From: Mesosutterella faecium
GTDB taxonomy: Bacteria > Pseudomonadota > Gammaproteobacteria > Burkholderiales > Burkholderiaceae_F
Direction: 5' to 3'
DNA length: 64,000 nt
NCBI RefSeq assembly: GCF_022809315.2
Contig: NZ_JAKZJU020000001.1
Coordinates: 2,145,001 to 2,209,000, forward strand
The position numbers were made by a program, and so were the translations under genes. Within the stretch, counting starts at the first letter, position 1. Each line of letters starts with the position of its first letter. Positions 1-64,000 of the stretch are shown in pieces. A model generated the notes under the pieces. That model searched no databases. It was given only the letters and a program-made list of their open reading frames with translations, and had not been told where the DNA came from.

Positions 1-370
1 TTTTCATCGCGTAGATGCCGAAGCGGATCAGCGTGCAGACGTGGGGATCGAAGTCGAGCTTGTCTAGCTCGTAGGCGTCGGCGTGATTTGTCACTCCGAG
101 GTGAAAGAAGATGTCGGAAATCGGGTTGTAGTCGACAATGCCCATCGAGTCCGAGATCTCGGGCAGGTTTCCGTACCAGCTCACGATGAAGGGCTCGCCC
201 GCCGCTGCCGCGTGCAGCACGCGCTGGTCGCGCTCGCGAAGGGCCTCAAGCAGGAAAATCGCGAGCGGGTTCTGCTGCTCGGCGGGCAGCGCCTTCATCT
301 GGTCGATCATCCCGGTGAGGCGGGTGACGTACTCCTCGATTCGCTCCGTGCCTGGAATCTTTGCTGTCAT
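1..370 (-). CDS. 2-hydroxyacyl-CoA dehydratase family subunit, N-terminal part (runs off the left edge)
   Basis: The reverse strand is open from an ATG at 368-370 to the window edge, giving about 123 residues that begin MTAKIPGTERIEEYVTRLTG. The segment EPFIVSWYGNLPEISDSMGI resembles the N-terminal part of HgdA/HgdB-type subunits of 2-hydroxyacyl-CoA dehydratases and the related benzoyl-CoA reductases. These enzymes remove water from (R)-2-hydroxyacyl-CoA in the cytoplasm, using a [4Fe-4S] cluster and an ATP-driven activator. The gene starts 20 bp after the stop of the next homologous subunit, so the two are probably the paired subunits of one heterodimer. The cluster ligands of this subunit lie outside the window, and no activator ATPase is seen here. 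Substrate unknown. Confidence 0.72.
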   Translation of the reverse strand, partial: MTAKIPGTERIEEYVTRLTGMIDQMKALPAEQQNPLAIFLLEALRERDQRVLHAAAAGEPFIVSWYGNLPEISDSMGIVDYNPISDIFFHLGVTNHADAYELDKLDFDPHVCTLIRFGIYAMK

Positions 371-390
371 TTTCTTGTTTCTCCACTTTT

Positions 391-1542
391 TCAGGACCCG
401 CGCGAGCTGCGGATGCTTTCGACAAAAGCCTGGATGCGGGTTGCGAGCTGACCCCGGTTCTGCAGGATGTAGTCCGTCTCTAGCTCGAGTGACGGAATCC
501 CCTGTTTTTCGAGAACCGGGCGCAGCATGTACTGCTCGAAGGCCCAGAGGTCGCACATCGTAAGGCGGGTCACAATGACGCCGTCCACCGCGTAATCTTT
601 CACGAGCCGCAGCAGGTGCCCGGCGCGCGCCGGAGCTGTTCCGAACTTGCGCGGCATCGCGGGGGTCTCCTCGAAGTAGTAGCTCACGAGAGCCTCGAAC
701 GGATCCGCGTCCTCGCGGACGTCAAGCTCGCAGGACTGCTCGCCAAAGCCCGTGCTGTCGACCACAATCTGGCCGCCCTCGCTCTCGAGCGTCTCAAAGA
801 ACAGCGGCTCGTCGGCATGGGCTCCCATGTAGAGAAGCCGCACCCCGGGCTCGAACGTTTCCGCGCACGACTTGAGCGAAGCGATCAGCTCCCGAAGCAG
901 CGCGTTGTAGTCTTCAACCGGCAGGGACTTCCCGGCCATCATCACGAGCAGGAGCTCCGTGCCGGTAAGGGCGATGCGCCTGCCCTTCTGCATCGCATAG
1001 AGCTCGCGCTGCAGGCGGCGCTTTTCGTTGTGCAGGCGGATCGCTGCGCGCAACCGCTCCTCATTGAGGGCGACACAGAACCTTTCCTCGGTTCTGTGCA
1101 GGAAGTCGCGGATCTGCTCCGCATAGAAGCGCCTGGCCAGCTCCCCGCCCTTTTTCGGAGCATAGATGAAGCTGTAGACAGGGGAGACGGGCCTGCGGAC
1201 CCAGTTGTCATAGATGCGCCGCATGTGGTCGCAGCTGTTGTAAATCACCGCGCCGTCAAGGAAGTCCCACTTTCCATTCAGGATTTCGTTGAAGGTGTGG
1301 CGGGTGTAGCCGCAGGTGAGCTCCCTGAAATACGGGTCCGCGAGCTCGGTTCCGTCCGAGCCGGTGCCCCGCAGAAGCACGGGGACGGCGCCCGCCGCGC
1401 TGATGATTTCCTCGGGCACCTCGTCGTAGAGCACCCCGACAATCTTCCGGCCTGCTTTCTTCGCGCGCTCCAGATAAGGGTTCCCGATGGTGCGGGCCGC
1501 CGACATCAGGGTCTCGAGCGCCGGTATGGCTTTTTGTCTCAT
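391..1542 (-). CDS. 2-hydroxyacyl-CoA dehydratase family subunit (HGD-D domain)
   Basis: A 383-residue cytoplasmic protein of the 2-hydroxyacyl-CoA dehydratase / benzoyl-CoA reductase family, of normal length. Likely [4Fe-4S] ligands are C77 (LTCGYTR), C104 (YNSCDHMRR) and a late Cys in TRLTMCDLW. The family C-terminal signature LELETDYI is present. In this family two such subunits form a heterodimer, and a separate ATP-hydrolysing activator injects one electron to start the radical dehydration. The ATG is preceded by AGGAGAAGG. The gene sits between a Tat-exported flavoprotein upstream, 100 bp away, and a second family subunit downstream, 20 bp away, so an operon is likely. The substrate is not readable from sequence; aromatic or aliphatic hydroxyacyl-CoA from amino-acid breakdown is plausible. 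A benzoyl-CoA-reductase-like role is the alternative. Confidence 0.85.
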   Translation of the reverse strand: MRQKAIPALETLMSAARTIGNPYLERAKKAGRKIVGVLYDEVPEEIISAAGAVPVLLRGTGSDGTELADPYFRELTCGYTRHTFNEILNGKWDFLDGAVIYNSCDHMRRIYDNWVRRPVSPVYSFIYAPKKGGELARRFYAEQIRDFLHRTEERFCVALNEERLRAAIRLHNEKRRLQRELYAMQKGRRIALTGTELLLVMMAGKSLPVEDYNALLRELIASLKSCAETFEPGVRLLYMGAHADEPLFFETLESEGGQIVVDSTGFGEQSCELDVREDADPFEALVSYYFEETPAMPRKFGTAPARAGHLLRLVKDYAVDGVIVTRLTMCDLWAFEQYMLRPVLEKQGIPSLELETDYILQNRGQLATRIQAFVESIRSSRGS

Positions 1543-1642
1543 ATCCTTCTCCTGCGAGAAGCCGCCCGGGAGGAGCGCAGAGCGCCCTTCGGGGACGGCG
1601 GGTCTTTTTTTCAGAAGCGGAGGACGCGCCTCCGCTTCCTTT

Positions 1643-3166
1643 TCATTTCCCCATATCCTTCAGGGCAGTCTCGGCCGCCGCTTTGCCCGACCAGGCCGCA
1701 AAGCCGAAGAGATGGCCCGAGGTCCAGGTGGTGTAGGTGTCGCCGTACATCCGGCCCGTCTCGGCCCCGACCGCATAAAGCCCTGGAATCGGCCGGTCGT
1801 CGCCGTCAACCACGCGCAGGCTGCGGTCGGTGCGGGTGCCGCCCAGCGTGCAGAACCAGTAGGGGCGCAGCCTCAGGGCGTAGAGCCTGCCCTTTCCGAT
1901 CGGGCGCAGCCACTGCGTGAGCTTGAAGAACTCGCCGTCGTACTTCTCCTCGGCCGCGCGGTTGTAGGTCTCGAGCGTCTTTTTGAGCGCGGAGGGCGGC
2001 ACGCCGATGGCCCGGGCGAGCTCCTCGGCCGTGGCCCCCGACTTCACGGCGTCGCTGCCCTGAGCGATCGCCGCATTGATTTCGCTGCGGATGTTGGGCA
2101 GCTTGGTCATCGTCGGGATGATGACGCCCACGCCGACGTCGGCGCCCTGGGTCTTCATGTAGTCGATCGCGGCGTCATCGAAGATCACCCAGCCTTCGCT
2201 GTGCAGCTGCGAGGCGATCGCATTGCCGGCCAGGGCGAACTCGAATGAAAGGGTCTCGGGGGCGAAGCGCTCGCCGTGATCGTTCACCCAGAGGTTTGCA
2301 GGCTGCCAGCTCATCACGTAAAGATTGCTCAGAAACTTGATGCCCCTGCCCTCGGTGCCGGGATGCATGACCGCGGTCGCCGCGGTCTGCGCGCCTCCTG
2401 CAGCCTTCGCCATGAGGAAGCCGTCGCCGGTCTTATGCAGCGGGACGCTCGACTTCACGCGTGCGGGATCGTAGCCTAAGAGGCTGCGGACCAGCTCCGG
2501 GTTGTCGCCAAAGCCCCCGGTGGCGAGGATGACGGCAGAGGCCGAAATGTCAAGCTCGCCCGCCGCACCTTCAGCCTTCACGCCGGCCACGCGCCCGTTT
2601 TTCATGATGAGGCTCTTGGCCGGCGTGCTCAGCAAGGTCTTCACCCCAAGCTTCGCGGCCGAGTCCGCAAGGGCGTGGACGTAGGCCGCCCCGTGCTGGT
2701 CGCCCTTGTACTGCCCGATCACGTGCCAAGTGAGGGTTTCAGAGGGGCTCACCTGGATGGCCTCGAACTTCACGCCGTGCTGAGCGACCCAGTCCAGGGT
2801 CGGGGCCGACTGCTCGAGGTAGAGCCTGCGGAACTTCGCATCGGACTTGAAGTGATCGAAGCGCTGCAGGTATTCGGCCGCATGCGGGATGGAAAGCCCG
2901 TAGTTCTTCGCCCTCTGCCAGCGCGACTCGATGCCGAAGAGCCCCTCGGCGAAAGCCGCGCCGCCGCCCACCACCCCGTTTTTCTCAAGCAGCACCACCT
3001 TTGCGCCAAGCTCCGCAGCGCGGACCGCGGCCGCAAGCCCGGAGCCGCCGCCCCCGACCACAACCACGTCTGCCGAAACCGCCTGGGCCGCGGCCCAGGC
3101 GGGAACAGACGCGCAGGCCCCTAGCACTCCTGCCGCCGCGAGCTTGAGAAAACCTCTTCTCTTCAT
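1643..3166 (-). CDS. Tat-exported FAD-dependent fumarate-reductase-like flavoprotein
   Basis: Flavoprotein of the fumarate reductase / succinate dehydrogenase FAD superfamily, 507 residues from the chosen ATG. That start has GGAGGGGAG just upstream, whereas an upstream in-frame ATG would add 32 residues with no clear ribosome site. The N-terminus MKRRGFLKLAAAG is a Tat signal, so the enzyme probably works in the periplasm. The FAD dinucleotide motif VVVGGGGSGLAAA lies near residue 40, and ATGGFGDN and a C-terminal GLYAVGAETG segment complete the fold. Relatives reduce fumarate, methacrylate, urocanate or other enoates with electrons from c-type cytochromes. No haem motif is in this protein and no cytochrome gene adjoins it. 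Two dehydratase subunits follow downstream, which suggests reduction of an unsaturated acid made by dehydration. A divergent Crp/Fnr-type regulator begins 193 bp away. Confidence 0.86.
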   Translation of the reverse strand: MKRRGFLKLAAAGVLGACASVPAWAAAQAVSADVVVVGGGGSGLAAAVRAAELGAKVVLLEKNGVVGGGAAFAEGLFGIESRWQRAKNYGLSIPHAAEYLQRFDHFKSDAKFRRLYLEQSAPTLDWVAQHGVKFEAIQVSPSETLTWHVIGQYKGDQHGAAYVHALADSAAKLGVKTLLSTPAKSLIMKNGRVAGVKAEGAAGELDISASAVILATGGFGDNPELVRSLLGYDPARVKSSVPLHKTGDGFLMAKAAGGAQTAATAVMHPGTEGRGIKFLSNLYVMSWQPANLWVNDHGERFAPETLSFEFALAGNAIASQLHSEGWVIFDDAAIDYMKTQGADVGVGVIIPTMTKLPNIRSEINAAIAQGSDAVKSGATAEELARAIGVPPSALKKTLETYNRAAEEKYDGEFFKLTQWLRPIGKGRLYALRLRPYWFCTLGGTRTDRSLRVVDGDDRPIPGLYAVGAETGRMYGDTYTTWTSGHLFGFAAWSGKAAAETALKDMGK

Positions 3167-3359
3167 CTCCCCTCCCCCTTCAAAAGAACTAATTCGGATG
3201 AATGAAATCTTAGGCAGAGCCCTTTTCCGGAGCCGTGCGGCAGCGCACACTGAAGAAGCCACTGTGTCCTGGCAGACGGTTTCGGGCTCCTGCGGGCGCC
3301 GGGGGATGGTTCCTTTTCTTTTTTTAGGCTAGATTTCCAAAAGGCTTCTTTGCAGCACT

Positions 3360-4106
3360 TTGACTTTGAAAACCTTGCTTGAACAGACTATTTTTCAGAC
3401 CGCCCCCTGGGTCATGCCCGAGGAGCCCCGGGAAATCCAGGACATCTTCCGTTCAAAGGGAAAGCCCGTCCGCTTCTCGCTCGGCGAGATGATTCCCCAC
3501 GGGATCGAGAAGGCGGCCGTTCATCTCCTCACGAAGGGCGTGGTCCTTTTCGGCTACTACGACGCCGGCGACCGGCTTCAGGTCTTCAACATCCTGCTGC
3601 CGGGGCGCTGCGTGGGGGAGTTCGACGCAGCGGCCTGCCCGGACAGATCGGTCGCCTTCCCGATCAACGCCGCCTGCGTACGGCCCGTCGAGGCGCTCAG
3701 CCTTGACCGCTGCGAGTATGTGTCGGCCCTGCGAAGCTCGACCTCCCTCATGGAGACGGCCATGCGCTCCTGCATCTGGAAGCACCACTGCACGATGGAA
3801 GGCATGATCTGCAACTACACGCTGCCTGTCGAGATGCGGCTGCGGGTACTGCTCTACTCGCTCATCGAGGCCTACTACCGGCTCTCCGAGGGCGGCTGGA
3901 ACCCGATTCCGGTGCCCCTCAGCGTGACCGCGTTTGCGACCGTTGTCTCAAGCAACCGCTCCTGGGTGAGCCGTTTGTTCTCCCAGTGGAGCTCCGAGGG
4001 ACTTCTTAAAAAAGACGGCAGGATGCTGCTCGTGCACTCCTCGCTCTTCGATCCCATCAGGGGAAACAAGAATCTGCGGGAGATCGCCCGGACGCGGGCG
4101 GCCTGA
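3360..4106 (+). CDS. Crp/Fnr-family transcription regulator
   Basis: A 248-residue protein with an N-terminal cyclic-nucleotide-binding-like beta barrel (about residues 25-125) and a C-terminal winged helix whose recognition region reads SSNRSWVSRLFSQW. There is no N-terminal Cys cluster of the FNR type, so direct oxygen sensing through a cluster is not evident; scattered Cys residues occur at CRCVGEF-like and SCIWKHHC positions. The first codon used here is TTG with only a weak upstream AAAGG, and a second TTG lies 6 bp further in, so the exact start is unsure. It is divergent from the flavoprotein/dehydratase operon, which makes it the obvious candidate regulator of that operon. The effector is unknown. 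Confidence 0.8.
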   Translation: MTLKTLLEQTIFQTAPWVMPEEPREIQDIFRSKGKPVRFSLGEMIPHGIEKAAVHLLTKGVVLFGYYDAGDRLQVFNILLPGRCVGEFDAAACPDRSVAFPINAACVRPVEALSLDRCEYVSALRSSTSLMETAMRSCIWKHHCTMEGMICNYTLPVEMRLRVLLYSLIEAYYRLSEGGWNPIPVPLSVTAFATVVSSNRSWVSRLFSQWSSEGLLKKDGRMLLVHSSLFDPIRGNKNLREIARTRAA

Positions 4107-5148
4107 CCGCCGGGCTCCTCTCCTGCCCGCGCCCCGGGCCGCCAGCCGCGTAAAGCCGCCTCTCCTGACGCAAAGCCCCCGCTTCTTCCAGGGGACCAAG
4201 CGCTTGAAAAGCGCCTCTGGCCATCAAGCTGAAGGCCGCTGCTTTCCTAACGTATCTCCTGTTTCCGGCAGAGGCCCAGGCGTCCGCCTCAGGACAAGCG
4301 GGAGGAGCCCGGGAAATAAAGAGAGCTCGCCCCCAATCTCAATTCATGAAATGGCCGGTCCCTGAGGCGGATCCTTGCCTGTAAATGGAGTACTCTGCAC
4401 ACATAATTGAAAGATTTGCTTATATATCGAGAAATTAAAGATCTTTTGAACAGCTTCCGCTTCTTTTTCTAAAAAATCGTTTAATTTTAAATTAATTCAT
4501 TCTCAATATCTTACAAATCTGCTTTGGCCGCTTCCTAGCCGTTTTCCTTTGATGGAACATCCCTCTAAGAAAAAATTCCTTTATTTTTAAGCACTAACTT
4601 ATTAATTATATATTTTTTGATTGCAATCAATAGCTTCTCAATGTGCTTTTGTTACATTCATCCACGGAAGCGCCGGAATTTTCTGCATCAGCTTTTGAAG
4701 CCTGAAACCGAGGCGGCCGGGGACACCCCCGCCGGCCCCGCTATTCATACGGAGAAAGGATCAGCCGTGAAGCACAGCCTGCCGAGACCTGCTGCGAGTC
4801 AAAGCAAGACAGACGCCCGCCCCGCGCGGACGCGCATCGCTGCTTCCAGACGCAGCCCGCCCTCCAGGGCTTTTTTTTACATCCCGCGCAGTCTTCTTTC
4901 CGCTTTCCCTCCGGCGCGTGCGTCAGCCGCAGGTATTTATTAGCTGTTCATCAGATTCACGACTCTGCTAGTGCCGGAGTCAAAGGGAGTCCTCTACTTC
5001 CTCCCTGGTGTTCAGGCACTAAAGCGAATTTTTCAGCAGTCCCTGTTTGGGGTCTTTCCGCAAGGTGTACGCGCGGACGGACCCGATTCAGGACTCAAAG
5101 AATTTCCGCTAGTTTTTTCTCAAACCGAATCAAAGGAGCTTTTTTCAT
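4107..5148. other. Long intergenic region before the adhesin gene
   Basis: About 1.04 kb without a convincing gene. The first 270 bases are GC-rich. Roughly 4390-4625 is strongly AT-rich, unlike the surrounding DNA, and may hold promoter or nucleoid-protein binding sites for the adhesin. Short open frames at 4617-4943 and 4971-5228 have no recognisable protein features and no good ribosome site. The last 20 bases carry AAAGGAG ahead of the adhesin ATG. I see no tRNA, repeat array or clear riboswitch. Confidence 0.6.
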
Positions 5149-8100
5149 ATGAACAAAATCTACAGAGTTGTCTGGGACACCTCCCGAAATATGTTCGTCG
5201 TTGCGAGCGAATTCGCGAGGGCTCATAAGAAGGGCGCCCGCAAAGCCGCGACGGCAGTTCTTCTTGGTGGAATCGCCGCGGCCGGGGTGGGAGAAACAGC
5301 CTATGCGGCTACGATTGCTGACTCACCCACTGGCATAGTCATCAAGGAGCTGGACGGAGGGACCTTGATTACGGTGACAGAAACAACCGGGAAAACTGTA
5401 ATTCAGGACAAGACGGGCGACTATACATTTACCCTTAACCCGCAAGATGGAACCATCTCCAACTCAGTCCCTTCGTCCGACGGCTCGACAACAACCACAA
5501 CCACTAAGACTCTTTCAAAACTTATTCAATCAGGAGAAGACGCCGAGCTGAACACTGTCACCGCCACAACATTGACCGAGACTGCTCAAATTGGCTCTAC
5601 CGGAAAGAGTCTGTCTGATCTCGTGACTGACACCGCAACCAACAAGGCTGCCATTGAAAAGAAAGCTGACGCAACCGGCGGAACCCTGACTGATGCAACC
5701 ATTACCGGTGCTTCAAAAATTGAGGGCTCCACGTCAATGGACACTACGGGCAATATCAAAACCACAGGGACGTTGTCTGCCGGCAGCATCGACGGCAACA
5801 CACAAGTCGGCGGAGCCTCTCTCACAGACATCAAGACCAAAGCCCTCGATGCGGTCCAGTATGATTCAACGACAAGCCAGCTGTCCTATGGAGGAAGCAC
5901 CGGCACCAGCAAGACTGTTGACAACCTTAAGTTGAACGGGACTTTGAACGCGGGAGCGACCACAGTCTCCAGCCTTGACGCCGGTGCAGGAGCCATCAAG
6001 ACCACGGGCGCCCTTCAGGCGGGTTCCGCCGCCGTTACGGGTGCTCTTTCGGCCGGCGAGACAACACTCACCAGTACGCTCGATGTCGTCGGCGCCACTA
6101 ATCTCAAAAGCAGCCTGACGGTCGCCGGTGCCACAACTCTTAATGACACACAGGTAAAAGGCGATCTCACGGCTACCGGGCAGATCAAGGGCAAGACCGG
6201 CTACTTCGGCAATGAGACCCAGCACGTCTCCGTTGCTGACGGCAACATCACAGCTACCGGAAAGATGACGGCTGCCACCGGAAGCATCGGGGCTGTCAGC
6301 TTCACTTCTGACGGTAATGTAAGCGGCGTCAACACCCTGAGTGCAAATACCATTTCCAGTACCAACGGAGGCAAGCTGGGAACCGTGCAGATCACTTCTG
6401 ACGGGAACGTCTCCGGCGTCAATAAACTGACCGCTACAAGCGGAAGCATTGGAACCGTCGACGTCTCCTCTGACGGGAATGTGACTGGAGTCAATAATAT
6501 GACCGTCGCAGGTACGACGACTACCCGCGATCTCACCGTTACAGGAACCTTCAACACCGACAAGGTACATGTCGGACATGAAGACGACAACTATACCGAT
6601 ATCGATAAGGGCAAGATTTCGAACAAGTCTTCCTCCACGACTCAGTCGGAATCTGCTTCGCTGGACTACAGCGGTCTTGAACTGAAGCTGAATGACTCTT
6701 CCGACAGCTCGCAGCTCGGCCTTAACGCCACTTCCAGCAACGTCAGCCTCTCTGTGACTGACAAAGATGGCAACTCCGCTTCCTCGGATGTGACCGCCAC
6801 CTCCATCACGAATAAGGTGGCAGACAAAGCAGGGACCAACTCCGTCACTGAGGCCAGCACGCTTCAGAACGGTGCTGCCCAAAAGAGCACGACGGTGGCC
6901 GGCACATCTTCCTCCACTTCTATCGTTCAGACGGCTGAAAACATCACGCTGACGGCCTCGAACGGCACAGTCAAGACTGCCGCTCAGACGATAGAGAATA
7001 CCTCGACGGGTGACACCACCAACACGGTCGGCGGCAACCAGACCACCACGGTCAAGGGCGACGTGACCGAAGACTACCAGTCCAACCAGACCACCAAAGT
7101 CGCCGGCAACCAGAGCAATGAAGTCAAAGGCACTCTCACGGAGAAAGTGACCGGGGATGTGAGCGAGACTTACGGCTCGAACCTGACCACTTCCGTCGCC
7201 AAGGATCAGACCACTACTGTGGGCGGTGCCCAGGTTACCAATATCACCAAAGATCAGACCACCACGGTCGGCGGCGCCAGGACTGACACCGTCACCGGCA
7301 AGGTCACCGAGGACTTCAAGTCCGACATGGAGACCAAGGTGGCCGGCTCCCAGATGACCAGCGTCACCAAGGACCAGACCACGACGGTGGGCGGCGCCAG
7401 GACTGACACCGTCACCGGCAAGGTTACCGAGGACTTCAAGTCCGACATGGAGACCAAGGTGGCCGGCTCCCAGGTGACCAGCGTCACCAAGGACCAGACC
7501 ACCACGGTCAAAGGCAACCAGGCCAACAACGTTGACGGCAAGCTCTCCGAGACCGTCAAGGGCGACGTGACCGAGGACTACCAGTCCAACCAGACCACCA
7601 CGGTCGCCAAGAACCAGACCACCACGGTCAAAGGCAACCAGGCCAACAACGTTGACGGCAAGCTCTCCGAGACCGTCAAGGGCGACGTGACCGAGGACTA
7701 CCAGTCCAACCAGACCACCACGGTCGCCAAGAACCAGACCACCACGGTCAAGGGCAACCAGGCCAACAACGTTGACGGCAAGCTCTCCGAGACCGTCAAG
7801 GGCGACGTGACCGAGGACTACCAGTCCAACCAGACCACCACGGTCGCCAAGAACCAGACCACCACGGTCAAGGGCAACCAGGCCAACAACGTTGACGGCA
7901 AGCTCTCCGAGACCGTCAAGGGCGATGTGACCGAGGACTACCAGTCCAACCAGACCACCACGGTCGCCAAGAACCAGACCACCACGGTCAAGGGCAACCA
8001 GGCCAACAACGTTGACGGCAAGCTCTCCGAGACCGTCAAGGGCGATGTGACTGAGGACTACCAGTCCAACCAGACCACCACGGTCGCCAAGAACCAGACC

Positions 8101-10038
8101 ACCACGGTCAAGGGCAACCAGGCCAACAACGTTGACGGCAAGCTCTCCGAGACCGTCAAGGGCGACGTGACCGAGGACTACCAGTCCAACCAGGCCACCA
8201 CGGTCGCCAAGAACCAGTCCACCACGGTCAACGGCAACCAGAGCAACACGGTCGCCGGAACGCTCACGGAGAAAGTGACCGGGGATGTGAACGAAACCTA
8301 CGACTCGAACCAGGCCACCACGGTCAAAGGCAACCAGAGCAACACGGTCGCCGGAACGCTCACGGAGAAAGTGACCGGGGATGTGAACGAAACCTACGAC
8401 TCGAACCAGACCACCACGGTCGCCAAGAACCAGACCACCACGGTCAAAGGCAACCAGGCCAACAACGTTGACGGCAAGCTCTCCGAGACCGTCAAGGGCG
8501 ATGTGACCGAGGACTACCAGTCCAACCAGACCACCACGGTCGCCAAGAACCAGACCACCACGGTCAAAGGCAACCAGGCCAACAACGTTGACGGCAAGCT
8601 CTCCGAGACCGTCAAGGGCGACGTGACCGAGGACTACCAGTCCAACCAGACCACCACGGTCGCCAAGAACCAGACCACCACGGTCAAGGGCAACCAGGCC
8701 AACAACGTTGACGGCAAGCTCTCCGAGACCGTCAAGGGCGATGTGACCGAGGACTACCGGTCCAACCAGACCACCACGGTCGCCAAGAACCAGACCACCA
8801 CGGTCAAGGGCAACCAGGCCAACAACGTTGACGGCAAGCTCTCCGAGACCGTCAAGGGCGACGTAACCGAGGACTACCAGTCCAACCAGGCCACCACGGT
8901 CGCCAAGAACCAGTCCACCACGGTCAACGGCAACCAGAGCAACACGGTCGCCGGAACGCTCACGGAGAAAGTGACCGGGGATGTGAACGAAACCTACGAC
9001 TCGAACCAGACCACCACGGTCGCCAAGAACCAGACCACCACGGTCAAGGGCAACCAGGCCAACAACGTTGACGGCAAGCTCTCCGAGACTGTCAAGGGCG
9101 ATGTGATCGAGGACTACCAGTCCAATCAGACCACCACGGTCGGAGGAAACCGGAGCAGCACGGTCGCAGGAACGCTTACGGAGACTGTAGCCGGCCTTGT
9201 GACGGAGAACTACAACGGCGGCCAGACGACCAATGTCACCGGCGACCGGACGATCACCATTACCGGCAATCAGAGCGCTACGATTGGCGGCAATCTTGAC
9301 AACCGTGTCACCGGCGCCATCACCAACAGCGCCCAGTCAATCGCCAATACGACGGTCGGCGATCTGACCAACACGGTCGGTGGAAACCTGACCAACAACG
9401 TCACCGGAGCTTACGGAGTCACTGCTGGATCCATCAGCAACATGTCCAGCACGACGATTGTCCAGCAGGCTGGACAGTCCATCACGCATACGGTCGGCTC
9501 GACCAGCATCGTGATGACCGACGGCAAGGTCGACGCAGGCGGAGCTCAGTTCACCAACCTCGCTCCGGGAACCCTCTCCAAGGATTCCACCGATGCCGTA
9601 GTCGGCAGCCAGCTGTGGGCGACGAACCGCCGCATTGACAATCTCAATGAAGACATTGACAAGTCCGGCGCCGCAGCCGCTGCTCTGGCCGCTCTGCACC
9701 CGCTTGATTTTGATCCGGAGCACCGGTTCTCGATTTCCGCGGGTCTCGGTCACTACAAGAGCAGGGAAGGCGTTTCGGTCGGCGCCTTCTGGTACCCGAC
9801 TGACACGGGCAATCTGCTGATTTCGGCAGGTTACGCCGCTTCGGGCTCGGACAGCCATATGGTGAATATGGGCGTTTCCTACCGCTTCGGCGGCAGCTAT
9901 AAGCGTCCGGCCGACAGCCAGGCCAAACTGGCAGAAGCCGAAGCGAAGAACCGCGCCCTCGAGGCCAAGCTTGCGGCTCTGCAGACGAAGTTCGACGCTC
10001 TGGCATCGAAGGTGGACTCGCTGACTGCCGCCAAGTAA
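5149..10038 (+). CDS. Trimeric autotransporter adhesin (YadA/Hia type) with long 40-residue repeat stalk
   Basis: A 1629-residue surface protein with AAAGGAG ahead of the ATG. It opens with an extended signal peptide region (MNKIYRVVWDTSRNMFVVAS), with likely cleavage after TAYA near residue 53. The passenger has head-like repeats (SDGNVSGVN, GSIGTV), then a stalk of Thr/Val/Asn-rich 40-residue repeats such as TTTVKGNQANNVDGKLSETV between about residues 700 and 1335. A neck segment with DAVVGSQLW precedes the YadA-type membrane anchor (FSISAGLGHYKSREGVSVGA to GVSYRFGG). Three chains would build one 12-strand barrel and adhere to host or matrix. Unusually, the barrel's SYRF end is followed by 47 more residues, mostly heptad-like (KLAEAEAKNRALEAKLAALQ). 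A factor-independent terminator follows. The ligand is unknown. Confidence 0.93.
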   Translation: MNKIYRVVWDTSRNMFVVASEFARAHKKGARKAATAVLLGGIAAAGVGETAYAATIADSPTGIVIKELDGGTLITVTETTGKTVIQDKTGDYTFTLNPQDGTISNSVPSSDGSTTTTTTKTLSKLIQSGEDAELNTVTATTLTETAQIGSTGKSLSDLVTDTATNKAAIEKKADATGGTLTDATITGASKIEGSTSMDTTGNIKTTGTLSAGSIDGNTQVGGASLTDIKTKALDAVQYDSTTSQLSYGGSTGTSKTVDNLKLNGTLNAGATTVSSLDAGAGAIKTTGALQAGSAAVTGALSAGETTLTSTLDVVGATNLKSSLTVAGATTLNDTQVKGDLTATGQIKGKTGYFGNETQHVSVADGNITATGKMTAATGSIGAVSFTSDGNVSGVNTLSANTISSTNGGKLGTVQITSDGNVSGVNKLTATSGSIGTVDVSSDGNVTGVNNMTVAGTTTTRDLTVTGTFNTDKVHVGHEDDNYTDIDKGKISNKSSSTTQSESASLDYSGLELKLNDSSDSSQLGLNATSSNVSLSVTDKDGNSASSDVTATSITNKVADKAGTNSVTEASTLQNGAAQKSTTVAGTSSSTSIVQTAENITLTASNGTVKTAAQTIENTSTGDTTNTVGGNQTTTVKGDVTEDYQSNQTTKVAGNQSNEVKGTLTEKVTGDVSETYGSNLTTSVAKDQTTTVGGAQVTNITKDQTTTVGGARTDTVTGKVTEDFKSDMETKVAGSQMTSVTKDQTTTVGGARTDTVTGKVTEDFKSDMETKVAGSQVTSVTKDQTTTVKGNQANNVDGKLSETVKGDVTEDYQSNQTTTVAKNQTTTVKGNQANNVDGKLSETVKGDVTEDYQSNQTTTVAKNQTTTVKGNQANNVDGKLSETVKGDVTEDYQSNQTTTVAKNQTTTVKGNQANNVDGKLSETVKGDVTEDYQSNQTTTVAKNQTTTVKGNQANNVDGKLSETVKGDVTEDYQSNQTTTVAKNQTTTVKGNQANNVDGKLSETVKGDVTEDYQSNQATTVAKNQSTTVNGNQSNTVAGTLTEKVTGDVNETYDSNQATTVKGNQSNTVAGTLTEKVTGDVNETYDSNQTTTVAKNQTTTVKGNQANNVDGKLSETVKGDVTEDYQSNQTTTVAKNQTTTVKGNQANNVDGKLSETVKGDVTEDYQSNQTTTVAKNQTTTVKGNQANNVDGKLSETVKGDVTEDYRSNQTTTVAKNQTTTVKGNQANNVDGKLSETVKGDVTEDYQSNQATTVAKNQSTTVNGNQSNTVAGTLTEKVTGDVNETYDSNQTTTVAKNQTTTVKGNQANNVDGKLSETVKGDVIEDYQSNQTTTVGGNRSSTVAGTLTETVAGLVTENYNGGQTTNVTGDRTITITGNQSATIGGNLDNRVTGAITNSAQSIANTTVGDLTNTVGGNLTNNVTGAYGVTAGSISNMSSTTIVQQAGQSITHTVGSTSIVMTDGKVDAGGAQFTNLAPGTLSKDSTDAVVGSQLWATNRRIDNLNEDIDKSGAAAAALAALHPLDFDPEHRFSISAGLGHYKSREGVSVGAFWYPTDTGNLLISAGYAASGSDSHMVNMGVSYRFGGSYKRPADSQAKLAEAEAKNRALEAKLAALQTKFDALASKVDSLTAAK
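7501..9156 (+). repeat. Tandem 120-bp repeats inside the adhesin stalk
   Basis: Eleven near-identical 120-bp units start at 7501, 7621, 7741, 7861, 7981, 8101, 8437, 8557, 8677, 8797 and 9037. Variant blocks occupy 8221-8436 and 8917-9036. Differences are mostly synonymous (GAC/GAT, AAA/AAG), with one Gln to Arg and one Thr to Ile change. Two related 120-bp units (GGARTDTVTGKV type) precede at 7261-7500. Unit length is a multiple of three, so gain or loss of units keeps the frame and would change stalk length by 40 residues. Confidence 0.95.
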
Positions 10039-10117
10039 CAAAAAGGCAAAACAGCCTGCCGGGCTGCTCCATCCGAATCGGAACTTTCGGATTCCGCAGC
10101 CCCGGCAGAGGTTCACA

Positions 10118-10155
10118 GGCCCTTCAGACATCTTTATCTGAAGGGCCATTCTTTA
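10118..10155 (+). terminator. Factor-independent terminator of the adhesin gene
   Basis: Perfect 11-bp stem GGCCCTTCAGA / TCTGAAGGGCC with an 8-base loop, followed by ATTCTTTATT, 80 bp after the adhesin stop codon. Confidence 0.8.
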
Positions 10156-10243
10156 TTCTGTCCGGCCCAGAGCCTCTTCTGGACTCTGCCCTGCGGGTTC
10201 ATCCTGCGCGGTCCGGGCATGGCCCGGTTCAGCCGCCGGCACT

Positions 10244-10280
10244 AAAAAAAACTCCTCGGGACCTCGCAGGGCCCCGAGGA
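10244..10280 (-). terminator. Terminator of the flavoprotein-cytochrome operon
   Basis: Read on the minus strand, the 9-bp stem CTCCTCGGG / CCCGAGGAG is followed by eight T residues. It lies 180 bp beyond the cytochrome stop codon and faces the adhesin terminator. Confidence 0.75.
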
Positions 10281-10459
10281 GCGCTCGGACAAAAAAACAG
10301 GAAAGGCCTTTTAAAATTAATTCTTTCCCCGGTTGAGCGACCCGCACCGTGTCCGACTGGCACGGTGCCGTCTCTGGTGCTCAGGCCAGCCCGGTCCGGG
10401 ATTGCGGCCCACACATCGAAAGACCGCAGCGCACAGGGGCCGCAGCCTTTCGACCCTCC

Positions 10460-10813
10460 TTATTTTGGCTGCATGTCGAACTTGTGGCAGTCATTGCACA
10501 TCAGGACAGGCTTCTGGTGCCCCTTGTGGCAAGCCGTGCACTTCACCTCTCCCAGGTGCGAGTCATGGGGGTTCATCTTCATGGCCGCGGTTTTCTGCGC
10601 CACTTTCTCATAGGAGCCGTGGCAGGCAAGGCATTTCTCCGTCTTCACCCTGGAGCCGGGAGCGGGCGTCTTCACGCCGTGGCAGCTTTCGCATGTTGCG
10701 CCGCGGGCCACATGGCGGTCGGCCAGATACGGGCCGCCCGCGGCCATGGCCTGCGCGGCAAGGGCGAGCCCCGCGGCAGCCAGCAGGGCAGCAGTGAGTT
10801 TCCTAAGCATCAT
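10460..10813 (-). CDS. Periplasmic small tetraheme cytochrome c
   Basis: A 117-residue protein with a Sec signal peptide (cleavage likely after AQAMA) and four haem c attachment motifs: CESCH, CLACH, CTACH and CNDCH. Extra His residues could serve as distal ligands. Size and motif count match the stand-alone tetraheme cytochromes, and the cytochrome domain of flavocytochrome c fumarate reductases. It begins 37 bp after the stop of a Tat-exported flavoprotein on the same strand, so it is the likely electron donor to that flavoprotein, fed from the quinone pool by a NapC/CymA-like protein not seen here. Two adjacent ATG codons are possible starts; both follow AAAAGGAGAAC. Confidence 0.9.
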   Translation of the reverse strand: MMLRKLTAALLAAAGLALAAQAMAAGGPYLADRHVARGATCESCHGVKTPAPGSRVKTEKCLACHGSYEKVAQKTAAMKMNPHDSHLGEVKCTACHKGHQKPVLMCNDCHKFDMQPK

Positions 10814-10850
10814 GTTCTCCTTTTCTTATATGTTCCTGCGCCGCTGCGGC

Positions 10851-12341
10851 TCAGATCTTCGCGGCCTTCGCCCGGGCGGCCATCTGCTCGGCCGCGATAT
10901 GGCCGAAGACGGTCGCGCCCCCGAGCTGGGAGCCGCCGATGTAGTCGCGGAAGAAAAGGCCTCCGGCGGCGTTACCCGCCGCGTAGAGCCCGGGAATCGT
11001 GTTGCCGTCCAGATCCTGGACCTCGGCCTTCGTGTTGATGAGCGGGCCGCCGAAGGTAGCCGTCATGCCGCCTTCAAACGGAATCGCGTAGAACGGGGCC
11101 TTTTCGATCTTCGCGGGCTTCCTGTACGTGTTGGGGGGATTGAGCTTTTCAAGCGAATGGGCCTCAACCGCCCGGTTGAAGGCATCGACGGATGCTCGCG
11201 TCGCCTCGGGCGGCAGCCCCACCTTTTTGCAGAGCTCCTCGATCGAGTCGGCCTTGCCGTAGGGGTTATGCAGGCGCTCGAACTTCGGGATCGTGGTGCC
11301 CAGCACGGGGCAGTCCGCGTCCACGATGGCGAACGCTTTGTTCTCAATAGTCTTCTCGGCGCAGGTCTTCGCCTTGATCACATAGGTGTTCTGCTCGTTC
11401 ATGAAGCGCTGCCCGCGCAGATCCACGATGATGCCCCGCATCGAGTTGAGGACGTCGGCGGGATTCACATGCGTCTCGGCCACGATGGGGCCGGCGTGGA
11501 ACTGGTCCATGTTGACAAGCTTCGCGCGCAACGGCTTCGTGAGCGAGATGTTCTCGCCCGTGGTGCTGCGCGAGCCTCGGATCGCAAGCCTCGAGGCCCA
11601 GCCCCCGATGTACATGTCGGTCATCTCGGGGTTGGCGGAAAAGCCCCCCGTCGCGATCAGCACGCCGCCCTTCGCGCGGAAGATTCTGCGGCCGCCCTCG
11701 GCCTTCGCCACCACGCCGGTCACGGCGCCTGTCCGGTCGGTGAGCAGCCTCACCGCGGGATGCTCGAAGAAAAATTCAATGTTTTTTCTCTGCCTCGCGG
11801 CCTTGAGCAGCGTCTTCACCAGCGTGCCGCCCCCGGTTCCGCCGCCTTTGGTCACGCGGTGACCGCGCCCGAGCCGCGGCCAGGGGCTCATCCGGATCTT
11901 CTCGAACTTCACGCCGATTTTATCGGCGAGCCAGTCGACGTCCGGCCCGATGCGGTCGGCGTAGGTCTCGGTGAGCCTGCGGTCGGCGCGGCCGGCCGAA
12001 ACCTTCATCATGTCGGCGATGAACGCCTCCCTCGAGTCCTTGATGCCCTGTGCCTTCTGCTGCTTCGTATTCCAGGCGTTGAGCGTCCCCAGCGCGTAGA
12101 TCGCGTTCCCGTCGGGCCGCTCCCGCTTTTCGAGCACGGCCACCCTCGCCCCGAGGTCTGCGGCCCAGATCGCAGCAACCAGCCCCGCGCAGCCGGCGCC
12201 AATGATCACCGCGTCAAACTCCCGCCCCTCGGCCCGCGCCGCGCGGCGGGCCCCCGGAGCAGCCAGGGCCGGAAAGCTACCGGCCGCCGCCAGCGCCACC
12301 GCGCCGCCGATGAGCGAGCGCCTTGTGAGATCGAGCTTCAT
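10851..12341 (-). CDS. Tat-exported flavocytochrome-c-type flavoprotein subunit (enoate reductase-like)
   Basis: A 496-residue FAD protein of the fumarate reductase superfamily. The start at 12341 is chosen because GGAGGAGAGAAG lies directly upstream and the Tat motif TRRSLIGG follows at once; a farther start would bury the signal. The FAD motif is IIGAGCAGLVAA. ATGGFSAN and the C-terminal GLYAAGNAAGGLF segment are also typical. The cytochrome c domain found fused in Shewanella-type flavocytochromes is absent and is instead encoded by the next gene. The pair probably forms a periplasmic reductase for fumarate or another unsaturated acid used as electron acceptor. The substrate cannot be named. 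It is only a distant paralogue of the flavoprotein at 1643-3166. Confidence 0.87.
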   Translation of the reverse strand: MKLDLTRRSLIGGAVALAAAGSFPALAAPGARRAARAEGREFDAVIIGAGCAGLVAAIWAADLGARVAVLEKRERPDGNAIYALGTLNAWNTKQQKAQGIKDSREAFIADMMKVSAGRADRRLTETYADRIGPDVDWLADKIGVKFEKIRMSPWPRLGRGHRVTKGGGTGGGTLVKTLLKAARQRKNIEFFFEHPAVRLLTDRTGAVTGVVAKAEGGRRIFRAKGGVLIATGGFSANPEMTDMYIGGWASRLAIRGSRSTTGENISLTKPLRAKLVNMDQFHAGPIVAETHVNPADVLNSMRGIIVDLRGQRFMNEQNTYVIKAKTCAEKTIENKAFAIVDADCPVLGTTIPKFERLHNPYGKADSIEELCKKVGLPPEATRASVDAFNRAVEAHSLEKLNPPNTYRKPAKIEKAPFYAIPFEGGMTATFGGPLINTKAEVQDLDGNTIPGLYAAGNAAGGLFFRDYIGGSQLGGATVFGHIAAEQMAARAKAAKI

Positions 12342-12505
12342 CTTCTCTCCTCCTTCTTTTTTTCTGCTAAGGGCGCACGGCGCGGCCTTCCTGCAGCGTC
12401 TCTGCACCGCACCGGGCGTAAATCTGCTGTTCTAAAGGAAAATTGTACTGCTGGGCTCGCGGAAAAAGCCACGCCCCTCCCACAGCCTCAGGTACCTGAC
12501 AGGGC

Positions 12506-13981
12506 CTACGCATGAACAGCCGCCTGGTAAACCCTCGCTAAAGCGGCGAGAGCCGTTTGAGCAGAGCGCAGTTTGTTCATCCAACGCTTTTTGCTTGTGG
12601 GCTCAGCGGCTGATTCTTTGCTCTCTTCATTCTGAAGCTTGTTCAGCACCCCGACGGCAAATTTGTTGAGCAGGACGCGGTTGTAAAGGTAGTTCGCATT
12701 TTTGCACTGCGTTCGGTCCTGCTGGAAATCCACGTCGAGGACGTAATGTAGCTCGTTCTCCACACCCCGGTGCCTCCTGACCGCCCGTGCGGCCTGCTCG
12801 GCAATCAGCCGGCTGTCCCAGCGCAGCGTGGTGATGAAGTAGCGCTCCTGGCTGGATTCTCTGCCGGTCTTTTTGTCTGTTGACTCGGTCACTGCTGCGA
12901 CGATGCAGCCTTCCTCCAGTCCAATCCAGTGCCCGCACTGCGCCGGCCCGAGCACGGATCCCGGCAGGACGCGAACGCTCCTGCGCTCCAGTCTGCCGTG
13001 CTCCAGCGCGGCGCCTCCCGTCCAGGACCTGGCCCGGGTTTCAGTGACGTCCAGAAACGCCATCCGGATGTCATGCCAGAGGGTTTTCTGATTTTCCCTG
13101 ACCGCCAGGCAGTAATCGGCCCCGGCTTCCACCAGGGATTTGGCAAAACTCCTCTGCGTATTCATGGCATCCGCGGTCACAACGCACCCGCTCAGGTCCA
13201 GTCCTTCGACCATGGAGGCCGCATGGGTGATTTCATTTTCCTTCTCGCCCACGACCTTCTGGCACAGCGCCACTCCGTTTTCCGTGTCATGGAAGGCCAG
13301 CGCAAAGCGGCCCGAGGCGGCTTTTTCCGTACGACTTGCCCGAACGGCCTGGCCGTCAACGGCCGCAACGCGCGAGAGATATTGGTCCAGCAGCGGGGTG
13401 ACCAGGCGTTTGTAAAACGAGGCAAATTCGGCCGGGTCAATCAGCATCAGCAGACGCCTGACCGTGTCATGCGGGATGTTTTCCCTGGGAAAATCATCGA
13501 AGAGCGCTTCCAAGGCCGGGCGGCTCGATGCCCAGAAATCGGCGATCTGCACGCAGCTGGTCTGTCCCGAAAGACTGGCAAGAAGCGAAACGAGATAAAC
13601 GTAGTCCAGCGGATATACGACCTTGGACTGTTGACGACTGTCCTTGACTTTTGACGCGGAATCAAGCGCTGCCTTTACGCCGTCGGGCACTGGTTTCGTT
13701 TCCGCGGCCGTCTGCTTTCCCGTTCGAGCAGACGATTTCTCTGCGGCTCTGGCGGCTGTCTCCTTCAGTTCCTTGACCTGCTGCTTGAGCAGGTAGCTCT
13801 TGGAGAACTGAAACTTTCCGTCAACCACGACGCCGACCTGCGTGCGGATCTCCTTCCCGCGCTTCTTCGACGAATCGTAGACATACTTCGATTTGAAAAC
13901 GTAGTAGCGCTTGTTGGTGGCGTTCCAGTTCACTCGGCAGCCTTCGGGAATCAGCTTCAGGATCTTCTGGTCGACGGGCAT
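12506..13981 (-). CDS. ISAs1-family-like transposase with extended N-terminus
   Basis: A 491-residue DDE transposase. The segments PLDYVYLVSLLASLSGQTSC, DGQAVRAS, VVTADAMNTQ and HRGVENELHYVLDVDFQQD are characteristic of ISAs1 (H-repeat) transposases, including the catalytic Asp after VVTA and a late Glu in RGVENELH. Typical family members are about 370-400 residues. Here about 140 residues precede the family core, with a motif KRYYVFKSKYVYDSSKKRG resembling the start of some IS1634/IS4-group transposases. AGGAGGCCCCA directly precedes the ATG. The reading frame is intact. I could not find matching terminal inverted repeats or a target duplication, so the element's ends and mobility are unresolved. 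Confidence 0.85.
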   Translation of the reverse strand: MPVDQKILKLIPEGCRVNWNATNKRYYVFKSKYVYDSSKKRGKEIRTQVGVVVDGKFQFSKSYLLKQQVKELKETAARAAEKSSARTGKQTAAETKPVPDGVKAALDSASKVKDSRQQSKVVYPLDYVYLVSLLASLSGQTSCVQIADFWASSRPALEALFDDFPRENIPHDTVRRLLMLIDPAEFASFYKRLVTPLLDQYLSRVAAVDGQAVRASRTEKAASGRFALAFHDTENGVALCQKVVGEKENEITHAASMVEGLDLSGCVVTADAMNTQRSFAKSLVEAGADYCLAVRENQKTLWHDIRMAFLDVTETRARSWTGGAALEHGRLERRSVRVLPGSVLGPAQCGHWIGLEEGCIVAAVTESTDKKTGRESSQERYFITTLRWDSRLIAEQAARAVRRHRGVENELHYVLDVDFQQDRTQCKNANYLYNRVLLNKFAVGVLNKLQNEESKESAAEPTSKKRWMNKLRSAQTALAALARVYQAAVHA

Positions 13982-14392
13982 TGGGGCCTCCTATGATCTT
14001 GATCTATTATAATATATATTATATGTATATTTATAAAAGTCACGGCCTATCCCTTGAGTTTTCAAAATTTTCATTTTTTAGAGCTTGTCTTTCATGCGTT
14101 CGCCCTGGGCACCTGACCGCCGCCTTTTCTCCCGCGCCAGGAAGCTTGTTTCAGGCAAAAAAGAAAGGGGCCGCCCGGCCTTCAAGGCAGCCCGAAGCCG
14201 CGGAAAGCGCCGGAATCTAAAGCCACGTCCGCTCCAGGGGCGAAGAAGGCCCCGCTGTTTCGCAAAGTTCATAAAAAGATCAATTAAGGCAGTTTCCCGG
14301 TGACGCTCCGTGGGAACATTTCTCCTGTTCATTTCCGCCCGGCCCGCGCGCTAAAGCGCAGAAGGTAGGCCGGGCGCGGCAAGGAGACAGCA
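13982..14392. other. Intergenic region behind the transposase start
   Basis: About 410 bp. The first 90 bases are very AT-rich and include a perfect 16-bp palindrome TATAATATATATTATA at 14008-14023, suitable as promoter DNA for the transposase or as part of the IS end. The rest is GC-rich with no supportable gene. AAGGAGACAGCA precedes the next ATG. Confidence 0.5.
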
Positions 14393-15502
14393 ATGGACAA
14401 GAAGCGTTTCATCCGAGGGGCCCTTGGCGCCCTTTCCTCCGGCGTCATCGCGCTGGGCGACGGAACGGCCGCCGCTGCGGACACCCCCGGGCCCTCGCGG
14501 GCGCCGGCGGAAACCATCCAGGCCTCGAGCCTCTCCCAGGCCTGGGACAAAGTCTTTCCCGAGGACGCCCGGGTCGCCCACCGCAAGGTGGTCTTTCACA
14601 ACCGCTACGGCATCACGCTCGTGGGCGACCTCTACGAGCCCAGAGCCCGCTCCGCCGGGCAGAAGCTGCCGGCGATTGCGCTTGCAGGCCCCTTCGGCGC
14701 GGTGAAGGAGCAGGTCTCGGGCCGCTACGCGCAGGAGCTCGCCGCCCGCGGGTTCCTCACGCTCGCCTTCGATCCGTCGTTCACGGGCGAGAGCGCCGGG
14801 CAGCCGCGCAACACCACCTCCCCCGACATCAACACGGAGGACTTTTCCGCCGCGGTGGATTACCTGCTCAACAATCCTGAAACGGACAGAGGGCGCGTGG
14901 GCATCCTCGGCATCTGCGGCTGGGGCGGCTTTGCCCTCAACGCCGCGGCGCAGGATCCCCGGATCCGCGCCACGGTGACCTCCACCATGTACGACATGAG
15001 CCGCAACATCGCCAACGGCTACTTCGACAACGGCAAGCCCAAGGAGGAGCTGCGGGCCTCCCGGATCGCCGCGAGAAAGAGAATCAGCGCCCAGCGCACG
15101 GCCGACTACAGGACGGGCCTCTACGCCATGGCGGGCGGCGTCCCGGAGAAGCTTCCCGCCGGCGCGCCGCAGTTCGTGCGCGACTACCACGACTTCTACA
15201 AGACAAAGCGCGGCTACCACCCGAGGTCCTTCGGCTCCACGACCGGCTCGACCCTGAGCTCGCTGCTCGCCTTCATGAACACCCCGATCAACGTCTACGC
15301 CGGCGAGATCGAGACCCCGGTGCTCCTGATCCACGGCGAGAAGGCGCACTCGCGCTACTACAGCGAGGATGTCTACAGGCGCCTCACGGGGCAGAACAAG
15401 GAGCTGCTCATCGTCCCGGGGGCGGTGCACACCGACCTCTACGACCGCATGGACGTGATCCCGTTTGACCGGATCGAGGCGTTCTTCAGGAAGAACCTCT
15501 GA
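14393..15502 (+). CDS. Exported alpha/beta hydrolase, dienelactone-hydrolase / YcjY-like
   Basis: A 369-residue protein starting with MDKKRFIRGALGALSSGVIA, a likely export signal ending near GTAAAA. The hydrolase core runs from about residue 70 (KVVFHNRYGITLVGDLYEP) to the end. The nucleophile elbow reads GICGWGG, so the nucleophile is Cys, as in dienelactone hydrolases, not Ser. Later segments TPVLLIHGEKAHSR and GAVHTDLYD supply the region of the acid and the catalytic His. Similar proteins include E. coli YcjY. The start has AAGGAGACAGCA upstream. It stands alone between a transposase and cardiolipin synthase. Substrate unknown. Confidence 0.78.
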   Translation: MDKKRFIRGALGALSSGVIALGDGTAAAADTPGPSRAPAETIQASSLSQAWDKVFPEDARVAHRKVVFHNRYGITLVGDLYEPRARSAGQKLPAIALAGPFGAVKEQVSGRYAQELAARGFLTLAFDPSFTGESAGQPRNTTSPDINTEDFSAAVDYLLNNPETDRGRVGILGICGWGGFALNAAAQDPRIRATVTSTMYDMSRNIANGYFDNGKPKEELRASRIAARKRISAQRTADYRTGLYAMAGGVPEKLPAGAPQFVRDYHDFYKTKRGYHPRSFGSTTGSTLSSLLAFMNTPINVYAGEIETPVLLIHGEKAHSRYYSEDVYRRLTGQNKELLIVPGAVHTDLYDRMDVIPFDRIEAFFRKNL

Positions 15503-15652
15503 AAGCCCGCCCTCTCTTTCTTTAATCCCGCCCAGCCCCCTGCAGGGGCCGGACGCTCCTCTCCCTCCCGCCCTGCAAGGCTCCGCCTGAAAGAGGAGCC
15601 TTTCATCCCAAAGCCTCTTAGAATCAGCCCTTGAAGAGGGGAGGAGCCGGCA

Positions 15653-17257
15653 TTGAGCAGCACGCAGGAATTTTTCAACAGGGCGAAGCGCAGGACCGCG
15701 GACCGGGGGCTGCGCCTGCTCAAGCAGGGCAGGCGCGGCTTCTGGGGGCTGCTGTTCAGCCGCACGGGATTTCTTCTGGTCCTCATCGCCGTGCAGGCCG
15801 CGTTCCTGTTCCTCCTCGCCTACCGGCTCGCGGGCTACGCGACGGACTACATCTTCGTGTGGATGGCGGTGAGCGTTCCCATCGTGCTCGCGCTCATCAA
15901 CAGCCGCATGGACTCGAGCGCGAAGATCACCTGGCTCTTTCTCATCCTGGTGCTGCCGGTGCTGGGAGTGCTGCTCCTGCTCTACACCAAGTACGACATC
16001 GGGCACCGCAAGCTCAAGCGCTCGGCCCGCGAAATCGTGAGGACGACCCGGCACGCGATCCGGCAGGACCCGGGCACCTGGGAGCGGCTGCGCTACCTTC
16101 ACCCCGAGACCGCGGGGATCGCGCGCTTTCTTGCCCGCACCGGCTGCTACCCCGTCTACGAGGCAAGCGGCGTGAAGTACTTCCCGATGGCCGAGCCCGC
16201 CTTCGAGGACATGCTCGATCGGCTCGAGCGCGCGAAGAAATTCATCTACCTCGAGTACTTCATCATCGAGGAGGGAATCATGTGGGGCCGCATCCTCGAG
16301 ATCCTCGCGAAAAAGGCGGCCGAGGGGCTCGACGTGCGGGTGCTCTACGACGGAACCTGCGAATTTTCGAGGCTTCCGGGCGACTATCCCGAAAAGCTCC
16401 GGGCGCTGGGGATCCGCTGCCGGGTCTTCTCCCCCGCCTGCCCGTTTCTCACCACGCGGTTCAACTTCCGCGACCACAGGAAGATCATGGTGATCGACGG
16501 GGAGACCGCCTACACGGGGGGCTTCAACCTTGCCGACGAATACATCAACCTGCACTGCCCCTACGGCGTCTGGAAGGACGCGGAGGTGCGGATCACGGGG
16601 CGGGCGGTGGCCACCTTCACGCTGATCTTCCTGCAGATGTGGGCCGACGAGCAGGAGATCGACTCGCTGCCGGACGCGAGGCTGTCCTCCCCGGACGACC
16701 CCTCGGGCACGGGCTTCGTGATCCCCTTTGCCGACAATCCGATGGACTCCTACAAGGTGGGCGAGAGCGTCTACCTGTCGATCCTCAACCGGGCCCACCA
16801 CTACGTGCACATCATGACCCCGTACCTGATTCTGGACGGCGAGCTCGAGACCGCGCTGCGGCTCGCCTCGAGCCTCGGGATCGACGTGAAGATCATCGTG
16901 CCGGGGAAAAACGACAACCCGTTTGCCGACGCCCTGGCGCGCTCGCACTACCTGGGGCTGCTCGAGGCGGGGGTGAAGATCTACGAGTACACGCCGGGCT
17001 TCGTCCACTCGAAGGTCTGCACGAGCGACGGGGGCCGCGCCTTCGTGGGCACGATCAACCTCGACTACCGCAGCCTCTACCACCACTTCGAGTGCGGGGT
17101 GTTCCTGCGCGAGGCGGACTGCATTTCGGACATCGAGGCCGACTTCCAGGCCACTCTCAGGCAGTGCCGCCGCATCACCCGCCGCAGCGTCCGGCGCGAG
17201 AAAACGGGCCGCAGGCTCCTCGGGGCCGTGCTCAAGGTGATCGCGCCGCTGATGTGA
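15653..17257 (+). CDS. cls: Cardiolipin synthase (phospholipase D superfamily)
   Basis: A 534-residue membrane enzyme that joins phosphatidylglycerol molecules into cardiolipin. Two N-terminal membrane helices (FLLVLIAVQAAFLFLLAYRL and ITWLFLILVLPVLGVLLLLY with a preceding helix) are followed by two phospholipase D domains. Each has an HKD motif: DHRKIMVIDGETAYTGGFN in the first, and HSKVCTSDGGRAFVGTINLD in the second. Length and architecture match ClsA-type synthases. The start is TTG with GGGGAGGAG 7-8 bases upstream; there is no better ATG before the first membrane helix. Confidence 0.93.
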   Translation: MSSTQEFFNRAKRRTADRGLRLLKQGRRGFWGLLFSRTGFLLVLIAVQAAFLFLLAYRLAGYATDYIFVWMAVSVPIVLALINSRMDSSAKITWLFLILVLPVLGVLLLLYTKYDIGHRKLKRSAREIVRTTRHAIRQDPGTWERLRYLHPETAGIARFLARTGCYPVYEASGVKYFPMAEPAFEDMLDRLERAKKFIYLEYFIIEEGIMWGRILEILAKKAAEGLDVRVLYDGTCEFSRLPGDYPEKLRALGIRCRVFSPACPFLTTRFNFRDHRKIMVIDGETAYTGGFNLADEYINLHCPYGVWKDAEVRITGRAVATFTLIFLQMWADEQEIDSLPDARLSSPDDPSGTGFVIPFADNPMDSYKVGESVYLSILNRAHHYVHIMTPYLILDGELETALRLASSLGIDVKIIVPGKNDNPFADALARSHYLGLLEAGVKIYEYTPGFVHSKVCTSDGGRAFVGTINLDYRSLYHHFECGVFLREADCISDIEADFQATLRQCRRITRRSVRREKTGRRLLGAVLKVIAPLM

Positions 17258-17375
17258 GCCCCTCAAGGCCGCCCGCGGGCCTCGTCCGGGCGCCCTTTCA
17301 GGCCTAGAATCGGGGCAGTGCGGCAGAGCGCCTTTTTCCCGCTCTCTGCGCAATCCCTTTTTTTGGAGAATCAAG

Positions 17376-17696
17376 ATGATGCGCCAGATGCTTATCGTGC
17401 TTGCGGCCGGAGCCTTCAGCGCGGCCTCCTGGGCCGCCGCGTCCACGCCCGCCGCTGCCTCCAGCCCCGCCGCGGCCGGCTCCTCCCCCAGCGCCGCCTC
17501 CCAGGCGGGCGAAGCCGTGAAGGACACGGGCCGCAGCGTCGGCCACTTCTTCCGCGACGCGACCCGCGAGACCGGCCACTTCTTCCGCGACACCACGAAA
17601 AAGATCGGGCACGCCACCTCCGGCGCCGTGAAGGGCGCGAAGGAAGGGCTCGAGGGGTCGGAGGCGGCCTCCTCGAAAAGCAGCAAAAGCCGCTGA
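17376..17696 (+). CDS. Small Ala-rich exported protein of unknown function
   Basis: A 106-residue protein with a Sec signal (MMRQMLIVLAAGAFSAASWA), then an Ala/Ser/Pro-rich segment, then a duplicated amphipathic motif GRSVGHFFRDATRETGHFFR and a Ser/Lys-rich tail. I do not recognise a domain. GGAGAATCAAG precedes the start. It lies between cardiolipin synthase and a rhodanese gene on the same strand. The internal HFFRD repeat suggests an envelope-associated helix; no function is assigned. Confidence 0.65.
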   Translation: MMRQMLIVLAAGAFSAASWAAASTPAAASSPAAAGSSPSAASQAGEAVKDTGRSVGHFFRDATRETGHFFRDTTKKIGHATSGAVKGAKEGLEGSEAASSKSSKSR

Positions 17697-17718
17697 CCGG
17701 CGCCAGGGAGCACAGACC

Positions 17719-18069
17719 GTGCCGCAGCAGAAGAATCTGGGAGGGCTCGCCCCGCAGGCCGCCCTCGAGTACATGGAGAAGACGCCGGACCTCGTCATCG
17801 TGAACGTCGCAGGCCGGGGCTTTTACGACCGAAACCACTTCGAGGGGGAAGTGAACATCCCCACCGAGGACCTGGGAGAGGAGGAGTCGAAGAAAAGGCT
17901 GCTTGCGCTGCCCAAGGGGCGGCCCGTCATGCTGCACTGCCGCCGGGGCCGCATGGTGGTGGGCTGGTTCGAGACCCTCCGGCAGCTGCGGCCCGACATC
18001 CCCGAGGTATCCTACATCGCGGGCGTGCCGCCCTTTGACGAGTACAACGACTGGAAGCGGGGCTGGTGA
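17719..18069 (+). CDS. Single-domain rhodanese-like protein
   Basis: A 116-residue cytoplasmic protein made of one rhodanese domain: DLVIVNVAGRGFYDRNHFEG holds the conserved Asp/Asn and His-Phe region, and the active-site loop HCRRGRMV carries the persulfide-forming Cys. The GTG start is 22 bp after the stop of the small exported protein, with AGGGAG upstream. Rhodaneses move sulfane sulfur, but many single-domain members have only carrier or regulatory roles, and the loop here (CRRGRM) is not the thiosulfate-type CRKGVT. The physiological partner is unknown. Confidence 0.8.
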   Translation: MPQQKNLGGLAPQAALEYMEKTPDLVIVNVAGRGFYDRNHFEGEVNIPTEDLGEEESKKRLLALPKGRPVMLHCRRGRMVVGWFETLRQLRPDIPEVSYIAGVPPFDEYNDWKRGW

Positions 18070-18233
18070 GCGGAAAAGGCCCGCCCCCGCGCCGCCCGTG
18101 GATTGCTGCCCGAAACCGGACCCGGATCATGAAGCATCCTTTGAAGCAGCCAGCCGCATGACCCGGGCGGCCTATTTTCCTAGAATCCTTCCATTCACTG
18201 GATGGCCCTTGATCAGTTCAGGAGAGAAAAAAA

Positions 18234-19214
18234 ATGACCTTTGCTAACAGCTCGCCCCAGGAAGGCCCGGAAGCCGCCCCCTTCAGGCAGGCCCCGGTGG
18301 TCGGCTGCCGCCGCGTTTCCGCCGCCCAGGCCGGCGCGGACACGGCGAAGGTTTATTTCTCGCGCAAAATCGACGCCGAGACCCTCATCCGGCTCTACAG
18401 GCTCGTGAACGCCGGCATCACCGGCAAAGTGGGCATCAAGCTGCACACCGGCGAAAAGCACGGCCCCAACATCCTGCCGCGCGACATGGTGCGCGCCTTC
18501 CAGGCCCAGATCCCCGGCAGCGCGATCGTCGAGTGCAACACGCTCTACCACGGCGACCGCTTCACCACCGAGGACCACCGCGAAACGCTCAGGGTGAACG
18601 GCTGGACCTTCTGCCCGGTCGACATCATGGACGAGGACGACAGGTACGTGAACTTCCCGGTGAAGGACGGCCTTCGCCTCAAGGAAGTCGCGATGGGGGC
18701 TCACCTCGCGGACTACGACTCGCTCGTCGTCCTCACGCACTTCAAGGGCCACGCAATGGGCGGCTTCGGCGGCTCGCTCAAGAACATCGCGATCGGCTAC
18801 GCCTCGGGCCACCTCGGCAAGGCCCAGGTGCACGGCGTGGGCATCGACAACCAGCCTGAGGACTGGAACGCCTGGCCCGCAAAGGAACCGCTCATGGAGA
18901 CGATGGCGGACTCCGGCAAGGCGGTCTGCGACCATTTCGGGCGTCACATCACGTTCCTCAACGTCCTGCGCCGCATGTCGGTCGACTGCGACTGCGCGGG
19001 CACGAGCGCGGCCGAGCCCACCATCCCCGACATCGGGATCCTCGCCTCGACCGACATCCTCGCGATCGACCAGGCCTCCTGCGACCTCGTCTACGGCTCG
19101 GGCCACAACCACGACCTCGTGGAGCGCATGGAGTCGCGCCACGGGCTGGCGCAGCTCACCGCCATGCGCAGGAACCGCATGGGAGCCGGGACCTACCAGC
19201 TGATCGAAATTTAA
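18234..19214 (+). CDS. DUF362-domain protein, copy 1 (no signal peptide)
   Basis: A 326-residue protein of the DUF362 family, with KVGIKLHTGEKHGPNILPRD, LVVLTHFKGHAMGGFGGSLK and a Cys-bearing SVDCDCAGTS segment. Members are often linked to iron-sulfur or corrinoid chemistry, but no reaction is established. AGGAGAG precedes the ATG. It differs from copy 2, 230 bp downstream, by having a short hydrophilic leader (MTFANSSPQEGPEAAPFRQA) in place of a signal peptide, so it should stay in the cytoplasm. It is otherwise very similar, including an almost identical terminator, which marks a recent tandem duplication. Confidence 0.82.
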   Translation: MTFANSSPQEGPEAAPFRQAPVVGCRRVSAAQAGADTAKVYFSRKIDAETLIRLYRLVNAGITGKVGIKLHTGEKHGPNILPRDMVRAFQAQIPGSAIVECNTLYHGDRFTTEDHRETLRVNGWTFCPVDIMDEDDRYVNFPVKDGLRLKEVAMGAHLADYDSLVVLTHFKGHAMGGFGGSLKNIAIGYASGHLGKAQVHGVGIDNQPEDWNAWPAKEPLMETMADSGKAVCDHFGRHITFLNVLRRMSVDCDCAGTSAAEPTIPDIGILASTDILAIDQASCDLVYGSGHNHDLVERMESRHGLAQLTAMRRNRMGAGTYQLIEI

Positions 19215-19244
19215 AGCGCGGGAAAGCCTCCGCACTGATTCAGC

Positions 19245-19281
19245 GGGCCTGCCTCCGGAGCGCCGGAAGCAGGCCTTTTTG
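19245..19281 (+). terminator. Terminator after DUF362 copy 1
   Basis: Stem GGCCTGCCTCCGG / CCGGAAGCAGGCC (one mismatch) with a 4-base loop, then five T residues. Nearly identical to the hairpin after copy 2. Confidence 0.85.
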
Positions 19282-19441
19282 AATTCCCCCTGCCGAAGCT
19301 TGGCCTGCGCCCTGCCATGCACAATTTTCATCCTTTTTCATGTTAAAAAATAATCGAATGCATTCAAAAACTTAGTGATATAGTCCATGACAGGCGGCCG
19401 GGGATCTCTCCCCGGGCGCCAGAGCACAGGGAGAATATTTC

Positions 19442-20467
19442 ATGAACGTTTCCAAGCGCACCCTTCTGAAGGGGGCGGGCGCTGCCGCCCTCGCCACCAT
19501 CGTCCCGGCGGAGAGCCAGGCCGCCGGCTCTGCCTTCAGGCAGGCCCCGGTCGTCGGCTGCCGCCGGGTCTCCGCCGCCCAGGCCGGCGCTGGGACCGCC
19601 AGGGTCTACTTCTCACGAAAAATCGACGCCGAGACCCTCATCCGGCTCTACAGGCTCGTGAACGCCGGCATCACGGGCAGGGTGGGCATCAAGCTGCACA
19701 CCGGCGAAAAGCACGGCCCCAACATCCTGCCGCGCGACATGGTGCGCGCCTTCCAGGCCCAGATCCCGAACAGCGCGATCGTCGAGTGCAACACGCTCTA
19801 CCACGGCGACCGCTACACCACGAAGGGCCACCTCGAGACCCTGAAGGTGAACGGCTGGACCTTCTGCCCGGTCGACATCATGGACGCGGACGACAAGTAC
19901 GTGGACTTCCCCGTGAAGAACGGCCTGAGGCTCAAGAAGGTCGCCATGGGGGCGCATCTCGCCAATTACGACTCGCTCGTCGTCCTCACGCACTTCAAGG
20001 GCCACGCGATGGGCGGCTTCGGCGGCTCGCTCAAAAACATCGCGATCGGCTGCGCCTCGGGCCGCGTCGGCAAGGCCGAAGTCCACGGGGTGAAGCCCTG
20101 ATCGAGCAGCCTCAACTGGGGCGCGATGCCCATGAAGGAAGAGTTCATGGAGCTCATGGCCGACTCCGGCAAGGCGACCTGCGATCACTTCGGTCGCCAC
20201 ATCACGTTCCTCAACGTCCTGCGCCGCATGTCGGTTGACTGCGACTGCGCGGGCACGAGCGCGGCCGAGCCCACCATCCCCGACATCGGGATCCTCGCCT
20301 CAACCGACATCCTCGCGATCGACCAGGCCTCCTGCGACCTCGTCTACGGCTCGGGCCACAACCACGACCTCGTGGAGCGCATGGAGTCGCGCCACGGGCT
20401 TGCGCAGCTCGACGCGATGCGGCGAAACCGCATGGGGGCCGCGACCTACCAGCTGATCGAAATCTAA
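19442..20467 (+). pseudogene. DUF362-domain protein, copy 2, interrupted by an in-frame TGA
   Basis: The second copy starts with an export signal (MNVSKRTLLKGAGAAALATI) and matches copy 1 until HGVKP, where TGA at 20099-20101 stops it after 219 residues. The same frame continues through SSSLNWGAMPMKEEFMELMA to the normal end, QLIEI, at 20467. The codon count across the stop equals copy 1, so this is a point nonsense change, not a frameshift. Downstream residues remain almost identical to copy 1, including SVDCDCAGTS. Options are a recent nonsense mutation, a split gene with restart at ATG 20126 (poor ribosome site), or stop readthrough. I favour a young pseudogene; a two-piece protein cannot be excluded. 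Confidence 0.75.
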
Positions 20468-20497
20468 AGCGCGGAAAAGCCTCCGCACTGATTCATC

Positions 20498-20533
20498 GGG
20501 CCTGCCTCCGGAGCGCCGGAAGCAGGCCTTTTT
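20498..20533 (+). terminator. Terminator after DUF362 copy 2
   Basis: Same stem GGCCTGCCTCCGG / CCGGAAGCAGGCC with an AGCG loop and a T run as after copy 1, showing that the duplication includes the 3' flank. Confidence 0.85.
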
Positions 20534-20586
20534 CGTGAGCCGGAAATGGAGGTGAAAAGCGCCATGTTTTATGCAAACAAATGATT

Positions 20587-20614
20587 ATAAAAATTATTAA
20601 TGCATAATTTTTAT
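20587..20614. promoter_or_regulatory. AT-rich 11-bp inverted repeat upstream of the exported cupin gene
   Basis: Perfect arms ATAAAAATTAT (20587-20597) and ATAATTTTTAT (20604-20614) separated by TAATGC, about 100 bp before the cupin ATG. It fits a dimeric repressor or activator site in an otherwise GC-rich region. The binding protein is unknown. Confidence 0.45.
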
Positions 20615-20715
20615 TGTTTGAGGCAGGTTTTGAACAAGGACCGCCGCCTCAGCCGGAAGCGCAATCCCCGAGGCCCGGGTCCGACGCCTTTTTCTGCCCC
20701 TTTTTGGGCACAGCC

Positions 20716-21237
20716 ATGAAAAAAACGAGCCTCTTCCTTCAGGCCGCGCTCCTTGCCGCCTCGCTTTCCGCCCTCCCCGCCGCGCACGCGGCCGAAGCGC
20801 CCGCGCCCGACGCGCAGACCGTGCACGAAATCACTCGGCCGCTCCAGAAGGCGGGCGGCACCGTCTTTCCGATCGGCCGCCTCAACACGGGCTACGCGAA
20901 ATACTTCACGGGCACCACCTGTCTCGCGGGGCTGGGCGGCGACAAAGCGCTCGGGGTCTCGAACGTCACCTTCGCCCCGGGCGTGATCAGCCGCTGGCAC
21001 ATCCACACCAGCTCCTGCCAGGTCCTCACGGCGGTCTCCGGGCGCGGCTGCTACCAGATCTGGGGCGAGCCCGCGCGCGAAGTGAAGCCGGGCGACACGG
21101 TCACGATCCCCGCGGGCACGAAGCACTGGCACGGCGCGGCCAGGGACGGCTGGTACCAGCACCTCTCGATCATGGCGCCGTCCAAAACGGAGTGGCTGGA
21201 GCCGGTCGACCCCGCCGAGTACGCGCGGCTTAAGTAA
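20716..21237 (+). CDS. Exported cupin-fold protein
   Basis: A 173-residue protein from the ATG at 20716, with a Sec signal MKKTSLFLQAALLAASLSAL ending at AAHA. One cupin domain follows: RWHIHTSSCQVLTAVSGRG forms motif 1 with metal-binding His residues, and KPGDTVTIPAGTKHWHGA forms motif 2. Similar single cupins occur with carboxymuconolactone-decarboxylase-like proteins and act as metal-dependent isomerases, decarboxylases or quercetinase-like enzymes. Two Cys in motif 1 (SSCQ, RGCYQ) could make a disulfide in the periplasm. An upstream in-frame start would place the signal 34 residues in, so it is rejected. Converges on the ZIP gene 17 bp away. Confidence 0.8.
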   Translation: MKKTSLFLQAALLAASLSALPAAHAAEAPAPDAQTVHEITRPLQKAGGTVFPIGRLNTGYAKYFTGTTCLAGLGGDKALGVSNVTFAPGVISRWHIHTSSCQVLTAVSGRGCYQIWGEPAREVKPGDTVTIPAGTKHWHGAARDGWYQHLSIMAPSKTEWLEPVDPAEYARLK

Positions 21238-21254
21238 GTCCCTGAGGCGCGCCT

Positions 21255-22061
21255 TCAGCCGAGCGCGGTGTCCAGCACCATCATGAGCAGGAACCCGCCC
21301 AGCACGGAGAGCGTCCCCTCGTGATGGCGCGAGTCGAGCGAGCAGGCGGGGATGAGCTCCTCGACCACCACGTACATCATGGCGCCCGCCGCGAAGGCGA
21401 GCAGCCACGGCATCATGGGGCCGGCCGACCCCGCGAAAAGCGCGGCCGCAATGCCGAACACCGGCTCGGCCGCCCCCGACATCACGCCCCAGAAGAAGGC
21501 CCGGCCGCGCGTTTTCCCGGCCTCAAGCAGCGGCAGCGACACCGCCGCCCCTTCGGGGATGTTCTGGATCCCGATGCCCAGCGCCAGCGCCGCGGCGGCC
21601 GAAATCTCGGCCGGGTCCTCGGTCAGCCCCGCAAGCGCCGCGGTAAGCCCCACCGACATCCCCTCGGGCACGTTGTGCAGCGTGATCGCGAAGACCAAGA
21701 GCGCGGTCCGGGGCAGCCTCGACTTCGGGCCCTCGGGCGAGGCCTCCATCGGGTGCTGGTGCGGCAGCAGCCGGTCCATGAAAAGCAGAAAGAGAGCGCC
21801 GGCCGCAAAGCCCCCGGCGGGCGGCAGCCATCCGGGCAGCCCCAGCTTCACCGCGCCCTCGGCCGCGGGGATGAGAAGGCTCCAGACCGAGGCCGCGATC
21901 ATGATCCCCGCGGCGAACCCGAGCGAAGCGCGCTGCAGGACGGGCGAGGCCCTGCGGCCTGAGAAAAGGGCGACCGCGGCGCCGAGCGCCGTCATCGCGA
22001 AGGCAAAGCCCGTGCCCTTTGCGGCATAGAGCAGGGCGTCAGTGGGAATGGAGAAAATCAT
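21255..22061 (-). CDS. ZIP-family metal transporter (ZupT/GufA-like)
   Basis: A 268-residue inner-membrane protein with about eight helices. The ZIP signatures are present: VFAITLHNVPEGMSVGLTAA in helix IV and LGIGIQNIPEGAAVSLPLL in helix V, carrying the His/Asn/Glu metal ligands. A short cytoplasmic loop holds HQHP between helices III and IV. Such proteins import zinc, iron or manganese. The start at ATG 22061 is chosen because a Fur-like palindrome lies just upstream, at 22072-22086; a GTG at 22112 would run through that site. A LysR gene lies upstream on the same strand. Confidence 0.87.
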   Translation of the reverse strand: MIFSIPTDALLYAAKGTGFAFAMTALGAAVALFSGRRASPVLQRASLGFAAGIMIAASVWSLLIPAAEGAVKLGLPGWLPPAGGFAAGALFLLFMDRLLPHQHPMEASPEGPKSRLPRTALLVFAITLHNVPEGMSVGLTAALAGLTEDPAEISAAAALALGIGIQNIPEGAAVSLPLLEAGKTRGRAFFWGVMSGAAEPVFGIAAALFAGSAGPMMPWLLAFAAGAMMYVVVEELIPACSLDSRHHEGTLSVLGGFLLMMVLDTALG

Positions 22062-22071
22062 GGCAGTTAAA

Positions 22072-22086
22072 TAAGAATAATTCTCA
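22072..22086 (-). promoter_or_regulatory. Fur-like box before the ZIP transporter
   Basis: Sequence TAAGAATAATTCTCA is a 7-1-7 inverted repeat (TAAGAAT-A-ATTCTCA) that matches 11 of 14 arm positions of the Fur consensus TGATAAT-n-ATTATCA. It lies 10-25 bp upstream of the chosen ATG of the ZIP gene. Iron- or metal-dependent repression is likely but not shown; a Zur or MntR site is the alternative. Confidence 0.55.
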
Positions 22087-22119
22087 TTTTCAAATAATAC
22101 CGGAACTCTCACGCGCCCG

Positions 22120-23079
22120 TCAGCCCTTCCCGAAAAGCTTGTAGAGCACGGACTCGGCCTGCCCCGTGCGCCCGCGCGCCGCCTCCTTCTCCTTTTTGCA
22201 CCACCAGAGCGCGAAGGCGTGCAGCTCGTCGGAGAGCCCCTCGCGGTCGCGCCGGGTCACGATCGAGAGCTCCTGGGGCTTTCGCCTCCAGCCGCGCAGC
22301 ACCGGCACCACCTCGCCCGACTCGAGCTGCGGCAGCAGGTGCTGCGGCACGCAGTCGATCACGATGCCCAGGCCCTCGAGCATCATGTGGTTGAGCGTGA
22401 GCTGAGCGTCGGTCATGAAGACGTTCTTCCATTTTAGAGCCGGCGAGATCTCGCCCGCCCTGTCGTAGAGGTAGCTCGTCCTCTGGTGCATGCCCTGCCG
22501 CAGCAGCAGCCCCGTGTGGTTCTTCAGATCCTCGATGGTCTTCGGCTCCCCGCAGCGCTCGATGTAGCCGCGGGAGGCGAGCGGGACGGCCACCGCCTGG
22601 ATGCAGAACCGGATCACGAGCTCGGGGCTCGCGATCGGGCGGTCGATGAGGGCGACGTCGACGCGCCCCGAGAGCACGTCCTCCACGGGGCAGGAGGAGC
22701 GCAGGTAAAAGTGCACCCCCGGGTGCTCCAGCGAGTACCGGAAGAGCTGGTCGTGCAGGTAGCACTGGTTGAGGTCGGTGGGGGCCGCCACCGTGATGAT
22801 GCTGTTCGTGTCCTCGTCGAAGAGCTCCCGCAGGTCGAGAAAGCCGCTCGAGAGCGGGTTCACCGTGTCGGCCACCACGTGGCCCCGGGGCGTGAGCTTG
22901 AAGGGCCGCTTCGAGCGGTCGAACAGCGCGTAGCCGAGCGCCTGCTCGATCTCGGCCACCATGTGCGAGACCGCAGGCGAGTCCAGGTCCAGGAGCCGGG
23001 CCGCCACCGAGATGGACCCGGTTTTGGCCACGGCGAGAAAAGCCCGCCAGGCGAGCAGATTGTCAAGCACTGACTTCAA
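22120..23079 (-). CDS. LysR-family transcription regulator
   Basis: A 319-residue regulator with an N-terminal winged helix (LAWRAFLAVAKTGSISVAARLLDLDSPAVSHMVAEIEQ) and a C-terminal substrate-binding domain. The TTG at 23079 is preferred as start: GCGAGGTG sits 7-8 bases upstream, and the resulting length and N-terminus are standard for the family. Upstream in-frame ATGs would add 27-34 residues of low-complexity leader. No neighbour on the opposite strand is immediately divergent except the porin 430 bp away, so its target and inducer are uncertain. A short CVPQHLL segment in the effector domain is unremarkable. Confidence 0.85.
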   Translation of the reverse strand: MKSVLDNLLAWRAFLAVAKTGSISVAARLLDLDSPAVSHMVAEIEQALGYALFDRSKRPFKLTPRGHVVADTVNPLSSGFLDLRELFDEDTNSIITVAAPTDLNQCYLHDQLFRYSLEHPGVHFYLRSSCPVEDVLSGRVDVALIDRPIASPELVIRFCIQAVAVPLASRGYIERCGEPKTIEDLKNHTGLLLRQGMHQRTSYLYDRAGEISPALKWKNVFMTDAQLTLNHMMLEGLGIVIDCVPQHLLPQLESGEVVPVLRGWRRKPQELSIVTRRDREGLSDELHAFALWWCKKEKEAARGRTGQAESVLYKLFGKG

Positions 23080-23511
23080 TGAAACACCTCGCAGCGGGGA
23101 GTGCCGCGGGCTCCCCGCCCGCGTCCCCTCGTTGTTTTTTAAAGCCAGCCTGTCAGTCATCCTGCCTTCGACTATACGCAAAAAAGCCTCCGCAGGAAAG
23201 TGCCCGGACCTCCGCCCGGTTGACTGACTTCGCAGCTTCGGGGCCTGCTGAAGGACTTAGCTGTCTACGCCCGAAGGCCTAATCAAATTAACGTATTTCC
23301 AATTTAACTTGGCGTTTTGCCGTTTCGGAAAAAAAGCTCAGACCCCAAAATTTTTAAGCGGGTGGAGAGGGGTCCCTCTGGCCGAAAAGCCCGGCCTGTC
23401 AGGCATCCGCCCCGCCTTCACCCGCCAGGAGACATAAACCGTTCCCGCCCGCAGCCCGGGGCTGCCCCCCGGCGGACAAGAAAGCGGGCGGCATTCAAAG
23501 GAGAGCTTTTC
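23080..23511. other. Divergent intergenic region between the LysR regulator and porin genes
   Basis: About 430 bp. A small AT-rich patch near 23283-23315 contains an imperfect direct repeat (AAATTAAC / AATTTAAC) and CCAATTTAACTTGG, plausible promoter or regulator DNA. AAAGGAGAGC precedes the porin ATG. No gene is supportable here. Confidence 0.5.
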
Positions 23512-24615
23512 ATGCAGAAGAAGTCACTCGTCGCGCTGGGCATCCTCAGCGCCCTGTCCATGGGCGCCTCGGCCGCTCAGGTTCAGCTCTACGGCATCAT
23601 CGACAACAGCCTGGTGTTCGAGTCCGTGAACGCGAAGGACGGCGCGGGCCGCACCAACACCCTCTACATGTCCTCGGGCGAAGAGCTGGGCTCGCGCTGG
23701 GGGCTGCGCGGCTTTGAGGACCTCGGCAACGGCAACCGCGTGGGCTTCGACCTCCAGAGCGGCATCCGCACCGACGACGGCACCTATCAGAGGGGCCGCG
23801 CCTTCGCCCGCGAGGCCTCGATCTACTGGAAGAGCAACTACGGCAAGCTCAGCCTCGGCCGCATGGACGCGATCATCGGCACCCGCACCTCCGCGGGCAA
23901 GATCGCCTTCCTGAGCGCCTGGGGCGACGGCTACGGGCCTTACAACCCGAGCCTTGCCAACGTGATCTCGGAAGCCGATTACGTTGACAACGCCATTTTC
24001 TACGAATCCCCGTCGTTTTCGAACTTCACGCTGCGCCTGCAGTACAGCATGAAGATGGACAGCACCGCCACCGGCACTGAGAACAAGGCGAACTCCAACC
24101 GCTACGCCGGCGCCACCCTCACCTACGACAGCGGGAAGCTGAAGGGCGTGATCGGCTACGACCGCACCTTCTACGGGCACACCGCGGGCGAGGATCCCGA
24201 CGACGGCTACACGGTGACGGCCGGCGGCATGTACGACTTCGGATTCATGGACCTGCACCTCGGCCTGCAGTACTTCGACGAAGTGAAGGCGAGCACGATC
24301 CGCGGCCTCTCCTCCTGGGCCGACGTGCCCGCGAAGGTGAAGGGCTGGGGCGCCACGCTCTCTGCGGGCTTCCCCGTCTGGGGCGGCAAGTTCATCGCCG
24401 CGCTCTCCTACCTGGACGGCGAGAACGCCGACAGCGTGAAGGCTGACACCGACGTGAAGCGCATGGTGGGCGGCGTGGGCTACCAGTATCCGTTCAGCCA
24501 GCGCACGCACATGTACGGCATCCTCGCCGCCGGCCGCGACGAGGTGAAGGTCTCGGGCGACAAGGTGAAGCCCGACTACTACAAGGCTGTGATCGGCATC
24601 CGCCACAGCTTCTGA
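23512..24615 (+). CDS. Outer-membrane trimeric porin (betaproteobacterial porin_4 type)
   Basis: A 367-residue outer-membrane protein. The ATG at 23512 has AAAGGAGAGC upstream and is followed by a Sec signal MQKKSLVALGILSALSMGAS ending at ASA. The mature protein opens with QVQLYGIIDNSLVFE, the classic first strand of Burkholderiales porins. GSRWGLRGFEDLGNGNRVGF and the final strand YYKAVIGIRHSF, ending in Phe, also fit. It forms a 16-strand beta barrel for diffusion of small solutes. It has its own 5' flank, and the respiratory cluster starts 166 bp downstream. Confidence 0.93.
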   Translation: MQKKSLVALGILSALSMGASAAQVQLYGIIDNSLVFESVNAKDGAGRTNTLYMSSGEELGSRWGLRGFEDLGNGNRVGFDLQSGIRTDDGTYQRGRAFAREASIYWKSNYGKLSLGRMDAIIGTRTSAGKIAFLSAWGDGYGPYNPSLANVISEADYVDNAIFYESPSFSNFTLRLQYSMKMDSTATGTENKANSNRYAGATLTYDSGKLKGVIGYDRTFYGHTAGEDPDDGYTVTAGGMYDFGFMDLHLGLQYFDEVKASTIRGLSSWADVPAKVKGWGATLSAGFPVWGGKFIAALSYLDGENADSVKADTDVKRMVGGVGYQYPFSQRTHMYGILAAGRDEVKVSGDKVKPDYYKAVIGIRHSF

Positions 24616-24781
24616 TCCGGCCGGGAAAAGCGGCTCACGGGACCGGCTGATTCCCCGGAAGCCGCCTGAAACGCAAGCAGCAAAACCGGCCCTCTCGCCC
24701 GTTCTCCGGGGAGCGGCCGCCGCCTTTCTGTAAGGCGCGGCCGCGGCAGAGCGGGAGATACAAGAAAAATGGAGACAACCC

Positions 24782-27448
24782 ATGAGAAAACTGGCTCTTT
24801 CTAGACGCAGCTTCATCCAGGCCGCAGCCGGAACCGCCGCCTTAAGCGCGATGCCCGACGGGCTCGTGGCTGAAGCGCAGGCGGCGCAGAAGCAGCACGC
24901 CGCGGCCCGCGACGGCACGAAGATCGTGAAGACCTGCTGCCGCGCCTGCATTCACAACTGCGGCGTGCTCGTGCACGTGCGCAACGGCCGCGTGGTGAAG
25001 ATCGAAGGCAACCCCGAATACGGCATGACCCGCGGGTCCATCTGCCCGAAGGGCCTCACCGGCATCCAGGCCCTCTACAACCCCAACCGCAACAAGTACC
25101 CGATGATCCGCGTGGGCAAGCGCGGAGAAAACCGCTGGAAGCGCGTGTCCTGGAAGGAGGCGATCGACATCCTCGCCAGGAAGCTGATGGAGACCCGCCG
25201 CAAGTACGGCGCGGAGGCCGTCATGTGCACGACGGGCGGCGGCGGCAACCCCGCCTTCCGCTCGATCGCCCGCTTCTGCAACATCTTCGGCACCCCGAAC
25301 TGGTACGAGCCGGGCTGCGCGCAGTGCTACCTGCCGCGCACCCTTGCCTTCGGCATCCAGTACGGCGGCCCCTCGACCTCGATCGCCGACGAGGCGTGCC
25401 TCGACATCTACAACGCAAAAGCGCCCTTCAAGAGCCTCGTCTTCTGGGGCACGGACGTCTCCTGGAGCTGCCCGGCAGGCGGCGGCCAGGCCACGGCCGA
25501 CATGCGCGCCCGCGGCGTGAAGACCGTCTGCGTCGACCCGCGCTTCGTGCCTGAGGCTCAGAAGGCGGACGTGTGGCTGCCGATCCGCCCGGGCACCGAC
25601 GTCGCCCTGATGATGTCCTGGATCAAGTACATCCTCGACCACAACCTCTACGACCACGAGTTCGTCATGAAGTGGACGAACCTGCCCTACCTCGTCAACA
25701 CCAAGACGAAGATGTTCCTGCACGGCAATGACATCGAAAAGGGCGGAAACCCCAAGGACTACGTGGTCTGGGACAAGAAGACGAAGAAGGCCCGCCCCCT
25801 GTCCTACCCCTGGAACAACGCCTACGACGTGGAGTTGGACGGCGAGCACACCGTGAACGGCGTCGCCTGCAAGACGGGCTTCAGGCTCTTGAAAGAGCGC
25901 TGCGCCTCCTGGACGCTCGAGAAGGCCGGCAAGATCTGCTTCCTCGACCCGAAGAAGATCGAAGAGGCGATCAAGATCTACGTGAAGGGCCCGGGCGGCA
26001 TTTCGCTTGGCGTCGCGACCGACCAGTGCCCGAACTCCGTTGAGGCGGCCAAGGGCGTCGTGATCCTCAACTCCATCATGGGCTACGTGGAAAAGCCCGG
26101 CACGCTGATGCAGCGCTTCCCGACCCCGGGCTGCGCCCCGGCCAACTCGCTCGCCCCGCGCGCCACCTTCATGCTGCCCAAGGGCCAGCTCCCCAAGAGG
26201 CTGGGCAGCAACGAGTACAAGGGACTGCTGCAGTGGAGCGCCGGCCACGTCACCTCGTTCCTGAACGCGATCCTCACCGGCAAGCCCTACCAGCCGCGCG
26301 TCTGGATCGAGCGCTCCGGCAACAAGATGGGCGTTCTCGCGAACCCGCAGGCCTGGGTGCCCGCCTTCAAGAAGATGGACTACATGGTGCACATGTACAT
26401 GTACCCCACCTCCTTCACGAACTACTGCGACATGGTGCTGCCGGTGACCGAGTGGCTCGAGACGAACCACATCGTCGAGTGCCTGAACAAGATCTTCGCG
26501 CGCCAGGAGGTGGTGCACCTCTGGGAGACGGTCGACGAGACGCTCATCTGGTCGAAGATCCTGCTGCGCTGCGCCGACCTCGGGCACGAGAACTGCATCA
26601 AGGCAAAAGACCCGAAGATCATGGGCGACGAGCTGCCGCTGTGGAACTCCATGGAGGAGCTGCTCGACGCGAAGCTCAAGAAGCGCGGCCTCACCTGGAA
26701 GAAGCTGCTCGCGCACAACCCCTACACCTGGATGCCGTTCGACAAGTGGAGCGGCTACAGGGTCTACGAGCGCAAGAACCCGAAGACGGGGCTGCCGGTG
26801 GGCTTCCATACGCCTTCGGGCAAGCTCGAGCTCTACGGCGAGGTCTACATCACGCTCGGCCGCACCGGCAAGCCCTACGCCGACCAGCCGCTGCCGCCCG
26901 CCTCGCACGACTACGATCCGCTGCCCTTCTACATGGAGCCCTCGGAGTCGCCGCTGCGCGCCGCCGACAAGGCCTATCCGCTCACGATGACCAACGGGCG
27001 CCTGCCGATCTTCCACCACGGCACGCTGCGCAACACGCCCTGGACGCGCGAGCTCTATCCGGTGCCCGAGATCTGGGTGAACCCGGTCGCAGCGAAGAAG
27101 TACGGCATCAAGCACGGAGGCTGGACCTGGGTCGAGAGCCGCCGCGGCAAGATCCGCGCCGTCGCCCGCGTGACCGAGGGCATTCCCCCGACCACGGTGT
27201 ACATGGAGCGCTTCTGGCTGCCTGAGAACCTGCACAAGAAGACGGGCGGCTGGCAGGAAGTGAACGTGAACTGCCTGTCGAAGAACACCGCGCCCTTCAA
27301 CGAAGTGGTCGGCACCTACACGCTGCGCGGCTATCAGGTCCGCATCTCGCCTGCGAAGAGCGCCCCGGAAGGCGCCTGGACCAAGCCCGAGCAGTTCAAG
27401 GTGTGGCTGCCGCAGCCTTCTGACCCCACCAAGCATCCGGAGTTCTAA
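24782..27448 (+). CDS. Tat-exported molybdopterin oxidoreductase catalytic subunit (DMSO reductase family), substrate unknown
   Basis: An 888-residue enzyme with Tat signal LSRRSFIQAAAGT. An N-terminal [4Fe-4S] motif follows: CRACIHNCG, then CPKG about 30 residues later. The molybdopterin domains include YEPGCAQCYLPR near residue 180, where a Cys could ligate Mo. A C-terminal molydopterin-binding beta barrel (LTMTNGRLPIFHHGTLRNTP) completes the fold. The CxxCxxNCG form resembles the branch containing acetylene hydratase, catechol dehydroxylases and several uncharacterised gut reductases, but polysulfide/thiosulfate reductases are also possible. It heads a co-directional cluster with its Fe-S subunit 3 bp downstream, a membrane anchor and a dedicated chaperone, so it is a quinol-linked periplasmic reductase. 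Start has GGAGACAACC upstream. Confidence 0.88.
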   Translation: MRKLALSRRSFIQAAAGTAALSAMPDGLVAEAQAAQKQHAAARDGTKIVKTCCRACIHNCGVLVHVRNGRVVKIEGNPEYGMTRGSICPKGLTGIQALYNPNRNKYPMIRVGKRGENRWKRVSWKEAIDILARKLMETRRKYGAEAVMCTTGGGGNPAFRSIARFCNIFGTPNWYEPGCAQCYLPRTLAFGIQYGGPSTSIADEACLDIYNAKAPFKSLVFWGTDVSWSCPAGGGQATADMRARGVKTVCVDPRFVPEAQKADVWLPIRPGTDVALMMSWIKYILDHNLYDHEFVMKWTNLPYLVNTKTKMFLHGNDIEKGGNPKDYVVWDKKTKKARPLSYPWNNAYDVELDGEHTVNGVACKTGFRLLKERCASWTLEKAGKICFLDPKKIEEAIKIYVKGPGGISLGVATDQCPNSVEAAKGVVILNSIMGYVEKPGTLMQRFPTPGCAPANSLAPRATFMLPKGQLPKRLGSNEYKGLLQWSAGHVTSFLNAILTGKPYQPRVWIERSGNKMGVLANPQAWVPAFKKMDYMVHMYMYPTSFTNYCDMVLPVTEWLETNHIVECLNKIFARQEVVHLWETVDETLIWSKILLRCADLGHENCIKAKDPKIMGDELPLWNSMEELLDAKLKKRGLTWKKLLAHNPYTWMPFDKWSGYRVYERKNPKTGLPVGFHTPSGKLELYGEVYITLGRTGKPYADQPLPPASHDYDPLPFYMEPSESPLRAADKAYPLTMTNGRLPIFHHGTLRNTPWTRELYPVPEIWVNPVAAKKYGIKHGGWTWVESRRGKIRAVARVTEGIPPTTVYMERFWLPENLHKKTGGWQEVNVNCLSKNTAPFNEVVGTYTLRGYQVRISPAKSAPEGAWTKPEQFKVWLPQPSDPTKHPEF

Positions 27449-27451
27449 ACC

Positions 27452-28045
27452 ATGGCACAGAAAACATTAGTCATCGACCTCGACCGCTGCACGGGCTGCC
27501 ATGCCTGCGAAATCGCCTGCAAGCAGGAAAACAACGTCCCGCTCGGCATGTACTACAACAAGGTGCTCGCCATCGGCCCGATGGGCAAGTATCCGAACAT
27601 CCACCAGTACTACCTGCCCGCGGTCTGCCAGGTCTGCAAGGACGCGCCCTGCGTGAAGGTCTGCCCGACGGGGGCCTCGTACCGCACCGCCGACGGCCAG
27701 ATCATGATCAACAAGGAGAAGTGCATCGGCTGCAAGCGCTGCATGGCCGCCTGCCCGTACGGCGCGCGCACCTTCAACGCCGAAAAGAAGGTGGTGGAGA
27801 AGTGCACGCTGTGCGACCACCTCCAGGCGATCGGCGAAAAGCCCGCCTGCGTGAAGGCCTGCTGCGCCCACGCCCGCTTCTTCGGCGATCTTGACGACCC
27901 GAACAGCGACGTCTCCAGGGCGATCCGGCACGCCGGCGCCGAGAACGTGCACAGCCTGCCTGACTTCGGCAACAAGCCCACGGTCCGCTACATTCTGCAC
28001 AAGAAGACGGCGACGTGGCAGAAAAATCCGCCTAAGATGAGCTAA
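27452..28045 (+). CDS. Four-cluster Fe-S electron-transfer subunit (DmsB/PhsB type)
   Basis: A 197-residue ferredoxin-type subunit with four cysteine groups: CTGCHACEIAC, CQVCKDAPCVKVC, CIGCKRCMAAC and CTLCDHLQAIGEKPACVKAC. This pattern is standard for DmsB/PhsB/NrfC proteins that carry electrons from the membrane anchor to the molybdenum subunit. It has no signal and would be co-exported with the Tat-bearing catalytic subunit. The gene begins 3 bp after the catalytic subunit's stop and precedes the anchor by 30 bp. Confidence 0.93.
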   Translation: MAQKTLVIDLDRCTGCHACEIACKQENNVPLGMYYNKVLAIGPMGKYPNIHQYYLPAVCQVCKDAPCVKVCPTGASYRTADGQIMINKEKCIGCKRCMAACPYGARTFNAEKKVVEKCTLCDHLQAIGEKPACVKACCAHARFFGDLDDPNSDVSRAIRHAGAENVHSLPDFGNKPTVRYILHKKTATWQKNPPKMS

Positions 28046-28075
28046 TAAAGCGGCGAAAAAAAGAGGCTGAACACT

Positions 28076-28900
28076 ATGGGAAACGAATGGGCCATGATGC
28101 TGTTTACCTCGCTCGTGTGTCTCTCGGCGGGGCTCTCCGTAGTCACCGCGCTGGGCGAGTGGAGGGACTATCCCCTCGCGCCGCTCGTGCGCACGGGCGA
28201 GGCCGCGGCAGCGCTTCTCGCCCTGGGGTTCCTCTCCATTTTGTTCAGCCTCGGACGTCCCCAGCTCTTCATCGGGATGCTGGGCAACGCCGCCTCCTCA
28301 TTTTTTCCGGTCGCAGTCCTGATGGCGCTCGCCTTCGCGGCGCTCTTCGGGTTCTGCGCGGCGCACTACCGGGGGGCCGAGTTCTCGACCACCCGGGGGT
28401 TCGCGCTCGCCGCGGGGATTTGCTCTTCTCTCCTGGTCCTCGCGGCGGGCCGGACCATGGTGATGCCGTGGCGCGAGGCCTGGAACACGCCGATCATACC
28501 GGCGGCGTTCCTCGCCTGGGCCTTCGCCTGCTGCTGCTACGCGGCGCAGGCCCTTTCCGCAGTCACTGGGCGGAGCGCGCGCCTCGGGCGCGCGTCCCGC
28601 TTTGCATGGGCGGTGCCGGCCGTGCTTGTCGCGGCCTACATCGCCTTCCTTTTCACGAGCGAGGCGCTCCGCGAGGATGAGACCGCCTGGGAGCCCCTCA
28701 CAGGGAGCCTCGCCCCCATTTTCTGGCTGGGAGTCGCGGGAGCAGGCATCGTGCTGCCCGCCGTCCTCACCTGGCGCGGCAAAGGCTCCGCGCGCGCCTG
28801 CCTTGCCGCGATGATCCTCACCGTCGCGGGAGCGGCGGCCTTCCACATGGTCGTCTGGCAGCTCGGGATGCCCTCCTGGGACTTCTTCTCAGCCTCTTGA
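28076..28900 (+). CDS. DmsC-like membrane anchor / quinol oxidase subunit
   Basis: A 274-residue protein with about eight hydrophobic helices, starting MGNEWAMMLFTSLVCLSAGL. Composition, helix count and position behind a four-cluster ferredoxin match DmsC anchors, which oxidise menaquinol and hold the catalytic pair at the membrane. The conserved early region GEWRDYPLAPLVRTGE and SLGRPQLFIGMLGNAASS is typical of the family. No haem-binding His pairs of the NrfD/PsrC kind are apparent. Confidence 0.85.
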   Translation: MGNEWAMMLFTSLVCLSAGLSVVTALGEWRDYPLAPLVRTGEAAAALLALGFLSILFSLGRPQLFIGMLGNAASSFFPVAVLMALAFAALFGFCAAHYRGAEFSTTRGFALAAGICSSLLVLAAGRTMVMPWREAWNTPIIPAAFLAWAFACCCYAAQALSAVTGRSARLGRASRFAWAVPAVLVAAYIAFLFTSEALREDETAWEPLTGSLAPIFWLGVAGAGIVLPAVLTWRGKGSARACLAAMILTVAGAAAFHMVVWQLGMPSWDFFSAS

Positions 28901-28928
28901 AACACAATTCACCGGGAGTTCTGCACAG

Positions 28929-29576
28929 ATGGATCCGATTGCCGAAAACATGAAAAGCCGCGAGGACATGTACCGCCTCCTCGGGCGCTTCTACTACAAG
29001 GAGGCCGACGCGGACTTCATCAGGCAGCTGCGGGGCCTGAGCTTCAGCCAGACCGGCAGCCCCTCCTTTGACGAGGGCGCGAAGCTGCTCGCCTCGGCCG
29101 TGTCCGCCATCGACCCCGAGGGGAACCTGGACGGCCTCGCCGCGGACTACGCCCGGATCTTCCTCGGAGCGGGAGTGGTCGACGAGGTGTCGGCCTTCCC
29201 CTTCGAGTCCGTCTACACGAGCCCGAAGCACCTGGTCGCGCAGGACGCCTACGAGGAGGTCTACAAGATCTTTGAGAAGGCGGGGCTCGCGAAGGCCGAC
29301 CGCGACCTGCTGGAGGACCACGCCGCGCTGGAGCTCGCCTACATGGCGCGCCTTTGCGCGAAGGCGCGCGAAAGCGCCGAAAAAAAGGATGAGAAAGGCC
29401 TCGACGCGGCGGTCGAGGAGCAGGCCGAATTCCTGCAGAAGCACATCCTCAACTGGATGCCGGGCTTCTGCGCGGACATCCGCAGATGCCCCGGGGGAGA
29501 CTTCTACAAGGCGGCCTCCCTTCTGACCGAGGGGTTCCTGGGGCTTGAGAAGGAGGGACTTGAGGAGAGCGCCTGA
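28929..29576 (+). CDS. TorD/DmsD-family redox enzyme maturation chaperone
   Basis: A 215-residue all-helical protein. REDMYRLLGRFYYKEADADF at the start, the central ADYARIFLGAG, and PFESVYTSPKHLVAQDAYEE fit the TorD/DmsD family. Such chaperones bind the Tat signal of a molybdoenzyme and help cofactor insertion before export. Its place 28 bp behind the anchor gene shows it serves the 888-residue catalytic subunit. Confidence 0.88.
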   Translation: MDPIAENMKSREDMYRLLGRFYYKEADADFIRQLRGLSFSQTGSPSFDEGAKLLASAVSAIDPEGNLDGLAADYARIFLGAGVVDEVSAFPFESVYTSPKHLVAQDAYEEVYKIFEKAGLAKADRDLLEDHAALELAYMARLCAKARESAEKKDEKGLDAAVEEQAEFLQKHILNWMPGFCADIRRCPGGDFYKAASLLTEGFLGLEKEGLEESA

Positions 29577-29689
29577 AACACCCAAAAAAAACAGCGAACG
29601 CATGCTTCGGGAGCCGGCCCCTAAAAAACAAAACAACTTCGGGCGCCGGCCCCTCTCGCATCTTCACCTGAATACGGGAGCGAGGAAAA

Positions 29690-30337
29690 GTGGCAGACAA
29701 GGAGACGACAAAGACAAGGGCGGGCGGCCCGGCCCTGAGCCGCCGTGAGGCCCTCGCGGCGGCCGGCGGCATCGCCGGCATGCTCGCGCTCGGGGGCGCC
29801 GCGGCCTGCACCGAGGGCAGACCCCTGGTGCGGCCGCCGGGAGCGGCGCGCGAGAAGGACTTTCTCGCGCTTTGCATCAAATGCGACCGCTGCACGAGCG
29901 CCTGCCCGCTGCACGCGATCGGCCCGGCCTCCATCACGGACGGGTTCGTGCAGATGCGGACCCCCAGGATGGACTTTCACCACGGCTGGTGCAACTTCTG
30001 CATGAAGTGCACCGAGGCCTGCCCCACCGGGGCGCTCGAGCCCCTTGCGGAGCCCGGGCCCTTCGATCACCCGAAGGCGATCGGAACGGCCGAAATCACC
30101 AGGAACTGCATCGCGCTTGCCAGGGGCGGCTGCACCAAGTGCTACGAGGCCTGCAACGAGGGCGCGATCACCCTGAACGACGACAACGTGCCGGTGGTCG
30201 ACCCGGAGCTCTGCACGGGCTGCGGGCTCTGCGTGCTGGTGTGCCCCGCCAACGTCCTCGGCTCCTTCTCGGGCTCGAGCGAGCGCGGGGTCGAGATCCG
30301 CCCTCCGAAGGGAAAGAAGGGAGGGGCTGACAAATGA
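29690..30337 (+). CDS. NapG-like Tat-exported ferredoxin
   Basis: A 215-residue protein starting at GTG (GAGGAAAA upstream). The Tat motif SRREALAAAGG is followed by four Fe-S cysteine groups: CIKCDRCTSAC, CNFCMKCTEAC, the split CTKCYEAC with an upstream Cys, and CTGCGLCVLVC. This is the layout of NapG/MauM, which works with NapH as a quinol dehydrogenase passing electrons to periplasmic reductases. Its stop overlaps the start of the NapH-like fusion gene by 4 bp, indicating coupled translation. Confidence 0.9.
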   Translation: MADKETTKTRAGGPALSRREALAAAGGIAGMLALGGAAACTEGRPLVRPPGAAREKDFLALCIKCDRCTSACPLHAIGPASITDGFVQMRTPRMDFHHGWCNFCMKCTEACPTGALEPLAEPGPFDHPKAIGTAEITRNCIALARGGCTKCYEACNEGAITLNDDNVPVVDPELCTGCGLCVLVCPANVLGSFSGSSERGVEIRPPKGKKGGADK

Positions 30338-32538
30338 AAATCAGGAAAATCTCCCGGCTGCGCTGGTTCACGGCGCTCGCCTTCATCGTCCTCGCGGCCG
30401 CCGGCATGGCCTGGCACACCGGCTGGGGGACGCTCTCGTCCTTCGGCTGGAAGTCGATCGCCGCGGTCTGCCCGCTGGGCGGGCTCGAAACCCTGATCGC
30501 GGGGCACTCGCTCACGCTGCGGGCCGCGGTGGGCCTCGTGATCGTGCTCGCGCTGGTCGCGCTCTTCGGCCGCATCTTCTGCGGCTGGATGTGCCCGACC
30601 CCGCTCATCCGCAAAACCTTCGGCGCAAAGGACGACCGCCTCCCGCGCCGGGAAGGCGCGGGGCGCGTGATCCCCATCTATCCGGAAAAGGCGGCCGCGA
30701 AGGCTTCTTCCCGCATCCCGAAGAACACGCCCCTTTACATCCTCGTGGGCGCCCTGGGCTCGACCGCGGTCTTCGGCTTCCCGGTCTTCTGCCTCATCTG
30801 CCCGGTGGGGCTCACCTTCGGCGTGGTGATCGGCGCCTGGAGGCTCTTCCAGTTCAATATCGGCGACTGGTCGATCCTGCTTTTCGTCGCGCTGCTCGCC
30901 CTTGAGCTTTTCGCTCTGCGGCGCTGGTGCGCGTCCTTCTGCCCGCTGGGGGCGCTGATGTCGCTGCTCTCGCGCGCGAACCGCACGTTCAGGCCCGTGA
31001 TCGACGAGTCGAAATGCCTGCGGGCCAAGGGTCTCGACTGCAACGTCTGCCGCAGCGCCTGCCCCGAGGGCATCGACCTCACGAAGCCCGCGACGGCCGA
31101 GGAGCTCGCGCGCTGCACGAAGTGCCACGCCTGCTCGGACGCCTGCGCCGAAGGGGCGATCAGCTTCCCGCTCTTTTCGAGGGCCGGGGCCTGCGCCTCA
31201 GGCCTGAAGCCCGCGGCGGCGGCCGCAGCCCCCGCGGCCCCCGCCCCGGCCGCTCCGGCCCCGGAGGCTGCCGCCTCCCAGGCAAAGGAAGAGCCGCAGC
31301 GGCCCTTCGCGCTCAAGGAAGCGCTCCTTGAGAGCCGCCGCTGCATCATGTGCGGCGAGTGCGAGCGGGTCTGCCCGATGGGCAACCCGATCCCCGAGTG
31401 GATGGAGAAGCTGCGCGAGGGGCGTCCCCGCGAGGCCGCAAGGCTCATGCTGGGCCCGGGCTCGATGCCCGAGATCTGCTCGCGGGTCTGCCCGACCGAG
31501 CGGCTTTGCGAGCGCTCGTGCTCGCGCGCCGAGCACGGGGACGCGATCCAGATCCACTTGATCGAGCGCGCCGTCGCCGATGCGGCCTTGAAGCGCGGGG
31601 ATCTGCCGCGGCGCATCAGAAAGAACGGACGGCGCGCGGCCGTGGTCGGGGCGGGCCCCGCGGGCCTTGCCTGCGCGGACGTGCTCGCGCACGCGGGCTT
31701 TGCCGTCACGGTCTACGACAAGAACGCGCAGTGCGGCGGGCTGCTCTTCTACGGCATTCCCGCCTTCAAGCTGGAGCGCGGCCTCGTGCTCGCGAGGCGC
31801 CGCGCGCTCGAGGCCCTGGGGGTTGTCTTCAGGCTCGGAACCGCGGTTGGAAAGGACGTTGGCTGGAAGAAGCTGCTCGATGAAAACGACGCGGTCTTTG
31901 CGGCCTGCGGAGCCGAAAAGAGCGTCGCGCTTGACGTCCCGAACGCGGGGGCCGAGGGCGTGAGCCCCGCGATCGGGTTCCTGCGCGAGGCGGCGAGGGC
32001 CGCCGCGGAAGAGCCCGGAGCGAAGGCTCCCCTCTGCCGCGGCCTGCGCGTCCTCGTCCTCGGAGGCGGCGACACGGCGGTCGACTGCGCCGAGAGGGCG
32101 CTGGAACTCGGCGCCGCCTCGGTCACCCTCGCCTACCGCGGGGAAGAGACGAAGATGCGCGCCTCGCGCTCAGGCGTCCTGAGGCTCAAAGAGCGCGGCG
32201 TGAAGTTCCTCTTTGGCGCCTCGCCCGCCGCGGTTCTCGCGCCTGAGGGGCGCGCGGCCGGAGTATCCTTCGCCGACAGGCGCGAAGAGCCGGCCGACCT
32301 CGTCCTTGCCGCCTTCGGCTTCAGGGCGGCGCCCGTTCCGGAGCTTCAGGCGCTGGGCGCCCGCTTCGACGCGAGGGGCCGGCTCGTGACCGGCAGGGAC
32401 AGCGCCCGCACCGATATTTCCAGGCTCTACGCCGGAGGCGACGCCGTGCGCGGCGCCGCGCTCGTGGTCGAGGCCGTCTCGGACGGCCGCCGCGCGGGGC
32501 TTGAGATCGAGCGCGACCTCGGAAAGAGCCGCCCCTGA
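30334..32538 (+). CDS. NapH-GltD fusion: membrane ferredoxin joined to a cytoplasmic NAD(P)H:acceptor flavoprotein
   Basis: A 734-residue fusion. Residues 1-288 are NapH-like: four membrane helices, GRIFCGWMCPTPL, CLICPVGL and RRWCASFCPLGALMS, then two cytoplasmic ferredoxin motifs (CNVCRSACPEG, CTKCHACSDAC). An Ala/Pro-rich linker follows at about 289-325. Residues 326-734 are a GltD-like unit, with CIMCGECERVC and CSRVCPTERLCERSC clusters, an FAD motif AAVVGAGPAGLACAD near 439, and an NAD(P) motif VLVLGGGDTAVDCAER. The C-terminal unit lacks its usual GltB partner. Architecture suggests that NAD(P)H electrons pass through Fe-S clusters to the membrane part, and then to quinone or NapG. The direction could be reversed. 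Overlaps the NapG-like gene by 4 bp. Confidence 0.88.
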   Translation: MKIRKISRLRWFTALAFIVLAAAGMAWHTGWGTLSSFGWKSIAAVCPLGGLETLIAGHSLTLRAAVGLVIVLALVALFGRIFCGWMCPTPLIRKTFGAKDDRLPRREGAGRVIPIYPEKAAAKASSRIPKNTPLYILVGALGSTAVFGFPVFCLICPVGLTFGVVIGAWRLFQFNIGDWSILLFVALLALELFALRRWCASFCPLGALMSLLSRANRTFRPVIDESKCLRAKGLDCNVCRSACPEGIDLTKPATAEELARCTKCHACSDACAEGAISFPLFSRAGACASGLKPAAAAAAPAAPAPAAPAPEAAASQAKEEPQRPFALKEALLESRRCIMCGECERVCPMGNPIPEWMEKLREGRPREAARLMLGPGSMPEICSRVCPTERLCERSCSRAEHGDAIQIHLIERAVADAALKRGDLPRRIRKNGRRAAVVGAGPAGLACADVLAHAGFAVTVYDKNAQCGGLLFYGIPAFKLERGLVLARRRALEALGVVFRLGTAVGKDVGWKKLLDENDAVFAACGAEKSVALDVPNAGAEGVSPAIGFLREAARAAAEEPGAKAPLCRGLRVLVLGGGDTAVDCAERALELGAASVTLAYRGEETKMRASRSGVLRLKERGVKFLFGASPAAVLAPEGRAAGVSFADRREEPADLVLAAFGFRAAPVPELQALGARFDARGRLVTGRDSARTDISRLYAGGDAVRGAALVVEAVSDGRRAGLEIERDLGKSRP

Positions 32539-32585
32539 CGAGCCTTGAGGCATAGAAAAAAACAGGAGACAAAGAGGCTTCAAAG

Positions 32586-33704
32586 ATGCAGCAAATGGAT
32601 CAGTCAGAGCCAAAGAAGGAGGAGAAGCAGGAGCTGCCCCTTGAGATAGACCGGGGGAGGTGCGTGCGCTTCAGGCACGCCTCCGGCACCTGCGACGCGT
32701 GCGTGAAGGCCTGCGGCAGCGGCGCCCTCGTCCTCCGGGACGGGCTTTTCCGGGTCTTTCCGCAGAAGTGCACGCAGTGCGGCGCCTGCGCCGCAGCCTG
32801 CCCCCTGGGGGCGGTGCGGCTCCCCCCGCCGGTCCGCCCTCCGCGCGAGGAGATCCTGCGCGCCGCAGGGAAAGAGAAAAGCCTCGTGCTCTCCTGCTCC
32901 AGGGCCGCGGAAGGCGGCCGGGGCCTGCGGCTGAAGTGCCTGCTCGCGCTCGACCGCGAGACGCTCATCGAGGCCTTCGCCTCGGGCGCGGACGAGATCG
33001 AGTTCGTCGCCGGGAAATGCGCTTCCTGCCCGAGGAAAAGCCCCCGCACGCTTGAAGAGCGGATGAAGGAAGTGCAGGAGGCGGCCTGCGCCGCGGGCTT
33101 TGAGCCGCGCTTTGCGCTGCGGGTGAACCCGGGCGGGATCGAGCTCGGGCGGCGCTTCCTTTTCAGGCGCCTCGCGCAGCGCGTCGCCGAACCCGAAAAG
33201 GAAGCGGAGGTCACGCTGCAGCCCAACATCGCCGACTACTGCAACCCGGAGGACGACCGCTCGAAGCACGAGATCCCGCCGCGGCGCTCGCGGCTGATTG
33301 AAGCCCTCGCGAAGCTCAGGGAGCGCTCGGGCGGAGCGGGCGACGCAGCCGCAAAGACCGCGGGCAAAGTCTTTTTCAAGCCCCGGATCGACGCCGCGGA
33401 GTGCGCCGACTGCCTCATGTGCGCCGCGGCCTGCCCCACGGGCGCGATCCGGCTTGAAAAGGACGACAAGGGCACGAGGCTTTACACGAACGCCCGCGCC
33501 TGCGCGGGCTGCGGCCTGTGCCTGGACCTCTGCTACAAAAACGCTGTGAAGCTCGAGCCCGCCTCTCTTGAGGAGGCGGCCTCGGGCGAAGAGACGCTGG
33601 AGTGCGAGCACGCGGCCGGGGAGGACTCCGGCGACAGCTCGGGCGGCGCCGACGACTGGGGAAAGCTCGAGAGCATGTTCACGGTTCCGGTCTACAGGAC
33701 CTGA
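32586..33704 (+). CDS. Cytoplasmic polyferredoxin of unknown partner
   Basis: A 372-residue protein with one irregular and several regular Fe-S motifs: CDACVKACGSG, CTQCGACAAACPLG, CADCLMCAAACPTG and CAGCGLCLDLC. The central region (LVLSCSRAAEGGRGLRLKCL, VAGKCASCPRK) resembles the Cys-containing part of HdrA/MvhD-like adaptor proteins, but the match is loose. No signal peptide or membrane segment. It is 47 bp after the NapH-GltD fusion and ends before a strong terminator, so it closes the respiratory cluster and could relay electrons to the fusion protein. Confidence 0.8.
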   Translation: MQQMDQSEPKKEEKQELPLEIDRGRCVRFRHASGTCDACVKACGSGALVLRDGLFRVFPQKCTQCGACAAACPLGAVRLPPPVRPPREEILRAAGKEKSLVLSCSRAAEGGRGLRLKCLLALDRETLIEAFASGADEIEFVAGKCASCPRKSPRTLEERMKEVQEAACAAGFEPRFALRVNPGGIELGRRFLFRRLAQRVAEPEKEAEVTLQPNIADYCNPEDDRSKHEIPPRRSRLIEALAKLRERSGGAGDAAAKTAGKVFFKPRIDAAECADCLMCAAACPTGAIRLEKDDKGTRLYTNARACAGCGLCLDLCYKNAVKLEPASLEEAASGEETLECEHAAGEDSGDSSGGADDWGKLESMFTVPVYRT

Positions 33705-33731
33705 AAAAAGAGAGCCGGACAGCAGGGAGAA

Positions 33732-33767
33732 AAGCGCCTTTCGGGAGCTCCCGAAAGGCGCTTTTTT
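33732..33767. terminator. Bidirectional terminator between the respiratory cluster and mmuM
   Basis: Perfect 14-bp stem AAGCGCCTTTCGGG / CCCGAAAGGCGCTT with an AGCT loop. A T run follows on the plus strand and an A run precedes it, so it can serve both converging operons. The plus-strand T run abuts the stop codon of mmuM. Confidence 0.9.
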
Positions 33768-34723
33768 CAGCTCTCTGCGGCCCGCGCCTTTTCGACCAGC
33801 GCGGCGATCGCGCGGATGTCGGCGGGCAGCGTCCGGCAGCATCCCCCGAGGCAGCGCGCGCCCAGCGCGAGCCAGGCGGGAACGAACCGCTCCCAGCCTT
33901 CGGCGGAGCCCGCGCCGCCTCCGCCGCAGAGGCACTTCCAGGTCTTCGAGCCCCCGTCCCAGGCCCCGCCCGAATTGGGATAGGCGATGAGGGGCTTGCC
34001 CGTCCCGCGGGCAAGGAGCCTTAAAGCCCCGGCGACCTTCTCCCGGGGCACGCAGTTCACGCCTGCCGCCTCCACCTGAGGGACGGCGTCGAGTACCCGC
34101 GCGAGCTCGGCAAGCGGCGTGCCGTCGGGCAGCCGCGTCCCGCTCGGATCCAGCGTCACCGTGACCCAGCAGGTGAGCGGGAACTCCTCGAGCAGCGAGA
34201 GCTCCGCCTCGATTTCGTCCAGCCTCGGCTGGGTTTCAAAGGCGATCAGGTCGGCCCCTGCGTGAAAAAGCGCCTCAAGCCTCAGGCGGTGGAAGCGCCG
34301 GTAGTCCTCCGCCGAAAGCCTGTAGGCGCCCGTGTATTCGGAGCCGTCGGCAAGAAAGGCGCCGTAGGGGCCGGCCGAGCCCGCCACGAGCGTGCCGGAA
34401 AAGCCGGGACCGGAATCGCGCGCGGCCCCGCGCGCGAGCTCAACGGAACGCCCGATGAGCGCCGCGGCTTCCCCGGGGCCGATCCCCCTTCGGGCAAAAC
34501 CCGCCTCGGAAGCCTGATAGCTCGCCGTAATCGCGATGTCCGCCCCGGCCTCGAAATAGCTTCGGTGGACCGCGCGTATCTCCTGCGGGGAGTCGACGAG
34601 CGCCTTCGCCGTCCAGAGCGGGTCCTTCAGGTCGAGCCCCCGGACCTCGAGGGCAGTCGACATGGCCCCGTCGATCACGGCAAAGCGCCGCTTTTCGAGT
34701 AGTTCAGACAGCGGAGCGCGCAT
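33767..34723 (-). CDS. mmuM: Homocysteine S-methyltransferase (MmuM family)
   Basis: A 318-residue cytosolic enzyme that transfers a methyl group from S-methylmethionine (or AdoMet) to homocysteine, giving methionine. DGAMSTALEVRGLDL opens the barrel, and the zinc-binding Cys residues appear in AAGVNCV and, near the end, LGGCCRT. The start at 34723 has GAGAGGAGGAATAACG directly upstream, better than the ATG six codons earlier. It is the last gene of a minus-strand set with MarR, cupin and SDR genes, 64 bp after the SDR. Confidence 0.92.
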   Translation of the reverse strand: MRAPLSELLEKRRFAVIDGAMSTALEVRGLDLKDPLWTAKALVDSPQEIRAVHRSYFEAGADIAITASYQASEAGFARRGIGPGEAAALIGRSVELARGAARDSGPGFSGTLVAGSAGPYGAFLADGSEYTGAYRLSAEDYRRFHRLRLEALFHAGADLIAFETQPRLDEIEAELSLLEEFPLTCWVTVTLDPSGTRLPDGTPLAELARVLDAVPQVEAAGVNCVPREKVAGALRLLARGTGKPLIAYPNSGGAWDGGSKTWKCLCGGGGAGSAEGWERFVPAWLALGARCLGGCCRTLPADIRAIAALVEKARAAES

Positions 34724-34787
34724 CGTTATTCCTCCTCTCAAAGCCGGACCCCGCCCCGGCGTCCGAGGCTGGCCTTTTTCGGGGCTT

Positions 34788-35438
34788 TTAGTACCCGATC
34801 GTGAAGCGCTCCCGGTGGTGGGCGGGCTGCTCGAGCTCGTCGACCATCGCCTTGGCGTAGTCGGCGTAGGAGATGTGGCTCGTCCCGGTCTTCGGATCCA
34901 CGATCAGGTCGTCGCCGCCCAGCCGGTAGGCTCCGGTGCGGGCTCCCTCCTCGAACTGCCCAGCGGGCGAGAAAAACACCCAGTCGATGTCCTTTTCCTC
35001 TCTCAGGGTGTTGAGGTAGAAATCCCCGAGCGGGCGGACGCCGTCCATGATAGCCTCCGGAATCGCCCCGGAATCGACCACCCGCAGCCCCGGGGCGCAG
35101 AAAAGCGTGCCCGCGCCGCCCACGATCAGAAGCCGGCCCGCGCCGGAGGCCTTTGCGGCCTCGAGGATCTTCGGGTAGTTCTCTTTGATGAGCTTGCCGA
35201 TCTCAGGATTCGCCCAGCCCGGGTTGTAGGCGGAAATCACCGCGTCCGCGCCCTTTTCAGCCGCGGCGAGCTCTTTTTCCTCGGCCACGTCGAGGCTCAC
35301 GGCCTCAAGGCCCGGCGACTTCTGGAGCTTCGAGACATCCCGCACCACGGCCTTCACCTTGTGCCCGCGCCCGAGCAGTTCCTTCAAAATGGCGCGTCCG
35401 ACCGTGCCGGTCGCGCCGATCAATACCACATATGCCAT
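34788..35438 (-). CDS. NAD(P)-binding atypical SDR (NmrA/YwnB-like)
   Basis: A 216-residue Rossmann-fold protein with nucleotide motif VVLIGATGTVGRAILKELLG at the N-terminus. The remainder (DAVISAYNPGW, RLLIVGGAGTLF, DWVFFSPAGQFEEG, ISYADYAKAMVDELE) matches the YwnB / NAD(P)H-binding group, which often has a modified active site. Probably a redox-sensing or quinone-related reductase. AAGGATAAAAA precedes the ATG. Lies between the cupin and mmuM genes on the same strand. Confidence 0.87.
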   Translation of the reverse strand: MAYVVLIGATGTVGRAILKELLGRGHKVKAVVRDVSKLQKSPGLEAVSLDVAEEKELAAAEKGADAVISAYNPGWANPEIGKLIKENYPKILEAAKASGAGRLLIVGGAGTLFCAPGLRVVDSGAIPEAIMDGVRPLGDFYLNTLREEKDIDWVFFSPAGQFEEGARTGAYRLGGDDLIVDPKTGTSHISYADYAKAMVDELEQPAHHRERFTIGY

Positions 35439-35511
35439 TTTTTTATCCTTTCGATGAGTTAGAAATGAGAGTGTCTGGGTGCAGGGGCAGCCCGCCCCCG
35501 CCTTTCCGCTT

Positions 35512-35895
35512 TTACTGCCAGGGCGCCTTCTGGTCCTTCACGATCTGGCCGTCGGTCATCGTGAAGCCCTGGAGGCTCCCGGCCCGCGCCTGGATGCAGA
35601 TGTAGGTGAGCCCTTCCTTGTCCGAGGCACGAATCGCGCGGGCGCCCTGCGGGTCGATGCGGAAGGCCGTGCCGGCCTTGATCGGCGTCACCGTGCCGTC
35701 GACGTAGAGCTCGCCGCTGCCCTCGGTCACAACGTAGATCTCCTCGTTGCCGGTGTGGCGGTGCACGAAGGGGACGCCGCGGCTGCCGGCCGGCAGCCGG
35801 TTCACGGACACCTCGGCCGAGGTGAGGGAGAGCGCGTCATGGAGCTCGACGCGGGGAGCGGAGACATCCGTCTGGGTCACTTTGAAATTCGTCAT
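35512..35895 (-). CDS. Cytoplasmic single-domain cupin
   Basis: A 127-residue cupin with metal motif PFVHRHTGNEEIYVVTEGSG and second motif IKAGTAFRIDPQGARAIR, in which the usual third His is replaced by Arg. No signal peptide. Small cupins like this are common beside MarR regulators and NmrA-like reductases; the reaction is unknown. A palindrome GTTCG-AAAA-CGAAC lies 18 bp before its ATG, matching one before the MarR gene, so it is a likely MarR target. Confidence 0.83.
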   Translation of the reverse strand: MTNFKVTQTDVSAPRVELHDALSLTSAEVSVNRLPAGSRGVPFVHRHTGNEEIYVVTEGSGELYVDGTVTPIKAGTAFRIDPQGARAIRASDKEGLTYICIQARAGSLQGFTMTDGQIVKDQKAPWQ

Positions 35896-35912
35896 GTTTT
35901 TGTCCTTATTTT

Positions 35913-35926
35913 GTTCGAAAACGAAC
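35913..35926. promoter_or_regulatory. MarR-type operator copy 2, before the cupin gene
   Basis: GTTCG-AAAA-CGAAC, the same arms as the palindrome at 36419-36432. Located between marR and the cupin ATG, overlapping the expected promoter or leader region. Confidence 0.6.
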
Positions 35927-35954
35927 GATTGATTGAAAAAAATCCCTTGTTTTT

Positions 35955-36404
35955 TTACTTCTGCCTGCCGTCTTCCCCGGCGAACGAAGCGGCGCAGCGC
36001 TCGAGGAAGTCCTCGAGCGCGGCCACCTCGTGGCCGCGCAGATTCCGGGTGAGCCGCTCATTGAGCCGCCGCGAGATGCGCTCCTCGCGCTCCCTGAAGG
36101 CGCGGCCCTTCTCGGTGAGCCAGACGCCCACCGCGCGGCTGTCCTCCTCGGAGGGGCGCTTTTCGATGTAGCCCGCGGCTGCGAGCCGGTCAACCAGCAC
36201 CGACACCGTGGACTTGGTCCTGCGGGCCGCGCGGGCGAGCTCCGACACGCTCAGGCCGTCCCGAAGGTAAAGCGAGTTGAGGATGTCCCCGTGGGCGGGC
36301 GTGAGATCTGCGGCGCCCTCCCTGCGGAGCTCCCCGCGGAGGAACTCGTTCGCGTTCTCAAGGAGCCGCGAAGCGAGCCAGACAATTTTTGTGTTCTGTT
36401 CCAT
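35955..36404 (-). CDS. MarR-family transcription regulator
   Basis: A 149-residue winged-helix protein. LTPAHGDILNSLYLRDGLSV, ARAARRTKSTVSVLVDRLAA (recognition helix) and EKRPSEEDSRAVGVWLTEKG (wing) are textbook MarR. The ATG at 36404 (MEQNTK) is preferred over one 10 codons earlier, which would run into the palindrome region. Perfect palindromes lie 15 bp before the gene and just after it, upstream of the cupin gene, implying autoregulation and control of the cupin/SDR/mmuM set and of the divergent nitroreductase. The inducer is unknown; no redox-sensing Cys pair is obvious. Confidence 0.9.
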   Translation of the reverse strand: MEQNTKIVWLASRLLENANEFLRGELRREGAADLTPAHGDILNSLYLRDGLSVSELARAARRTKSTVSVLVDRLAAAGYIEKRPSEEDSRAVGVWLTEKGRAFREREERISRRLNERLTRNLRGHEVAALEDFLERCAASFAGEDGRQK

Positions 36405-36418
36405 GGAGTGAAAATATA

Positions 36419-36432
36419 GTTCGTATACGAAC
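36419..36432. promoter_or_regulatory. MarR-type operator copy 1, in the marR / nitroreductase divergent region
   Basis: Perfect palindrome GTTCGTATACGAAC, 15 bp upstream of the marR ATG and about 100 bp upstream of the divergent nitroreductase. Shares the arms GTTCG-N4-CGAAC with the site at 35913-35926. Confidence 0.65.
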
Positions 36433-36531
36433 AATTGTCAAGTCCTCTTCCTCGCCGGGGAAAATGCCCCCGGGGTTAGACTTTTCCCGTGGCGGGGAAA
36501 AATCCTTCAGCCTCCTTTCGGGAGAAAAGTC

Positions 36532-37182
36532 ATGGAATTCTCTGAACTCGTGAAAGCCCGGCACTCGGTGCGGCTCTTTCGGCCCGACCCGGTGCCTGCA
36601 GAAGTTCTTCGCTCCATCGTGCGTGACGCGCAGCGCGCTCCCTCCACCGTAAACGCCCAGGACTGGCGCGTCTGGATCGCGGTGGGCGGGGCCCTTGAGG
36701 CGATTCGCTCCGAATACCAGGCGAGAACCAGCAGGAACGAGCCGCGTCGCCCGGACTTTCCGCCCACCTCCGGCGCGGGGTGGTCTGCGGCCGCCCGCGC
36801 CCGCCAGAAGGCCTTCTCGGCCTCGCGCACGGCTGCCGGCCTCAACGCGGTGAAGATGGCCTCCCAGGCGCAGCTCTTCCACGCGCCGGCGGTCGCCTAC
36901 ATCACGATCCCGGACCCCGCGAACCTCTGGGCGGTCCTGGACGCCGGGGGCTTTGAAGCGATGTTCCTGCTTTCCGCCGCGAACCACGGCCTGGGCGCGG
37001 TCCCGGCCTACAACCTCGTCACCTGGCCCGGCCCAGTCAAGAGCGTTCTGGGGATCCCGGAGAGCGAAAAGCTCGCGATCGGGATTGCGCTCGGCTACGA
37101 GGAGGACTGCCCGCTCAACCGCTTCCGCTCGAGCCGCGCGCCGCTCGAGGACTTTCTCGTGATCCGGGACGAGGCGGCCTAA
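36532..37182 (+). CDS. Nitroreductase-family FMN oxidoreductase
   Basis: A 216-residue cytosolic flavoprotein. ARHSVRLFRPDPVPAEVL and RAPSTVNAQDWRVWI near the N-terminus bind FMN phosphate, and AMFLLSAANHGLGAVPAY and AIGIALGYEED form the C-terminal signature. Family members reduce nitroaromatics, quinones or enones with NAD(P)H. GGGAGAAAAGTC precedes the ATG. It is divergent from the MarR gene and shares its operator region. Its stop overlaps by 4 bp the stop of the convergent OLD nuclease gene. Confidence 0.9.
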   Translation: MEFSELVKARHSVRLFRPDPVPAEVLRSIVRDAQRAPSTVNAQDWRVWIAVGGALEAIRSEYQARTSRNEPRRPDFPPTSGAGWSAAARARQKAFSASRTAAGLNAVKMASQAQLFHAPAVAYITIPDPANLWAVLDAGGFEAMFLLSAANHGLGAVPAYNLVTWPGPVKSVLGIPESEKLAIGIALGYEEDCPLNRFRSSRAPLEDFLVIRDEAA

Positions 37183-38897
37183 GCGGGGGCGAGCCAGCCC
37201 GCGACCCGGTCGAAGGCCCGGCCGACGGCCGGCGGGATGAGCTCCGAGGCGGGCTGTCCGAAGGGGTTCTCCTCGATCGCCTCGGCGAGAAAGCCCGAGT
37301 ATTCCGACTTCGTCTTTTCCATGCGGCGGCGAAGCGACGAAGGGGGCTCGCGCAGGATCCGCCTTTCCTGGCGGCGCCTCCAGTCCTCGCCGCGGCGGGC
37401 CCGGTCGGCGTACATGCGCGAGAGAGCAAGCGCGATGAGCCCGCGCAGGCTTTCCCGGGAGGCGAGCTCGCCTTCCATCGCAAGACCCTCCGACAGGAAA
37501 AAGAGCCCGCAGCCCGCGGCGGGTCCGCCGGGCAGTCCCTGCTCGGCGAAAACCCGCGAGGCCTGGCGCCGCAGCACCTCCTTCGCATCCCCGTCGCAGT
37601 CGCTCACGACAACGAAGGGGCGCTGCATCACCGCCGCCATCCGCAGGTAGGGCTCGTAGCTCTTGCCCTCGACCCCGAGAATCGAGAGGCCGAAGTCCTC
37701 TGGCGGGGCGCCGAAGCGCACCCGGAACATGCCGCGCAGCAGCTGCTCCTCGGTGATCCCCTCAGCGAGGATGAGCCCCCGAGCGAAGAGCATGTCGCCG
37801 CGGTTCCGGAGAATGAGACGCTTGATGGAGCGGATGTCGGCGGGATCTGTGCGGCGCGGCAGCCACCGCACGCGCACGCGCCCTCCGGAGCGCACCATGA
37901 AGCGGTAGTTCAGGGGCTCGATCCCCGAGGCGACGAAAGGCGAGTGGGTGGCAAGGAGCACCTCGCCCGGCAGCTGCCGCAGGTGCCCCGTGATCGAACG
38001 CTGTGCGGTCGGGTGCAGGTGCAGCTCGGGCTCCTCGACCGCGGTGATGAAGTGGGAGGCCTCCCCGCGCCCGGCCCGCTGCGCGGCCAGGAGCCGCTCG
38101 AGCGTGATCGTGGACAGAAGCAGCGCGATGCGCCCCCCGCCGCTTTCCTCGAGAAAGGGCGCGAAGGCCGCGGGCGCCTCGCCCCGGCCGATGAGCGAAA
38201 AGAGCCTTTTCACCTCCCCGAGCGTCACCGGCCCCCGGGGGAGCGCACGAGCGGGGGTCTGGCCGTCAAGCACCGAGACAAAGCGCTCAACCGCGGCGCG
38301 AAGCGCCCCGAAGTCCTTTTCCTCAAGCCCCTCCTCGGGGCCGCCTGGCGAGAGCTCGCGAAGCGCCCGGCTCACAAACGACCCCGGGCGGCGCAGCTCC
38401 GCCGCAAGGCCGCTGCCGGAGCGGACCGGCACCAGCGTGAAGCACGAGGGCGGCTGCGCGAGCACCGCCCCCTCCTCTTCCCTCCAGCGCACGAGCAGCC
38501 GCCGCTCGAGCCCTGCGGCGGACTCCCCGGGGCCCCGCCTCAGGCGGGTCCGGAAGGCGAAGAATTCGCGCCCGGAGCCCGGCTCGTACGAGGCAAGCGC
38601 CCCGAGCGCCTCCTTCCAGAGGCCCTCGAAGCGCTCCGCGCGGGCACCGTCCGCGCGGCAGGGGACGAACATCAGATCGACCAGGGCCTCCTCGCCCCGA
38701 TGCCCGGACGGGTCCACAAAGAAATCGGTTGAAGGACGGGCGGAGCCCTCCGGCTCGAGCGCGAGCCGCAGGGCGGCAAGCACCGTGGACTTGCCCGCGC
38801 TGTTGGGCCCGATCAGGACCGTCTGGGGCCCGAGCGTCATCTCAAGGCTCGAAATGCCCCGAAACCCCCTGATTCTCAGCCGCTCGAGCCTGATCAT
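37179..38897 (-). CDS. OLD-family nuclease: AAA ATPase with TOPRIM domain
   Basis: A 572-residue protein. The ABC/SMC-like ATPase has Walker A GPNSAGKS at residues 30-37, and Walker B with ITAVEEPELHLHP near 290, followed by the His-switch-like LLATHSPFVASG. A TOPRIM domain follows: LILAEGITEEQLL has its catalytic Glu and VVVSDCDGDAK has the DxD metal ligands. These features define overcoming-lysogenization-defect (OLD) nucleases, some of which act in phage defence. No UvrD-like helicase adjoins, so it is not a Gabija pair; a stand-alone OLD or retron-independent nuclease is likely. Neighbours are metabolic, so no defence island is seen here. Confidence 0.88.
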   Translation of the reverse strand: MIRLERLRIRGFRGISSLEMTLGPQTVLIGPNSAGKSTVLAALRLALEPEGSARPSTDFFVDPSGHRGEEALVDLMFVPCRADGARAERFEGLWKEALGALASYEPGSGREFFAFRTRLRRGPGESAAGLERRLLVRWREEEGAVLAQPPSCFTLVPVRSGSGLAAELRRPGSFVSRALRELSPGGPEEGLEEKDFGALRAAVERFVSVLDGQTPARALPRGPVTLGEVKRLFSLIGRGEAPAAFAPFLEESGGGRIALLLSTITLERLLAAQRAGRGEASHFITAVEEPELHLHPTAQRSITGHLRQLPGEVLLATHSPFVASGIEPLNYRFMVRSGGRVRVRWLPRRTDPADIRSIKRLILRNRGDMLFARGLILAEGITEEQLLRGMFRVRFGAPPEDFGLSILGVEGKSYEPYLRMAAVMQRPFVVVSDCDGDAKEVLRRQASRVFAEQGLPGGPAAGCGLFFLSEGLAMEGELASRESLRGLIALALSRMYADRARRGEDWRRRQERRILREPPSSLRRRMEKTKSEYSGFLAEAIEENPFGQPASELIPPAVGRAFDRVAGWLAPA

Positions 38898-39028
38898 GGC
38901 GCTTTCCCCCTTATCCCCGCCTTGTTCGTCTGTGCGTCAGGCGGCGCGCTCCTGTCCCCCCTTGTCCCTCAGGGCTCATGGGCACGCGCCTTGCCGCAAG
39001 CCCATGGTAGCGCCTCCGGGGGGCGCTT

Positions 39029-40339
39029 TCAGCAGGCTTCGGAGCGAAAGGCGCCCTGCCCCCCGAGCTCCTTCCAGCGCCGCCTGAAGGCGAGCGCGAA
39101 GGCGCGGCTGCCGCAGACTTCAACGCGCCCCGTCCCCGGCGGGATCACCAGCGCAGGATCGGCCCGCCGGTGGTCGTCGCCTGTCTCGAACACCCGGAGC
39201 TCGATCCCCGCAGCCTCGGCGAGCCGTTTCGCCTCCGGCAGGAACGGCTCGCGCCCGGCATGCCGCACAAACCACCAGAGGGTCGCCCGCGGCGCCTCCC
39301 CGGTGCTCCTGCGGCGCGCCGCCGCGGCCTCCAGCCACGCAATAAAGGGCGCGAGCCCCAGCCCGCCTGCGATCCAGCTCTGCGGGCCGCCCGCCTCCCA
39401 GACGGGGAGGAAGGAGCCCCAGGGTCCTTCGATTTCCAGCTCCGAACCGGGCTTGCGGGCGGCAAGCGCCCGGGTCCAGTCCCCCGCCTCCTTGATCCAG
39501 AAGGAGACCGTGCCCTTCCCCGGATCCGCGGCCACCACCGTGAAGGGATGCGGATCCTCGCGGTCACGGGGCAGCGACAGATACGCGAACTCGCCCGGGC
39601 GAACGCTGCGCGCGAGGGTGCTCTTCGCGACGAGCACGAACTCGCCCTCGGAGCGCTGCACCGAGACCACTTCGCCCATCGACCGCAGAGCGCTCCCCGG
39701 CCGGCGCCGGATGATCGAGACCGCGGCCCAGGCCCCGAGCAGGGTCACTGCGACGTTGAGCCACCCGAGCGGCATCGCGAGCTCCGTCTCCTTCATGAGC
39801 CTCAGGGCGTGCAGGATGAAAAAGAGATAGACCCAGGCCCAGGCCCGGTGGCTCTTCTCCCAGCGCGTCCAGTCGAGCTTCCCGCTTGCGCGGCGCGCGT
39901 CGCGCCAGATCACGCGGATCAGGTAGAGCGTGAGCAGGATGCCCGTGAGGGCCCCGAACGGATGCAGCCAGATCCAGACCGCCTCGCCGAGGCTGCCCAT
40001 CACGGGCCGCTCGGCCATGCCCGAGACCTGCTCGACGGGCAGCATCGAAACGAAGACGGGGGCGAGGACGTGCAGGAGAGAGGCCGCGGCCATCCCCCAG
40101 CCGAGCTTTCGGTGCGCACCCATCAGGCGGTCGAGAGGCTCGCCCCCCACCCGCTCGATCCAGCGCGGGCGCGCCGCGATCACGAGAGCCTCCGCCCAGA
40201 GAAACCAGGCCGCGAGCCCCGTGAGAAGGAAAATCTGGTGCTGGATGCCGCGGCTGTTCAGCTCAAAGGGAAAGAAAAAGACCCCGGCGAGCCAGAAAAG
40301 GGCCGTGAGCCCGAAAAGAACAAGGTTGATGCGAAGCAT
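39029..40339 (-). CDS. Ferric-reductase-like transmembrane flavoprotein
   Basis: A 436-residue protein. About six membrane helices fill residues 1-210, with His residues suited to haem b ligation (HRKLGWGMAAASLLH, HPFGALTG, SHRAWAWVYLFFILH). An FAD-binding beta barrel follows (VRPGEFAYLSLPRDREDPHPFTV, where HPFT contacts FAD), and an NAD(P)-binding domain with IAGGLGLAPFIAW and a terminal VEVCGSRAFAL. This matches the ferric reductase / NADPH oxidase superfamily, moving electrons from cytoplasmic NAD(P)H across the membrane to an external acceptor such as Fe(III) or copper. Acceptor not established. Confidence 0.86.
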   Translation of the reverse strand: MLRINLVLFGLTALFWLAGVFFFPFELNSRGIQHQIFLLTGLAAWFLWAEALVIAARPRWIERVGGEPLDRLMGAHRKLGWGMAAASLLHVLAPVFVSMLPVEQVSGMAERPVMGSLGEAVWIWLHPFGALTGILLTLYLIRVIWRDARRASGKLDWTRWEKSHRAWAWVYLFFILHALRLMKETELAMPLGWLNVAVTLLGAWAAVSIIRRRPGSALRSMGEVVSVQRSEGEFVLVAKSTLARSVRPGEFAYLSLPRDREDPHPFTVVAADPGKGTVSFWIKEAGDWTRALAARKPGSELEIEGPWGSFLPVWEAGGPQSWIAGGLGLAPFIAWLEAAAARRRSTGEAPRATLWWFVRHAGREPFLPEAKRLAEAAGIELRVFETGDDHRRADPALVIPPGTGRVEVCGSRAFALAFRRRWKELGGQGAFRSEAC

Positions 40340-40428
40340 GGCAAAGGAAGCTCGTTAAATATGCACAAATAATACATATTTAATATGAACCCTGCCTGAA
40401 GCCCCGGGCAAGGGGCTTTTTTCTTTTT

Positions 40429-40845
40429 CTAGAGCTGCTCCACCCGGATTCCCGCCTTCCTGAGGAACTGAATGCCGCGGTCGTCTCGGTAGATCTGGTG
40501 GTAGTAGACCGCGCAGATGCCGCACTTCTGGATGAGCAGCGCGCAGTTGATGCAGGGGCTGTGGGTGATGTAGATGCTCGCCCCGTTGGAGGAGTAGCCG
40601 TTGTAGGCGAGCTTCGCAATCGCGTTGAGCTCGGCGTGCTGGACCTCGGGCTTGGTGACGAGCTTGCCGTCGATCTCGTCCTCGCAGCAGTTGTCGTAGC
40701 CGGTGGGCATCCCGTTCCAGCCAAAGGAGATGATGGAGTGGTTCTTCACGATCACGCAGCCCACCTTGAGCCGGCGAGCGTAGCTGCGCTCGGCCGCGAT
40801 GTGGGCGATCTGCATGTACATCTGGTTGTCTTTCTTGATATCCAT
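40429..40845 (-). CDS. dCMP deaminase-like cytidine/deoxycytidylate deaminase
   Basis: A 138-residue zinc enzyme. HAELNAIAKLA holds the zinc His and catalytic Glu, and THSPCINCALLIQKCGI has the two zinc Cys residues. VKNHSIISFGWNGMPTGYDN and a Cys-rich insert (NCCEDEIDG) are typical of dCMP deaminases, which make dUMP for thymidylate synthesis. The ATG at 40845 follows GAAGGGGGAAGCGTC; an ATG 11 codons upstream is less well placed. Length is normal. Confidence 0.88.
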   Translation of the reverse strand: MDIKKDNQMYMQIAHIAAERSYARRLKVGCVIVKNHSIISFGWNGMPTGYDNCCEDEIDGKLVTKPEVQHAELNAIAKLAYNGYSSNGASIYITHSPCINCALLIQKCGICAVYYHQIYRDDRGIQFLRKAGIRVEQL

Positions 40846-40911
40846 GACGCTTCCCCCTTCTTGCGCACTGCCCATCATATCTCAAGGCCCGGTGCGGGCC
40901 CCGCGTCCCGC

Positions 40912-43413
<2,502 letters not shown>

Positions 43414-43580
43414 GCCGCCTCCCCCTGCTCCGAAAACAAGAACCGTGCGCTTCCTGCCCTCAATGGGGGGCCCTTCAAGGGGACTCCGGAAAAGGGGAGC
43501 GAGCGACGTTTCCGCCTATATTAGACTGCGGGAGGACACCCCTTTTGCCTTTCAATCTGCAAATGCAGCAGGACAGCGCC

Positions 43581-44222
43581 ATGACGGCCCTTGACTTCAC
43601 CCGGACGATCCGCCCGGGCATGCCCCTTTTCCCCGGAACCCCGCAGCCTAGCCTTCAGGCGATCGCCCGGATCGAGGGCGAGGGCTTTCGCGAGACGCAG
43701 CTCCTTCTCACCTCGCACACCGGCACCCACATCGACGCCCCCGCCCACGTCTTTCCCGGCGGGGCGGCGCTCGAATCCTTCCCCGCCTCGCAGTTCGCGG
43801 GGAGCCTTGCCGTGCTCGACGCCACGGGCTTTGCGCCGGACTCGGAAATTCCCGCCTCTTTTCTCGAGGAGAACGCGGCTGCCCGCGCGGCCGAGTTCCT
43901 GTTCTTCCGCACGGGCTGGGAGCGCTTCTGGGGACAGGAGAGCTACTTCGAGGCTTACCCGGTGCTCTCCGCCGGGGCCGCCCGGTGGGCGGCGGACAAG
44001 GGCAAGAAGGCGCTCGGCTTTGACACGCCCGGGATCGACCCGGCCGAAGACGCTTCCCTCAGGCTCCACCGGATCGTGCTCGGGACCGGACGGACGCTGG
44101 TGATTGAAAACCTCTGCGGCCTTTCCGCCGCGCCCGCGGGGCTTCTCTCCTGCGCGGCGCTGCCGCTTAAATTCGAGGGCTCGGACGGGGCCCCCGCCCG
44201 CGTCATCGGCTGGACGCCCTAG
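43581..44222 (+). CDS. Cyclase-family metal hydrolase (kynurenine formamidase-like)
   Basis: A 213-residue protein. The metal signature SHTGTHIDAPAHVFPGG and the RTGWERFW and GFDTPGIDPAED segments define the cyclase family, which includes kynurenine formamidase and isatin hydrolase. The start at 43581 (MTALDFTRTIRPGMPLFPG) has AGCAGGAC upstream. A TTG at 43545 and an ATG at 43563 are also in frame, so up to 12 more residues are possible. No tryptophan-degradation genes adjoin, so the substrate is uncertain. Its stop overlaps the convergent esterase gene by 4 bp. Confidence 0.85.
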   Translation: MTALDFTRTIRPGMPLFPGTPQPSLQAIARIEGEGFRETQLLLTSHTGTHIDAPAHVFPGGAALESFPASQFAGSLAVLDATGFAPDSEIPASFLEENAAARAAEFLFFRTGWERFWGQESYFEAYPVLSAGAARWAADKGKKALGFDTPGIDPAEDASLRLHRIVLGTGRTLVIENLCGLSAAPAGLLSCAALPLKFEGSDGAPARVIGWTP

Positions 44223-44905
44223 GCGGAGGGAGGCTCGAGCGCCCAGGCGATCCCCCGGGCGAGCCGCCCGCAGGGGTCGGTGAAGTGCCCGCCCGGGTTC
44301 CACTCGAAGGCCGAGCGGATCCCGCGGCGCCGCAGGCTCTCGTAAACCGCTTCGGTCGCCTCGCCCACGCGCGCCATGAGGGGGCTTCGCGCCCGGGGCT
44401 CGCGCTGCCCCAGCGACAGATAGACCGCCTCGGGCGCGGGATCGGGCGCAGCCGCGGCGAAGCGCTCCGCAAAGCCCGGGTACCAGAGCGACCCCGAGCA
44501 GGAGACGAAGCGGCGGAAGGGGCCCGCGCGGCAGCCCGCCCAGAGCGCGAAAAGACCCGCCATCGAGTAGCCGGCGAGGATCCGGCGCGAAGGAGCCCCG
44601 GGCAGCGCCGCCTCGAGGGCCGGGAGGATCTCCGAGGTGAGCCGCCCGAGGTAGGCGGCCGCGCCCCCGGCGAAGCCCCCGCCCAGCCCCGGCAGGTCCT
44701 CGCTCCAGGGCGAGAGGTCCCGGTTCCAGAAAAGGCCCGTCACCGAGGCGAGCGCAAAGTCCCGGCAGCGCGCCTTCCGGCAGGCTTCGAAAAGGGCGCC
44801 GCCGTCGTCCTCGTATTCGTTCACGACAACGAGCGCGGGCGCTTCCAGGGGCTCGTCCGCCCAAAGCCTCACCGTGACGCCGCCCGCGCGAAGGCTCACC
44901 TGCAT
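44219..44905 (-). CDS. Esterase-fold hydrolase (Fes/IroE-like esterase D family)
   Basis: A 228-residue alpha/beta hydrolase without signal peptide. ILAGYSMAGLFALWAG is the Ser nucleophile elbow (GYSMAG), and WNPGGHFTD near the C-terminus holds the catalytic His. The arrangement matches putative esterases of the siderophore esterase / antigen 85 group, but with a short N-terminus. No siderophore genes are adjacent; a role in ester cleavage is all that can be supported. Converges with the cyclase-family gene, the two sharing the bases CTAG for their stop codons. Confidence 0.78.
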   Translation of the reverse strand: MQVSLRAGGVTVRLWADEPLEAPALVVVNEYEDDGGALFEACRKARCRDFALASVTGLFWNRDLSPWSEDLPGLGGGFAGGAAAYLGRLTSEILPALEAALPGAPSRRILAGYSMAGLFALWAGCRAGPFRRFVSCSGSLWYPGFAERFAAAAPDPAPEAVYLSLGQREPRARSPLMARVGEATEAVYESLRRRGIRSAFEWNPGGHFTDPCGRLARGIAWALEPPSA

Positions 44906-44979
44906 TTTTTACCCTCCCTGCCGGCCGCGGAAGCCAGGGGGCCGGCCGCCCCCGCCGGCACTCCTTTAAAGCTCCGGGC

Positions 44980-45017
44980 TGTTTCATTTTGAAACATTTT
45001 CTAAAAAAACCTAGAAT
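44980..45017 (+). promoter_or_regulatory. Promoter with overlapping palindrome before the Nramp-like gene
   Basis: A sigma70-type pair, TTGAAA (44989-44994) and TAGAAT (45012-45017) with a 17-bp spacer, precedes the ATG by about 42 bp. A perfect inverted repeat TGTTTCA-TTT-TGAAACA (44980-44996) covers the -35 element, as a repressor site would. Confidence 0.6.
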
Positions 45018-45058
45018 CTGACAATCCCCCTCATAAAAAAAGACAAAAGGCTGAAGAA

Positions 45059-46357
45059 ATGCCTCAACAACAACACCTGGAAAACATCAACCCCATCTCC
45101 TTCAGAGAACTCGTGAGGACGCTCGGCCCCGGCATCATGGCGGCCTCGGCCGCGATCGGCGGCTCGCACCTCGTCTCCTCCACGCAGGCCGGAGCCCTCT
45201 TCGGCTTCGCGCTCGTGGGCTTCATCCTCCTCATCAACTTCATGAAGTACCCGTTCTTCCGCGCCGGCCCCACCTGGACCATGGCGACCGGCGACGAGCT
45301 CATCGCGGGCTACGCGAAGCTCGGCCGCGGCTGGGTCTGGCTCGTCTGGGCGCTGATGGCCTACGGGGGCTTCACGAGCACGGCGGCCTGCTGCGTCTTC
45401 TCGGCGGGCATCCTGCACTACATGTTCCCGGTGATCCCGATGCCGGTGTGCTCCGTCCTCGTGATGGTGAGCTGCGCCGCGGTGATCATGATCGGGCGCT
45501 TCAAGCTGCTCTCCGAGGTCTCGAAGCTGCTCGTGGCGCTGCTCTCCTTCGTGACGGTGCTCGCCGTGGCGATCCTGCTCTGCTCGGTGAACGGCGACGG
45601 GGTCTCCTACCTCGCGGCCGCCTCCTCGCGCCCCGCGGTCTCGCCCTGGAACCTCGCGGGCCTGGGCTTTCTCGTGATGCTCACCGGCTGGATGCCCTGC
45701 CCGCTTGACATCACGCTCATCCAGTCGTCCTGGATCCGCCGCCAGAAGTCGCTCATGCCGGTGTCGCGCGCCGGCGCGTTCTTCGACTTCAACACGGGCT
45801 TCATCGTGACCGCGCTGCTCGCCGCGGTGTTCTGCGTGCTGGGGGCCCTCGTGATGTTCGGCGCCTACCAGAAGCCGATCATGCAGGGCGGCGGCTTCAC
45901 GAGCCAGCTGATCGACCTCTACGCCGCCTCGATCGGGCGCTGGTCCATCCCCTTCATGAGCCTCATGGCGTTTGCCTGCATCTGGGGCTCGACCGTGACC
46001 GTGATGGACGGCTATGCGCGCGTGTGCGCCGTGGCGCAGCTCTACCTCAAGGGCAATCCCAACGGGGACTACCGCCCCGGCATGAACTTCTGGATCGCTT
46101 TCGAGTTCCTCGCGGGCCTCGCCCTCATCTTCTTCTTCAAAAACGAGATGATCGCGCTGCTCAAGTTCGCCATGATCTGCGCCTTCTGCACGACGCCGAT
46201 CCTCGCCGCGGTGAACTTCCACCTGATGACGGGGAACTTCCTGCCCAAGGAATGGCGCTACGGCCAGGTGCTGAAGGTCTGGGGATGGGCCGGGCTCATC
46301 TTCCTCTTCGGCTTCCTCGGGGTCTTCCTCGCCTGGTTCAGCGGGCTGCTCCACTAA
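45059..46357 (+). CDS. Divergent Nramp-family membrane transporter without the canonical metal-site motifs
   Basis: A 432-residue protein with about 11 membrane helices in the Nramp (SLC11) pattern: it begins TLGPGIMAASAAIGGSHLVS, which aligns with the helix-1 region GPGFIAAVGYIDPGN of classical Nramp. Where classical Nramp has DPGN, residues 34-37 here are GGSH. The helix-6 MPH is MPC (residues 212-214, GWMPCPLDIT). The usual Mn/Fe ligands are therefore missing, and the substrate may not be Mn or Fe. The gene has a recognisable promoter with palindrome and its own terminator, so it is a single transcription unit. Confidence 0.82.
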   Translation: MPQQQHLENINPISFRELVRTLGPGIMAASAAIGGSHLVSSTQAGALFGFALVGFILLINFMKYPFFRAGPTWTMATGDELIAGYAKLGRGWVWLVWALMAYGGFTSTAACCVFSAGILHYMFPVIPMPVCSVLVMVSCAAVIMIGRFKLLSEVSKLLVALLSFVTVLAVAILLCSVNGDGVSYLAAASSRPAVSPWNLAGLGFLVMLTGWMPCPLDITLIQSSWIRRQKSLMPVSRAGAFFDFNTGFIVTALLAAVFCVLGALVMFGAYQKPIMQGGGFTSQLIDLYAASIGRWSIPFMSLMAFACIWGSTVTVMDGYARVCAVAQLYLKGNPNGDYRPGMNFWIAFEFLAGLALIFFFKNEMIALLKFAMICAFCTTPILAAVNFHLMTGNFLPKEWRYGQVLKVWGWAGLIFLFGFLGVFLAWFSGLLH

Positions 46358-46406
46358 AAGCGGCGCTGAAGGCGGCCCCTGAAGCGGGCCGCCCTTTTAG
46401 CCCCCC

Positions 46407-46448
46407 GGGAGGGAGCGAGAGCTCCCTCCCTTTTGTTTTTTTGTTTTT
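46407..46448 (+). terminator. Terminator of the Nramp-like gene
   Basis: Perfect 10-bp stem GGGAGGGAGC / GCTCCCTCCC with a GAGA loop, followed by a long T-rich tail (TTTTGTTTTTTTGTTTTTTT), 50 bp after the stop codon. Confidence 0.9.
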
Positions 46449-46475
46449 TTATGAAGAGGAGTCCTGAAGCTAAAA

Positions 46476-48473
46476 ATGAAACCCGAATCCATCGGCTGGT
46501 ACGGGCGGCTCGGCCGTGCGGCGGCGTTCCTCGCCCTCAGCCTCGCGGTCCTCTCCGCCCTGCGGATTGCGTTTTTCCTCGCCTACCGGCCGGGCGCGCT
46601 TGCGCTGCGCGAGCTCCTGCCCGCGCTGGGCGTCGGGCTGAGATTTGACCTCAAGTGGCTCGCGGTCGGGCTCGTGCCGGCCTGGATCTGCCTGCTCGCC
46701 TCGCGGGCCGCGCCCCGGCTCTGGCGCGCGGCCTGCTGGCTCGCCCTTGCGGCCTTCGCCGCGATGGTCGCGCTCGACCTCGTGAACTTCGGCTTCTACG
46801 GCTTTTACGGCACGCCGATCAGCGCGATCATCTTCGGGTTCGTGCAGGACGACACCGCGGCCATTGTGAAGACGATCTGGAAGGACTGGCCGGTGGGGCT
46901 CTACCTTCTCGTCCTCGCGCTGCTTGCCGCGCTGCCCTTCGCGGCCTCGGGGCTCTTTCCGGCTTCCCGGCGGCCCGAGCCGTCCCGCCTGTCCTTTGCC
47001 CTGCAGGCCCTCGGCGGGACGCTGCTTCTCGCGCTTGCGATCCGCGGCAGCCTCGGCGTCTTTCCGCTCAACCACCTCGCCTTCTCGGTTTCTCCCGTCG
47101 CCTTCGTGAACGAAACGGTCCCGAACGGCGCGGCGGCCCTCCACGAAGCCTATAAAAACCACAAGATCCTGGACATCCGCGGGGGTGAAGCCGAGACGCT
47201 GCGCTCGATGGGGTTCGGGAGCGAATCCGAGGCGCTCGAGGCGCTCCGGGCGGTGCGGCCGTCCGTCCCGCCCGCCGCTTCCGCGCCCGCCGTGCAGCCC
47301 CATGTGATCGTCGCGCTTATGGAGTCGATGGGGCGCGATCTCTTCGAAAGCCACCGCCCGGGGATAAACGACACGTTGGGCGAGCTCGCCGCGCAGCTGC
47401 CGGGCGCGGTCGTCTTCAAAAACGGCGTGAGCATCGGCATCGGCACCTTCAACTCGCTCGAGGGGCTGCTCTTTGACACGCCGGAGACCCCCATCACGCA
47501 GAGCCGCTTCGGGCGGAAGACCTTCCCGTTTTCACGCGTCCTCGCCTATAAGAAGGCGGGCTACCGGACGGTCTTTCTCACGGCCGGGCCCGAGAGCTGG
47601 CGGCAGATCGACGTGAACTTCCCGCTCCAGGGGTTCGACGAGATCATCGGGGCCTCGGAGCTCAAGCGCCGCTACCCGCAGGCCGAGTCCCTCACCTGGG
47701 GGATCGGCGACGCCTGGATGTTCAAGGCGGCCGAGGAGCGGATCGCCGAAGCGGACCAAAAGGGCGAAAAGCTCTTTTTGTTCATGCTCTCGGCCACCAA
47801 CCACGGCCCCCACCGCGTCCCTGACGGCGTTCATGTGAACCCGGTCGAAAGCGCGGCGCTGCCGTCCTTCATCACGGACACGAGAACTGAACTGAGAACC
47901 GCCGTCCTTCGGACTTACCAGTACGCCTGCAGCGAGCTCGGACGCTTCGTCGCCCGCGTGCGGGGCCGCACGGGAGGGCGCCCCGCCCTGATCGCCGCGA
48001 CCGGCGACCACAATGTGCGGCTCAGATACAACGCCGCAGGGGTGGAAAACCGGGCGCAGAACGGCGTTCCGCTCCTCTTCTGGCTGCCGCAGGAAATGCG
48101 CGGGCTCGAGCGCCGCGCGGACACCTCGCGATGGACGGGGCACCGCGACCTCTTCCCCACGCTCGACTCGCTCGCGCTCGGGATCCGCCCGGAGCTCAAG
48201 GACGGGCGCGACCTCTTCGGAGGAGACCGGTTCGACCTCGTGGAATCCTACGATGGCTTTGGCAAAAAGGGCTTCGCGATAGGCGCCTGGGGCGCCGCGG
48301 CCATGCAGGGCGGAGACCGCGTGGACTGCTACCGCTGGAAGGCGGGCAGGCTCGAGCGCGCGCTGCCCTGCCCGGCGGAGATTGAGAAGATGGGCCGCGC
48401 GGCCCGGGCCGAGGAGGCGCTCTCCGACCTTGCGGTGAGGCGCGGAATCCTGGGCGGCGCGGCCGGCCGCTGA
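46476..48473 (+). CDS. LTA-synthase-like alkaline-phosphatase-fold membrane transferase
   Basis: A 665-residue protein with five N-terminal membrane helices (about residues 12-200) and a large periplasmic sulfatase-type domain. HVIVALMESMGRDLFESHRP begins the metal-binding core. The SIGIGTFNSLEGLL region places the nucleophile Thr/Ser as in lipoteichoic-acid-synthase-like enzymes. LSATNHGPHRVP and ATGDHNVR supply further metal ligands. In Gram-negatives such proteins transfer phosphoglycerol to periplasmic glucans or lipopolysaccharide (OpgB-like), or phosphoethanolamine. Acceptor unknown. The ribosome site AGGAG is rather far (14 bp) from the ATG. Confidence 0.82.
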   Translation: MKPESIGWYGRLGRAAAFLALSLAVLSALRIAFFLAYRPGALALRELLPALGVGLRFDLKWLAVGLVPAWICLLASRAAPRLWRAACWLALAAFAAMVALDLVNFGFYGFYGTPISAIIFGFVQDDTAAIVKTIWKDWPVGLYLLVLALLAALPFAASGLFPASRRPEPSRLSFALQALGGTLLLALAIRGSLGVFPLNHLAFSVSPVAFVNETVPNGAAALHEAYKNHKILDIRGGEAETLRSMGFGSESEALEALRAVRPSVPPAASAPAVQPHVIVALMESMGRDLFESHRPGINDTLGELAAQLPGAVVFKNGVSIGIGTFNSLEGLLFDTPETPITQSRFGRKTFPFSRVLAYKKAGYRTVFLTAGPESWRQIDVNFPLQGFDEIIGASELKRRYPQAESLTWGIGDAWMFKAAEERIAEADQKGEKLFLFMLSATNHGPHRVPDGVHVNPVESAALPSFITDTRTELRTAVLRTYQYACSELGRFVARVRGRTGGRPALIAATGDHNVRLRYNAAGVENRAQNGVPLLFWLPQEMRGLERRADTSRWTGHRDLFPTLDSLALGIRPELKDGRDLFGGDRFDLVESYDGFGKKGFAIGAWGAAAMQGGDRVDCYRWKAGRLERALPCPAEIEKMGRAARAEEALSDLAVRRGILGGAAGR

Positions 48474-48502
48474 CAAAAGCTTTGTCCCGGGGCGGGCCCT
48501 CT

Positions 48503-49684
48503 TCAGCCGTGAAGCCTCGGGGCGAGCTTCCTGAAGAAGACCCAGGCCGCTAGCAGCGCGACCAGCCCCCCGCAGAACCCCACCCAGGCGACCGAGGAGG
48601 CCTGCTCGACCCGGCCTCCGATGAAGGCTCCCGAGCCGATCCCCAGGTTGTAGATCCCGGAGTAGGCCGACATCGCGATCGTGACCGCGGCGGGAGGCGC
48701 CTCCTCGATGATGAGCGACTGGAAGACGAGGTTGAAGACCATCACCGCCATGCCCCAGAAGGCGCACAGCGCCACCTCCGCGGGCGCGCAGAACGAGGCC
48801 GGGTAGAGGAGCAGCAGCGATGAGGCGATCCCCAGGATCGCAAAGCGCCTGAAGGCCATGCGGTTTCCGTCGTAAAGCCGCGAGTAAAGCACGCTCGAGG
48901 CGATGCCCGCCGCCCCGTAGAGCATCAGCACCCAGGTGACGGCGGACTCCGACAGGTGCGCGGTCCTCGTGAGGAAGGGCTCGATGTAGCTGTAGCCGCA
49001 GAACTGCGCGGTCACCGTGAGCGCGGTCACCGCGAAGATCGCGACCAGCACCGGCATCCGGAGGATCCCCGGGATCTTCTCGGGCGCCACGTAGCTCGTG
49101 TTGGGCACGCGCGGGAACTCCCGCAGGATGAAGGCGAGAATGAGGAAGGCGACCGCCGCGACCGCACCGAACGTGCAGCGCCACCCGAGCACGAGCCCGA
49201 TCGTGCGCCCGAGCGGCAGCCCGGCAATCAGCGCGACCGAGGTGCTCGCGGCGATGACCGAGAGCGCCGTCGCGCGCCGCCCCTCGGGGGCGACCTTCAC
49301 CGCTACCGGCGGCGCGATCGCCCAGAAGACCGAGTGCGCGCAGGCCACGCCCACGCGGCTTGCCATCAGCATCCAGTAGCCGGTGGAAAGAGCCGAGGCA
49401 ACGTGGCTCACGGCAAAAAGCGCCACCGTGGCGGCAAGCAGCTTTCTGTACTCCATGCGCGAGCAGAGCACCATGAGCGGCACCGACATCACGCACACCA
49501 CCCAGGCGTAGAACGTGATCAGCAGCCCCGCCTTCGAGGTTGCGATGCCAAAGTCCGAGGCGATGTCGGAGAGCAGCCCGATCGGCATGAACTCCGAAGA
49601 GTTGAAGGCAAAGACCGAGCAGGCCATCGCGGCAAGCGGCAGCCACGCGCGCAGGCCCGTCCTGCCCTGAGCAACAGTATCCAT
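48503..49684 (-). CDS. sotB: MFS exporter, SotB/YdeA-type
   Basis: A 393-residue major-facilitator protein with 12 predicted helices. The first helix ends in SSEFMPIGLLSDIASDFGIA, the hallmark of the SotB/YdeA/PbuE drug and sugar efflux group, and GLPLGRTIGLVLGWRCTF is the family's motif C. E. coli SotB exports arabinose and IPTG; relatives export purines or drugs, so the transported compound here is open. It converges with the LTA-synthase-like gene. A fair but not exclusive match to SotB. Confidence 0.8.
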   Translation of the reverse strand: MDTVAQGRTGLRAWLPLAAMACSVFAFNSSEFMPIGLLSDIASDFGIATSKAGLLITFYAWVVCVMSVPLMVLCSRMEYRKLLAATVALFAVSHVASALSTGYWMLMASRVGVACAHSVFWAIAPPVAVKVAPEGRRATALSVIAASTSVALIAGLPLGRTIGLVLGWRCTFGAVAAVAFLILAFILREFPRVPNTSYVAPEKIPGILRMPVLVAIFAVTALTVTAQFCGYSYIEPFLTRTAHLSESAVTWVLMLYGAAGIASSVLYSRLYDGNRMAFRRFAILGIASSLLLLYPASFCAPAEVALCAFWGMAVMVFNLVFQSLIIEEAPPAAVTIAMSAYSGIYNLGIGSGAFIGGRVEQASSVAWVGFCGGLVALLAAWVFFRKLAPRLHG

Positions 49685-49769
49685 AAGAAAACGAACCGAA
49701 AAAACCGGAAGGCTCCCGGCCGGGGGCCCTCAGGCTTCAAGCAGAAAAATGGAAAGAAAAACCTAGGGC

Positions 49770-50036
49770 CTAGCGCAGCTGGCTGTCCTTGCTGCCGCGG
49801 CGGTTGTAGAGATGCGCCGGATGCTGAAGCTTGTCGGCCTTCTCCTGGCAGCGCACACAGAGCCGCACGCCGGGCAGCGCCCGGCGCCGGGCCTCCGGGA
49901 TCTCCTCGCCGCACTCCTCGCAGTAGCGCAGGCTCTCGCCCCGGTGAAGGTTCTCCCTCGCCCGGGCGATCTCGTCGTTGAGCGAATCCTCGATCTGGTC
50001 CTGCACCGCGCCGTCCTGAGCCCAGCCCACCGCCAT
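49770..50036 (-). CDS. DksA/TraR-type C4 zinc-finger protein (YbiI-like)
   Basis: An 88-residue protein starting at MAVGWAQDGAVQDQIEDSLN with GGGAGGCTGCC upstream. One C4 zinc finger: C39, C42, C60 and C63 (YCEECGEEIP and RLCVRCQEK). It lacks the long coiled coil with acidic tip of full DksA, as in TraR and YbiI. Small members may bind RNA polymerase, but many have no known role. Stands alone between the MFS gene and the nitrogenase-like operon's ABC ATPase gene. Confidence 0.88.
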   Translation of the reverse strand: MAVGWAQDGAVQDQIEDSLNDEIARARENLHRGESLRYCEECGEEIPEARRRALPGVRLCVRCQEKADKLQHPAHLYNRRGSKDSQLR

Positions 50037-50132
50037 GGCAGCCTCCCGCACAAAGAAAAACAAACCACCAGCCCTGAGACAGTGGGACTATAGTCCAATT
50101 TCCGCCGCTCGAGGGGACGCCCCCGGGGCCGC

Positions 50133-50918
50133 TCAGGCGACCGGCACCACGCAGGCGTACTTCGGGCGCTCGGGAAGGTCGAGCGGGATGATCCTCACGC
50201 GCACGCCGAAGCTCTCGGAGAGGTTCTGCTCGGTGAGCACCCCGGGGGCGGGCCCGAAAAGCGGGGGGCGCCCGGGCAGCATGAGAAGCGACTGCGAGCT
50301 GATCTCGAGCGCGTGCGAGGGGAAGTGCGTGTTGATGATGGAGCCGATCCCGCGCTCTTCGGAGAGCCGCTGCAGCACGCGAAGCACCCGCAGCTGGTTC
50401 TTGAAGTCGAGGTTGCTCTCGGGCTCGTCGAGCACCAGCACCTCGGGGCGCGCGGCGAGCGCCCGGGCGACGAGCGCGAGCTGGTACTCGCCGCCCGAAA
50501 TCCGGCTGCAGAGCTTGTCGGCGAGGTGCGCGATCCCCACCGCCTCGAGCGCTTCGCGCGCGATCTCGCGGTCGCGGGGGCCCGGGCGGGAAAAGTCCCC
50601 GATCCTCGCGCTGCGGCCGAGGAGCGCGAGCTCCCCCACCGTGTACACGAAGGGGAGCGACCGGGCCTGCGGCACGTAGCCGATCCTCGACCAGAAGCGC
50701 CGCGGGGAGAGGCTCGAGGCCTCGACCCCGTCGATGTAGGTGCCGCCCGAGCTCCAGCGCTGCAGCCCCAGCATGCAGCGCAGCAGCGTGGTCTTGCCCG
50801 CGCCGTTGCGCCCGAGCACGCTCATGATGCCGCGGCAGTCGAACGTGAAGCTCACGCCCTCGAGCACCCTTTTTCCCCCGGGATAGGAGAAAGCGCCGTT
50901 CTTCACCTCAAGAATCAT
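50133..50918 (-). CDS. ABC transporter ATPase (FecE/BtuD-like), sixth gene of the nitrogenase-like operon
   Basis: A 261-residue ABC ATPase from the ATG at 50918. Walker A is GRNGAGKTT (VLGRNGAGKTTLLRCMLGLQ), the signature ISGGEYQLALVARALA and Walker B VLVLDEPESNLD. FecE/BtuD-type subunits energise import of iron-siderophore, haem or corrinoid. The ATG is 23 bp after the permease stop, with GGAGCCGG-like bases upstream. Its operon mates are a FecCD permease, a binding protein and three nitrogenase-like proteins, which links the transporter to that enzyme. The cargo is unknown. Confidence 0.92.
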   Translation of the reverse strand: MILEVKNGAFSYPGGKRVLEGVSFTFDCRGIMSVLGRNGAGKTTLLRCMLGLQRWSSGGTYIDGVEASSLSPRRFWSRIGYVPQARSLPFVYTVGELALLGRSARIGDFSRPGPRDREIAREALEAVGIAHLADKLCSRISGGEYQLALVARALAARPEVLVLDEPESNLDFKNQLRVLRVLQRLSEERGIGSIINTHFPSHALEISSQSLLMLPGRPPLFGPAPGVLTEQNLSESFGVRVRIIPLDLPERPKYACVVPVA

Positions 50919-50941
50919 TTTTTCCGGCTCCTTTGCCCGCC

Positions 50942-51946
50942 TCAGCCGAGCGAGCTGCCCGTGCGGCGCAGCAGCGCGATGAAGACCGGCGCGCCGATGA
51001 GCGCGGTGAGAATGGACACCGGGAACTCGATTTCGGCCGCCGACCTCGCGGCCGTGTCCGCGGCGAGCACGAAAAGCGCGCCGAAAAGCAGCGACGCGGG
51101 CACCACCCGCTCGTTGCTGTTGCCAAGCAGGAGCCTCGCGAAGTGCGGGATGAGAAGCCCCACCCAGCCGATCAGCCCGCACATGCTCACGACGCTCGCG
51201 GTGATCATGGTGCCGCTCACGATGACGAGCGCCCGCAGCCTCCCCGCGGGGATCCCCAGCGAGCGGACCTCGTCGTCGGGAAGCGACAGCGCGTTGAGCC
51301 TCCAGCGCAGCAGCCAGATGAGCGCCGAGCCCGCGGCGATGAAGGGCAGCCCCAGCATGAGGGTCTGCATGTTCGCCCCGGTGAAGGTCCCCATGATCCA
51401 GTAGGTGATCGAGGGCAGCACGTCCTGGGGGTCGGCGAGGTACTTCACGAGCGAGATGAGCGCGGAAAACATCGCCCCCACGATGAGGCCCGAGAGGATC
51501 AGCATCAGGATCGAGCTTCGGCCGCGCACGCGGCTCACGGCCCAGACGAGGGCTACGGCCGCAAGCCCCGAGAAGAACGAGATCACCTGGATCGCGACGC
51601 CCCCGAGCCCGAGCAGGATCCCCAGCACCGCCCCGAAGGCCGAGCCGCTCGCGACCCCCAGCGTGTCGGGAGTGGCAAGCGGGTTGGAAAAGAGCGCCTG
51701 GAAGGCCGCCCCCGCCACCGCGAGCCCCGCGCCCGCCGCCACCGCGAGCAGCACCCGCGGCAGCCGCACGTTGAGCACCACCGACTTCATGACGCCGGTG
51801 ACTCCGGGGTCCCCGGTGAGCGGGCAGGCGAGCGTTCTGGCCACCTCGGGGATCGACAGCCCGTAGCGCCCGCAGCCGAGCGACGCGAGAAAAAGAAGCG
51901 CGAGAAGAAAGCCCGCCGCCCCCATGATCCAGTTCTGCCTGCTCAC
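50942..51946 (-). CDS. FecCD/BtuC-type ABC permease, fifth gene of the nitrogenase-like operon
   Basis: A 334-residue inner-membrane permease with about ten helices. RLPRVLLAVAAGAGLAVAGAAF, LFSNPLATPDTLGVASGSAFGA and GLIGWVGLLIPHFARLLLG are core FecCD signatures. It would act as a homodimer with the ATPase encoded next. It starts 13 bp after the stop of the binding protein. The family carries bulky chelates: siderophores, haem, cobalamin, sometimes molybdate. Confidence 0.93.
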   Translation of the reverse strand: MSRQNWIMGAAGFLLALLFLASLGCGRYGLSIPEVARTLACPLTGDPGVTGVMKSVVLNVRLPRVLLAVAAGAGLAVAGAAFQALFSNPLATPDTLGVASGSAFGAVLGILLGLGGVAIQVISFFSGLAAVALVWAVSRVRGRSSILMLILSGLIVGAMFSALISLVKYLADPQDVLPSITYWIMGTFTGANMQTLMLGLPFIAAGSALIWLLRWRLNALSLPDDEVRSLGIPAGRLRALVIVSGTMITASVVSMCGLIGWVGLLIPHFARLLLGNSNERVVPASLLFGALFVLAADTAARSAAEIEFPVSILTALIGAPVFIALLRRTGSSLG

Positions 51947-51959
51947 GGCCCGGCCTCCG

Positions 51960-53069
51960 TCAGCGCCCGCGCGCGGCCGGCGAGGTGATGCGGCCCTCGG
52001 CCACGTTGCTCTTCGGCCTGAAGATCGACTCGACCTGCCGGTCGGTGAGGCGGATGTTGAAGAGCTCCCTGTAGTACTTCTTCACCTCGGCGTTGAGGTT
52101 CACGTCCCGGAAGCGCTCGGGGTAGACGGTCTTTGCGAGCCAGAGCAGCGTCATCGGCGTGTCGGCCGAGGGCGTGTAGCCGCGGTAGAGCCCGAGCGGC
52201 ATCTTGTAGACGCGCCGCTCCTGCACGGCCTTCACCTTCGACCAGTCGTGGAATTTGCTCCCGTAGAGGTCCGCGGGGACGGTGTTCGTGAAGTTCGTGA
52301 TGAGGACCGTGTCCGGGTTCCAGCGGTAGACCTGCTCCATGTTGATCTGCGCGTTGGCGTTTTCGGCCTTCACGCCCGAGGCGACGTTCTGAGCCCCGAC
52401 CGCGTCCGCCCAGTACTGGCCGAAGAAGCGCCGTCCGCTCGTCACGATCTTGCGGTCGTCATACTGGAAAAGGAAAAGCAGCCTGCGGCGCTGCGAGGCC
52501 GGGATCGAGGCGACGCGCCTGGAGACCATCGAGGCCACCGAGCGGCTGATCCTCGCGGCCTTCTCCTTCTTCGCCTGCCCGGGAAAGACTTCGTCCAGGA
52601 GCTTGATCCAGGCCTCGTAGGTGTCGAGCACGTTGTAGTTCCAGCGGTTCACGCTCACCGCAAGGGCCGGGATCCCTGCGTTGTCCAGCATCTTGAGCGT
52701 CTTCGCGTCGCCCGCGTTCACGAAGACCACGTCGGGCCTGAGCTTCATGAGCGACTCGACGTTCACCGTGCTGCCGTTCATGAAATTGGTCGGGACTTTC
52801 TTGATTTTCGGGTAGATCTCGCCCAAAAGGCCGTTTTCCGCGGCCAACATCGAGACTTTGCTCATGCCGGCGATCTTGTCGGCGCCCCCGAGGAACACGG
52901 CGGTGACCGAGGCGAAGGGGAAGATGTTGGTGATCACGACGCGGTTCACGTGGTCCGGCACCTCGACCTTCCTGTCCAGATGGTCGACCACGACGCGCGC
53001 CGAGGCGGAGAAGGCGGCAAGAACCGCCGCGGCCGCGGCCAGCGTTTTCACAAGGAGCTGACGTTTCAT
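51960..53069 (-). CDS. Periplasmic substrate-binding protein of FecCD-type ABC importer, fourth gene of the nitrogenase-like operon
   Basis: A 369-residue helical-backbone binding protein (FepB/BtuF class) with a Sec signal (QLLVKTLAAAAAVLAAFSAS). The start at 53069 keeps a 9-base spacing from AAAAGG; an ATG three codons earlier would touch that site. The family segment NRVVITNIFPFASVTAVFLG, LMKLRPDVVFVNAG and TVLITNFTN are in the usual order. Two extra long segments (CFFLFQYDDRKIVTSG region and a C-terminal tail after LNAEVKKYYRELF) are unremarkable for class III proteins. It lies 21 bp behind a nitrogenase-like gene, so the transported compound is probably the enzyme's substrate or cofactor source. 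Confidence 0.9.
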   Translation of the reverse strand: MKRQLLVKTLAAAAAVLAAFSASARVVVDHLDRKVEVPDHVNRVVITNIFPFASVTAVFLGGADKIAGMSKVSMLAAENGLLGEIYPKIKKVPTNFMNGSTVNVESLMKLRPDVVFVNAGDAKTLKMLDNAGIPALAVSVNRWNYNVLDTYEAWIKLLDEVFPGQAKKEKAARISRSVASMVSRRVASIPASQRRRLLFLFQYDDRKIVTSGRRFFGQYWADAVGAQNVASGVKAENANAQINMEQVYRWNPDTVLITNFTNTVPADLYGSKFHDWSKVKAVQERRVYKMPLGLYRGYTPSADTPMTLLWLAKTVYPERFRDVNLNAEVKKYYRELFNIRLTDRQVESIFRPKSNVAEGRITSPAARGR

Positions 53070-53090
53070 TTCATTCATCCTTTTCTTTAG

Positions 53091-54299
53091 TCATGAAGCC
53101 TGCCAGGGCAGAAGCGGCTCCCGGCTCTCCGCCCCGTCAAACCACCGGTTGAAGCGGCCTCCCGCGAGGCGCGGCATCGAGTCGAGCCAGATGCGGCCCG
53201 AAAAAGCCTGGTGCGGCAGGTCGACGAAGCGCGGCGACCCGCCCCTTAAGACCATCCGGTAGACGGGGTCGGCCACGACAAGGGCCGCCTGCGGGAGCAG
53301 CCTCAGGTAGTCGTCCTCCGTGCAGCCCGCGGCGTCCCCCGGTCCGAGCAGCGCCGGGTCGCAGGTGAGCGACGTGAGCACGCGCACGTTCTTCAGCCCG
53401 TGGTCGCGCACGAGGCTCGCGCGGACCGCGGCGCTCACGACGGGCTCGCCCACGACGTAAGCGGGCTTCGAGTCCTCTTCGATGTTGCCGCGCACCCCGC
53501 AGGCGAGGTTCGCACAGCCGCCGCCCGAGGCCGCCTCACGCAGCTTCCGGCAGACGAGGTCGGTCATGAAGCGGCCGACGGGCGCGCCCACGACAAAGGG
53601 CGTCCCGAAGCGCCTCAGGAGGAGCTTCGCGGCGGGCAGCCCGCAGCCCGAGACGACGAGATTCGCGTCGGCCGCGCCCGAGCGCCCGATCTCCTCGAGG
53701 CTCGAGCCCATCGCCCAGACCGAGAGCACTTCAAAGCCCTCGCGCTCGAGCTCCCCGCGCAGGTCGGCCGAGGTGTGCCGGTACTCGAAGTCCAGCGGCG
53801 TCACCCCCAGGACGTTCACCCGGGGCTTTGCGCCGGGCCCGCTCCCCGGCCCTTTAAGGCAGAAGCGGTCCGCGAGGTGCCAGAAGGCCTTGCCCGCGCC
53901 CTCCACGTAGTCCTTCGTCCCGTTCGTGTCGATGCCGAAGGAGGGGATGCCGGTGCGCTGCTCGATCTCGCGGGCGATGCCCTCGTAGTCGCAGCCGCAC
54001 ATCATCGGGATCGGGGTGCCCGCGAGTGCGATGAACTTCGGGCGGTAGTCGCGCGCGGCCGAGGCGACGTCCCCGATCAGCCGCTGCTCGTTGCCGAGCA
54101 CCGCGTCGACCTCGGTGAGCCCCGAGATGTAGACCATCGAGGGCGTGTCGTACCAGCGCGGCTCGTCGTGCGTGCTGTAGGTGGAGTTGCAGCCCGAGGC
54201 GTCGTGCATGACGAGCAGCCCCCCGAGCTCGTAGAGCGCCGAGCACATGGAGGAGTTGTCGGCCGCGTAGACCGGGAGAAAAGCGTTGGCCTGTTTCAT
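53091..54299 (-). CDS. Nitrogenase component-1-like subunit B (NifD/NifK/NifE/BchN/CfbD superfamily)
   Basis: A 402-residue cytoplasmic protein from ATG 54299 (AAGGAACGGTTGCTT upstream). It carries three Cys in positions expected of a P-cluster or NB-cluster site: C19 (SMCSALYELGG), C37 (HDASGCNSTY) and C101/C103 (MMCGCDYEG), with spacing 18 and 64, close to NifD/NifK. The later SSLEEIGRSGAADANLVVSG and GAPVGRFMTDL match component-1 domains. Length is shorter than NifD (about 490) and near BchN/CfbD-like proteins. No NifD-like cofactor His/Cys pair is obvious, though GRG-type loops exist. It pairs with the overlapping upstream subunit. Reaction unknown. Confidence 0.85.
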   Translation of the reverse strand: MKQANAFLPVYAADNSSMCSALYELGGLLVMHDASGCNSTYSTHDEPRWYDTPSMVYISGLTEVDAVLGNEQRLIGDVASAARDYRPKFIALAGTPIPMMCGCDYEGIAREIEQRTGIPSFGIDTNGTKDYVEGAGKAFWHLADRFCLKGPGSGPGAKPRVNVLGVTPLDFEYRHTSADLRGELEREGFEVLSVWAMGSSLEEIGRSGAADANLVVSGCGLPAAKLLLRRFGTPFVVGAPVGRFMTDLVCRKLREAASGGGCANLACGVRGNIEEDSKPAYVVGEPVVSAAVRASLVRDHGLKNVRVLTSLTCDPALLGPGDAAGCTEDDYLRLLPQAALVVADPVYRMVLRGGSPRFVDLPHQAFSGRIWLDSMPRLAGGRFNRWFDGAESREPLLPWQAS

Positions 54300-55627
54300 A
54301 AGCAACCGTTCCTTGTGCAGCCGAGCGCCTTCACCTGGATCAGGTCGCGCGCGCTGCGCGGCGTCCTGAAGGCCTCCGCCATGAGCTCCAGCATCCGCGC
54401 CATGCCCGAAATCCCGTCCATCCCGCCGCCTTCGATCATGTTGACGAAACGGTCGGTGCCGGTGAAGAAGGCGGCCTTCTGACCGATCGCGAGCACGGGG
54501 CGCTCCGGGGCCGCGCGGCGCGGCGCAGCAAAGACCATCCCCGGGTGCACGGTCGGGTGCACCCGAAGCTCCGGGCGCCTCGCCTGAAGCCACTCGAAGT
54601 CGCCCTTCTCCGAGGCCTGGAAGGCGTCGCAGTAGAGGTCCGTCACGTTGAAGCCCGACTCGAGCAGGAACCGGGCGAGCGAGAGCGGCCGGGTGGCGGC
54701 CGTGTAGTCGAGTGCGACCGGGGCGCCGCCGACCGCCGCGCGGGTAAGCCGCAGCGACTTTTCGAGCCGCTCCTCGGCCGGGGCCGGGTCGAAGGTGGCG
54801 CCAAGCTCCCGCGCGAAGCCGGCGAGCATCCGGCGGTTTTCCTCGAGCCCGAAGCCGCAGGAGAACATGGAGGTCTCCTGTCCCAGGCGCTGCCTGGCCC
54901 AGTCGAGCATCGGGCCCGCGACCGGGTTCACGGCGATCGCGCGCTTTGAGCGCGCGAGCTCCTGGTACTCGCCGTAGGTGCGCGCGGCCGTGATCGTCCG
55001 GAAGGGACGGCCCGAAGCGCGCACGATCCGCGCGAGGTCGGAGTCGGCCGTGGGCGGCACCACGTCGCCGTAAACCGTGACGCCCTCGTCCAGGTCTTCG
55101 CGGCGCCGCAGCAGCGTGTAGATCTGGCGCCGGTTGCAGGCGTCGGGCGAAATCCTTTTGCGCAGGATCGGCGTCATGTAGCCGTCGGTGAAGTCGATTC
55201 CGGGGTGCAGGGCCCGCAGCCGCTCGAAGGTGAACGTGAGGTCGGTGCCGATGAATTCGTGCACGCAGCTCGTGTAGACGATCACGGCCCGCGGCCTGTA
55301 GGCAATTTTCTTCAGGATGTCGCCCACGCCCTCGATCAGGACCTCCTCGGTGTTGCCTTCGAGCAGGTTGCTGTCCTCGATCGTGATCGTGGAGAAGCGG
55401 TCGAGCGCCCGGACCTCGGCCGCGCTCAGGACCACGCCCCTCAGGCAGGCCTCGGCGCAGACGAAGACGATGTGGGTCTCGGGCACGAGAAGCCCCAGGT
55501 GCATGATGGTCCAGGGGCCCCGGGCCGGGGCGCTGTACTCGAGCGCCGGGGAAAACGGCGCGGGAAAGGCGGCCTCGCCGATCGAAAGGACGGGGTCGGG
55601 GCGCGCGGCCCGCGTGAGCAGTGGCAT
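54296..55627 (-). CDS. Nitrogenase component-1-like subunit A
   Basis: A 443-residue protein of the same superfamily (ATG 55627 with GGGAGGGCAGC upstream). C57 and C61 (FVCAEACLRG) and C121 (YTSCVHEFIGTDL) match the second and third P-cluster-type Cys; the first position is not clearly present. An unusual C-terminus ends KALGCTRNGCL, giving a Cys pair at 438 and 442. Its last codon overlaps the ATG of the partner subunit by 4 bp, and it follows the NifH-like gene by 18 bp. Together these three would resemble DPOR/COR/CfbCD-like reductases more than nitrogenase itself. Confidence 0.84.
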   Translation of the reverse strand: MPLLTRAARPDPVLSIGEAAFPAPFSPALEYSAPARGPWTIMHLGLLVPETHIVFVCAEACLRGVVLSAAEVRALDRFSTITIEDSNLLEGNTEEVLIEGVGDILKKIAYRPRAVIVYTSCVHEFIGTDLTFTFERLRALHPGIDFTDGYMTPILRKRISPDACNRRQIYTLLRRREDLDEGVTVYGDVVPPTADSDLARIVRASGRPFRTITAARTYGEYQELARSKRAIAVNPVAGPMLDWARQRLGQETSMFSCGFGLEENRRMLAGFARELGATFDPAPAEERLEKSLRLTRAAVGGAPVALDYTAATRPLSLARFLLESGFNVTDLYCDAFQASEKGDFEWLQARRPELRVHPTVHPGMVFAAPRRAAPERPVLAIGQKAAFFTGTDRFVNMIEGGGMDGISGMARMLELMAEAFRTPRSARDLIQVKALGCTRNGCL

Positions 55628-55645
55628 GGCTGAGCTGCCCTCCCT

Positions 55646-56449
55646 TTAAATGAAGTCGCCCGCGCGGATCGGGACGAAGAGCTCGTCGCGCGCCCTGGAG
55701 GAGGCGGCAAGCACCGCTTCCGACAACCGCTCGAACTCCTTTGCCATCGGCGAGTCCGGCAGGCAGTCGACCACGGTCCCCTGCCGCCGCTCGGCCTCCT
55801 GCACGTCGCCCGAGCGCGGCAGCCGGTAGATCACGCGCGAGCCCACGGTGCGCGCGAGCTCGTCCACCTTCCGGTCCTCGTCCTCGACGAGGCGGCGGTT
55901 GAGGATGATGCCCGAAAGCCGCGCGTAGCCGCGGTTTTTGAAGTTCTCGACGGCCTGCGCGATGCAGCCCGCGGCGTAGATCGCCATGTTCTCGCCCGAG
56001 GTGACGATGAAGACGTTGTCCGCGTAGCCCTTCCGGATCGGCATCGCAAAGCCCCCGCAGACCACATCGCCCAGCACGTCGTAGAGCACAACTTCCGGCC
56101 TGATCCGCTCGAAGGCGTGCGCGGCGGTGAGCGCTTCAAAGGCGGCCACGATGCCGCGGCCCGCGCACCCCGTTCCGGGCGAGGGGCCGCCCGCCTCGAC
56201 GCACCAGACGCCGTTGGGGGCGCGGTGCACGATGTCCTCGAAGGCGACGCGCCCGTTCGGCCGGCGGCGAAGCGCGTCGAGCACGCTTTCAATCCTGCGC
56301 CCGCCGTTGTGATAGATGGTGCTGTCCGCCTTCGGGTCGCAGCCGATCTGCAGGACCGAGAGGCCCTTTTTCGCAAACGCCGCCGAGAGGTTGCTCACTG
56401 TGGTGGACTTGCCGATTCCGCCCTTGCCGTAGAGTGCGATTCTGTACAT
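55646..56449 (-). CDS. NifH/BchL/CfbC-like ATP-dependent iron protein
   Basis: A 267-residue iron protein from ATG 56449. P-loop [10 protein letters not shown] (residues 8-17), DPKADST and the two [4Fe-4S]-ligating Cys C95 (TGCAGRGI) and C131 ([18 protein letters not shown]) match NifH Cys 97 and 132 in spacing. The dimer would bridge one cluster and pass single electrons to the component-1 pair upon ATP hydrolysis. Length is a little short of NifH (290). It is the first gene of the six-gene operon with component-1 subunits and an ABC importer downstream. No nifB, nifE/N, nifV or nif regulator is nearby, so nitrogen fixation is unlikely. Confidence 0.93.
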
Positions 56450-56546
56450 GAAAGACTGAGAAAAGAAAGCTGAAGTTTTCCGTTCGAAATTCAATGCGAA
56501 GGATGGATCCCGGCGGCGCTCCCGCCTGCCCGGCCAAATCCTTGAG

Positions 56547-56600
56547 GGTTAGGGATTTTAACCGCAAATGGTTATGCGAAGTTTTCCATGCCAAGGGTTA
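56547..56600. promoter_or_regulatory. Cluster of TAACC/GGTTA half-sites upstream of the nitrogenase-like operon
   Basis: Four 5-bp half-sites lie in 54 bp: GGTTA 56547-56551, TAACC 56559-56563, GGTTA 56570-56574 and GGTTA 56596-56600. The middle two form a perfect inverted repeat with a 6-bp gap. They are about 100-150 bp ahead of the NifH-like ATG, so a regulator could bind here. No promoter hexamers are assigned with confidence. Confidence 0.35.
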
Positions 56601-56765
56601 TTAATTACTTCTTAAGTGATATCTTTCATTCAGACGGTTCTTCGCAGAGCAACAGGCCTTTGCCCTGCGCTGTCAGGATCCCGGGCCGGAGCGCCGGGAT
56701 CATTTCAACGTTTCACTTCAATGCATTTCAATTCACTTTGCTGCGATGGCCGTCCAACGCTCTTG

Positions 56766-56773
56766 TTATTCAA
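56766..56773 (+). repeat. Left copy of 8-bp target-site duplication
   Basis: TTATTCAA directly outside the left inverted end of the IS256-type element; the same 8 bases follow the right end at 58115-58122. Confidence 0.9.
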
Positions 56774-58114
56774 GAGGGTGTAAAGAATTTTGTGGGCGCT
56801 CTGAGATAATGCTTCTTGGAGAGCCTAAATATGAGACGCACACCTGATCCTTTTGACAAACTCGCGGAACAGATTCTGGAAGACCTGAAGAAGTCCGGCC
56901 GGGAAATCAAATCCTCCGGGGAAGCGGATGATTTCATGGCCCACCTGCTGGGGCGGCTGCTGACGAAAATGCTGGAGGGCGAAATGACCCATCATCTGGG
57001 TTATGAAAAGGGCCAGGCACGTCCGGGTGACAATGAGCGCAATGGCCACAGCTCCAAAACCCTGAAGTCTCCCAAGCTTGGAACCATCCATGTGGACGTA
57101 CCCCGGGACCGCAAAGGCCGCTTCACACCCCGGATTGTTCCGAAGCACAAAAGGACGCTGGATGGGTTCGACGAAAAAATTTTGGCCCTTTATGCCCGAG
57201 GCCTGACGACACGGGAAATCCAGGGCTATCTTTACGACGAATATGGGATGGAAACCAGCGCCGAGTTCATCAGCGATGTGACCGACGCCATACTTCCCGA
57301 GCTTCAGAAATGGCAGGACCGTCCTCTCAGCCCTGTCTATCCGGTGATTTTCTTTGACGCCATCAGGATCAAGACAAGGGGCGAAAACGGGGTGGTCACT
57401 CCCCGGGCAGTCCATATCGCCCTGGGCGTGGATACCGATGGAAAGAAGGATGTCCTGGGTCTTTGGATGGCCGAAAATGAAAGTGCCAAATACTGGCTTA
57501 AAGTCTTTAACGAGCTGAAGAATCGAGGCGTCAACGACATTCTTATCGCCGTCACGGACGGGCTTAAAGGGATGCAGGAGGCTTTGGAGACGGCTTTTCC
57601 GAAAACGATGCTGCAGACCTGCATCGTCCATTTGATCCGCAACAGCCTCAAAATGGTCAACTACAAGGATTACAAGGCGGTTGTTGCTGCGCTGAAGCCT
57701 GTTTACCGTGCTGTCAACGCCGAGGAAGCACGTCAGGCGCTGAACGATTTTGCCCAGTCGGAACTTGGGAAAAAATATTCCTACATCGAAAAAATCTGGC
57801 TGGACGCATGGGATCGCGTGATTCCTTTCTTTGAGTTCTCACCCGCCGTCAGGCGGTTGATCTACACCACCAACGCCATTGAAAGCTTGAACCGGGACCT
57901 GCGAAAGGTTGTCAAGACAAGAGCTTCTTTCCCAAGCGAGACCGCTGCGCTGAAGCTGCTTTACCTGGCGATCCGAAAGGTGGAGAGGAGATGGGTGAGG
58001 CCATCACCTTATTGGAAAACTGCCATGCGAGAATTAACCATTGAGTTCGGAGACAGGATCGCACCTTTCTTCGATTAACCTAAAGGGGGCGCCCACAAGA
58101 ATTTCCATACCCTC
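56774..58114 (+). mobile_element. Complete IS256-family insertion sequence, 1341 bp
   Basis: The ends are 26-bp imperfect inverted repeats: the left starts GAGGGTGTAAAGAATTTTGT, and the right, read inward, starts GAGGGTATGGAAATTCTTGT; both continue GGGCGC, with 20 of 26 matches. The flanks carry an identical 8-bp duplication, TTATTCAA, at 56766-56773 and 58115-58122, as expected for this family. One intact transposase gene fills the element. The clean duplication points to a fairly recent insertion. It lies 325 bp upstream of the NifH-like gene start and transcribes away from it. Confidence 0.95.
56831..58078 (+). CDS. IS256-family mutator-type transposase
   Basis: A 415-residue DDE transposase (Transposase_mut). 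MAHLLGRLLTKMLEGEMTHHLGY near the N-terminus, VIFFDAIRIK and VTDGLKGM with the catalytic Asp residues, and RLIYTTNAIESLNRDLRKVV with the family hallmark TTNAIE confirm it. The ATG at 56831 has GGAG at 56818-56821, and a TTG five codons earlier is rejected for lack of a site. Full-length and uninterrupted, so probably active. Confidence 0.97.
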   Translation: MRRTPDPFDKLAEQILEDLKKSGREIKSSGEADDFMAHLLGRLLTKMLEGEMTHHLGYEKGQARPGDNERNGHSSKTLKSPKLGTIHVDVPRDRKGRFTPRIVPKHKRTLDGFDEKILALYARGLTTREIQGYLYDEYGMETSAEFISDVTDAILPELQKWQDRPLSPVYPVIFFDAIRIKTRGENGVVTPRAVHIALGVDTDGKKDVLGLWMAENESAKYWLKVFNELKNRGVNDILIAVTDGLKGMQEALETAFPKTMLQTCIVHLIRNSLKMVNYKDYKAVVAALKPVYRAVNAEEARQALNDFAQSELGKKYSYIEKIWLDAWDRVIPFFEFSPAVRRLIYTTNAIESLNRDLRKVVKTRASFPSETAALKLLYLAIRKVERRWVRPSPYWKTAMRELTIEFGDRIAPFFD

Positions 58115-58122
58115 TTATTCAA
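58115..58122 (+). repeat. Right copy of 8-bp target-site duplication
   Basis: TTATTCAA directly outside the right inverted end of the IS256-type element. Confidence 0.9.
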
Positions 58123-58240
58123 TAATTATCTTTTAATATTCAATATATTAAAGATATATTTTTCGCCTTTGAAATTTTCAATTCAATGTAATTCAACTCA
58201 TCATAAACTCATCATCAACTCATCAATACGAACATTTATG

Positions 58241-58272
58241 CAATTTTGAATTGATCAGATCAATTAAAATTG
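58241..58272. promoter_or_regulatory. Long palindrome upstream of the AlbA_2/HATPase regulator gene
   Basis: Outer arms CAATTTT / AAAATTG and inner arms AATTGATC / GATCAATT are arranged around a single central A, with one unpaired G on the left. It lies in an AT-rich stretch about 75-105 bp before the ATG at 58346 and looks like an operator for autoregulation. Confidence 0.55.
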
Positions 58273-58300
58273 ACATCAAATACAGTTTTGATGAATTGAA

Positions 58301-58315
58301 TGCAATTGAATTGCA
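58301..58315. promoter_or_regulatory. Second palindrome upstream of the AlbA_2/HATPase regulator gene
   Basis: TGCAATT-G-AATTGCA, a perfect 7-1-7 inverted repeat, 31 bp before the ATG. Shares the core AATTG with the longer palindrome at 58241-58272. Confidence 0.5.
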
Positions 58316-58345
58316 TTGGAATGCCTGAAAAGCAAGGATGTTTTT

Positions 58346-60025
58346 ATGACAGAACAGGAGTTGCCGGAGCGCGAATCCCTGCTTGTTGAATTCAAGAGCG
58401 ACAGGGGAAAGAAAGGCGGAGGCTATCCCGATGATGAACTGGTCGAGGAAGCAGTCGGGATGGCCAACACTGAAGGAGGAACGCTCTACCTTGGTGTCGA
58501 GGAGGACGGCCGGCCCACCGGCGTAGGGGAGCATCACCGCGACCCTGTCGGCCTTGCCGCTCTGATCGGCACCCGAACCCGCCCGTCGCTGTCAGTGCGC
58601 GCGGAAATCGTGAGCATCAAGGGGCTTCAGGTCATGGCCGTTCACATTCCCAAAAGCTTTTCGGTCGTGGCTACGGTCTCAGGGAAAATTTTAAAGCGAA
58701 GGCTTAAGGCAGACGGATCGCCTGAAGTCATCCCCATGTACCCGTATGAGATTTATACGAGGCTTTCTGATCTTCGAAAGCTCGATTTTTCTGCCCAGCC
58801 GATCCAGGAGGGTTCCCCTGATGATCTGGATCCGAATCAGATGGTTCGTCTTCGCGCCGCGATTGAAAACCAGCACGGCGACCAGCAGCTGCTTGGTCTC
58901 ACTGACGAGGAGCTCGCCCAGGCTCTGCGGCTTACCGCCCGCGTGGGCGACAAAATATATCCGACCCTGACCGGTCTTCTGCTGGCCGGCAAGGAGGCGA
59001 GCCTTCAGCGCTTCGTGCCTACTGCTGCAGCCGGCTTTCAGGTCCTGCAGGGTACGAAGGTTTTAATCAATGAAACCTTCACCAAACCGGCGGTCGAGCT
59101 GGTTGAGCTGTTCATGGAGTACATGAAGGCCTGGAATCCTGAGAAAGAATTTGATTACGGACCCTACAGGATCCCGATTCCGGAGTTTTCCAAAGCAGCT
59201 TTCCGCGAGGGCCTGATCAATGCAGTCGCCCATCGCGACTATTCCATGCTTGGATCGGTCCGCGTTCAGATTGACGACGAAGGCTTAACGATCAGCAGCC
59301 CGGGCGGCTTTATTGAGGGAATCACAATCAACAATCTGCTGACCGCAGAGCCCTCCGGAAGAAACCCGTCGCTTTACGATGCCTTGAAAAGGATCGGGCT
59401 CGCGGAAAGGACAGGACGCGGGATAGACCGCATTTTCGAAGGATCAATCACCTTAGGGCGGCCATGGCCGGATTATTCGGAATCGACTTCAAAAAACGTG
59501 GTCCTTTTCATCCCTCGGGCGAAAGCGGACATTCGATTTATCCGCCTGCTCATGGACGAGCAGGAGAAAATCGGGCATCCCCTGGCCATTAACGCGCTTT
59601 TAGTCCTCTCCGCAGTTTATGCGGGGCGGAAACTGAGCGGCGGAGAACTGGCGGCAAAGACCCATATTCCCCGGCACCGGCTGCAGCCGCTGATTGAAAA
59701 TCTCATCGAGCAGGGACTGATTGAGGAAATCGGGCGCGGCAAATCCAGAATGCTGATGCTGGGGCAAAAGGCCTATTCAAACGCCGGCAAAACAAAAGAA
59801 TATATAAGGCAGAAAGGCATCGACTCCGTTCGTTTTCCTGAAATGATTCTGGAGCTCGCCAGGCGGCAGGGAGGCGCCGTCACCAAAAATGACGTGATTG
59901 AGCTGCTGCACATTTCCAGTCAGAAGGCTTATAGAACGCTGCAGGCGATGCGCGAAGACAAGCTCCTGGAACTGGAGGGCAGGGGAAGACTCGCTTTTTA
60001 CAGAACTACCGGGAAAACAGCATGA
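58346..60025 (+). CDS. AlbA_2 DNA/RNA-binding protein with GHKL ATPase and winged-helix domains
   Basis: A 559-residue protein from ATG 58346 (AAGGATG upstream). The N-terminal AlbA_2 domain runs about residues 14-120 (ESLLVEFKSDRGKKGG, GMANTEGGTLYLGVEEDG). A HATPase_c_4-like region (AFREGLINAVAHRDYSMLGS, ISSPGGFIEGITINNLLTAE) follows at 270-340. The C-terminal half contains two helix-turn-helix regions (SGGELAAKTHIPRHRLQPLI; GGAVTKNDVIELLHISSQKA). Such proteins are annotated as putative regulators, or toxin or restriction-associated factors; no single function is established. Two palindromes before the gene suggest self-regulation. Confidence 0.86.
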   Translation: MTEQELPERESLLVEFKSDRGKKGGGYPDDELVEEAVGMANTEGGTLYLGVEEDGRPTGVGEHHRDPVGLAALIGTRTRPSLSVRAEIVSIKGLQVMAVHIPKSFSVVATVSGKILKRRLKADGSPEVIPMYPYEIYTRLSDLRKLDFSAQPIQEGSPDDLDPNQMVRLRAAIENQHGDQQLLGLTDEELAQALRLTARVGDKIYPTLTGLLLAGKEASLQRFVPTAAAGFQVLQGTKVLINETFTKPAVELVELFMEYMKAWNPEKEFDYGPYRIPIPEFSKAAFREGLINAVAHRDYSMLGSVRVQIDDEGLTISSPGGFIEGITINNLLTAEPSGRNPSLYDALKRIGLAERTGRGIDRIFEGSITLGRPWPDYSESTSKNVVLFIPRAKADIRFIRLLMDEQEKIGHPLAINALLVLSAVYAGRKLSGGELAAKTHIPRHRLQPLIENLIEQGLIEEIGRGKSRMLMLGQKAYSNAGKTKEYIRQKGIDSVRFPEMILELARRQGGAVTKNDVIELLHISSQKAYRTLQAMREDKLLELEGRGRLAFYRTTGKTA

Positions 60026-60222
60026 AAGGTTTTCGTCTGCCAAAGTTTTAAGAGCAGTATGAAATCGGGAGGTGCCCACCTTTCATTTTCGGGATGAAAG
60101 TGCGCGTTTAAAGGGAAAAGCCAGAGGGGCGGCTTTCGCCCGGCGCCCCGCTTCGGGAGTACGCTTGAGGGCGTCGATGCCCAGCGTCAACAAACAACTC
60201 ATCGTCATTTGGAGAATCCGCC

Positions 60223-60966
60223 TTGAAAGCCACCCTTTTGCTGCTTCCGGCCCTCTGCCTCGCCGCCTCCGGCGCCTTCGCCGCGATCCCCGGCAACACG
60301 ACCGACGAAAGCTTCGCGCACGCCAAGAAGACCCTGCTCGAGAAAGTCTTCTACGACCACCGCGTGACCTTTTACTGCCGCGCCTCGTTTGACGAGCGCA
60401 AGAACATCACGCTGCCGAAAGGCTTCACGACCCCGACGCACGAGGGCCGCGCGAACCGGCTCGAGTGGGAGCACATCGTCCCGGCCGAGAACTTCGGGCG
60501 CGCGTTCGAGGCCTGGAGAAACGGCGACCCGCTCTGCCAGAACTCGAAGGGAGCCTTCAAGGGGCGGCGCTGCGCGAACCTCGCGAGCCGCGAATACCGC
60601 CTGATGCAGGCCGACTACTACAACCTCTACCCCGCGATCGGGGCCGTGAACGCGATGAGGAGCAATTTTCCCTACACGCAGTTCGCCGCTGACACGCCCG
60701 CGACCTTCGGGACCTGCCCGATGAAGATCGAGGACCGCCGGGCCGAGCCGCCGGACTGGGCGAAGGGGCTTGCCGCAAGGACCTACAAATACATGGCGGC
60801 GGCCTACCCGCAGTTCCGGATGAGCGACCAGCAGCGCCGCCTGATGGACGTCTGGGACAAGAAATACCCGGCCGACGACTGGGAGTGCCTGAGGGCGAAG
60901 CGCATCAAGGCCCTGCAGGGCAACGCCAACCCCTTCACCGAAGAGTCCTGCGCCCGCAGGAAGTAA
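60223..60966 (+). CDS. Exported endonuclease I (EndA/NucM family)
   Basis: A 247-residue nuclease. A Sec signal (MKATLLLLPALCLAASGAFA) is followed by the beta-beta-alpha-metal active-site region, RANRLEWEHIVPAENFGRAF, where WEHIVP holds the catalytic His. MQADYYNLYPAIGAVNAMRSNF supplies the Asn and structural residues. Several Cys pairs (FYCRA, LCQNSK, RCANL, TCPMK, ECLR, SCARR) could form disulfides in the periplasm. The start codon is TTG with TTTGGAGAATCC upstream; no in-frame ATG precedes the signal. It likely cleaves extracellular or incoming DNA. Confidence 0.92.
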   Translation: MKATLLLLPALCLAASGAFAAIPGNTTDESFAHAKKTLLEKVFYDHRVTFYCRASFDERKNITLPKGFTTPTHEGRANRLEWEHIVPAENFGRAFEAWRNGDPLCQNSKGAFKGRRCANLASREYRLMQADYYNLYPAIGAVNAMRSNFPYTQFAADTPATFGTCPMKIEDRRAEPPDWAKGLAARTYKYMAAAYPQFRMSDQQRRLMDVWDKKYPADDWECLRAKRIKALQGNANPFTEESCARRK

Positions 60967-61085
60967 AGGCTTAAAGCCCGGGCGGCGGAGGGATGTCCCC
61001 CCAGAAGCGGGGCCCCGGCGCCGCCTTTTGATTTTTTAAACGAGGCCGCGGCGCGGAAAAGAGCGCCCGCGGAATCAGGAACAAC

Positions 61086-61943
61086 ATGCAAAAAACATTG
61101 GCAGCCTTCGCTCTTGCGATCGCGCTCGGGGCCTCTGCCGCCTCGGCCGCGAGCTTCAACTGCGCAAAAGCCCGGTCCTATTCAGAAAAGCTCATCTGCT
61201 CGGACCCGCAGCTTTCCGCCGCGGACGACGATCTCGCCCGCGTCTACGACGCGGCAAAGGAGAAAACCGGGAATTCGAAGCAGTTCCGCCGGTTCGTGGA
61301 GGAAAACTGGAAGCGGCGCGAGCAGTGTGCGGATCCGGCCTGCGTGCGCAGCTGGTACCAGAGCTCCCGCGCCGCCTACGAGCGCATCGCGGGAGGCGCC
61401 GCCCTGCCCCGTGAGGCCGCCGCAAAGAAAGCCCCGCCCTGCTTCGTGAAGGGGCTGAAGCGCTGCGTCACCTACCGTTTCAAGGACGCCCCGGGGCTGC
61501 AGCTCAACTACAGCGACGGCCGCCGCTTCAAGGTCTCGATGTACTTCGACCGGACGGTGGAAGTCGCCTACTACATCGATGAGAACAACAGGAGGATCGG
61601 GATCCCCGCGGACTTCCGGCCGATGTTCTCCGAAAAAGACATGGCCGATCAGACCAATGGGCGCGAGGACTACGCGCTCGGGCAGTACGACTTCGACGGG
61701 GACGGCGCGGACGAAATCGTACTCGCAGGCCGCACCTGGGCGCCGGACGGCATGAACGGGCTTGCGGTCACGGTCTACCGCATCCGCGACGGCAAGACCT
61801 GGTCCTTCGGGGCCTCCGACATTTCTGGCGACCCGGCCGCCCGCATCGGGGCGAACAAAGTCTTCATTCCGAGGAATTTCCGGGGCTTCGTCCACGAGTG
61901 GACTTTCTATCGGGACGCCTTCCAGTACGAGGAAACGAACTGA
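61086..61943 (+). CDS. Exported LprI/DUF1311-domain protein with FG-GAP-like C-terminus
   Basis: A 285-residue secreted protein with signal MQKTLAAFALAIALGASAAS. A lysozyme-inhibitor LprI-like domain follows in residues 24-100 (FNCAKARSYSEKLICSDPQL, LARVYDAAKEK, REQCADPACVRSWYQ), with the expected Cys pairs. The C-terminal part has a DFDGDGADEIVLAG segment like an FG-GAP / calcium loop. LprI proteins are tied to lysozyme resistance but many are uncharacterised. Follows endonuclease I by 119 bp on the same strand. Confidence 0.8.
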   Translation: MQKTLAAFALAIALGASAASAASFNCAKARSYSEKLICSDPQLSAADDDLARVYDAAKEKTGNSKQFRRFVEENWKRREQCADPACVRSWYQSSRAAYERIAGGAALPREAAAKKAPPCFVKGLKRCVTYRFKDAPGLQLNYSDGRRFKVSMYFDRTVEVAYYIDENNRRIGIPADFRPMFSEKDMADQTNGREDYALGQYDFDGDGADEIVLAGRTWAPDGMNGLAVTVYRIRDGKTWSFGASDISGDPAARIGANKVFIPRNFRGFVHEWTFYRDAFQYEETN

Positions 61944-62120
61944 AGGGCCCCGCCGCCGGCTTTACCCCCTGACGCCGGCCGCCTCGTCCGCGCCCCTTCG
62001 AGCACCGCCCCGCGATCCTGTATTCGGAGCCCTGCCCGGAAAGAGCACTGCTCCTGCCTGAAAAGCCCGGGGGCGGGGAAAGACCAGGAAAAACGGGGGA
62101 CATGAGGCGGCCCGGAGCGT

Positions 62121-62144
62121 AAAAAAATCCCGGCAAAGCCGGGA
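62121..62144 (-). terminator. Terminator of the DUF2721 gene
   Basis: On the minus strand, stem TCCCGGC / GCCGGGA with a 3-base loop precedes a run of seven T residues, about 110 bp after the stop codon. Confidence 0.75.
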
Positions 62145-62252
62145 AACGGCCTCTGCCGGGATTTCAGGCGCAGGCGGGAAAGACCCGCCGGGACGGCGCA
62201 AGGCGCAGAGGGCCGGATGGAGTGAAAATCCGGTCCGCCCCGCTTCTGCGGC

Positions 62253-62702
62253 TTAGTTTTCCTTATGCACGCGCGGGTGCACGGTGAGCCCCAGGGCGTG
62301 CAGCGAGGTGCTGATCTCGAGCACGAAGTAAATCATCGACACCACCGTGAGCGCCATGCCGCACAGCAGCAGCACCGACTCGGGCACGTCAAGCCGGATT
62401 CCGAAGAGCGCGTCAAGCACGTTGCAGAGCACGATGCAGGCGCTGAAGGTGACCGACACCGCCATGCACAGCATCGCGCGGCGCAGGTACCAGGCCCGCT
62501 TGTAGATCAGTTCGATCGAGGCGTCCAGCTCCGGGTCGATCAGCTTGTCCGACTGGCTCGCCTTCTCGCGCAGCAGCTCGCGGATGCGGTTCGTGGCGTG
62601 GCTGTAGCGGTTCGTCATGGACAGCAGGAGAAGGCCTACTCCGGAAATCAGCGTGACGGGGGTCAGAGCGGAAAGAAGGACAGAACTGAATTGCACGGCC
62701 AT
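62253..62702 (-). CDS. DUF2721 membrane protein
   Basis: A 149-residue protein with three hydrophobic segments (SSVLLSALTPVTLISGVGLL; MLCMAVSVTFSACIVLCNVL; VLLLCGMALTVVSMIYFVLE). SMTNRYSHATNRIRELLREK and YKRAWYLRRAML form the conserved DUF2721 core. Function unknown across the family. Single gene with its own terminator. Confidence 0.88.
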   Translation of the reverse strand: MAVQFSSVLLSALTPVTLISGVGLLLLSMTNRYSHATNRIRELLREKASQSDKLIDPELDASIELIYKRAWYLRRAMLCMAVSVTFSACIVLCNVLDALFGIRLDVPESVLLLCGMALTVVSMIYFVLEISTSLHALGLTVHPRVHKEN

Positions 62703-62846
62703 TTGGATTAATGCCTCCCATTCGAATGGATGATTTTTGTGAAAAAAGTGAACTATAAGCCCAGAAAAGGCTCATGGCACAAAAATCTCATGAAAACAGG
62801 GTTTAATCCTATTTCCGGCCCCTCCGGGGCCCAACGGCCGCTCAGG

Positions 62847-62895
62847 GAAAAAGGCGGCCTGTCCGCAAAGCCGCAGGCTTACGGGCAGGCCGCCT
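62847..62895 (-). terminator. Terminator of the autotransporter gene
   Basis: On the minus strand, 10-bp arms AGGCGGCCTG / CAGGCCGCCT frame a 24-base loop and are followed by TTTTT. It lies directly after the stop codon of the autotransporter at 62922. Confidence 0.75.
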
Positions 62896-62921
62896 CGCAG
62901 GGCGCGCTTTCCCTTCTTTAA

Positions 62922-64000
62922 TCAGAAGGAAAGCCTCACGCCGGCGTTCACGCTCCAGGCGCTCTCAAGGGAGTTTCCGAAGCGGTACTCGGCGTCCGCA
63001 AACGCGAAGGCGCTCCGCCCGAGCGCCACCTGGAAGCCCGCGCCCGCGTCGTACCAGCTGCCCTTGTTTTCGATCGAGGCGTCGTAGCCCGAGGCGCGGG
63101 TGGTCGAATCGAAGGCGCGGATCTTCTGCTTCCCGCTCCACTCGCGAATCCAGTCGGCCTTGAAGTAGAACGAGCTCGCCTTCTCGGCGCCGAAGCTGCG
63201 CCCGGCCCGGAAGCCCGCGCGCGAAAGCACCGAATTGAAGCTGTCCTGCGCGATCCGCGAGCCCTGCGTCGTGCTGTAGTTCCCGTCGGTCACGTGCAGG
63301 TACTGCAGCTGCAGCTCAGGCTCCACGAACCACCCCTCGGCGCCGAGCGGGAGCTTGTGGCCCGCCTCGGCCGAAAAGCCGAGGACGTGGTTGTCAAAGT
63401 CGCCCTTCACGCGGCCGCCCGAGCCGTTCACGATGTTAAAGCTGTTTGCGAGCCGCCCCCACTGCGCGACAAGGTCGACGTAGGCGCCGCTTACTCCCAG
63501 CCACGTGCCGTAGGCCTTCACGCCGAAGCGCCGGGTGTCCCCGTCTCCCGAGAGCCCCTTGAAATCGTCGTCGGCATGCCGCCAGTCGAGGGCCAGGCCG
63601 GCAAGCGCCCGCCCAGCGCTAAAGGAGAAGGCGCGGTCAAAGCCCGCCTGGTAGGTCGCGGCCGAACTCTTGAAGTCGCCCCGGCCCGAGGAGCTCTCGA
63701 GATTGTCATAGCGGATGCGAAGCCACAGGCCGTCGTCTCCCTTTGCGTGCCGCGCTTCGCCCAGCCTCTTTACGAGCCGGTCCATGTCGACCGCGTTCCA
63801 GTACAGGGAGCGCGCGGCCCCGAGCACCGCGCGGCCCGCGTCGGAGAGCTCCACCTTCGGCTTTTCAGGCGTCTGGCCGCCGTTGTCGGGCTGAACCGGC
63901 GCTACGGGCTGGTCAGGCGTGGCAGGTGTGTCGGGGGTATCAGGGGTGTCAGGAGTCTCTGGAGTATCGGGGGTGACAGGCTTGGTCTCAGTCGCCTCCG
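62922..64000 (-). CDS. Classical autotransporter, C-terminal part (beta-barrel; N-terminus beyond the right edge)
   Basis: The reverse strand is open from the stop at 62922 to the edge, giving 359 residues. A linker of Pro/Thr/Asp repeats (about PDTPETPDTPDTPATPDQP) leads into an autotransporter barrel of about 300 residues, ending in SVNAGVRLSF with terminal Phe, as needed for BAM recognition. LWLRIRYDNLESSSG, GAYVDLVAQWGRL, EPELQLQYLHV and SWYDAGAGFQVALG are typical strands. The passenger, and hence its activity, lies outside the window. It differs in type from the trimeric adhesin at 5149-10038. Confidence 0.92.
   Translation of the reverse strand, partial: EATETKPVTPDTPETPDTPDTPDTPATPDQPVAPVQPDNGGQTPEKPKVELSDAGRAVLGAARSLYWNAVDMDRLVKRLGEARHAKGDDGLWLRIRYDNLESSSGRGDFKSSAATYQAGFDRAFSFSAGRALAGLALDWRHADDDFKGLSGDGDTRRFGVKAYGTWLGVSGAYVDLVAQWGRLANSFNIVNGSGGRVKGDFDNHVLGFSAEAGHKLPLGAEGWFVEPELQLQYLHVTDGNYSTTQGSRIAQDSFNSVLSRAGFRAGRSFGAEKASSFYFKADWIREWSGKQKIRAFDSTTRASGYDASIENKGSWYDAGAGFQVALGRSAFAFADAEYRFGNSLESAWSVNAGVRLSF

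Follow-up and report, generated by a model that had tools for sequence, protein, structure and literature searches.

The six-gene operon described here, found in Mesosutterella faecium within a DNA stretch of 64,000 nucleotides that was analysed as a whole (hereafter the window), joins a nitrogenase-like trio to an ABC importer and, judging from its sequence and genomic company, rather probably stands in for HydG, with the importer bringing in a precursor and the enzyme processing it. HydG, a radical SAM enzyme, makes the Fe(CO)2CN synthon, and the CO and CN ligands of [FeFe]-hydrogenases are regarded as coming from it. The link of such operons to hydrogenase assembly lacking HydG, as read from genome sequences, appears well supported in Clostridia and unsettled in the window's own relatives. 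As a member of its family the operon is ordinary, and it is its context that is unusual.

The genome containing the window comprises 2.6 Mb on 3 contigs. As the original prediction had it, six minus-strand genes form one operon from 56449 to 50133, with gaps of 18, −4, 12, 13 and 23 bp, the 12-bp gap between the genes of subunit N and the binding protein becoming 21 bp when counted from the second ATG of the latter. The trio consists of a NifH-like iron protein of 267 aa (H, 55646–56449) with a P-loop and Cys95/Cys131, and of two component-1-like subunits, E (443 aa, 54296–55627) and N (402 aa, 53091–54299). They are followed by a Peripla_BP_2 binding protein (51960–53078, alternative start 53069), the N-terminus of which resembles a signal peptide by eye, a permease of the FecCD family with a GTG start (50942–51946) and the ABC ATPase of the importer (50133–50918). 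Pfam matched H to Fer4_NifH (5e-84) and found Oxidored_nitro twice (2e-11 and 2e-29); Peripla_BP_2, FecCD and ABC_tran were all matched as well, and the claim of a full FecCD-type importer is thus upheld. Upstream, a divergent transposase-like gene on the plus strand (56816–58078), of the IS256/mutator type by eye, marks the operon boundary and lies outside the system; a stretch of lower GC content at 56–60 kb contains this gene. A scan of five sources at the gathering threshold gave no riboswitch in the window and one lysine riboswitch, in locus L018.

Several other genes of the window were observed in passing. At 5149–10038, a gene of 1629 aa containing numerous 120-bp tandem repeats looks like a surface adhesin, the end of a second repeat-bearing gene lies at 62922–63998, and a gene run at 24782–33704 resembles, by start sequences only, a molybdopterin oxidoreductase respiratory operon. 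A 665-aa gene (46476–48473) is situated two genes from the operon and has 47% homologues in loci L157 (5274–7268) and L159 (6152–8146), which lie between the importer and HydE in two genomes of the genus.

Membership of the trio in the known nitrogenase-like families was judged by the curated equivalog cut-offs of NCBIfam. For nitrogenase, H reached 294 of the 394 bits of nifH, N 20.9 of 427 (nifK) and 41.6 of 505 (nifE), and E 18.4 of 505 (nifE). For CfbCD, H reached 301 of 402 bits (CfbC) and the catalytic subunit 19.2 of 268; the corresponding values were 191 of 345 (BchL) and 50.9 of 490 (BchB) for DPOR and 174 of 331 (BchX) and 20.4 of 529 (BchZ) for COR. All these scores are well under the cut-offs, in agreement with the expectation that the trio is not a nitrogenase, nor is it placed with DPOR, COR or CfbCD, and N2 fixation was set aside on these scores. 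Among the NCBIfam matches of the window's genes there was no model for Mar. H itself belongs to the nitrogenase-like iron proteins by its Fer4_NifH family and both cysteines. None of the NCBIfam rows shown for the importer genes was over its cut-off, those for the ATPase being the best 25 of 183 rows. The nearest solved sequences to the binding protein are 4ovk (144.8 bits), for which the output names no ligand, and then HI_1472 (3psa, 105 bits), which we take to be MolA, a molybdate/tungstate binder; with these two as nearest solved relatives, a metal oxyanion is a possible ligand.

Relatives of gene N were found by a pattern search at 344 places in 84,980 genomes, and the best 80 of these 344 loci were fetched; by title, they come mostly from Clostridia MAGs of animal guts, together with some Clostridium isolates. 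The best relative is Mesosutterella porci, which has the same six genes at 88–97% identity, and the gene order is also kept at further loci, so that it is not specific to one strain and, recurring elsewhere, is not due to chance. A tree built by a quick method from 127 N-type proteins places the window within a clade of 97 rows with a support of 100; the remaining rows are 23 of a second set (N2), five from a sister lineage and two on long branches. The sister lineage (L194–L196, L198 and L200) shares the order of the six genes, and its genomes either contain HydG (G113, G167, G181) or are devoid of HydF (G175, G407), and the reaction may for this reason be broader than hydrogenase assembly.

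Conserved cysteines were examined in the family's own rows. Both cluster cysteines of H, Cys95 and Cys131, presumably the [4Fe-4S] ligands, are each kept in all 96 H rows when the first and second sets are pooled and the sister lineage is left out, as had been anticipated for the iron protein. In alignments with rows filtered by length, C61 and C121 of E and C37 of N are invariant across all rows. C57 of E is kept in 94 of 95 rows of the first set; together with the C-terminal C437/C442 it is mostly kept only within E's own clade. C19 of N is kept in 77 of 97 rows. By this comparison within the family, the original statement that most cysteines at putative P-cluster positions are retained is only partly right. 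C37 of N sits in the motif SGCNST-Y-x-T-HDEPRW of the hydrogenase-linked clade, and the equivalent motif of the sister lineage is GCTGNYTG[FY]DEPRW.

In Clostridia the trio often adjoins HydE, HydF and TM1266, which are [FeFe]-hydrogenase assembly genes. Near N in the best 80 loci, several of which are on short contigs, HydE was present at 38 loci, HydF at 31, TM1266 at 56, HypF at 14, HypE at 14 and HypD at 13; each neighbour name derives from one representative over its curated cut-off (HydE 551.9, HydF 571.3, TM1266 117.0, HypF 772.7, HypD 396.1 and HypE 423.6 bits). HydE, HydF or TM1266 occurs within the stretch in 75 of the 97 clade loci, and the window is one of the other 22.

The binding protein or permease adjoins the trio in 64 of the 97 clade loci (L165 was counted by hand, since its operon continues into L166), and the importer and trio do belong together, as was proposed. 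At 27 loci there are Hyp genes, a second NifEN set or the two together; no locus combines these with the importer, and 6 loci have neither. The tree requires at least six switches between the importer and the Hyp or second NifEN genes. This alternation was seen within stretches having flanks of about 9 kb or less, and an importer located elsewhere in a genome of the Hyp type would be missed. By pattern, a HypC-like gene is present in 12 of the 27 loci with Hyp or second NifEN genes; in the window, the HypC pattern and the gene list gave no Hyp genes. No such importer was found in 14 control stretches (4.7–20 kb) around HydF of HydG-positive Clostridia, where only distant ATPase matches were obtained.

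Absence of HydG accompanies the trio in Clostridia. Fifty genomes with N, represented among the best 80 loci, were examined, and HydG over the cut-off was found in 3 of them and missing from 47. A wider sample of 393 Clostridia genomes was drawn evenly around G016 with a requested completeness floor of 90%; HydF was over the cut-off in 260 of them and HydG in 242, and an N homologue (E up to 1e-30) was present in 26. Cross-tabulation by hand showed N in 18 of the 25 genomes with HydF and without HydG versus 5 of the 235 with both (Fisher p about 6e-18, uncorrected for kinship, so that relatedness inflates the significance); HydG without HydF was seen in 7 genomes and N without HydF in 3. Among the five HydG-positive genomes with N, only the centre G016, which was picked for having N, carries a member of this clade, and for the clade's own N the comparison becomes 18 of 25 versus 1 of 235, or 0 of 234 without the centre. 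The clade membership of these 18 was established by the tree for 14, by the motif for three and by the position beside HydF for one (G318, assigned by position alone, with N gene 38 bp from HydF); two of those assigned by motif, G374 and G436, were also inside the clade in a tree containing some misread rows. Seven Clostridia genomes have HydF and neither HydG nor N, which speaks against the replacement, and in the six of them examined around HydF no importer was found. Many of the genomes are MAGs.

The same gap is known from cultivated acetogens. A 2022 survey covered eight acetogenic Clostridium species, five of which have HydE and HydF along with [FeFe]-hydrogenases and no gene meeting HydG's motifs; its authors had no straightforward explanation, offering as scenarios atypical HydG-like genes or a weak activation for which HydE and HydF suffice (PMC9431212). 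We examined two of these five species, C. ljungdahlii and C. carboxidivorans: both carry the trio, situated beside HypF, HypC, HypD and HypE, and neither has a HydG over the cut-off; in C. drakei, the trio and HydG are both present. The survey also gives a [NiFe]-hydrogenase for each acetogen species, which the Hyp genes may serve, and reports HypC, HypD and HypE each in duplicate for C. carboxidivorans (PMC9431212).

The window's own genome has HydE (279.8 bits, cut-off 254.6) and HydF (508.9 bits, cut-off 325.6). Of its two HydA-like genes, one scores over the cut-off of 406 bits (483.8) and the other under it (355.8); the former keeps, by eye, TSCC, MPCTAKK and CPGGC, which we assume to be the H-cluster binding motifs. 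HydG was not found in this genome, the sole match being HydE itself (48 bits, cut-off 312). HydE and HydF lie 64 kb from the operon and do not adjoin it. In a set of 81 genomes including this one and its relatives, HydF was present in 29 and HydG in 18; N was found in 2 of the 11 genomes with HydF and without HydG (the window's own and G445) and in 3 of the 18 with HydG. Thus, 2 of 5 genomes with N are devoid of HydG, and the association seen in Clostridia breaks down among these relatives, Fisher's test of N against HydG absence giving p = 1.

Of the nine HydF-positive relatives with neither HydG nor N, eight were examined around HydF. In three of these, the Mesosutterella genomes G442–G444, an importer of the same family lies beside HydE–HydF, with one gene between in two of the three. 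In G443, the genes of HydA, cytochrome b, HydF and HydE are followed directly by this importer. Locus L158 (1052–10877, minus strand), from a Mesosutterella without HydG, reads HydA, a small gene with a TAT-like start, a cytochrome b-like gene, HydF and HydE, then the binding protein, permease and ATPase of the importer, a PLP-enzyme-like gene and a HypC-like gene. For an empty site in G442/G444, 23 window genes including the flanks were compared with ten 20-kb stretches, and none gave a match at the length and identity required. The HydF stretches of five relatives having neither HydG nor N (genera g4 and g10) contained no importer; these loci, L160–L164 (G448, G454, G459, G463 and G467), may represent a further HydG-less route or missing data.

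Under the preferred explanation, the importer would take up a small precursor, H would pass electrons to E–N in an ATP-driven manner, and E–N would reduce or rearrange the precursor to an Fe–CO–CN species, which HydE and HydF would finish and insert. The cluster of E–N would be ligated by the invariant C61 and C121 of E and C37 of N, presumably as a single bridging cluster. Guessing from the alternation alone, the cargo might be an iron–cyanide/carbonyl unit or its equivalent: because Hyp genes or a second trio replace the importer, the imported compound could be equivalent to their product, hence an Fe–CN or Fe–CO–CN unit, and HypCDEF make Fe(CN)2CO. A more far-reaching version, possible in our opinion though doubtful, is that gut anaerobes import an organometallic Fe–CO–CN precursor from their neighbours and convert it by the nitrogenase-like enzyme to the substrate of HydE, acetogens producing that precursor themselves by Hyp proteins and a second nitrogenase-like enzyme. 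The product of HydG goes to HydE, and synthetic compounds can bypass HydG in vitro (PMC12752695); where the CO in [NiFe] maturation comes from was still debated in 2014 (PMC4161419).

The alternative closest to this explanation, and overlapping with it, is that the importer alone bypasses HydG by delivering a finished Fe–CO–CN unit, the trio being a losable accessory. Genomes G442–G444 speak for it, with their importer beside HydE–HydF in the absence of both HydG and N, a HypC-like gene nearby and permeases that group with that of the window (support 91), but the pattern is confined to one genus and the sole HypC-like protein scanned was under its cut-off (41.2 against 48), and we consider this reading rather unlikely. 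It is unlikely that the operon encodes an import-and-reduce enzyme for an organic compound or metal chelate, such as a tetrapyrrole or siderophore, with proximity to HydE and HydF as a by-product of anaerobic gene clustering. Such an enzyme would accord with the shared gene order of the sister lineage, whose genomes contain HydG or are devoid of HydF, with the 64 kb separating the operon from HydE/HydF here and with the best scores of H being those for CfbC (301 bits) and nifH (294), under the cut-off in either case; however, it predicts neither the absence of HydG (47 of 50; 18 of 25 versus 5 of 235) nor the assembly genes in 75 of 97 loci.

Import of molybdate, tungstate or another metal for a metal cofactor on E–N, the enzyme performing some reduction, is quite unlikely. 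HI_1472 is indeed the second-best solved relative of the binding protein (105 bits), but the best one, 4ovk (144.8 bits), has no named ligand, and Hyp and NifEN2 genes, with which the importer alternates, are to our knowledge not suppliers of metals of this kind. A partner making such a cofactor may nevertheless exist among the neighbouring genes, of which some were scanned for families. Coupling of metal transport to cofactor assembly was suggested by Dos Santos et al. (2012, PMC3464626). Least probable of all, and very unlikely, is a HydG too divergent for detection, to which the trio would be irrelevant. The survey lists candidate HydG-like radical SAM proteins in 7 of 8 acetogens (PMC9431212), and 14 of the 50 trio genomes gave matches of about 170–217 bits under the HydG cut-off, three of these 14 beside a true HydG. 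These matches span only about positions 15–396 of 470, and an E. coli control likewise matches under the cut-off; moreover, the window's genome has no such match, and the HMM did find HydG over the cut-off in 242 of 393 Clostridia. E. coli presumably has ThiH and is devoid of HydG.

If the replacement of HydG is true, it would fill a gap for the several industrially relevant acetogens reported to be without a gene meeting HydG's motifs (PMC9431212), give a function to an orphan branch of nitrogenases and bear on how anaerobes acquire CO and CN. If the import reading is true as well, the H-cluster would be reached in nature by two routes, and an organometallic compound would be traded as a nutrient.

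By Dos Santos et al. (2012, PMC3464626), NifHEN-like genes were already noted beside ABC transporters and, in Firmicutes such as Coprococcus catus, beside hydrogenase maturation proteins, with the suggestion of metal transport coupled to assembly of a metal cofactor or metallocluster. The kind of trio, both neighbourhoods and a suggested role in metallocluster assembly are thus shared with our description, and the idea that a coupled import-and-reduce unit would be undescribed is not supported; the passages considered differ in containing no link to missing HydG and no exclusive alternation of importer and Hyp genes. Among the matches listed, in a search with subscription journals mostly outside it, no title or abstract opening linked nitrogenase-like genes to missing HydG, which suggests that the association with [FeFe]-hydrogenase assembly lacking HydG is new.

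Among other known systems, CfbCD, DPOR (BchLNB), COR (BchXYZ) and Mar share the two-component nitrogenase-like architecture, but the trio scores far under the family cut-offs of the first three. The FecCD-type importers BtuCD and HI_1470–1472 have the same families of permease, ATPase and binding protein and differ in that the NCBIfam rows shown were all under the cut-off. HypCDEF resemble the importer in position, as Hyp genes and/or the second NifEN replace it in 27 of 97 loci, but are known for [NiFe] enzymes and are not present in the window. HydG, finally, would act at the same step as the trio, before HydE and HydF, and belongs to a different protein family.
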